Below are positions 1-23,592 of a stretch of DNA of 23,592 nucleotides, piece after piece; positions within the stretch are counted from its first letter, which is position 1; the number at the start of each line of letters is the position of its first letter. Source of the DNA: a virus. A program made the translations under genes and the position numbers. Location: positions 1-23,592 of IMG/VR virus record IMGVR_UViG_3300025652_000564; one strand, written 5' to 3'. Under the pieces are notes generated by a model. The model saw only the letters and a list, made by a program, of their open reading frames with translations, was not told the origin of the DNA and ran no database searches.

Positions 1-625
1 TGTACCACTCATAAGTCTTATCAAAGACTGAGGGATCACCGCTCTGGCCTTCTTGCTCGGAATGGGGGTCATCAATGATTAAAAGGTCAGCACCTTTACC
101 TGTAACTGCACCGCCAACACCAATCGCAAAATACTCGCCCCCACTACCTGTACTCCACCGACCTGCGGCCTTAGAATCAGAGCGTAATGTAGATTGAGGA
201 AATATGGACTTGTAATCATCGCTATCGACAAGGTTACGAACCTTACGGCCAAAGCCTACCGACAACTCAGCAGTGTGTGCTGTTTGGATAACTTTCTTCT
301 CAGGGAACCGACCCAAAAACCATGAGGGCAGTAAGTAAGAAGCAAATTCTGATTTTGTATGACGAGGAGGCATGTTAATGATTAACCGCTTCAACTCACC
401 ATTGGCTACACGTTCAAACGCTCTAGCCATAATCTTGTGATGCCGACCTTCGATGAAGGCAGGCCAAACTCTGTTAGTGAAACCCATGAAGGTGTCTCTG
501 GCTTTATCTTTGGCCTCGGACTCTTCAAGCTCTTCCATTAAGGACAGAATCTCCTTCTGATCCTCAACGGGTAAATTCGGTATCTGTTTTAAAAGATCGG
601 GGTCTATCTTATCGATAAGAGACAA
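1..625 (-). CDS. terL: Terminase large subunit, 3' end outside window
   Basis: This is the ATP-driven DNA packaging motor of a tailed phage, which docks on the portal and pumps DNA into the prohead. About 208 codons are visible, the N-terminal part of the ATPase domain. The Walker A-type loop reads NMPPRHTKSE, the PPRHTKS variant common in phage large terminases. The Walker B strand is ADLLIIDDPHSEQE. The N-terminal stretch HHKIMARAFERVANGELKRL is also typical of the family. The C-terminal nuclease domain lies off the left edge. The start is TTG at 625, because the frame is closed by a TAA just upstream and no ATG or GTG fits. A purine-rich GGGGAAG upstream can serve as ribosome binding site. 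The stop of the 51-aa zinc protein lies 2 nt upstream, so translation is probably coupled. Confidence 0.93.
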   Translation of the reverse strand, partial: MSLIDKIDPDLLKQIPNLPVEDQKEILSLMEELEESEAKDKARDTFMGFTNRVWPAFIEGRHHKIMARAFERVANGELKRLIINMPPRHTKSEFASYLLPSWFLGRFPEKKVIQTAHTAELSVGFGRKVRNLVDSDDYKSIFPQSTLRSDSKAAGRWSTGSGGEYFAIGVGGAVTGKGADLLIIDDPHSEQEGQSGDPSVFDKTYEWY

Positions 626-627
626 GC

Positions 628-783
628 TTATTCTTCCCCGTCTTCTTTAGGTATATAAACCTCTACATAACACCCGCAACTAGAGCAGGAAAGATTGGTT
701 ACCATAGAGAATGCGTCAGACTCATCTTCCAAGTCGTGATCGCCGCCCCAAATCAATTCAGACTTGCAATGCCAGCAATTCAT
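628..783 (-). CDS. 51-aa zinc-ribbon-like protein between terS and terL
   Basis: A small acidic protein with cysteine pairs C3-x2-C6 and C33-x2-C36-G-C38, which look like a single zinc-binding knuckle. Between them lies an acidic, glycine-containing segment (WGGDHDLEDESD). Small proteins of this appearance are frequent in phage genomes next to terminase genes; their function is unknown. An AGG about 9 nt upstream of the ATG is a plausible ribosome binding site. It ends 2 nt before the TTG start of terL. A second protein of the same design is encoded at 17158-17316, sharing the CSSCGC block. The role is unknown; nucleic-acid or protein binding through zinc is only an inference. Confidence 0.8.
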   Translation of the reverse strand: MNCWHCKSELIWGGDHDLEDESDAFSMVTNLSCSSCGCYVEVYIPKEDGEE

Positions 784-834
784 GTTAATAACCTGTTTTT
801 GGCGCACTTTTACTTCAGGCGCAGGGGGTGCAAC

Positions 835-1005
835 AGGAATCTACCTAGTCCGAATAACACCTAGGAATATGCCTGTAGGAATATTACCGCTCGTAACATG
901 TCTCCGTACTAGTAAAAAATAAAACTAAAGGTGACATGCTCAGATAACCGAAACATATGCAGGGGCATATGCCCCGAACAGGAATATTCCTGTATACATA
1001 GGAAT
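835..1005. repeat. Cluster of five AGGAAT repeats
   Basis: AGGAAT occurs at 835-840, 863-868, 877-882, 980-985 and 1000-1005, mostly in the wider form YAGGAATMT. One inverted copy lies at 986-991. The clustering in a non-coding region suggests protein binding sites, such as terminase or replication initiator sites. The binding protein is unknown. Confidence 0.5.
962..993. promoter_or_regulatory. Two adjacent perfect palindromes
   Basis: GGGGCATATGCCCC (962-975) and ACAGGAATATTCCTGT (978-993) are perfect 14-bp and 16-bp palindromes separated by 2 nt. The second incorporates an AGGAAT repeat and its inverted copy. Such symmetry fits dimeric DNA-binding proteins. As an RNA cruciform the loops would be too short, so a DNA site is the likelier reading. 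Confidence 0.55.
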
Positions 1006-1273
1006 CTCTAGATTTTACAGATACTACGCTCTTGACAAAAAAAGGCAACCCTAAACGTCAATTTTTTGCAAAAAATTTTTGGGCGAAAAAAACCCGAAAA
1101 AAAGATTAGCAAATTTTCGGGATTAGTGGGCGCAAAAAGCGAAAAAAATAGTAGTGCTTCAATTTTTCAGAATTGTTTGAGTGTTTCTCTATATATAGTA
1201 AATACAGGTACGTCACGGCCACAGGGGGGGTGGGTACTATCATTTTTGGCCGGTTTTGGCATAGGCACTGCCA

Positions 1274-1762
1274 TTAGTGCAGATTTCCATCGGGGCTGAC
1301 CTCGCCCGAATCCTGCTCCTGCTCCTGACTACCTGACAGCAAGTCACCCAGCCTGCGCTCGATCTCAGCACTGACCGCATCGGAATCCCTGACGCTGGTA
1401 TCTGCTGTCTCTACGCGATCCACGAACACGCCTGCCGATCTGCCTAGCAACTCGATAGCTCTCAGCCTGTTGCTATCTGTTGGCTCTGCTGTGTCGATCA
1501 TCTGCCGAAGTCGCTCCAGCACCCTGTCCCTGTCAGAGAGGCTCTGAGCTTGCCTCTGCACCTCAATACGCCCCTTTATCACCTGAACCCTTGCGGCAAC
1601 CATAGGGTTAGCCAATAGCCTGCTGGACTCACTATGAACCACTGCTGGCTTGCTCCCCTCACAATCATAAACCTCACGATAGCACTGGCTCTGAGTGCCA
1701 GCACCTGATGCCACGCACTGCGAGAATGCCTCCTGCTTTGCCGTCAATTTCCTACCTGCCAT
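1274..1762 (-). CDS. terS: Terminase small subunit
   Basis: The DNA-recognition subunit of the packaging terminase (Terminase_2-like family), 162 aa from the chosen ATG. The N-terminus LTAKQEAFSQCVASGAGTQS, followed by a YREVYD helix and SSRLLANPMVAARV, matches the helix-turn-helix region of this family. The second half is charged and ends in a Q/E/D-rich tail (SGSQEQEQDSGEV), as usual for the oligomerisation and TerL-contact region. The start at 1762 has GGAG 9 nt upstream. An in-frame GTG at 1813 is less likely because it adds residues outside the family pattern. It is transcribed toward terL but separated from it by the 490-nt non-coding region and the 51-aa gene. Confidence 0.85.
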   Translation of the reverse strand: MAGRKLTAKQEAFSQCVASGAGTQSQCYREVYDCEGSKPAVVHSESSRLLANPMVAARVQVIKGRIEVQRQAQSLSDRDRVLERLRQMIDTAEPTDSNRLRAIELLGRSAGVFVDRVETADTSVRDSDAVSAEIERRLGDLLSGSQEQEQDSGEVSPDGNLH

Positions 1763-2159
1763 GTTCGCCAACTCCAATCCGATTTTCCCCCAGCATATCT
1801 GCCCCAAATACACTGGTAAATGGACAGTTAACAGTAAATGCTCGATAGTCCTCAGACCTCCGTAGAGCGTGTCTAATGGACTTTCTCAAAAGCAATAGCG
1901 TGGCCTTGCCTAAATTTTAAGAGCTTAGGAGCAACGTGAGACCCCTTCTCGTTGTTGTGACACCCTTACTGCCTATTGTTTTCATACAGTCAGAACCAGT
2001 GGTTTTATATACAGTAGTTGCTGTAAGTCATTGATATATAAGGAGAAAACACGTTTGAACAAACTATTTAGACCTAAGTCATTGATTTATAAGGGAAATA
2101 AAAATAAATGCAAATAAAGTGAATTATTTTTGAACTTATCAAGAACAGCGTTGACTAAG
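1763..2159. other. AT-rich non-coding region upstream of terS and the plus-strand operon
   Basis: No open frame of gene length is seen on either strand. The region separates the divergent terS and plus-strand operon transcripts, so promoters for both should lie here or in the RNA-rich part that follows. I could not find a good -35/-10 pair with 16-18 nt spacing. It contains the twin 20-bp repeat (2024-2094) and one copy of the ACTTRTYAAG motif (2134-2147). Confidence 0.55.
2024..2094 (+). repeat. Twin 20-bp direct repeat, promoter candidate
   Basis: TAAGTCATTGATATATAAGG at 2024-2043 and the same sequence with one change (ATTTATAAGG) at 2075-2094; start-to-start distance is 51 bp. Both copies continue with purine-rich GAGAAA or GAAATA. 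The length, near-identity and position ahead of the plus-strand operon fit either phage-specific promoters or a regulator's tandem operator. No RNA polymerase gene is visible in the window. Confidence 0.5.
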
Positions 2160-2160
2160 T

Positions 2161-2541
2161 AATACGCGGCAAGGAAGTCGCCTGTTTCAAAACGCTGGTC
2201 AGCGAAAGCATCAAGGCTCCACCGATGCGAGTAGGGAGGCCACCTCGGAAGATCGAGGCGCTCGGCTCTGATGTCATCATGACTAGCCCGTTACGCGATA
2301 CACACCTGATGCCCTGACAGCGGGGACAAGCAGTAGCAGGACGGATGACGAAAGCTCTGGCGAGTATGCAACCTCCTACTATTTATACGGCAAACGCAAG
2401 CATAGGCCGCAGAGTGGCGGCCTCTCATCTGAGTATCAGATGCCGATGGAGCGGTGAGCAATTAGCCAAGGTCAGCAAAATCTGACGATGTCACCCTGAG
2501 TATCGGGTGGTCATCACCAAGGCCGCAGAGTGTGCGGCTTT
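2161..2541 (+). ncRNA. Candidate structured RNA / long structured 5' leader
   Basis: About 380 nt, richer in G+C than the flanking DNA, with many local helices and no good gene. Helices seen: GCATC/GATGC (2208-2228), CCTCG/CGAGG (2243-2258), GGCCGC/GCGGCC (2405-2422), CATCTGA/TCAGATG (2426-2442), GTCAG/CTGAC (2471-2486), CACCC..GA/TC..GGGTG (2492-2509) and a 9-bp helix at 2519-2541. A long-range pairing GTAGG(g)AGG (2231-2239) with CCTCCTAC (2372-2379) could close a multibranch domain. The word GGCCGCAGAGTG occurs twice (2405, 2521), and two hairpins share the apex GAGTATC with different but pairing stems. No known RNA family was recognised. A 46-codon open frame from 2345 overlaps the hairpins and is probably chance. 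Confidence 0.5.
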
Positions 2542-2574
2542 AGTAATGATCATTTAATTACGAGGCAATTAATC

Positions 2575-2700
2575 ATGTATGACGATATCACTTTTCAAAC
2601 CTACAGAATCGCTGGACGATTCTTCAATCAATACCCGCCAGCCTTGTTGGCAATGTGGGCTTTCGTGGCAACCGCCACTTACCTTTCAATCGGAGCATAA
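2575..2700 (+). CDS. 41-aa small membrane protein
   Basis: A 41-codon frame from ATG 2575 with GAGG 9 nt upstream. The product has a polar N-terminus (MYDDITFQTYRIAGRF) and a hydrophobic C-terminal segment from about residue 23 to the end (ALLAMWAFVATATYLSIGA), long enough to span the membrane. It would be a tail-anchored inner-membrane peptide. The next gene starts 4 nt after the stop, with its own GGAG inside this frame's end. A longer frame from 2579 runs through this region in another phase, but its first 42 codons look like a shadow. The function is unknown. Confidence 0.6.
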   Translation: MYDDITFQTYRIAGRFFNQYPPALLAMWAFVATATYLSIGA

Positions 2701-2704
2701 GCAC

Positions 2705-3241
2705 ATGAGCATATTCGCAAGCAAGTACCAATTAATTCGCATCTGGGGTCAAGAACTTGGGTCATTCGGTTATTTCATCGAAAACGAACAGGCCAAAGCA
2801 GAGGCTGACAACGCGCCTCTGGAGGCGATCTATCAGCGTGACGGCCACTGGTTCACCATTCATGATGTGAACAATAAGAATGTCAGGCGCACAGTACTAG
2901 GCAAACTGCTGGAGTATTACGCTTACCACGAAACTGCTGACAAGCGTGACGCTTGGGAGAAGGCCAAGCCAAAGGTCATTGTGATTGATCGCCAGCGTCC
3001 AGCTCAGATCGAGATCGCCAAACAGTTTGTAAATCAGCACAGATATTCAGTTGATGCTTGGACTGCCAAGATCGAACGCCCCACAACGTCAGATGACGAG
3101 GCGTATCACAAAATATACTTCAGCTTAATTGGTGGCGAGTATGGCGAGGTCACCTGCATTGACGATGGCGAGTACGAGATAGAGATAGGCAGTTCAGACT
3201 CCTATAGCGGCCACCCAGTACTATTCACTTTTCAAATCTAG
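2705..3241 (+). CDS. Hypothetical protein, 178 aa
   Basis: I do not recognise this protein. The ATG at 2705 has GGAG (2692-2695) at a 9-nt spacing and begins MSIFASKYQLIRIWG. The product is soluble, rich in aromatic and charged residues, with no signal peptide, membrane segment or cysteine pair. Its last 40 residues are acidic (EVTCIDDGEYEIEIGSSD). The stop codon TAG (3239-3241) forms part of stem I of the hammerhead ribozyme that follows, so the 3' end of this mRNA would be set by ribozyme cleavage 49 nt downstream. Confidence 0.75.
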   Translation: MSIFASKYQLIRIWGQELGSFGYFIENEQAKAEADNAPLEAIYQRDGHWFTIHDVNNKNVRRTVLGKLLEYYAYHETADKRDAWEKAKPKVIVIDRQRPAQIEIAKQFVNQHRYSVDAWTAKIERPTTSDDEAYHKIYFSLIGGEYGEVTCIDDGEYEIEIGSSDSYSGHPVLFTFQI

Positions 3242-3296
3242 CCACTGATGAGGCCACAGGCGTGGCCGAAACGCGCTGAGGTTGCGCGTCTGGTAG
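3238..3296 (+). ncRNA. Type I hammerhead ribozyme, copy 1
   Basis: All conserved hammerhead parts are present in order. Stem I 5' strand CTA(G)CCA is at 3238-3244. Core CTGATGA is at 3245-3251. Stem II GGCCAC/GTGGCC (3252-3257, 3262-3267) has an AGGC loop. GAAA is at 3268-3271. Stem III ACGCGC/GCGCGT (3271-3276, 3284-3289) has a 7-nt loop. The GUC triplet ends at C3290, followed by stem I 3' strand TGGTAG (3291-3296). Cleavage is predicted between 3290 and 3291. Stem I is the open stem, so this is type I; one G is bulged in stem I. It sits between the 178-aa and 60-aa genes and uses the upstream stop codon in its own stem. Confidence 0.87.
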
Positions 3297-3338
3297 CCAA
3301 TTCATTAATCACTAACTAACTAAAAGTGGACAATAATC

Positions 3339-3521
3339 ATGAACATTAACAAATTAGACAGCGCCTTATGCGATATGTATGACATCAAAAGAGCCTTGAG
3401 CAAGGAAACCATGCAACTACCAAAAGATAATGATGGGACTGAAATAACCATCAGCGATTGCATCGATGACGTTATCGATTTTCTTGAAGGCTTAGAAATT
3501 AACGTGGAGGACGAATCATGA
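3339..3521 (+). CDS. Hypothetical acidic protein, 60 aa
   Basis: A small acidic protein, MNINKLDSALCDMYDIKRAL..., ending in EGLEINVEDES. It is probably helical at both ends, with no recognised domain. The ribosome binding site is weak (AGTGGA about 10 nt upstream). Its stop overlaps the ATG of the next gene (ATGA, 3518-3521), so the two are translationally coupled. Hammerhead cleavage at 3290/3291 would place it first on a new mRNA with a 5'-hydroxyl end and a 48-nt leader. The function is unknown. Confidence 0.7.
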   Translation: MNINKLDSALCDMYDIKRALSKETMQLPKDNDGTEITISDCIDDVIDFLEGLEINVEDES

Positions 3522-3688
3522 GTATAGCAGAACGCAACGAACGGGCTTTGGAGTACCTTGCCCAAAAGCATTACGAACGATCCTCAGCGAGAGCGAAGCT
3601 AACACTGACAATCATAGGTCTGGCCTATGGCGGGGTGATGGCCTATCTGATGGGTCTGATGCTGGCACTCGCAATACAGGGTGCATAA
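3518..3688 (+). CDS. 56-aa small membrane protein
   Basis: A 56-codon frame overlapping the preceding gene by ATGA, with GGAGG (3506-3510) as ribosome binding site. The first 28 residues are charged and helical (MSIAERNERALEYLAQKHYE...). They are followed by a long hydrophobic segment, about residues 29-54 (LTLTIIGLAYGGVMAYLMGL...), predicted to span the membrane. Topology would be N-terminus in the cytoplasm by the positive-inside rule. It resembles the 41-aa protein at 2575 only in architecture. The second hammerhead begins directly after its stop. Its function is unknown; a holin-like or membrane-anchoring role cannot be decided from sequence. Confidence 0.72.
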   Translation: MSIAERNERALEYLAQKHYERSSARAKLTLTIIGLAYGGVMAYLMGLMLALAIQGA

Positions 3689-3748
3689 CTCTACTGATGA
3701 TGGCCGCAGGGGTGTGGCCGAAACGCGATTAGGTGATCGCGTCTGGAG
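3689..3748 (+). ncRNA. Type I hammerhead ribozyme, copy 2
   Basis: Same architecture as copy 1. Stem I CTCTA (3689-3693) pairs with TGGAG (3744-3748), including one G-U pair. Core CTGATGA is at 3694-3700. Stem II GGCCGC/GTGGCC (3702-3707, 3714-3719) has an AGGGGT loop. GAAA is at 3720-3723. Stem III ACGCGAT/ATCGCGT (3723-3729, 3736-3742) has a TAGGTG loop, and the GUC triplet ends at C3743. Cleavage is predicted between 3743 and 3744. Stems I and III differ from copy 1 but still pair, which supports structure over chance repetition. The odd point is one extra U (3701) between the core and stem II, which could slow the ribozyme. Confidence 0.8.
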
Positions 3749-3823
3749 ACCCAATGAACTTTTCACTATGCCTGTTGTCAATATGTAAATGGGCATTACT
3801 TCTAACCACTCAGGAATATGATT

Positions 3824-4009
3824 ATGCAAATATTTGTCGAACAAAAATCAGTCTATGGGGCTGACAAGATTTACCCCGTCTGCCCGAAGGCCGCTATGTT
3901 TGCGGCTATCGCTGGCACTACCACCTTGACCCCCGCCACTGTCAAATTGATACAGGCACTGGGTGTCGAGATCGCTCTCAAACCAGTTACTCTGAAGGAG
4001 TTATTATGA
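3824..4009 (+). CDS. Hypothetical protein, 61 aa
   Basis: Product MQIFVEQKSVYGADKIYPVC... continues with a helical stretch AAMFAAIAGTTTLTPATVKL and ends in VTLKELL. It is soluble and compact, with no catalytic motif recognised. The second in-frame ATG (3824) is preferred, because AGGA (3812-3815) lies 8 nt from it and only 2 nt from the ATG at 3818. It is the first gene after ribozyme copy 2 and overlaps the 333-aa gene by ATGA (4006-4009). So it belongs to the AAA+/VWA cassette and may be a small partner of it. Confidence 0.72.
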   Translation: MQIFVEQKSVYGADKIYPVCPKAAMFAAIAGTTTLTPATVKLIQALGVEIALKPVTLKELL

Positions 4010-5007
4010 ATCTTATAGGCCAGAATCAGGCATCGATCAACGAACGTGCCTGTAACAATCTAATGACTATCGGTGTCACCATCTCAGGATTCGGTGGCTT
4101 CAAATCACTTATCTCAGCGGTCACCAAGCTTCAGAAGTCTAGCCGTATCGCCTCTGAGCGTCAGCGTCTAGCCCAGATAATTGCTGAGTTAACGCCATTC
4201 CAGAAGCCTTTTGACGAGGTCAAGGCCGCGCAGTCATTGCTACGCACCTATCTGTACAACAAGACCTTGTCGCTATCCACAGCGCAGGAAGGCCAGCAAA
4301 AGAAGGGTGACCGCGCAGTGTTCACATCCGAAGTGCCAGAAGTGTACAACCATCTCAAGAATCTTGAGGCCAGCGCAGATGATGCGGCACTGGCTCTGGG
4401 TGACCGCTGGGAGGCCATGCGTGACGATGTTATCGATGTTGTGCGCGAGTTGGAGATCAGCGTTGATGACCTGCTGACAATGTCAGGCCATGACGTTGCC
4501 CGTAAGTTTGTCACCACTGTCGGCACTCCCCAGACCCTCCATGTCAATGATGTCTCAGGCATGGCACTACCTGCCTCGCTGATCGAGCGCATTGATCAGG
4601 AGTCTCAGGATCAACTTACCAAGATGCTGGAAGGTGCTAAGGCTCAGGCCATTACCGACACTCTGGAGCATATGGACTTGCTGGTGACCCAGCTTACCAG
4701 CGGCTCTCGCTTGTCTCCCAGCCTGATCGAACACGCCAAGACGCACAGCACAAAGCTACGCGGCATGGCACTGTCCTATGACAATGACCCTCGACTGATC
4801 GCCATGTGCGACTCAATTGACGAGAGCATTGTCAACCAGACCACCGACAACTGGAAGTCTGACAACACAGCGCGTGAGGCATCTCTTGAGACGGCCATAA
4901 ACGTCAAAAAGAACCTTGCCGAGCTTACCAAGCCTGTCAGTACTGAACGAATTTCATACGCTGATGTCCAGCTAGCGGGTGGTTTGCTGGATGACCTGAT
5001 CGACTAA
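4006..5007 (+). CDS. 333-aa helical protein of the AAA+/VWA cassette (DUF3150-like, tentative)
   Basis: A mostly helical, acidic protein of 333 aa without cysteine clusters or membrane segments. Its N-terminal part (GFGGFKSLISAVTKLQKSSR, then QRLAQIIAELTPFQKPFDEV) and long charged helices suggest a coiled or helical-bundle fold. It has a strong AAGGAG site and ATGA coupling to the 61-aa gene. It is followed by the AAA+ ATPase after 26 nt. Proteins of about this size, annotated DUF3150-like, are known next to MoxR-type ATPases and VWA proteins in phages and plasmids. I assign this on gene order and general appearance, not on a motif I can verify. A substrate-adaptor or scaffold role is inference. 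Confidence 0.6.
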   Translation: MNLIGQNQASINERACNNLMTIGVTISGFGGFKSLISAVTKLQKSSRIASERQRLAQIIAELTPFQKPFDEVKAAQSLLRTYLYNKTLSLSTAQEGQQKKGDRAVFTSEVPEVYNHLKNLEASADDAALALGDRWEAMRDDVIDVVRELEISVDDLLTMSGHDVARKFVTTVGTPQTLHVNDVSGMALPASLIERIDQESQDQLTKMLEGAKAQAITDTLEHMDLLVTQLTSGSRLSPSLIEHAKTHSTKLRGMALSYDNDPRLIAMCDSIDESIVNQTTDNWKSDNTAREASLETAINVKKNLAELTKPVSTERISYADVQLAGGLLDDLID

Positions 5008-5033
5008 CTCTTAACTTATCAAGGAATAATATT

Positions 5034-6140
5034 ATGTCACACACTAAAACTACTCTCAAAGAGATGGAGCAAATGCTCCCCATCATTTTCGCCACGCCAT
5101 TCGTTCAGCCCTTTATGTTGCTGGGCGGTACTGGTACTGGTAAATCCCAATGGATCAGCACTGTTGTTCGCAGTGCCTTTGCTGAGTCTGTCGGCCTTAT
5201 CGCTGACGACATCGGCATGGTGACTCTGCGCGTCAGTCAATGTGATGCTCAGGAGCTTGCTGGTGTTGCACTGCCAGCCAAGGGTGACGATGGTCACCTG
5301 ATCACCCAGTACACCAAGTCACCTGTCGTGCAGATGGTCGAGAAGACTGGCAAAGAGCATGGCATCTTGTTCTATGATGAGGTTGCTCAGGCCACCAACG
5401 ATGTTCAGAAGGCTCTGGCCGATTCGTTTGATCGATCCGAGCATAGCATTGGCGGCTGGGATTTGCCGCAGGGCTGGGTGGTCATCGGTGCTGGCAACCG
5501 CACTACTGACAAGTCAGGAGCTAATCGCTTGCTGGCTCACCTGACTGACCGAGTGACAATATTTGAGGTCGAGTCTGATGTTCAAGGCTGGGCAAACTGG
5601 GCATTGGAGAACGATGTTCACCCGCTCATCATCGGTTGCGCGTTGCAGTATGAAGAGCAGGGCTTCTTTGCTGATGGCGTTCCTGCTACCTATGAGCAGT
5701 ATTGCTCCTTCAGGTCTGCCACCTACGCCAGCAATCACCTGACGGCCTTTCTCGATATCAATGGTCAAGACGCGCCCATCACTGGTGTGATCGCCAAGCT
5801 TATCGAGGCCAACATCGGTGTAGGTGCTACCGCCATGCTGTCGCAGTATGCAGATGAGCGCGGCAAAGTGCCTACTGGCAATGACATTCAGGCTGATCCG
5901 CTGGGTGCGCTTATCCCCGATGGCACTGGTCACCAGCTTCTAGCGGCCAACAATGCTCTGGCATCATCGGTTGACTCGCTCACCGCTGACAACGCATTCG
6001 CGTACATTCAGCGACTGCCACGCGCTGATCTCAAAGTGACAATGTCGCGCAGACTTCAGGCAATCATGACCACCAACGGCTGGGTAACCAACAGCGATGT
6101 GGTATCTCAATTCAACGCCAAAAATGCAGAGGTGCTGTAA
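5034..6140 (+). CDS. MoxR/CobS-like AAA+ ATPase
   Basis: A 368-aa AAA+ ATPase of the MoxR group, which includes the CobS subunit of cobalt chelatase. Walker A is GGTGTGKS (residues 31-38). Walker B is ILFYDEVAQA (about 111-120). A sensor-1-like segment VVIGAGNRTTDKSGANR follows at about 150-166, then LLAHLTDRVTIFEVE with the arginine-finger position. MoxR ATPases act as oligomeric chaperones that remodel or activate a client together with a VWA partner, and here that partner is encoded immediately downstream, overlapping at TAATG. The ribosome binding site AAGGA is 8 nt upstream. The client in the phage is unknown. The name cobS, often given to phage homologues, would overstate function. Confidence 0.88.
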   Translation: MSHTKTTLKEMEQMLPIIFATPFVQPFMLLGGTGTGKSQWISTVVRSAFAESVGLIADDIGMVTLRVSQCDAQELAGVALPAKGDDGHLITQYTKSPVVQMVEKTGKEHGILFYDEVAQATNDVQKALADSFDRSEHSIGGWDLPQGWVVIGAGNRTTDKSGANRLLAHLTDRVTIFEVESDVQGWANWALENDVHPLIIGCALQYEEQGFFADGVPATYEQYCSFRSATYASNHLTAFLDINGQDAPITGVIAKLIEANIGVGATAMLSQYADERGKVPTGNDIQADPLGALIPDGTGHQLLAANNALASSVDSLTADNAFAYIQRLPRADLKVTMSRRLQAIMTTNGWVTNSDVVSQFNAKNAEVL

Positions 6141-7651
6141 TGGCTAATTTCAATGCAAAGCAACTATTCACTTGCGAGAATCCTGACATGGTCAGGTCTC
6201 GCATGGTAATCGCCACGATGCAGATCATGCAGGCAAAGGTGCGAGTTCACTACACCCTGCTGATGAATACCAAGCTGATCTGGACTTCTCGCATCCCAAC
6301 AGCCGCCACTGACGGCTACTATGTCTATGTGAATGAGCAGTTCTTTCGCTCGTTGCCGAACGACAATCAACGCGCTTTTCTCTTTGCTCATGAGGTGTCG
6401 CACATAATCCTGCAACACCCACAGCGCGGCAAAGCCTATATGGATCGCGGCTATGTCAGGACTGTCGGCAACAGCAAGATTCCTTTCAATCCGCACTTCT
6501 ACAACTGTGACGCTGATGCAGTGATCAACGCTGACCTGATTGCTATGGGTCTGGAGATGATACCTGCTGGCATCCTACGCAATGATGTTGACCGCAATAT
6601 GTTTGTTGATGACATCTATCTGGCGCGTGATTGGAATCAACCTGAACAGCCCGAACAGCCTGAGCCTGACAATGGTGATGACGATGGCGATCAGGGTGGC
6701 TCAGATGGTCAGTCTGATGACCAGCCTACGGATGATGCCGATCAGCCCAGTGATGATGGCGATGATCAGCAGGGCAACGATGATGCTGGCGGTGCTGGCG
6801 GTGATGATGACTCTTCTGATCAACCTGTTGACGATAGCGATCCGCTCGATGGCGCGACTTCCGAAGGTCATGATACTCACCTTGTTCCTCAGTATGATGG
6901 CGATAGTGATGAAGACATTGTCGATCAGATCAAAGCTGATGTCGAATCTGTCGAGCGTGTGATCGATCAGGCTCTGGATGATCTGGTTCGTGCCGAAGAC
7001 AATGAGGGCCACAAGCAGGTCAATACTTCCGAGAGTATTGCTCAGAGCGGTGGCAGAGTCAGGGCTATCAACGCATCCAGTGTTGACTGGCGATCTGCTC
7101 TGGCTGACCGCGCTACTGCGATGTCGGCTGGCGAAGAGTCTAGCTGGAAGCGCATCAATCGCAGACGACTGGTGAACACTGGTGTTATCAGCCCTTCCAA
7201 GATCGGCACGTTCAATCGCATCGGTATCACTGTGGACACTAGCTGGTCTTGTATGCGATACGAGTCAACTGTCAGCGCGTTCTTCAATGAGGCCGCGTCA
7301 TTGATCGACACCCTTGCCCCTCGCTCTGGCGCGGTGCTAGTGCAGTGTGGCGAGTCTGTGCGTCAGGTTGATGAGCCTATGTCTGGCTCTGAGTTCTTGG
7401 ACGTTGATGTCTCTATGGGTGGCGGTACTTATATGGCGGCATCTGTCGAGTGGATGGAAGCTAATGGTGTTGACTGCGATATCCACTTGATCTTCACTGA
7501 TGGTGAGATGTGCTGGGAGGATTACAACGTCTGTGCAGAATCTGGTGCGATACTGATTCTGGTCAAGCACCCTGACTTCTGGACTCGCAAGATGATCGAT
7601 GAGTCTGGTATCGATTACATCGTGGCAAGTGATGACCCCCTTGCCGCATAA
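6140..7651 (+). CDS. HExxH metallopeptidase-like + VWA domain protein (CobT-like)
   Basis: A 503-aa protein in three parts. Residues about 1-165 are a DUF2201-type N-terminal putative metallopeptidase domain with H84-E-V-S-H88 (FAHEVSHIILQHP). Residues about 167-255 are a very acidic D/G/Q/P linker, as in CobT. The C-terminal part is a VWA-like domain with a MIDAS motif D366-T-S-W-S370, and DIHLIFTDGEMCW further on. The family pairs with MoxR-type ATPases; the ATPase gene overlaps it by one base. The HExxH motif suggests zinc binding, but proteolytic activity of this family is unproven. The stop is followed by a hairpin and T-rich sequence at 7658-7680. Function in the phage cycle is unknown. 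Confidence 0.87.
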   Translation: MANFNAKQLFTCENPDMVRSRMVIATMQIMQAKVRVHYTLLMNTKLIWTSRIPTAATDGYYVYVNEQFFRSLPNDNQRAFLFAHEVSHIILQHPQRGKAYMDRGYVRTVGNSKIPFNPHFYNCDADAVINADLIAMGLEMIPAGILRNDVDRNMFVDDIYLARDWNQPEQPEQPEPDNGDDDGDQGGSDGQSDDQPTDDADQPSDDGDDQQGNDDAGGAGGDDDSSDQPVDDSDPLDGATSEGHDTHLVPQYDGDSDEDIVDQIKADVESVERVIDQALDDLVRAEDNEGHKQVNTSESIAQSGGRVRAINASSVDWRSALADRATAMSAGEESSWKRINRRRLVNTGVISPSKIGTFNRIGITVDTSWSCMRYESTVSAFFNEAASLIDTLAPRSGAVLVQCGESVRQVDEPMSGSEFLDVDVSMGGGTYMAASVEWMEANGVDCDIHLIFTDGEMCWEDYNVCAESGAILILVKHPDFWTRKMIDESGIDYIVASDDPLAA

Positions 7652-7657
7652 CTTGAC

Positions 7658-7680
7658 GGGGCGGGAACGCCCCTTTACTT
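7658..7680 (+). terminator. Possible weak terminator after the VWA gene
   Basis: GGGGCG (7658-7663), GGAA tetraloop, CGCCCC (7668-7673), then TTTACTTTT. The stem is perfect with a stable GNRA loop, but the T run is interrupted, so termination may be partial. It begins 7 nt after the stop of the VWA gene. Confidence 0.6.
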
Positions 7681-7704
7681 TTAACTTGTTAAGGATTAAT
7701 TATT

Positions 7705-7857
7705 ATGAACATAGACGAAATAATTACTGAATGTGACGCGAGGCGCACAAAAGAGGAGGGCGTGGGGCTATCTGACGCATTAATTAAAATCATTGAGTTT
7801 GCTTATCATGAGGGACTCAGAGGATGCACAAGATCGGCAGAGGAGATTGCAGAATGA
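7705..7857 (+). CDS. Hypothetical protein, 50 aa
   Basis: A 50-codon frame with AAGGA (7691-7695) 9 nt upstream; the product begins MNIDEIITECDARRTKEEG and is helical and acidic. Its stop overlaps the next start (ATGA, 7854-7857). The leader TTAACTTGTTAAGGATTAAT closely resembles the one before the AAA+ gene. No domain was recognised. Confidence 0.68.
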   Translation: MNIDEIITECDARRTKEEGVGLSDALIKIIEFAYHEGLRGCTRSAEEIAE

Positions 7858-8039
7858 TTAATGGTGACGCACATTTGCAGATGGAGATACCCATGCCTGA
7901 CCAGCCCCGAAAGGTCAGGATGGGTTGGGCTGATGCGCTTGAGATTGTCGATGACGCTATCGAGTCCCAGAAAAACAACCTGAGCGATGCTCAGATAAAC
8001 TTACTTTCCTCTGCTTGGAATCGAATCCAGCAGGGGTAA
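7854..8039 (+). CDS. Hypothetical protein, 61 aa
   Basis: Starts at the ATG within ATGA with AGAGGAGA upstream; an earlier in-frame ATG at 7824 is less likely because it lies inside the previous gene without a ribosome binding site. The product contains two amphipathic helices (MGWADALEIVDDAIESQKNN and DAQINLLSSAWNRIQQG). No domain was recognised. It is part of the tail of the plus-strand operon. Confidence 0.68.
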   Translation: MINGDAHLQMEIPMPDQPRKVRMGWADALEIVDDAIESQKNNLSDAQINLLSSAWNRIQQG

Positions 8040-8063
8040 AAACTATGATAGTAGGAGAAGAAA

Positions 8064-8288
8064 ATGATACTGATGACTGTAAAAGACAATGACTGCGATG
8101 GCCGAAACGACATCAAGGATATTCGTGTTGAGGGCGCAACTGATGATGAGTTGTTGTACTCAATAGGCGTGTTGACGTTTATCGCTAAGGACTTAGGTCA
8201 CCCATTCGTTGCTGGGCAATTAGCTCAAGCTGAAGACGCGCTGAAATCAATCATTATCAATGGATATCCAGCCGAGGGCTTGTCATGA
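8064..8288 (+). CDS. Hypothetical protein, 74 aa
   Basis: Strong AGGAGAAG ribosome binding site just before ATG 8064. The product begins with a charged, D/N-rich segment (DNDCDGRNDIKDIRVEG) and continues with a helical half (IGVLTFIAKDLGHPFVAGQL). No known domain was recognised. Its stop overlaps the start of the 147-aa gene by ATGA, indicating coupled translation. Confidence 0.72.
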   Translation: MILMTVKDNDCDGRNDIKDIRVEGATDDELLYSIGVLTFIAKDLGHPFVAGQLAQAEDALKSIIINGYPAEGLS

Positions 8289-8728
8289 ACAACGTAAGCC
8301 TGAAGAACAGGCCGATCAAGGCAACGTGCGCCTACTGCGGGAGCAATGATGTAGGCATAGATCGTCAGCCTTATTGGGACAGCGAAAGCAACACATGGAA
8401 GGTCAGGCCAATCATGCCGACAGAAAACTACCTGATGAGATTCAAAGGTAAGGAGGACACTGCTAGTCCATACAACAGGGCTTATTGCTTAACTTGTGAG
8501 GGAGATACGGACATCAGGTTCGACATTGCCGAAGACCCCAGCTTCTCTGAGGCCGAAAGCTACTACAAGCTGAAGACCACTGAGCGAGTCAGCAACGATG
8601 ACGGCACTGTGGATGTTGTTCACTTCTCGCAAGACTTTGAGAACCTTACTCAGGTTGATGAGGCATTATCCAAGATGATGTGGGATGACAGCGTCAATGT
8701 GCAGATTTGCAAAGTCGCCTGTTTATGA
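8285..8728 (+). CDS. Zinc-ribbon-like hypothetical protein, 147 aa
   Basis: Two CxxC pairs, CAYC near residue 14 and CLTC near residue 61, probably bind one zinc ion. The intervening loop is long and contains a tryptophan and basic residues. The C-terminal half is acidic. It is the last gene of the plus-strand operon and is followed by a strong terminator. DNA or protein binding through the zinc ribbon is possible; no named family was recognised. Confidence 0.72.
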   Translation: MNNVSLKNRPIKATCAYCGSNDVGIDRQPYWDSESNTWKVRPIMPTENYLMRFKGKEDTASPYNRAYCLTCEGDTDIRFDIAEDPSFSEAESYYKLKTTERVSNDDGTVDVVHFSQDFENLTQVDEALSKMMWDDSVNVQICKVACL

Positions 8729-8769
8729 TTTAATAGCGGGGTATTTCCCCACGATGAGTGTAGTATTTT

Positions 8770-8799
8770 GCCCTTCTCTACGGAGAGGGGCTTTTTTTT
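8770..8799 (+). terminator. Strong Rho-independent terminator of the plus-strand operon
   Basis: Stem GCCCTTCTC (8770-8778) pairs with GAGAGGGGC (8783-8791), 9 bp with one G-U. It is closed by a TACG loop in the very stable C(UNCG)G form and followed by eight T. It lies 41 nt after the last plus-strand gene and ends transcription before the convergent recombination operon. Confidence 0.93.
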
Positions 8800-8808
8800 A
8801 CCTGCTGT

Positions 8809-8834
8809 ATTCTTATTTGTGACCTGTTAAGAAT
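8809..8834 (-). terminator. Inverted repeat at the end of the recombination operon
   Basis: ATTCTTA (8809-8815) and TAAGAAT (8828-8834) form a perfect 7-bp AT-rich stem with a 12-nt loop, just after the stop of the last minus-strand gene (8839). There is no T run in the minus direction, so it is a weak terminator or a 3'-end protecting hairpin at best. One arm belongs to the dispersed ACTTRTYAAG-type motif. Confidence 0.35.
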
Positions 8835-8838
8835 AAGA

Positions 8839-9345
8839 TTAGCTGAATCTTTTCTCCGCCAGCTTTCGCCATAGCGTCTCTATTGGATAAAGCTCTGAGT
8901 CATTCATTACCAGTCTATCGCCATATCCAAAATTATGGCTCACTGATTTCTCCATGAAGGTTTTCCTGCCCACCCAGCCATTGACTCGCATCACTGCGGG
9001 GTCAGCGGTCTTGCCCACAAGCACAGCAACCTGAGCCTTAAACTTATCCATGTTGTCGAATATAAGTTTACCGAACTCAGCATTGTTGAACTTCACATCT
9101 ATCGATATGTCATCCACCCAAGCGTCAACCCCGCCATCGCTCACCACATTAACTGTAGGCAGGTCTGCACCTAGCAATCTGGCAACCGCGAACTCAGCCT
9201 TAAAGCCATATATGTTGGCCTCTACTCGACTTTGCCTGTCGTTCTCTAGGCGCGGAGAGAATCCCTGCATCTCGCACAGCTTCACAGTGTCAGCACCCAT
9301 CACCTCAGATGAGTGTATGTCCTGTCTTGAGAGCTTAACTAACAT
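8839..9345 (-). CDS. PD-(D/E)XK nuclease-like protein
   Basis: A 168-aa protein with the layout of a small PD-(D/E)XK nuclease: E51 in GFKAEFAVARLLG, D74 in DGGVDAWVDD, then D83-V-K85 in SIDVKFNN, followed by a strand (QVAVLVGK) and GWVGRKTF. These positions match the acidic-acidic-lysine active site of the fold, so a DNA endonuclease or a structure-specific nuclease is likely. The start is ATG 9345 with AAGAGG 6 nt upstream, preferred over a GTG at 9360. It overlaps the preceding gene by 11 nt and is the last gene of the recombination operon. The substrate is unknown. Confidence 0.7.
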   Translation of the reverse strand: MLVKLSRQDIHSSEVMGADTVKLCEMQGFSPRLENDRQSRVEANIYGFKAEFAVARLLGADLPTVNVVSDGGVDAWVDDISIDVKFNNAEFGKLIFDNMDKFKAQVAVLVGKTADPAVMRVNGWVGRKTFMEKSVSHNFGYGDRLVMNDSELYPIETLWRKLAEKRFS

Positions 9346-9607
9346 CCATAGCCTCTTCACCGCAAGCTGAACAGTGAGCTATATGCTCTATCCTCTCGAC
9401 TGTCGTATCGCCAAAAGGCTCATGATTAACGTCCTCAACAATATAGAGGTCATCCTCAGACAGCCCCTTATTGCACTTCAGACACTCCCAATCAAACTCG
9501 GACACCTCTTCAGCTTTGTCGCCAAATATGGCATCCCAGTTGTCGTGAAAACTTTTGGCTGTTGGCCTTCTCTTACTGCCTTTTCCACCATGCGTTTGTC
9601 CCGTCAT
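9335..9607 (-). CDS. Zinc-binding hypothetical protein, 90 aa (MTGQTHGGKGS type)
   Basis: Begins MTGQTHGGKGSKRRPTAKSF with DNWDAIFGDK soon after, a beginning seen in many cyanophage and other marine phage hypothetical proteins. Two CxxC pairs follow (CLKC near residue 43 and CSAC near 80), suggesting one zinc ribbon. The start at 9607 has AGGAAA upstream. An in-frame extension to 9679 would add a hydrophobic segment outside the usual N-terminus. The basic Gly/Lys/Arg-rich beginning could contact nucleic acid. The function is unknown. Confidence 0.8.
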   Translation of the reverse strand: MTGQTHGGKGSKRRPTAKSFHDNWDAIFGDKAEEVSEFDWECLKCNKGLSEDDLYIVEDVNHEPFGDTTVERIEHIAHCSACGEEAMDVS

Positions 9608-9655
9608 AATATTTTTCCTAGTAGATAATGTTTTATGGCGCGTCTTATATATGTA

Positions 9656-9715
9656 ACAAGTTAAGAATAATGTGACCATTCCCGGTAGGTTTTAGCTATT
9701 AACTTATCAACAACT
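9656..9715. promoter_or_regulatory. Two copies of the ACTTRTYAAG-type motif
   Basis: ACAAGTTAAGAATA (9656-9669) and ACTTATCAACAACT (9702-9715) lie in the 261-nt gap upstream of the 90-aa gene. The first contains TAAC-AA-GTTA inverted halves. Similar sequences occur at 2134, 5014, 7684 and 8822. They are candidate regulator sites; two of the other copies double as ribosome binding sites, so the family may be of mixed origin. A 28-codon open frame in this gap was not counted as a gene. Confidence 0.35.
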
Positions 9716-9868
9716 AACGTGCGGTGGACGAAATAATTGGGCGTATGTATAAGGTTACCTTTTTGACCTTGGCGGTCACCACTACATTACCTCTTAGCAT
9801 TTGCGCCTGTACAAGGCTAGGAATAGGTCAGGATGCCACCGCTCACCCTACCTTAAATACCGCCTCGA

Positions 9869-10210
9869 TTACTGTACATCAGAAGGAAACGCCTCGCCAT
9901 CCCGTCTCGCAGGACTGAATGCGCTTATTTGAGTCCTTGTACGGAAAAAACCTTCATGCTGAGGGTACATTTTCATGAAACGTCTGGCATAAAATGCAGG
10001 GTGATTGTTGCCAATCTTGAAGTCGGTAACTCCATCCCCGCCAACATCAGCCATGTCCCAGCGTATCCTCTCAAAGATAGCCTTCACTGAGTAGTGCTTG
10101 AAGCCGCGCTCGATTCGGTCAAAGGTGAACCGCTCAAAAGCATCCCAGACTTCAGGATGCTTCTGATGGTACTCCTTGACTGATTTTTGCATTTGCTCCA
10201 ACCTAGTCAT
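9869..10210 (-). CDS. Hypothetical phage protein, 113 aa
   Basis: A helical, aromatic-rich protein with HPEVWDAFERFTFDRIERG, then KHYSVKAIFERIRWDMAD, NNHPAFYARRFMKMYPQHEG and a basic tail. This pattern occurs in small hypothetical proteins of many phage replication or recombination regions; a nucleic-acid role is a guess. ATG 10210 overlaps the stop of the upstream gene (ATGACTAG), indicating coupling. An in-frame ATG at 10243 would overlap the neighbour by 41 nt and is less likely. Confidence 0.72.
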   Translation of the reverse strand: MTRLEQMQKSVKEYHQKHPEVWDAFERFTFDRIERGFKHYSVKAIFERIRWDMADVGGDGVTDFKIGNNHPAFYARRFMKMYPQHEGFFRTRTQISAFSPARRDGEAFPSDVQ

Positions 10211-10427
10211 CTTTCTTGACCTTCCAAACCCTGATGGAGCCATCCTCCAGCGTCCTCACCACCACACGGCAGTTTTTGTCGCTGTATCGAATGTGTGCAG
10301 ATATCTTCTGCTTCTCCTTATCGTCAGTGACAAGAATGCTATCTCCGTACTCCATCTCGTATACAAAAGCATATTTGCCTTTTCTGCCTCTGCGGCTAGG
10401 GATGGGGATGTTCTTTTCAATCTTCAT
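10203..10427 (-). CDS. Small hypothetical protein, 74 aa (IPIPSRRGRKGKY type)
   Basis: The N-terminus MKIEKNIPIPSRRGRKGKYA is followed by MEYGDSILV and a C-terminal RVVVRTLEDGSIRVWKVKK. This is a widespread small phage protein pattern (DUF7303-like): basic IPxP leader, an EVGDS-type turn, then a final RVWR/K strand. A DNA-contact role would fit the basic composition but is not shown. The protein at 13571-13894 has the same signature. It overlaps its neighbours on both sides by a few bases, within the recombination operon. Confidence 0.75.
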   Translation of the reverse strand: MKIEKNIPIPSRRGRKGKYAFVYEMEYGDSILVTDDKEKQKISAHIRYSDKNCRVVVRTLEDGSIRVWKVKKDD

Positions 10428-10870
10428 TTCGACAACCTCTCTATTTCAGCGTCAATATAGAACCTTATCTTCTTCGCATCGCGGAGTTTGTCGCTGTGAG
10501 AAGACTCCCCGTACCTGTAACAGCTTCTGAATATTTCCCCGATCTGGGCGTTCATGTCCTTTTTAGATATAAGGTGCTGAAGTTCAGTCGCACCCTTGGG
10601 AAGCTCATAGTAGGCGGCTGTTGAACCATCACTTTTGCTGGGCGCAAGACGTACCTTTTTGGGCGCAAGACGTACCTTTTTGGGCGCAAGACGTACCTTT
10701 TTGCGCTTTTTGTAAACCCTTCGCTTGATCAACTCGCCTAAAACTGTGTAGACATATCCCTCGCTAGAGCCAGTCGCTTTGGCAACATGCTTCGCCTTTG
10801 AGTCTGGATAGCTTTTAAAGTAGTCTCTAATTTCTTCAGCGGTGCTTTTTTTCTTTGCTAATTTAATCAT
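10424..10870 (-). CDS. Winged-helix DNA-binding protein with KKVRLAP repeats
   Basis: Residues about 9-50 (STAEEIRDYFKSYPDSKAKH then VAKATGSSEGYVYTVLGELI) form a helix-turn-helix or winged-helix domain. It is followed by a highly basic arm made of three KKVRLAP copies, encoded by a 21-bp tandem repeat at 10640-10702. The C-terminal third is helical. This suggests a sequence-specific DNA-binding regulator or replication-region binding protein with a basic arm. It has AGGAG before the ATG and overlaps the next gene by ATGA. The target is unknown, but it is a candidate binder of the operator-like sites in this window. Confidence 0.72.
   Translation of the reverse strand: MIKLAKKKSTAEEIRDYFKSYPDSKAKHVAKATGSSEGYVYTVLGELIKRRVYKKRKKVRLAPKKVRLAPKKVRLAPSKSDGSTAAYYELPKGATELQHLISKKDMNAQIGEIFRSCYRYGESSHSDKLRDAKKIRFYIDAEIERLSK
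10640..10702. repeat. Three perfect 21-bp tandem repeats inside a gene
   Basis: Units 10640-10660, 10661-10681 and 10682-10702 are identical (each begins GGGCGCAAGACG) and in frame, giving three KKVRLAP heptads. Perfect identity at synonymous positions indicates a recent expansion, and copy number may vary between isolates. Confidence 0.95.
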
Positions 10871-11284
10871 TTAATTCTCCTGTGCTGGTGGAACTCGGAA
10901 CCCAAGGTCGCCAGCAGTAATTATTAACATGTCAATGAGAACAGAATATTCTGCCGATCCGCACTCACTGCTTCGCTTTAATGGTCTTCGTACTTCCCCC
11001 ATCGTTGTCGCTATGTGTTCACTCCCGAAAGCCCTGCACAGCATTTCCTCATGCATCTCGTCATGAGTCATGCCAACAAACTTGGCGAACTCTCCTACCC
11101 ATTTTCGGTAGTACCTTTGCTGGGACGAGGAGTGTGACTTGGTCGCGCACTTCAACTCCAGAACGACACCTCTCTTTGCCTTCAGGCATAACGTCATAAC
11201 GTCTTGAGATCGCTCAGGGAAGGCAGAGCAAAGTGCCAGAAGAATATCCGACACTTGCTCATTGTTGCGGGTATCAAGCCTCAT
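10871..11284 (-). CDS. NinB-like recombination protein (tentative)
   Basis: A 137-aa protein. The core SHSSSQQRYYRKWVGEFAKF, then MTHDEMHEEMLCRAFG and a C-terminal helix before LGFRVPPAQEN, resembles the NinB/Orf family pattern (S.x.Q.R.yy...vHe....f....LG..lP.P). NinB proteins bind DNA and help RecA-independent recombination in lambda-like phages. The neighbours (SSB-like, annealing protein, exonuclease) support this. The start has only a poor ribosome binding site but follows the SSB stop by 2 nt, so coupling is likely. The assignment rests on a weak pattern plus context. Confidence 0.5.
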   Translation of the reverse strand: MRLDTRNNEQVSDILLALCSAFPERSQDVMTLCLKAKRGVVLELKCATKSHSSSQQRYYRKWVGEFAKFVGMTHDEMHEEMLCRAFGSEHIATTMGEVRRPLKRSSECGSAEYSVLIDMLIITAGDLGFRVPPAQEN

Positions 11285-11286
11285 CG

Positions 11287-11661
11287 CTAGAACGGGATGT
11301 CATCGTCAGATAATTGACTGTGGGCATCCTGCATTTGATTATCAGGAACTGGGGCTTGCGCTGGGGCTTGCTGTGCATACTGCCCCTGCTGAGGCTTATC
11401 CTTAGGGGGGTTGTACACTTCACCGCCCAGATAGAAATACTCGTTACCTGTCTGCTTTGCCACACGTTGCCATGCCGCAACCTGCAACTTTAGCTTGAAC
11501 TCAGGGTCAGGGTTGGCCTGATTTTCTTTAGCCATTGCCAACAACATACGCAGTTGAGAACTGCTAATCTCAATGTGACCGCGCCAGTCAGGGTGTTTCT
11601 CACTGGCCTTGGCATTGTTTTTCCACATCCCGCCTTCAGACTTTGGGTATTGTTCACTCAT
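11287..11661 (-). CDS. Single-stranded DNA-binding-like protein
   Basis: 124 aa ending in SDDDIPF, the acidic-hydrophobic C-terminal tip that lets SSB proteins recruit partner enzymes. Before it lies a disordered Q/P/A-rich linker (about residues 86-115). The first 80 residues contain an OB-fold-like sheet pattern (DWRGHIEISSSQLRMLL, then EFKLKLQVAAWQRVAKQ and EYFYLGGEVY). AGAGGAAG precedes the ATG. It sits directly after the annealing protein, the usual place for a phage SSB. The fold call is inference; the tip is directly visible. Confidence 0.72.
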   Translation of the reverse strand: MSEQYPKSEGGMWKNNAKASEKHPDWRGHIEISSSQLRMLLAMAKENQANPDPEFKLKLQVAAWQRVAKQTGNEYFYLGGEVYNPPKDKPQQGQYAQQAPAQAPVPDNQMQDAHSQLSDDDIPF

Positions 11662-11662
11662 C

Positions 11663-12394
11663 TTATGCTTCCTCTTTCTTGGAGAGATCGTCTCTCATTT
11701 TGGTAAATGCCTCTTTCAGGCGTTTGTACTGCTCAGGGTGATGAGTGTCTAGCTCATCGATTTTCTTTTTGTTGGCCTTCCACAACTCTCGCAGGCCATC
11801 TGGTGACTCGCCAAACTTTGCGGCAACCTCCAGCGTCATTGTTACCCATTCTTTGGGGTCAAAGTTCTCGTCACCAGTGTTATTAACAGGTTCAGAAGTA
11901 GGAGCCTCTTGCACAGGTGCTTTTAGCGGTTGCTTCTTTGCTGGTGGCGGGGCAGGCGCAGGGGCAGGCTCATCAAGATCGTCATTGAACGTATCTTCTG
12001 GCTGTATCTTGCCCTGATAAATGTGGAACCCAACGCCAAAAAGGCTAAGTGTTTTGACAAGGCAACGCATCTTGGTGTCGTTGATGTCGCGGCCATTCGG
12101 GTTCATGATCACTTTGTTGCTGTAATTCGTGATCGGTAGCCACATGCTCCGCACATTGCCATCAATTTCGACAGAGCATACAACGCTCTGGGAGCCATCT
12201 GGATGTACATCGTTATCAGCGAATGCAAAGGTTGCTTGAGGGAACTGAGACATTGTCAAAGCCCACGAATCTGACCACGATAAGTAATCGAGACCATTCT
12301 TCTTCTTGACATAATCGCCACAGGGTATCTTGCTTGCGATACTCCATATCTCCTTAAACGTCAGCTTGGATGGTGCTTCTTCTTTCTTCGGCAT
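11663..12394 (-). CDS. DUF1071-type single-strand annealing protein
   Basis: 243 aa. It pairs complementary single strands during phage recombination, working with the exonuclease encoded upstream. Signature segments are FKEIWSIASKIPCGDYVKKK, GLDYLSWSDSWALTMSQFP, WLPITNYSNKVIMNPNGRDI, and NDTKMRCLVKTLSLFGVGFH with IYQGKI. These match the DUF1071 (Sak/Erf-like) family in order and spacing. The C-terminal part is a P/A-rich linker (DEPAPAPAPPPAKK) and a charged helical tail. AAGGAG precedes ATG. Such proteins drive homologous strand exchange and genome concatemer formation. Confidence 0.85.
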   Translation of the reverse strand: MPKKEEAPSKLTFKEIWSIASKIPCGDYVKKKNGLDYLSWSDSWALTMSQFPQATFAFADNDVHPDGSQSVVCSVEIDGNVRSMWLPITNYSNKVIMNPNGRDINDTKMRCLVKTLSLFGVGFHIYQGKIQPEDTFNDDLDEPAPAPAPPPAKKQPLKAPVQEAPTSEPVNNTGDENFDPKEWVTMTLEVAAKFGESPDGLRELWKANKKKIDELDTHHPEQYKRLKEAFTKMRDDLSKKEEA

Positions 12395-12397
12395 AAC

Positions 12398-12697
12398 TTA
12401 CTCCTTAATAATGATTTTGTTTTGAGAACTAAAAGGGTCTTGCTTGAACCCAGCTAAGTCTTTCCGATAAGTGCTGGCACTGACCCCAAAGTTTTTCTCA
12501 AACTTCTGATCGATCAAGCCAACGATTTCGATGGGAGCAAGGCTGTCAAACAGCTTCGTGTCCATCGTAATGATGTGTCCCTTGGCGCAAGTGAACTTCA
12601 CCGCATCACCAAAAAACTTAGCAGATAGTTTAGGCATTGCTGTGATACCCCAAATCCCAACCATCTTAATATAAAAGTTTTTATCACTTCCGATCAT
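12398..12697 (-). CDS. Hypothetical protein, 99 aa
   Basis: Begins MIGSDKNFYIKMVGIWGITA and continues MPKLSAKFFGDAVKFTCAKG. ATG 12697 with AAGGGG 7 nt upstream overlaps the end of the exonuclease gene by 14 nt; an in-frame start at 12802 is rejected because it overlaps by 119 nt. It is a small soluble protein with alternating hydrophobic residues, with no motif recognised. Between exonuclease and annealing protein it may be an accessory recombination factor, an inference from position only. Confidence 0.65.
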   Translation of the reverse strand: MIGSDKNFYIKMVGIWGITAMPKLSAKFFGDAVKFTCAKGHIITMDTKLFDSLAPIEIVGLIDQKFEKNFGVSASTYRKDLAGFKQDPFSSQNKIIIKE

Positions 12698-13574
12698 TGC
12701 TTTCCCCTTGGTACTGATCACACCAACGCGCCACATTGCACCAGTCTTGGACGCAACGTGTTGCCTCGCCCTTCCTGACCTCAATGAAATGCTTGTCGGC
12801 ATCTTCTAGGTTGTAAAGAAACAACTCAGCATCCTGTTCGCTTGTGTGAACCCTTACAGCCCTCTTGCGCCCCTTCTTCATGACCGCAAAGGAGTCCTCC
12901 TTCTTCCACCTTTCGGCATCAGAGCAAGGCGGTAGCGCAGAGCCAGTTAGCCTGTCGTACTCAGCGTTCTGGTGAAGCCTGATTCTCCCTTCCATGTACT
13001 CGTCTTGATCTCGCTCTGACCAAAGATCAATAGGAATTATCTCGATAGGGGACTGAGGATAGGATGCATCTTCATAGGCGCGTCTGCGTTGCCAGTCTCG
13101 GATGATGCATATAATCCTTAACTGCTTAACAGTATCGCCCGTTGCTTTTCTGACCAGCCACGCATATGCATTAAGCTGGTTGTGCCACTCTTTCTTGCCA
13201 AAGATCACAGACCAAGCACTGGTCACCTTATAGTCGCTAATGATGCGCCCATTTGGTGTAAGCTCTTGGAGGTCAATTGCACCTGATATCGTCCACCCCA
13301 GAGCCTCTGTGTATAAACGCTCCTCAGTGATCAGGCTGTCGGTACTTTCAACCGCATGTTCAAACACATTGTGCATAGCAGTCCCAAATCGAGACCACAA
13401 GAAGTCGGTGACATCTTTCTGCACCGCAGACTCATGCTCCTTATACAGAACGCCAACGCGAGGGCTATCGATAAGCTGAGTCATAGACCTATTGCTCTTA
13501 CCTTTAGTGTAATCATCCTGCGTCAGTGCGGTTACGACAACATCAGGCATTCCGTGATTGTTGGTAATAATCAT
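12684..13574 (-). CDS. PD-(D/E)XK exonuclease of the RecB/Cas4 type with Cys cluster
   Basis: 296 aa. The nuclease motifs are H68 (FGTAMHNVFEH), D101 (WTISGAIDL), D114-Y-K116 (RIISDYKVTSAW) and Q133 (NQLNAYAWL), the order H...D...(D/E)xK...QxxxY of RecB-like nucleases. Four cysteines, C217 (PPCSD) and C274, C279, C285 (RCVQDWCNVARWC), are placed as in Cas4/AddB-type enzymes and could hold a 4Fe-4S cluster. It would resect DNA ends to feed the DUF1071 annealing protein two genes downstream. The start is coupled to the preceding stop by ATGA. The iron-sulfur cluster is inference from spacing. Confidence 0.85.
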   Translation of the reverse strand: MIITNNHGMPDVVVTALTQDDYTKGKSNRSMTQLIDSPRVGVLYKEHESAVQKDVTDFLWSRFGTAMHNVFEHAVESTDSLITEERLYTEALGWTISGAIDLQELTPNGRIISDYKVTSAWSVIFGKKEWHNQLNAYAWLVRKATGDTVKQLRIICIIRDWQRRRAYEDASYPQSPIEIIPIDLWSERDQDEYMEGRIRLHQNAEYDRLTGSALPPCSDAERWKKEDSFAVMKKGRKRAVRVHTSEQDAELFLYNLEDADKHFIEVRKGEATRCVQDWCNVARWCDQYQGESNDRK

Positions 13575-13894
13575 AGCTTTTTATCTTCCAGCCGCCATAT
13601 GCGGATAGCGTCAACTACATTGCTAGAGTTCTTTTGGATGCGTACCGAAAAAACCCACTCATCATTGATGGGCGAGTTGGCACTGCTCATAAATCGCTGG
13701 ATAGCAGAGCGAATAGCCGCAATGGTTCTCTTGGCGGTATCCTCCTCTGAGTCAATGCGAAAACTTTGACCCACTTCCATTCTCTCCATTGTTTCTTTCA
13801 TTCCCTTCGGTAGCTTCTCGCCTTGCCCCCGTCTGTCGCTCGGAGGTGGTATGTTGCTGTCCAGTTTTAACGTATCTTCTACTGACTTCGTCAT
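13571..13894 (-). CDS. Small hypothetical protein, 107 aa (IPPPSDRRG type)
   Basis: First gene of the recombination operon from ATG 13894, with GGGAG about 9 nt upstream. It carries the same signature as the 74-aa protein at 10203-10427: NIPPPSDRRGQGEK near the N-terminus, then MERMEVGQSFRID, and AIRIWRLEDKK at the end, with a longer middle. Its stop overlaps the exonuclease start. It is a likely within-genome paralogue of that protein; the function is unknown. A frame from 13949 to 13752 in another phase overlaps its 5' half. Confidence 0.72.
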   Translation of the reverse strand: MTKSVEDTLKLDSNIPPPSDRRGQGEKLPKGMKETMERMEVGQSFRIDSEEDTAKRTIAAIRSAIQRFMSSANSPINDEWVFSVRIQKNSSNVVDAIRIWRLEDKKL

Positions 13895-14012
13895 ATCGTA
13901 ATTCTCCCTTTTGCTCAAGGTCTACTAAGTATGTATTTATCTTGCTCATATCATTTTCTCTTTACACAGATTAATATTCGTGTACAGTGCATGGTACACA
14001 CAGGAGAATAGA
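13895..14012. promoter_or_regulatory. Divergent promoter region of the two replication/recombination operons
   Basis: 118 bp between the minus-strand operon start (13894) and RusA (14013). It is AT-rich and must hold start sites for both operons. Around 13970 there is TTAATATTCG (TATTAAT on the minus strand), a possible -10, but no clear matching -35 was found. The operator-like repeat at 13980-13999 lies next to the RusA start. Confidence 0.5.
13980..13999. promoter_or_regulatory. Inverted repeat GTGTAC-N8-GTACAC, operator candidate
   Basis: GTGTAC (13980-13985) and GTACAC (13994-13999) are perfect inverted halves spaced by 8 bp, 13 bp before the RusA start codon and in the divergent promoter. 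The 20-bp two-fold layout fits a dimeric repressor. The winged-helix protein at 10424-10870 is a possible but unproven ligand. Confidence 0.5.
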
Positions 14013-14417
14013 ATGACAACAATTAATTTTACGGTGTTCGGAGAGCCTGCCAGCAAGTCCAATTCACGAAAGCTGGTTACCATCAGAGGAAGACCTGCAT
14101 TTATTAAGTCTCAAAAAGCCAGAGATTATGTTAAGCTTTTCGATGGACAATGCCCCCAGCTAGAAACTCTTATGGAGGGCGATGTTGCTGTCACCATGAC
14201 CATCTACTACGCCACTAGGCGACCAGACCTTGACGAAAGCGTTATTTTAGACTGTATGCAGGACAAAATTTATGCAAACGACAGACAAGTCAAACAAAAG
14301 TTTATCTTCTGGGGACTCGACAGAGAAAACCCAAGAAGCATCATTCATGTTAGCCCAACGATTGATCAAGCAAGCCTTGAGGGATTTATCGGACTCAAAC
14401 CCAACGATCAGCTTTGA
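14013..14417 (+). CDS. rusA: RusA-like Holliday junction resolvase
   Basis: 134 aa. It cleaves four-way DNA junctions formed during phage recombination. The N-terminus INFTVFGEPASKSNSRKLV, then D72 and D74 in RRPDLDES and D90 in YANDRQV, match the RusA active-site aspartates and the DKIYANDRQV-type motif. ATG 14013 with AGGAG 6 nt upstream is chosen over 13980, which lies in the operator. It begins the plus-strand replication operon, divergent from the annealing protein/exonuclease operon. The length agrees with the family (about 120-140 aa). Confidence 0.9.
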   Translation: MTTINFTVFGEPASKSNSRKLVTIRGRPAFIKSQKARDYVKLFDGQCPQLETLMEGDVAVTMTIYYATRRPDLDESVILDCMQDKIYANDRQVKQKFIFWGLDRENPRSIIHVSPTIDQASLEGFIGLKPNDQL

Positions 14418-14595
14418 GAGTGCCGCATACTTTGCTGAACGTCACCATGCGCCCATATGCGATGCCATTGATGTCGATTCAGAGTTTTTAAGGGAAAGGG
14501 TGGTGGAATGCCTAAAAGAATCGGGGGTAAGAAGAAAGCGATTGGTTAATGACCTCATTGAGGATTTTAATAACCGCGCCAATACACTCAACTAA
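14347..14595 (+). CDS. Hypothetical protein, 82 aa
   Basis: A frame overlapping the end of rusA by 71 nt, starting at ATG 14347 (an in-frame ATG at 14272 is possible but lies deeper inside rusA). Its coding-like part is ISFESAAYFAERHHAPICDA, then IDVDSEFLRERVVECL, a helical pattern seen in small phage proteins of unknown role. The tail is basic and helical. It precedes the primase-helicase by 11 nt. The exact start is uncertain. Confidence 0.6.
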   Translation: MLAQRLIKQALRDLSDSNPTISFESAAYFAERHHAPICDAIDVDSEFLRERVVECLKESGVRRKRLVNDLIEDFNNRANTLN

Positions 14596-14606
14596 AGGAC
14601 AATAGA

Positions 14607-16367
14607 ATGGAAAATAATGACTACGCTCACATCTTTGGCAATGTTTTTGATGATTGCCGAATAAACTGCCCAGAGTGCGGTGATACAAGAAAAAAGAAAA
14701 ACCAGAAAACATTAAGTGTAACTATCGAGGGCAACGACTGCCTCTATTACTGCCATCACTGTCACATATCAGGAAGATGGAAGAGGCCAGATTTATATCA
14801 AAAGCCTGAGCCAGTCCCCCAAAAGGTAAGAGCAATCAGCGTACCAGTGGCAAGCGATCAAAGCCTAATCTCTAACTACTTAGAATCAAGATCAATCAAC
14901 CCAGAATCCGTTGCAGACTTTCAGATTGTCTCTGGCCGAAAATACTTTCATGGCGCGGGTGAATTGCCAGCTATCGGCTTCGTGTATGGCGATAAAGAGG
15001 CTGTTAAGTGGCGATCAATGGAAGGCAAACACTTCACTCAGGATGGCGCGGCACGAACGCTATGGGGCATTGAGGCTCTATCTGAGGATGCAAAGCAGTT
15101 GGTTATCTGCGAGGGTGAGACAGATAGGCTTGCCTTGGCAAGTAGTGGGGTGTTTGATAGCGTATCTGTACCGAATGGCGCACCACAAAAGGTTTCTGGA
15201 AAGAAGGTTGATCCAGAAGAAGACGGCAAGTTCTCCTACGTCTGGGATGCGCGTGAGCAGATTGAGAAGGTAGAGAAGATAATACTAGCGTGTGACGATG
15301 ATGAAGCTGGCTTCGCATTGGCTGAGGAGCTTGCTAGGAGGATTGGACGCGCCAAGTGCTGGACTCTGAGCTACCCAGAAGGGTGTAACGACATCAATGA
15401 TGTCCTTAAAGCTCATGGGGAGGAAGCTGTACAGAATCTTGTACGGGACGCTGTGCCTGTGCCGCTTGAGGGCATATATAGTGCAGATGACTACACCAAA
15501 GACATTGATCACCTCTACACAGACGGCATTGTTGGTGGTGCTTCAACAGGTATTGCGAGCGTTGACCAGTTGTTCACTGTTGTTACTGGGCAGTTAACAG
15601 TAGTGACAGGAATCCCCGGTTCTGGCAAATCAGAATTTATTGATCAAATTATGGTCAACCTAGCCAAGCGTGATGAATGGAAGTTTGCCATTGCGTCTTT
15701 CGAGAATCCTCCTCCTCTCCATATTGCCAAGCTGTCTGAAAAGTATATTGGTAAGCCCTTCTTTGATGGCAACACGCCAAAGATGGCCGAGGAAGAAAAG
15801 AACGATGCCATGAAGTGGATTAACGAACACTTCTTATTCCTCGAACAACGAGGGGGTGAGTCTGCAACGATAGACAGTATACTCGACAGGGCTAAACAGG
15901 CTGTTATGCGTCTGGGTGTCAGAGGTCTTGTTATTGACCCATATAACTATATAGCGCAGTCATCAGGTCAGGACAACGAACACAAGGGCATCAACGATAT
16001 GCTCACTAGGCTGGTTGTGTTTGCCAGAGCGCACGATGTGCATATCTGGTTTATCGCTCATCCAGCCAAAATGATGACCGATCAGCATGGACTTACCCCA
16101 GTACCTAAAGGGATGAACATCTCAGGCTCTGCCGCTTTCTTCGCTAAGGCAGATATAGGTCTAACAGTGCATCTCGATAAGGATAAGAATGTAGAGATAC
16201 ATTGCTGGAAGTGTCGGTTCAAGTGGGTAGGTGGCACTGGCGTTGTAAACCTTGATTACGACATCCCAACTGGCCGCTACTCTGATGTCGAGTATGAAGA
16301 ATTTGTACCAGAAGCAATCAATCACAAACCAGACTGGCAGGAGAGTGATGATGACTGGGAGTTCTGA
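14607..16367 (+). CDS. T7 gp4-like DNA primase-helicase
   Basis: 586 aa, unwinding the replication fork and laying RNA primers. Domains in order: a zinc-binding domain with C21-x2-C24 and C49-x2-C52; a TOPRIM primase domain with E169-G-E-T-D173 and D230-D-D232; and a RecA-like hexameric helicase domain with Walker A GIPGSGKS (335-342) and Walker B LVIDPYN (D444). The length and arrangement agree with T7 gp4-like proteins. AAAGGA lies 7 nt upstream of ATG. It is encoded in the operon with RusA and a nuclease. No DNA polymerase gene is in this window, so replication uses one encoded elsewhere. Confidence 0.94.
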   Translation: MENNDYAHIFGNVFDDCRINCPECGDTRKKKNQKTLSVTIEGNDCLYYCHHCHISGRWKRPDLYQKPEPVPQKVRAISVPVASDQSLISNYLESRSINPESVADFQIVSGRKYFHGAGELPAIGFVYGDKEAVKWRSMEGKHFTQDGAARTLWGIEALSEDAKQLVICEGETDRLALASSGVFDSVSVPNGAPQKVSGKKVDPEEDGKFSYVWDAREQIEKVEKIILACDDDEAGFALAEELARRIGRAKCWTLSYPEGCNDINDVLKAHGEEAVQNLVRDAVPVPLEGIYSADDYTKDIDHLYTDGIVGGASTGIASVDQLFTVVTGQLTVVTGIPGSGKSEFIDQIMVNLAKRDEWKFAIASFENPPPLHIAKLSEKYIGKPFFDGNTPKMAEEEKNDAMKWINEHFLFLEQRGGESATIDSILDRAKQAVMRLGVRGLVIDPYNYIAQSSGQDNEHKGINDMLTRLVVFARAHDVHIWFIAHPAKMMTDQHGLTPVPKGMNISGSAAFFAKADIGLTVHLDKDKNVEIHCWKCRFKWVGGTGVVNLDYDIPTGRYSDVEYEEFVPEAINHKPDWQESDDDWEF

Positions 16368-16797
16368 TGCTCAAATAAATGACATGGGAACGCCTTCACT
16401 GCATCAAAGGCACAGGACTGCCCTTGAGCCTTCGGAGGGTTCTTTTTTAAGGGTCAGGGTAACCGATCAGCTATTTATCGATAAGCTACTCTTAAAGAAA
16501 ACTATTACTATGGATCAACACTACACAGCGGAATGGATACTTTCCCAAGCTGTCAGAGCGAACGTGTACCTGAAGACCCCGTCAATGGATTCTGGGTTTT
16601 CAGGTGGCAAGGCAAAGGACAAGTATAGTAACAACCTGCTGATATTCTCTAGGACGCTGAAAAGGATCATAACTAAATTTGGTTACAGCGGAGAGAACTT
16701 GGTGTTTGATCTTATTGTTAACAACTTAGAAGTAAAGGATGAGCAAAAAATCAAAAAACTCATCGAGATACTTAATTACATGGGACAGAAGGCATGA
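16351..16797 (+). CDS. Hypothetical protein, 148 aa
   Basis: Starts inside the last codons of the primase-helicase with AGGAGA (16339-16344) 6 nt before ATG 16351 (ATG 16348 is the alternative), so translation is coupled. The sequence DMGTPSLHQRHRTALEPSEG and then VRVTDQLFIDKLLLKKTITM is of a type seen in small phage proteins; helices follow. No catalytic motif was found. A hairpin with six T inside the 5' part of the frame (16426-16448) looks like a terminator but is translated here. The end overlaps the nuclease start by ATGA. Confidence 0.72.
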   Translation: MTGSSDAQINDMGTPSLHQRHRTALEPSEGSFLRVRVTDQLFIDKLLLKKTITMDQHYTAEWILSQAVRANVYLKTPSMDSGFSGGKAKDKYSNNLLIFSRTLKRIITKFGYSGENLVFDLIVNNLEVKDEQKIKKLIEILNYMGQKA

Positions 16798-17156
16798 AAC
16801 CACATTTCTATAACTGCACGTTAGTCAGGGTAATCGATGGAGATACTATTGATGTCGATATAGACCTTGGTTTTAACGTGTGGATACGCAAATCCAGAGT
16901 AAGGCTTGTAGGCATCGACACCCCTGAGTCACGAACCAGAAACCTCGCTGAAAAGAAGCTGGGTCTTGCCGCTAAGGAGCGTCTCAAAGAGCTTTGCGGG
17001 GAGAAGTTACGGGTAGAATCTCATGGCAAGGGAAAATATGGGCGCGTTCTGGGCATCCCCTTCACAATGGATAACGAAAACATATGCGACATAATGATCA
17101 AAGAAAACCACGCTGTAGAGTATTGGGGTGGTAAAAAAGTGAAGGTCTGGGGTTAA
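16794..17156 (+). CDS. Staphylococcal-nuclease-type thermonuclease
   Basis: 120 aa with the SNase active-site pattern: VIDGDTIDV (D15, D17), then R37 and D42-T-P-E45 in VRLVGIDTPES, and R84 in GKYGRVLG. These correspond to the calcium ligands and catalytic Arg/Glu/Arg of the family. No signal peptide is present, so it acts in the host cytoplasm, probably in host DNA degradation or phage DNA processing. It is shorter than secreted nucleases and consists of the catalytic barrel only. It overlaps its upstream neighbour by ATGA. Confidence 0.9.
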   Translation: MKPHFYNCTLVRVIDGDTIDVDIDLGFNVWIRKSRVRLVGIDTPESRTRNLAEKKLGLAAKERLKELCGEKLRVESHGKGKYGRVLGIPFTMDNENICDIMIKENHAVEYWGGKKVKVWG

Positions 17157-17157
17157 C

Positions 17158-17316
17158 ATGGACTGCTTGTACTGTGAAAAACCGCTTGACAAGGGTGAGG
17201 AAGCGGTGATAAAGGTTACTACATTAGGTTGTTCTTCGTGCGGATGCATAGTGCTAGTGCTGAGGGATGGCGATAGTTTCATAAAAAACGAGGTGGATTC
17301 AGATGAAGACATTTGA
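17158..17316 (+). CDS. 52-aa zinc-ribbon-like protein
   Basis: Begins MDCLYCEKPLDKGEEAVIKV and contains C3-x2-C6 and C25-x2-C28-G-C30, the same layout and the same CSSCGC block as the 51-aa protein between the terminase genes (628-783). It starts 1 nt after the nuclease stop, with a G-rich but imperfect ribosome binding site. It overlaps the next gene by 14 nt. It is probably a single zinc knuckle; the function is unknown. Confidence 0.75.
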   Translation: MDCLYCEKPLDKGEEAVIKVTTLGCSSCGCIVLVLRDGDSFIKNEVDSDEDI

Positions 17317-17593
17317 TCTTACAATCATATACAGAGGGAAAAACCATCCCAAAATGTATGGCAAAGAAGTGACAATAAAAAAGCTGATAAAGCTTTCTCC
17401 CTTTCTGTCAGAAAGAGTTTTAACGGAAAGGTGCTGGAATGCTTACGACAAAAACTCAACCGCAGGTCTAGGCTATGTTGTTGTGTATGACAACTTGCTA
17501 GCACCAGTAAAGGTTACCGAGTCTCGCAAAGCCATGCATGAAAAGCTAATTAACCAGATTAGTAGTGAATGGCTAAAAAAGCGTATCGTTTAA
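17303..17593 (+). CDS. Hypothetical basic protein, 96 aa
   Basis: Product MKTFDLTIIYRGKNHPKMYG and so on, basic, with GLGYVVVYDNL in the middle and a helical, lysine-rich end (MHEKLINQISSEWLKKRIV). GAGGTGG lies before the ATG. It is the last gene of the plus-strand replication operon. Its stop is one base from the stop of the convergent polyvalent gene, leaving no room for a terminator between them. No family was recognised. Confidence 0.7.
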   Translation: MKTFDLTIIYRGKNHPKMYGKEVTIKKLIKLSPFLSERVLTERCWNAYDKNSTAGLGYVVVYDNLLAPVKVTESRKAMHEKLINQISSEWLKKRIV

Positions 17594-17594
17594 T

Positions 17595-20500
17595 CTAGTC
17601 CCTATATAGCCCACCAACAGCAGGTAGCTTGGCTGGGCTATTAAGCGCCTCTTTCAACACTGGCACTTGCTTCAAGTATTCTGACCTCGCTTGCTCGATC
17701 TCTCTAATGATTTCCGCTTTCCGCTCTGGCGTGATATCTTCTGCCGTTTGAATTGCTTCTATCTGCCTCCTGCTCGTCTTCAGAAGACCGTCAAGGTAGT
17801 TAACATTACCTGCCAATCCAACTATATGCTCTCTACCCTTCAGGTATTTCTGGTACTGATCTACCTTTCCGTCACCAATAAGCGAGTTGAGAGTGCCTAC
17901 TGTGCGCTTAACTTCTGACCGAATATCATAGTAATCATCCATATTTTTACGCCCAAACTCAGAGCCTAAGAATCTTTTCAGGAATGGCGCTCTGTCTAGA
18001 GTCATAGATGCAAGCTGATCAGAACCTTCAACCTTCAGAGGATTGTCCCCGCCAAGAAGGTCGGGAGTTCTCAGTATCGTATCAAGAGCATTTAACGCAT
18101 AAATTCCAAGAGTCCCAGAGTATCCTTGCATGACATGGTCTATCTTGATTGGGCTTATGTTAAGGCTTTCACCCAACATAATAGCCATCTGACTTGATCC
18201 TACTCTCTGCCTGAATCCTTTTTCAAGGTTGTTTTCATTCATGAATACAGACTCCACAGGCTTGCCTGTAAAGAAGTTGTAGTTCAGGGACGCTTCGATG
18301 ATTGGCGCAACAAACTGTGCGCCCAACGGATTAATCTCTAGGGTGCTTGTCACTCCCCTGACAGTAGAGTCAACGGCTTCTTTCATCGTTGTCTTATCTC
18401 TACCCTCAAGACCAAGAACGTCTTCGACAAAGTTTGTTTCCTTGTTAGCTACCCCCAGTATTCTTTCAGGAAGAGTCTTAAATATTAATCCAACCTCAAA
18501 GGGGATTGGTAGCATTAGCGGATACTTATCGCTAAAGGGGTTAGGTAGGATAAAGTTGTTGTCTCTCTCAAACTCAGATCGCTCTTTGTACTGATCGTCA
18601 TCGCTGACCATTAGCCAATATGCCGCAGACAGTCCTGTTAGCATTAAGCCTCTGAACATAAAGTTACGGGTCTGCTCTGCCTTAGACTTATCCTTGTTGG
18701 CGTTATATCGGCCTCTTGATGATCTCCAAAGAACATCCAAGCCTTGGAATCTTGCATTAAGGAATGGAATTGCCGCTGTAACCACGCGAGCTAGCGAGCT
18801 ACTCCCTCTTCTTGAGAAGTTAATAACCTCAAGAGCCTGAAAAGCCGCTTCTGCTTCGTTACCAGTTCGCGCCAAAACGTCATCGTAAACAGATTTTCTT
18901 GTTGCCGCATCAGACTGTGTAGTCTTCTGACCAAGAAAGTCCCACATCCTAACGAATGGGTTAATTCCCAGCCCATTTCGCTTTTTTACTTCCTTGCTGA
19001 ACTCACCATATATGTCTTTCGGGTCATTGCCAAAGTCATAGCCGCCAACAACACCGTACTGCTCAAGAAGGTCTGCGCCAGAATTAAAGTTCTTTAGCGT
19101 GTCCACTACTGGGGTAAAGTTAGCCCCACTTGTTACGAACGTAGATAGAGTATCTCGCATCATGTTGACGACCATGAATGCTGGGTCTCTTGTTATTAAC
19201 TCTCTAAGAACAGTAGATGGTACGCCGACAATGTTTGTTAGAATCGTTTCTATTTCGCCAGACCCCATACCCTGCATGGACTCATAGATAAGAGGATCGC
19301 TTATAGAAAACTTACGGTTTTTCCCGTTGACTCTGAATGCGATAACATTTTGAGCCTTCATGTCACCTTTGACTTCGTATCCCAAGCCGACCTTAACCAT
19401 GTCTCTGACAATACGTTGCTGGGCTACGTTCCTCATACCCATATGAATGGCGGCATTTAGATTTCTGGTGACAGCTTCAAGAAGAGGGACATTTACAGCA
19501 GTGTCTCCTCCTTTCAGTGCTTTAAAGTTGGCCGCGCTCGTCATGCCAGTGAACACAGGAGGCATTTGACTGCCACCTTCTTCCTCTAACTGACGATAGA
19601 AAGGAACATAGTCAGACTGATCAGCCCAAACCTGCGCGGTCTCAGCATCCAGTACGCCAGTATCTCTAAGGAACTGAATGGTCTTGGCGTTGTAGGCTTG
19701 CCACGCGCTGTACCATTCCTGAATGATTGGCTGACCAGTTTCTGGGTTAGTGTACTTGGCGATCTCGGCTTCAAGAACTGCAAGTGACTTAGCGCCAGCA
19801 GGGGTTTCTTTACCCTCTTTCGCAAGCCTTTGAGACCTAACCGCAACAGCGTATGCTTGAGCTAACTCCTCAAGGTTTACGTTATAGTTGTTCTGAACCA
19901 GAGGAGCCATAACATCTATAAGGCCGCGATACTCTTTGCCGTTGTGAACAAACTTCTCAACTTTTGTAATGCCGTTATTATATGTAACGACACCACCCTT
20001 GATGGCCGCGCTTGAAACGCCTTGCGCCCTGTCGGCAAATAATGCCGCCGCCATCGCGCTTGCGTCAGCGAGAACATCCCTAAACCCAAGGTTGGGGTCG
20101 GTGTAGACTTGTTCTAGTCGAGCGTACTTGTTGATCGCTTTCTGCTTGAACCTTGTTAACATCTCACGAATAGAGCTTTGGTTGCTCGCCTCCAGATAAA
20201 CTTCTCTGGCGGTTTTGTCGGGCGCGGTGGAGTTAACTAGGCTACCGATCTCTGCTTGAGCTTCAGGGGAATACTCTGGCGATCTTGATCGAGAGTACAT
20301 GCCCTCATCAAGAATCTTGGAGCCTTTCTCTGGGTTCTGAGCAACATACTGGGCGCGAGGCTCTGCCTTGACGCTGTATAAAGGTATTGACGTAGCTGTA
20401 GTCGCTTCGGCATCGACAATGTTCTTCTCGACAACCGCTTCGATAGCTTCTTCTGGAATGGTGGTGATGTTATCTCTAGGCGTGGAGCCTTTAGATAAGA

Positions 20501-23500
20501 ACTCTTGAGCTTCCGATCTGCCTGTTATTCCCTGTATGTCTCTTGCAACAATGCCTGTAGTCTTTGAGGCATCTATTGGCTGAGGGAGTTTTTCGGGGTC
20601 TTTCATCTCGTAGAGCCATTTATTCTGACCCTGCTTGATATCAAATTTGCTTCCCTCTGGAACAAGGTGAAGCTCTCTTGATGCATCGAACTCGGATTGA
20701 CCGACAACTTCAGGCTCACCAACAGTGGCGTATCCTACAAGCTGTGCCTTCTGACCCCGCTTTGTTTCGATAATGCCAACGCGCTTGCCGACATAAGGGC
20801 GTAATGAGTCGCTATCTCTAGTCTCAAATCTTTTCTGCCCAGATACAATAAGATCGGCGTAGTTAGTGTTGCCGTCTGTAGCTACATTTATGCCTCTTGT
20901 TGCGCCTTCTTGCTGGGCTTGACCTGTATTCCCCTGCGCCCCAAATATGCGATCAAGTTCTTCTTTATTTCTTCGTGCGATGCCTGCGGCTTTATCGTCA
21001 TAAGTTCCGTTTTCTTTGAGCTTTCTGATGCCTTCATTGGTGAGTGTCTCCTCAAATGTATTAAGATCAAATATACCTAACTGATCTCCAGCTTCTGCAA
21101 TATACAGAGCTTCCTCTACACTGTCTACTGTAATCGATCCGTCAAGATAATAATATCCATCTTCACTGCTGAACCATCCTCCCAAGTACACTGGTTGGTC
21201 TAGCGTGTCAGCCATCGCTTTAAAGTTCCTAACCGCCTGATCTATAACGTCATCGGTAATTTCTTCGGGTAGAACTCTTACCTCTAAGTTCTTAATAGGA
21301 GCTACAGCCACCCCGGTGGGTGTTTCAAACGTGTTCGGATCAACAGTAAAGCCTTCAGGGTTTGACTTTATAAACTCAGAAATACTTGTCGATCTAGAGG
21401 CTAAGGGTTGATCTATTGATTCCGCATCTTGGCCTGTAGTTCCTTGAACCAAGACTTGTCCTGCATCAGTCGCGCCCCCTCGTCCGTCTCCCTGTCCCAT
21501 CCCAACCAGTCGAAGCCCTTCTCGCCCATCAAAGGCTTCTGTTGTGCTTTCTGTGACGATCCTCGGTTGGTCGAGGGCTGGGTTGTTGTCGATTTCTGCG
21601 TAGCCATTAAATACGTCCTCTTGCTTTATCGCATCGTAAACCTGTTTAGGCTTACCCATTATTGCGTTAATATAATCAGGCGGTATTAATCGCCCTGTAC
21701 GATTAAATCTAGATACCATCCTATCTATTGCGTTTTCTGGAGTTACTTCTACATTAACAAGCTCGACAGTATACCCTTGATCCTTCAGGCTAGACGCAAG
21801 ACTCATTATCTTGTTCTGGCCGTGACCAATGGTGGGGATCACAAGGTTCTCGCCCTTGTCCATAGCGAAAAGTGTCAACGCATCGGATAGAACTTTTGAC
21901 TCCTCATGAACAGCATTTGCTCCAACGCCATCAGCAAACTCTGGAAATACTTCTTTAGCCTGATCGGGATCAACTATTCTTGCGCTCAAGTCTCTCGCTA
22001 TTGGGTTTGCAACGGTACTTTTCCCCGAAGCGGGTAGACCCATAAATATTATAGCCTTCCTGTCTGTAGCTATAGACTGGCCTTCAGGATATTGCATCCC
22101 GTCATCAGTCCAAGCAGACTGCTCAGAGACCGCCATAAGATGATTTACAGCCGCACCGTATCCTTTCTTCTCAACCATCTGACCGTTTTCTTCAACAATA
22201 ACGGGTCTGATGTTAGACCACCTTTTAGTCCCATAGGCGGGATTTGTTGTTGTCGCAGGTATCTCATTCATCGCATCAACAGCCGACTGAATCTCTGGGC
22301 TGTCGAGCTTATTGAGAGAGGCTAGCGGCTGGTCGAGGCTTTCTTCTCTCGCTTGGCTTGGGTCTCGTACTTCTTGAGCAGTCGCTCCATCGCCTTCTGC
22401 CCTGCCTGCATTGCGTCTTTTTCTAGTTTTGGTGAGGTATTTATTGGTGAGTTCTGAGATTGTTTCATTTGTTGATGCTCCTTGATAGCCAGACTGCTTT
22501 GCGGCATTGATCATATAGAACCAACGCATAGCTTGTAGCGCGGCTGGGTCTGCCTTTGTCCCAGAGACCTTGTCATACTCCTCCTTAAACATCGTGGAGA
22601 AGTCTTGGAACAACTGATCTTCAGATACGTTGGCTGGGAGTCCAGTGTTTTGACGGAAAAGCCCGTCAAAGTAGCTACGGATAAATCTTGATTCCCAAAC
22701 GTCTATTGTCGTGTATCTACTGTCGCCTGTCAAATTCAGGGTGTATGCGCCTATCTTCTTGCCAAAGATAAACATTCTTGGGATGCTTTCGTTTTGACCA
22801 GTAGCCTGCTGGACTAGAGACTTTATAGCGCCCATACCAGACACGTTGCTCTTGTAGCCCATCTCTCTGTTAAACTTCTGCAACTCTTTAGGGCTGACAC
22901 CTTCTCGCAAAAACTCTACAGCCTCAACGGCTCCGCCCTTTTCTGCTATTAACCTGTCAAAAACTTTTAGAGACCTTGCCTTGGTTGGCCCTGTTGTCCC
23001 TGAAATTGAGAATGGTGAGCTTGCAACTACAACATTACCTTTAGGGCTTGTGCCTAGCTCAATAGATTCTAGATTGCCTTCCTTCTTATACAGATCGAAT
23101 ACATTGACAGCGTCACCAACATTTGAAGGGAGAGATGTCGCTGGTGAGCTAAGACCGTTAGCCATTTGGTAGAAAAGAAGATCGCCGTCACTGATGTCAC
23201 CGTAATCTTCAGATAGAGCCAACCTTACGGCTCTCATATCTTCAGCGTAATAGTCCTGATACTTGGGGTTTTCAGCAACAAACTTCTGAACATCCCGCAA
23301 GGCTCTTTTGCTTGCAGTCCTAACCTTATCAGGAGATACGGTTCCTCCAACCTCCTGCATCATCTTCGGCCAGAAGTTGCCAAAAAACTCTTCCTCAACA
23401 GCGGTATTATAGTCAGCGTACTTGGTTGTCGCTCTATCCACTGCGCTCTGGATCGGGGATGACGATCTGCGCCTAGAAGCCATACCCTCATCTGGCTCAA

Positions 23501-23592
23501 CGAAATCTGGCATAGACTGACCAGTCTGCGTCACTTCAGGTTGATCTGCCTGAGCAAAGCTTGTGGTTCCTGTCCTACTATCATATTGGGGG
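17595..23592 (-). CDS. Large polyvalent virion-type protein, 5' end outside window
   Basis: An open frame of at least 1998 codons. A GTG at 23534 would give 1979 aa, but the frame continues in phase to the window edge and no ribosome binding site precedes the GTG, so the start is probably outside. Numbering from that GTG, domains are: a phage N-terminal domain about 235-370 (KKIGAYTLNLTGDSRYTTID; DUF7178-like); a zeta-toxin-like P-loop kinase about 490-650 (Walker A GLPASGKST 499-507); a polyvalent-associated domain about 725-835; an ASCH/PUA-like domain about 880-985; and an LPD38-type region about 1400-1650, then helices to the end. Such proteins are probably packed in the virion and injected. 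Short repeated linkers separate domains. Confidence 0.88.
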   Translation of the reverse strand, partial: PQYDSRTGTTSFAQADQPEVTQTGQSMPDFVEPDEGMASRRRSSSPIQSAVDRATTKYADYNTAVEEEFFGNFWPKMMQEVGGTVSPDKVRTASKRALRDVQKFVAENPKYQDYYAEDMRAVRLALSEDYGDISDGDLLFYQMANGLSSPATSLPSNVGDAVNVFDLYKKEGNLESIELGTSPKGNVVVASSPFSISGTTGPTKARSLKVFDRLIAEKGGAVEAVEFLREGVSPKELQKFNREMGYKSNVSGMGAIKSLVQQATGQNESIPRMFIFGKKIGAYTLNLTGDSRYTTIDVWESRFIRSYFDGLFRQNTGLPANVSEDQLFQDFSTMFKEEYDKVSGTKADPAALQAMRWFYMINAAKQSGYQGASTNETISELTNKYLTKTRKRRNAGRAEGDGATAQEVRDPSQAREESLDQPLASLNKLDSPEIQSAVDAMNEIPATTTNPAYGTKRWSNIRPVIVEENGQMVEKKGYGAAVNHLMAVSEQSAWTDDGMQYPEGQSIATDRKAIIFMGLPASGKSTVANPIARDLSARIVDPDQAKEVFPEFADGVGANAVHEESKVLSDALTLFAMDKGENLVIPTIGHGQNKIMSLASSLKDQGYTVELVNVEVTPENAIDRMVSRFNRTGRLIPPDYINAIMGKPKQVYDAIKQEDVFNGYAEIDNNPALDQPRIVTESTTEAFDGREGLRLVGMGQGDGRGGATDAGQVLVQGTTGQDAESIDQPLASRSTSISEFIKSNPEGFTVDPNTFETPTGVAVAPIKNLEVRVLPEEITDDVIDQAVRNFKAMADTLDQPVYLGGWFSSEDGYYYLDGSITVDSVEEALYIAEAGDQLGIFDLNTFEETLTNEGIRKLKENGTYDDKAAGIARRNKEELDRIFGAQGNTGQAQQEGATRGINVATDGNTNYADLIVSGQKRFETRDSDSLRPYVGKRVGIIETKRGQKAQLVGYATVGEPEVVGQSEFDASRELHLVPEGSKFDIKQGQNKWLYEMKDPEKLPQPIDASKTTGIVARDIQGITGRSEAQEFLSKGSTPRDNITTIPEEAIEAVVEKNIVDAEATTATSIPLYSVKAEPRAQYVAQNPEKGSKILDEGMYSRSRSPEYSPEAQAEIGSLVNSTAPDKTAREVYLEASNQSSIREMLTRFKQKAINKYARLEQVYTDPNLGFRDVLADASAMAAALFADRAQGVSSAAIKGGVVTYNNGITKVEKFVHNGKEYRGLIDVMAPLVQNNYNVNLEELAQAYAVAVRSQRLAKEGKETPAGAKSLAVLEAEIAKYTNPETGQPIIQEWYSAWQAYNAKTIQFLRDTGVLDAETAQVWADQSDYVPFYRQLEEEGGSQMPPVFTGMTSAANFKALKGGDTAVNVPLLEAVTRNLNAAIHMGMRNVAQQRIVRDMVKVGLGYEVKGDMKAQNVIAFRVNGKNRKFSISDPLIYESMQGMGSGEIETILTNIVGVPSTVLRELITRDPAFMVVNMMRDTLSTFVTSGANFTPVVDTLKNFNSGADLLEQYGVVGGYDFGNDPKDIYGEFSKEVKKRNGLGINPFVRMWDFLGQKTTQSDAATRKSVYDDVLARTGNEAEAAFQALEVINFSRRGSSSLARVVTAAIPFLNARFQGLDVLWRSSRGRYNANKDKSKAEQTRNFMFRGLMLTGLSAAYWLMVSDDDQYKERSEFERDNNFILPNPFSDKYPLMLPIPFEVGLIFKTLPERILGVANKETNFVEDVLGLEGRDKTTMKEAVDSTVRGVTSTLEINPLGAQFVAPIIEASLNYNFFTGKPVESVFMNENNLEKGFRQRVGSSQMAIMLGESLNISPIKIDHVMQGYSGTLGIYALNALDTILRTPDLLGGDNPLKVEGSDQLASMTLDRAPFLKRFLGSEFGRKNMDDYYDIRSEVKRTVGTLNSLIGDGKVDQYQKYLKGREHIVGLAGNVNYLDGLLKTSRRQIEAIQTAEDITPERKAEIIREIEQARSEYLKQVPVLKEALNSPAKLPAVGGLYRD

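Follow-up and report, generated by a model that had tools for sequence, protein, structure and literature searches.

Stop codon-docked hammerhead-like ribozymes at the cassette borders of an eight-gene operon in an uncultivated virus

The window analyzed here is a 23,592-nt stretch of DNA from the IMG/VR virus record IMGVR_UViG_3300025652_000564, which includes a terminase gene. A run of eight genes lies on the plus strand at positions 2575–7651 (Table 1). The genes are closely packed within three cassettes, with intergenic spacings of 4, −4, −4, 26, and −1 nt and overlaps at three of the five junctions (two ATGA, one TAATG). Only two gaps in the run exceed 60 nt. These border gaps of 97 and 135 nt contain one hammerhead-like motif each, on the coding strand. 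The division into three cassettes by two ribozymes, the tight packing, and the confinement of ribozymes to the borders, all proposed in a first-pass annotation, are thus borne out.

Table 1 Features of the operon and its surroundings (positions in the window)
Feature	Position	Strand	Remarks
Non-coding leader ahead of operon	2130–2545	+	First ~60 nt conserved in two relatives
41-aa ORF, cassette 1	2575–2700	+	ORF call; no family match
178-aa ORF, cassette 1	2705–3241	+	ORF call; no family match
Type I hammerhead-like ribozyme 1	3239–3297	+	Predicted cut between 3290 and 3291
60-aa ORF, cassette 2	3339–3521	+	
56-aa ORF, cassette 2	3518–3688	+	ATGA overlap with preceding 60-aa gene
Type I hammerhead-like ribozyme 2	3688–3750	+	Predicted cut between 3743 and 3744
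Hairpin between ribozyme 2 and 61-aa gene	3768–3796	+	Without T run
61-aa ORF, cassette 3	3824–4009	+	
333-aa protein, cassette 3	4006–5007	+	DUF3150-like, weak matches
AAA+ ATPase, 368 aa, cassette 3	5034–6140	+	PHROG 1297, MoxR-like
Metallopeptidase-like and VWA-like protein, 503 aa, cassette 3	6140–7651	+	DUF2201_N/DUF2201
Terminator-like hairpin past operon end	7658–7673	+	

The 56-aa ORF contains a hydrophobic stretch, as judged by eye. Relatives of the 61-aa ORF are found next to hammerheads on other contigs. The DUF3150-like call for the 333-aa protein comes from weak matches of four of eight aligned members of its orthologue set, the window's own protein not being among those named; the search of annotated phages with this protein gave no match.

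Both motifs have the core elements CUGANGA and GAA, an A-U pair closing stem III, and GUC as cleavage triplet (allowed ends are A, C, or U). They form three helices with stem I open, which makes them type I, and are 81% identical to each other. Ribozyme 2 has one additional U ahead of stem II, a feature that recurs in other contigs. Loop II may pair with the 3′ tail through GGC/GCC and GGGU/ACCC (3 and 4 pairs in the two copies), a possible tertiary contact between stems I and II as in the pseudoknot form. At least four such pairs are possible in 26 of 55 long-loop hammerheads among the matches listed, compared with a maximum of 36.4% in 1000 swaps.

A structural descriptor run across the window found ribozymes 1 and 2 and nothing else, and it matched nothing in the reversed sequence of 488 sources (~4.2 Mb). 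We also built a covariance model from 40 hammerheads of other contigs, hand-picked from 57 one-per-locus sequences of 55–68 nt. The two copies from the window itself (L001 and L002) were left out; its relatives L008, L010, L011, L021, and L030 were included. Ribozyme 1 scored 45.1 bits (E = 4.6e-13) and ribozyme 2 50.6 bits (E = 5.6e-15), whereas the next-best match in the window scored 10.9 bits. The core pattern CTGANGA..GAAA occurs four times in the window versus 2.9 expected, which is no excess over chance. The identification as hammerheads rests on the stems, the core pattern by itself being insufficient. A third match to the core pattern, at 8070, was rejected as a ribozyme by the descriptor and scored 7.6 bits with the model. 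No Rfam hammerhead family exceeded its gathering threshold in the whole window or in 3200–3850; this cut-off is set by the curators and lies outside the definition of the ribozyme. The only family touching ribozyme 1 is the RAGATH-1 hammerhead (RF03152), at 19.6 bits versus a gathering score of 56.3 and with the first 20 model positions missing.

Both motifs are docked on the end of the preceding cassette. The stop codon of the 178-aa ORF (3239–3241) lies inside stem I of ribozyme 1, and that of the 56-aa ORF adjoins stem I of ribozyme 2. To place this in context, viral hammerheads were collected by four motif scans of viral contigs, three of which returned at least 120 stretches each; of 118 stretches from a scan of genome contigs, none passed the descriptor. 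Merging of duplicates reduced 92 ribozyme sequences to 82 distinct ones among the matches listed. As genes, this survey took the longest uncurated ORF around each site, with a minimum length of 50 aa. Among the matches listed, 88 of 142 hammerheads have the upstream stop codon within −7 to +10 nt of the CUGANGA core (46/80, 40/60, and 2/2 in the three subsets, versus 4.4, 4.1, and 5.5% at random positions), compared with 51 of 581 other CTGANGA sites. The docked stop is often within stem I or the core itself among the hammerheads listed. Under the strictest null, 34 of 54 listed hammerheads are docked versus 23.9 expected; sample B by itself gives 11 of 20 versus 8.0 (p = 0.11, among the matches listed). 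Compact genomes account for part of the docking. Tight placement at gene ends has the look of a general, testable rule.

Conservation differs between the two borders. Seven related operons were chosen by protein alone. At the border that corresponds to ribozyme 2, before the DUF3150-like/MoxR/VWA module, four of them carry a hammerhead; the other three, which also have relatives of the third cassette, show no convincing hammerhead. The ribozyme 1 border was seen in no relative examined. Looking in related phages for ribozymes at these borders was a check put forward in the first-pass annotation; the second border is kept in several relatives. None of ten annotated phage stretches searched contained a convincing hammerhead. 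Single-protein scans with the AAA+ and VWA proteins found no relatives, but an alignment-based search did. Nucleotide searches of annotated phages gave no matches with the window or with the hammerhead arrays L065 and L078, and short stretches only with array L207.

The best reading, which we hold to be about evenly poised between right and wrong, is that the ribozymes are stop-docked processing joints which double as cassette joints. The two type I hammerheads, docked on the last stop codons of cassettes 1 and 2, would fold and cut as the polycistronic RNA is made, 49 and 55 nt past the respective stops. No stop codon would be lost from the upstream mRNAs, whose 3′ ends would consist of the stem III hairpin and a 2′,3′-cyclic phosphate, and downstream mRNAs would begin with a 5′-OH and a short leader. 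We infer that the genes are co-transcribed, that cleavage occurs in the cell, and that it is of benefit, dividing the operon into three self-contained modules without ending transcription.

The first-pass annotation had instead proposed that the three cassettes come to differ in stability and dosage through cutting of RNA from one early promoter. The predicted cut ends do differ as it described, and the cassettes are otherwise tightly packed. However, nothing indicates early timing, and neither the label "early" nor differential stability is supported. No promoter was located for the operon: a scan around the operon, too weak to exclude promoters, found five candidates versus 9.1 in shuffles, and the same weak scan found none in the two border gaps. 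Moreover, in five relatives (L008, L010, L011, L492, and L490), a terminator-like hairpin lies 30–45 nt past the ribozyme cut, and this hairpin rather than the ribozyme could set the dosage of the third cassette. We regard the stability and dosage model as unlikely.

The same five hairpins favor attenuation, in which the hairpin past ribozyme 2 would control how much transcription reads through into the DUF3150-like/MoxR/VWA module, leaving the ribozyme only to trim the upstream mRNA at its 3′ end. The corresponding hairpin in the window, however, has no T run, and its predicted folding does not exceed that of shuffled sequences (z = −0.18). Nor is an intrinsic terminator a general partner of hammerheads, being found at 7 of 139 hammerheads versus 7–11 of 142 random sites among the matches listed. 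Attenuation is thus rather improbable.

Close relatives differ at the second border, at the ribozymes themselves. L010 and L491 are distinguished by a 420-nt gene-plus-ribozyme cassette, and both aligned blocks overlap on the ribozyme, so that the breakpoints fall in ribozymes; L008 has a different gene in this slot. Core similarity is 0.77 within a genome and 0.64 between genomes among the matches listed. Because same-genome copies are alike and located at gene ends, the ribozymes may be joints for the gain, loss, or exchange of gene-plus-ribozyme cassettes, possibly by recombination between ribozymes. The similar copies and the breakpoints within the motif would also fit a role at the DNA level only, as dispersed repeats and recombination joints, with no cutting of RNA. 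This is very unlikely, as hammerheads retain the catalytic core and the tertiary pairing while their stems vary, and placement after stops is strand-specific among the matches listed. With the additional U in ribozyme 2 and an insertion in the hammerhead core of L490, part of the copies may cut weakly or be inactive.

Excised middle cassettes might also be circularized as mRNAs by self-ligation or host RtcB. In 22 of 44 array neighbors, cutting by one ribozyme would leave a 5′ end that pairs 5/5 with stem I of the next, versus 3.2% between loci (among the matches listed). However, copy similarity alone can account for this excess, the window pairs 3/5 only, and spliced or circular products were not detected according to the available text of PMC3088659. 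We consider circles highly improbable.

Self-cutting joints in bacterial viruses are already known. Clustered hammerheads flanking prophage genes, with varying neighboring genes, were proposed to process long transcripts (Perreault et al. 2011, PMC3088659); as far as the available text goes, in vitro cleavage was seen for three arrays and cleavage in E. coli for one. The two hammerheads of the window, with 404 nt between them and flanking two small genes in phage DNA, form such a cluster. The arrangement judged worth describing in the first-pass annotation is thus present, but its kind has been in print since 2011. Unlike the prophage clusters, the window is an uncultivated virus contig. What we add is the stop docking, the kept second border, the cassette differences, and the hairpin in relatives. 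HHphage of haloviruses HF1/HF2 likewise lies upstream of a phage gene block, with a transcript 5′ end reported near the cut in the available parts of PMC3088659 and PMC7230728. It differs in being a single ribozyme with a core insertion, in an archaeal virus, with a helicase gene downstream. Theta (HDV-like) ribozymes of gut phages are likewise small, self-cleaving, and used by phages, but have a different fold and, in the part of PMC10879173 available, are tied to tRNA-based recoding; no tRNA was found in the window. According to the available part of a 2017 review (PMC6155905), what hammerheads do in prokaryotes was an open question.

The cassette differences suggest that hammerheads serve as joints of phage gene modules. 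Two samples drawn separately show the stop codon placed against stem I, and this placement rule yields a claim about translation and mRNA 3′ ends that can be tested. It is conceivable, though doubtful, that phage type I hammerheads are gated by translation. With the upstream stop forming part of stem I or of the catalytic core, a ribosome on the last codons would unfold or cover the ribozyme, and cutting would occur only after ribosomes clear. If so, each joint would report the translation of its upstream gene, mRNAs lacking a stop codon would never be made, and gene-plus-ribozyme cassettes could be freely shuffled. Such gating, if real, would couple RNA processing to ribosome traffic with no protein in between.

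At both cassette borders of the operon, the structural descriptor found the order stem I, CUGAUGA, stem II, GAA, stem III (closed by A-U), GUC, and stem I, and by this order of elements both motifs are predicted to be type I hammerheads. Rfam called neither ribozyme; ribozyme 1 scored 19.6 bits against the RAGATH-1 hammerhead (gathering score 56.3), and ribozyme 2 had no match to any hammerhead family. A covariance model trained on 40 hammerheads, all from other contigs, gave 45.1 and 50.6 bits for ribozymes 1 and 2 (E 4.6e-13 and 5.6e-15), with covariation partly built in because the training sequences were picked via the stem descriptor. The descriptor had zero matches when the sequences of 488 sources (about 4.2 Mb) were reversed, and none of 118 bacterial-genome stretches with the core motif passed it. 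Plain folding recovers three helices for both ribozymes, with modest z-scores (-0.9 and -2.0). Loop II may pair with the 3' tail in the window (GGC/GCC and GGGU/ACCC); at least four such pairs are present in 26 of 55 long-loop hammerheads, compared with 17.8% on average and 36.4% at most after tail swaps. The extra U between core and stem II of ribozyme 2 recurs in unrelated viral hammerheads, e.g., L013, L014, L021, L030, L207, and L325 (L-numbers denote loci or contigs of other viruses).

Positions of features in the window
Feature	Position	Strand
GTCATTGATWTATAAGG, two exact copies 51 nt apart	2027-2043 and 2078-2094	+
Leader without likely gene, about 400 nt	2130-2545	+
Operon	2575-7651	+
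178-aa ORF, start	2705	+
Ribozyme 1	3239-3297	+
Ribozyme 2	3688-3750	+
Extra U of ribozyme 2	3701	+
Terminator-like hairpin	8770-8791	+
ORF of 1979 aa	17595-23534	-

The window is recorded in IMG/VR as a linear virus sequence of 23,592 bases, and its left end carries a large terminase fragment. Our gene calls reproduced the eight genes, gene order, and cassette borders of the first-pass annotation. The close packing it had described inside cassettes was also recovered, with gaps of 4, -4, -4, 26, and -1 nt versus 97 and 135 nt at the borders. Cassette 3 resembles a DUF3150-like/MoxR/VWA module: a DUF3150 match was obtained for 4 of 8 aligned members of the 333-aa set (best E 9.3e-5), the window's own copy had none at the same limit, and the annotated phage MinM2 has genes named DUF3150, MoxR, and VWA near one another.

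Around the operon, conservation of the leader in L024 and L490 is confined to its first ~60 nt (around TTGAACTTAT), and the leader's fold is only slightly better than shuffled (z -1.44). GTCATTGATWTATAAGG lies between divergent operons, has 3 matches at up to 3 mismatches (0.2 expected), and is a possible operator or phage promoter. The strong hairpin at the meeting point of plus- and minus-strand genes has eight T and probably accounts for a sub-threshold Rfam anti-hemB match there. The 1979-aa ORF possibly encodes a large multi-domain phage protein.

IMG/VR motif scans provided samples A (at least 251 loci) and B (at least 118 loci), with 80 distinct hammerheads in 55 loci and 60 in 42 loci, respectively, among the matches listed. 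Both ribozymes of the window have an upstream same-strand stop -7 to +10 nt from the core's C, as have 46/80 (A) and 40/60 (B) among the matches listed. Random positions in the same loci gave 4.4% (A), 4.1% (B), and 5.5% (window), and other CTGANGA sites 51/581. Among the matches listed, this stop docking has two peaks: one at 3 to 8 nt (53/142 hammerheads vs 9/581 other sites), with the stop directly next to stem I, and one at -4 (25/142 vs 34/581), with the core's own UGA serving as the stop; with one ribozyme per locus, docking occurs in 59/98. The covariance model alone found 13 additional hammerheads, 11 of them docked, three via 29-42-aa ORFs. In L010 (first ribozyme), L011, L024, and L008, the upstream stop forms the 3' end of the first strand of stem I, and its stem I partner follows (TAG/CTA, TAA/TTA). 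At the second ribozyme of both L008 and L010, the upstream frame extends across the catalytic core to a stop within stem II, and the protein's last residues, TDEA, are thus encoded by the ribozyme itself.

An ORF starts within 60 nt after the cut position in 92/142 hammerheads among the matches listed. Genome compactness accounts for part of stop docking. Under a null that respects gap sizes and reserves 18 nt for the ribosome site, a stop within 8 nt was observed in 46/72 versus 25.1 expected. When only starts at most 60 nt away were counted, the values were 34/54 versus 23.9 (p 0.0013), and 11/20 versus 8.0 (p 0.11) for sample B alone, again among the matches listed.

Contigs fetched by ribozyme motif alone were found to carry the third cassette. 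To avoid this selection bias, relatives were re-searched by AAA+ protein and by terminase. The 333-aa gene, AAA+, and VWA occur together with upstream sequence in seven contigs; L494 (cut before the gene), L496 (without the 333-aa gene), and L515 (the contig of L493) were excluded. A hammerhead precedes the 333-aa gene in L490 (one-base insertion in the core), L491 (= L011), L492 (= L024), and L493 (= L021; one small ORF between), and none does in L495, L510, and L514. Presence tracks closeness to the window (AAA+ identity 45-55% with, 35-44% without). A hammerhead is present at the second border in 4/7 operons; the first border was found in none of the relatives examined. Among 80 terminase-chosen contigs, many too short to reach the ribozyme region, 6 have hammerheads; all 8 hammerheads lie on the strand opposite the terminase, on its 5' side. 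Ten stretches of annotated phage records gave no hammerhead at a convincing score. L366 and L305 resemble the window in having a gene of the 61-aa family that begins a short distance downstream of a hammerhead; in L122, the hammerhead comes after the gene.

Arrays are common: among the matches listed, 13 of 98 hammerhead sources (window included) have two and 12 have three or more, with six in L065. L010 has two hammerheads flanking a 117-aa gene, and L491, like L492, has one at the corresponding place. L010 549-858 matches L491 1-311 and L010 1196-1687 matches L491 228-717; thus, the two matching blocks overlap in L491, at its one ribozyme. L008 keeps both ribozymes around an 87-aa gene similar at the C-terminal end only. 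L130 and L308 appear to form another such case.

Cutting would leave cassette 1 and 2 mRNAs with 3' ends in the stem III hairpin, 49 and 55 nt past the respective stops; the downstream mRNAs would have 5' leaders of 48 nt (60-aa gene) and 80 nt (61-aa gene). Given its footprint size, a ribosome positioned on the stop codon would occlude stem I together with much of the core, which should make cutting and translation termination mutually exclusive. Dosage of cassette 3 may instead be set by attenuation and not by the ribozyme, since a terminator-like hairpin lies 30-45 nt past the cut position in L008, L010, L011, L492, and L490; the window's hairpin after ribozyme 2 has no T run, and its fold is not better than that of shuffled sequence.

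The main text of PMC3088659 describes clustered hammerheads around genes in prophages, demonstrates that three arrays cut in vitro and one in E. coli, proposes mRNA processing, and considers circles; hence, the arrangement in the window is itself of a known kind. The term "stop codon" is absent from that main text, and among titles and abstract beginnings, mainly from open-access literature, no report of stop docking or hammerhead cassette exchange was found. It is the placement rule that merits following up.

Follow-up and report, generated by a model that had tools for sequence, protein, structure and literature searches.

The window, a 23,592-nucleotide stretch of viral DNA (IMG/VR record IMGVR_UViG_3300025652_000564, positions 1 to 23,592), contains two type I hammerhead ribozymes, each of which probably cuts a polycistronic phage transcript directly after a stop codon. 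The first ribozyme (3241–3294, plus strand) was read from the sequence and matched by R1, a covariance model built in this study; the second (3689–3748, same strand) lies 449 bp downstream of the first and is matched by this model as well. The preliminary description of this DNA did not contain the second copy, the pseudoknot between loop II and the 3′ tail, or the membership in a large phage family that is mostly anchored to stop codons and not detected by Rfam. The two copies are new members of a known hammerhead class; hammerheads in phages and the idea that they process mRNA are already known.

The first ribozyme is preceded by an open reading frame (ORF) of 178 amino acids (2705–3241, plus strand), for which no Pfam or PHROG match was found. 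The stop codon of this ORF, TAG at 3239–3241, overlaps helix I. The RNA at 3239–3299 consists of the stop codon UAG and CCA, followed by CUGAUGA, GGCCAC, AGGC, GUGGCC, GAAA, CGCGC, UGAGGUU, GCGCG and UC and, behind the predicted cut, by UGGUAGCCA. Helix I is formed by 3241–3244 and 3291–3294 on the plus strand (pairs G·U, C-G, C-G and A-U) and can be extended by pairing U3239/A3240 with U3294/A3295, given a bulged G3241. The core CUGAUGA occupies 3245–3251, with G8 at G3250 and A9 at A3251, and A9 runs without insertion into the 6-bp helix II (GGCCAC/GUGGCC, 3252–3257/3262–3267, loop AGGC). It is followed by GAAA at 3268–3271 and by the 6-bp helix III, which comprises the pair A3271-U3289 and CGCGC/GCGCG at 3272–3276/3284–3288. 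The GGC of loop II (3259–3261) is complementary to the GCC of the 3′ tail (3296–3298), its pseudoknot partner. C17 is C3290, and hammerhead chemistry (GUC/U) places the self-cleavage site between 3290 and 3291; the cut would leave a 2′,3′-cyclic phosphate on C3290 and a 5′-OH on U3291. The preliminary description had proposed a complete type I hammerhead between two phage genes, with CUGAUGA, a 6-bp stem II, GAAA, a 6-bp stem III, a GUC triplet and a stem I that includes the upstream stop codon. The parts from CUGAUGA to GUC are all found in this order at 3245–3290, helix I is open and begins within the stop codon, and relatives covary in the fold; the length of the upstream gene, the positions of G8 and A9 and the predicted cleavage site agree as well.

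The next ATG (3339) lies 97 nt behind the 178-aa ORF and opens a 60-aa ORF (3339–3521, plus strand), which overlaps a 56-aa ORF (3518–3688, plus strand). The stop codon of the latter, TAA at 3686–3688, abuts helix I of the second ribozyme (3689–3693/3744–3748). This copy contains the core at 3694–3700, an extra U at 3701, helix II at 3702–3708/3713–3719, GAAA at 3720–3723 and helix III at 3723–3730/3735–3742, all on the plus strand. Its C17 is 3743, so that cleavage is predicted from the sequence between 3743 and 3744. Loop II (GGGG, 3709–3712) has its pseudoknot partner in the tail CCC at 3750–3752, and the z-score of the fold is −3.3. An extra nucleotide between A9 and helix II, nearly always U, is also found in L013, L023, L035, L045, L046, L089 and L242, which are loci of the same family. 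It might slow the second ribozyme; the plus-strand hammerhead of CChMVd has an extra A at the same junction, yet it is active. In both window copies the helices are paired along their whole length, and C3, U4, G5, A6, N7, G8 and A9, G12, A13 and A14, the A15.1-U16.1 pair and H17 are all present; helix I is open and helices II and III are closed by loops, which defines type I. Helix I is short in both (4–5 bp), which counts against the cleavage reading. When a 681-nt region was folded with long-range pairing allowed, helix I of the first ribozyme was absent from the minimum-energy structure, and helices II and III were present.

No match in the window was obtained with cmscan and Rfam at the gathering threshold. 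The catalytic core of the window copies is common to RF00008 (type III), RF02276 (type II), RF02275 (HH9) and RF03152 (RAGATH-1), and none of these models reaches its gathering score; the best sub-threshold hammerhead match was RAGATH-1-hammerhead with 16.3 bits. Some sub-threshold matches to snoRNA models were weak and were judged to be due to chance. Nine hammerhead-bearing phage loci likewise gave no Rfam match at the gathering threshold. Since the hammerhead of phage PaP3 also falls below the thresholds, the Rfam miss reflects the reach of the models and not the class of the element. The model R1 was built from 35 diverse hammerheads of IMG/VR contigs, with the window and its relative L003 left out. 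It matches the first ribozyme at 3236–3304 with 55.5 bits (E = 3.2e-16) and the second at 3685–3757 with 46.8 bits (E = 2.5e-13), and it gave one stray match among 60 bacterial genomes. Thus, the covariance-model match anticipated in the preliminary description was obtained with R1 and with no Rfam model at its gathering threshold. The view taken there that a chance origin is very unlikely is borne out by these scores and by the core pattern with TCTGG, which matches the window twice against 0.03 matches expected by shuffling. A structural scan of 1.6 Mb of reversed sequences gave no match. The family is invisible to present Rfam models, and R1 recovers its members with high specificity; because the Rfam models do not detect it, phage annotation misses this hammerhead family systematically.

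Several further candidates were set aside. A third core-like match at position 8070 of the window has no helices, scores 9 bits with R1 and was rejected. When named phages were searched by BLAST with the ribozyme, only short partial matches resulted, which were dismissed. A stricter pattern (CTGATGA with CGCG arms) had no match in IMG/VR, because the relatives contain CUGACGA or other arms. Type III look-alikes in L013, L042 and L057 are weak and doubtful and were left uncounted. In a pattern scan of genome contigs, only L089 passes the structural scan among the at least 80 loci listed.

The fold of the family is supported by covariation. In the alignment of 35 sequences, changes on both sides were found in 16 of 20 pairs, and all helices covary. 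Paired cells amount to 88.8%, against 71.4% after shuffling, and the covariation score is 0.431 against 0.136; the signal falls away when the partners are slid by one column. One of the four covarying helices is the pseudoknot between loop II and the tail located 3′ of helix I. Its pairs vary across the family (UGGC/GCCA, which is also the pair of L003, UGAC/GUCA, UGAU/AUCA and others). At least three Watson-Crick loop/tail pairs are possible in 51 of 69 distinct pairs, whereas permutation of the tails gave 27.8 ± 3.3 with a maximum of 40 in 2000; related sequences are not independent, so that the covariation and pseudoknot figures are not strict probabilities. As the search pattern prescribed letters in some of the 3′ strands, these counts are held down rather than inflated. 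Each window copy has three Watson-Crick pseudoknot pairs (3259–3261/3296–3298, and the GGG of 3709–3712 with 3750–3752), and the complementarity of loop II and the 3′ tail accounts for the tertiary contact between helices I and II. The covariation of helices and pseudoknot implies selection on the fold and not on the sequence, which argues that catalysis itself would have been kept.

Among the closest known systems is the hammerhead of PaP3 (NC_004466, 44027–44115, minus strand), which is the sole R1 match in that genome (40.3 bits). It is presumably the active intergenic hammerhead described by Perreault et al. in 2011 (PMC3088659). Like the window copies, it has the core CUGAUGA, GAAA and GUC, a loop II (UGAUU) that can form a pseudoknot with the tail (AAUCA) and a start close to a stop codon, 6 nt behind that of orf67. 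It differs in its longer helix III and its unrelated gene neighborhood, and one copy was found. R1 gave no match on Bcep176, whose hammerhead carries an A6C change in the core (PMC3088659). In the prophage clusters of Agrobacterium tumefaciens, Azorhizobium caulinodans and Clostridium scindens (PMC3088659), several hammerheads surround single genes or short blocks, and stems I and II form a pseudoknot as in the window family; these arrays belong to other phages and involve other genes. The window shares with them the presence of more than one coding-strand copy flanking single genes. Hammerheads of the tandem arrays cleave both in vitro and in E. coli, and the splitting of long phage transcripts by hammerheads was proposed in 2011 (PMC3088659). 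The occurrence of hammerheads in some phage genomes, to which the preliminary description referred, is known.

In 59 of 93 distinct copies of the family, an ORF of 45 or more codons ends with its stop codon 2–8 nt before C3, mostly 4–6 nt; 2.6 such cases are expected. The stop codons were counted on the upstream side, which the search pattern left untouched. The UGA inside the core serves as a stop codon in 26 cases against 15.8 expected under a CTGA-matched null. Core-UGA stops had first been counted as evidence and were dropped because of this mild enrichment; the stop-codon register therefore rests on the upstream class. The compactness of phage genomes alone could place any intergenic element beside a stop codon. 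Behind the cleavage site, 85 of the 93 copies have a start codon with a Shine-Dalgarno-like sequence at a median distance of 32 nt; the first window ribozyme is among the eight for which the scan found no such start. Neither stop codons nor translation are mentioned in the main text of PMC3088659, and neither the register nor the synteny with an ATPase gene was found in the literature searched, which consisted mostly of papers accessible without subscription.

This ATPase gene encodes a MoxR-like AAA ATPase (5034–6140) and is followed by its partner gene for a DUF2201/VWA-type protein (6140–7651) and preceded by a 333-aa gene (4006–5007) conserved downstream of hammerheads in close relatives; all three are on the plus strand. 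Relatives were gathered as 80 loci by their primase-helicase and without any hammerhead criterion; several are near-duplicates, so that counts are not independent events. With this proviso, a hammerhead is present in 26 of the 80 loci. The hammerheads recur 0.1–2.1 kb upstream of the ATPase gene, even where ATPase identity is only about 25%. Of the loci with at least 2.5 kb of DNA upstream of the ATPase gene, 12 of 22 have a hammerhead and 10 have no match (near-duplicates included). A relative with 74% primase identity (L206) has two hammerheads 421 bp apart in the same place as the window pair; other relatives also have pairs, and many have a single copy. As judged from these comparisons, the ribozymes flank a small island of rapidly exchanged genes that precedes a conserved operon.

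The A+T-rich repeat TTAACTTrTyAAGGAwTAA, which contains the Shine-Dalgarno-like AAGGA, occurs at 5005–5029, just upstream of the ATPase start, and at 7675–7699, with weaker copies at 8814–8836, 9648–9670 and 9693–9717 (0.01 matches expected at three mismatches). It is possibly a shared leader or a phage promoter. A 21-nt unit, TGGGCGCAAGACGTACCTTTT, occurs three times in tandem at 10639–10706 within a minus-strand ORF (10424–10870), where it encodes a 7-residue protein repeat. The primase-helicase (15530–16719; 12275–12996 in L003) is oriented relative to the ATPase/333-aa block in the opposite way to L003 and other relatives, which may be due to an inversion of the replication module or to an assembly artefact. 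An open-ended gene at 17595–23591 on the minus strand encodes a large polyvalent protein; its product is at least 1998 aa long and contains LPD38, Zeta_toxin-like/AAA_33 kinase and ASCH domains.

Judged by sequence matches, the hammerhead family is widespread in IMG/VR phages, and in some contigs it is present in many copies. The contig L066 (IMGVR_UViG_3300031999_000054) contains 14 type I copies detected by R1 and four type II copies detected by the structural scan, all in its first 7.4 kb. From 223 to 6071, each gene whose start is clear has a hammerhead 0–11 nt from its stop codon, with the exception of one overlapping gene pair, in which one type II copy serves both genes; nearly all genes across about 6 kb thus have a hammerhead of type I or type II at their end. 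The helix II of the type I copies is almost invariant, whereas the helix III sequences differ yet keep their pairing. The type II copies (3062–3119, 4337–4396, 5410–5468 and 5733–5790) begin exactly at gene stop codons, have the order GAAA, helix III, UC, helix I, CUGACGA and helix II, and alternate with type I copies. Seven copies per contig were found in G002, G003 and G017. The contig L089, from a Clostridia metagenome-assembled genome of sheep duodenum, has four type I copies at 239, 1644, 3403 and 6393, within about 6 kb, and is probably a prophage of gut Clostridia; the whole genome gives eight R1 matches.

We propose that the window copies act on a long transcript in the following way. 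The proposal is built on the fold, core, covariation, pseudoknot, gene strand, stop-codon position and recurrence upstream of the ATPase operon, as read from sequence and comparison. RNA polymerase would transcribe through both elements. As long as a ribosome is terminating at the adjoining stop codon, helix I and the core would be hidden beneath it; each ribozyme would therefore fold and cut after this ribosome has left, and the loop II/tail pairing would speed folding. Cleavage between 3290 and 3291 and between 3743 and 3744 would give the upstream message a 3′ end with a 2′,3′-cyclic phosphate at the base of helix III. Having no single-stranded tail, this end should resist 3′ exonucleases. 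The downstream messages, one with the 60-aa and 56-aa ORFs and one with the 333-aa/ATPase/DUF2201-VWA operon, would begin with a 5′-OH leader, which would escape decay pathways that sense 5′ phosphates. In this way the ribozymes would break up the long RNA into short mRNAs, each with a lifetime of its own.

An alternative is that the hammerheads are active and have little regulatory role, being selfish or neutral passengers or short blocks of homology for the recombination of small genes at the module boundaries of a fast-swapping island. The comparison with L003, which is closest in gene content among the relatives found (53% identity for the 333-aa protein), fits this view. Its hammerhead is 91.5% identical to 3238–3308 of the window over 71 nt, above the longer coding matches (63–77%). 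The genes upstream of the hammerhead are unrelated in the two phages, and the L003 protein with 45% identity to the C-terminal half of the 178-aa product is encoded on the opposite side, downstream of the hammerhead. Likewise, a 123-aa gene is located 3′ of the L003 hammerhead and its counterpart 5′ of the L206 hammerheads. The small genes flanking the window copies have almost no homologues in the relatives; for the 60-aa ORF none was found among the 80 loci or in L003. The phage also encodes a Sak-type annealing protein. Against this, helices and pseudoknot covary, as expected under selection for the fold rather than for sequence, helix III varies between the L066 copies with its pairing kept, and a recombination linker would not require a stop-codon register this tight. 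We regard this alternative as unlikely.

It is very unlikely that the pair serves to excise a 453-nt RNA (3291–3743) with the 60-aa and 56-aa ORFs, circularized by an RtcB-like or another ligase. The close same-strand spacing in the window and in L206, the pairs in other relatives and the predicted 5′-OH and 2′,3′-cyclic phosphate ends would suit such a circle, but many relatives are single-copy, no ligase was found among the window genes tested, and a hammerhead at nearly every gene in one phage fits punctuation of the mRNA better. Moreover, Perreault et al. looked for RNA products that were spliced or circular, without success (PMC3088659). Stop-adjacent hairpins that act as terminators or 3′-end stabilizers around an inactive or decayed core are highly improbable. 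In favor of them, helices II and III form even when the minimum-energy fold is computed in long context. Against them speak the conservation of every core nucleotide, the retained cleavage triplet and the covariation of helix I and the pseudoknot; in addition, there is no U-run behind the copies, and the scan for terminators found nothing at these positions. Chance resemblance, for which only the missing Rfam match speaks, can be dismissed in view of the E-values that an independent model gives (3e-16 and 2.5e-13), the two copies, the family and the covariation.

Cleavage behind stop codons thus remains the preferred reading for the two window copies. More tentatively, and short of an even expectation, stop-codon-anchored hammerheads may represent a general phage mRNA punctuation. 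Helix I would begin at the stop codon, the terminating ribosome would gate cleavage, and no terminators, promoters or host RNases would be needed to give each gene its own 3′ end and 5′-OH leader; type I and type II copies would be interchangeable, and the position upstream of the MoxR-ATPase operon would be kept across deeply diverged phages. These broader regularities are more interesting than the two window copies themselves. A 2017 review (PMC6155905) treats the purpose of prokaryotic and phage hammerheads as an open question. The rules found here, a start at the stop codon, pairing of loop II with the tail and the retention of one copy ahead of one and the same operon among distant phages, make this purpose testable, as they predict exact 5′-OH and cyclic-phosphate ends in the RNA of infected cells and a dependence on translation of the upstream gene.
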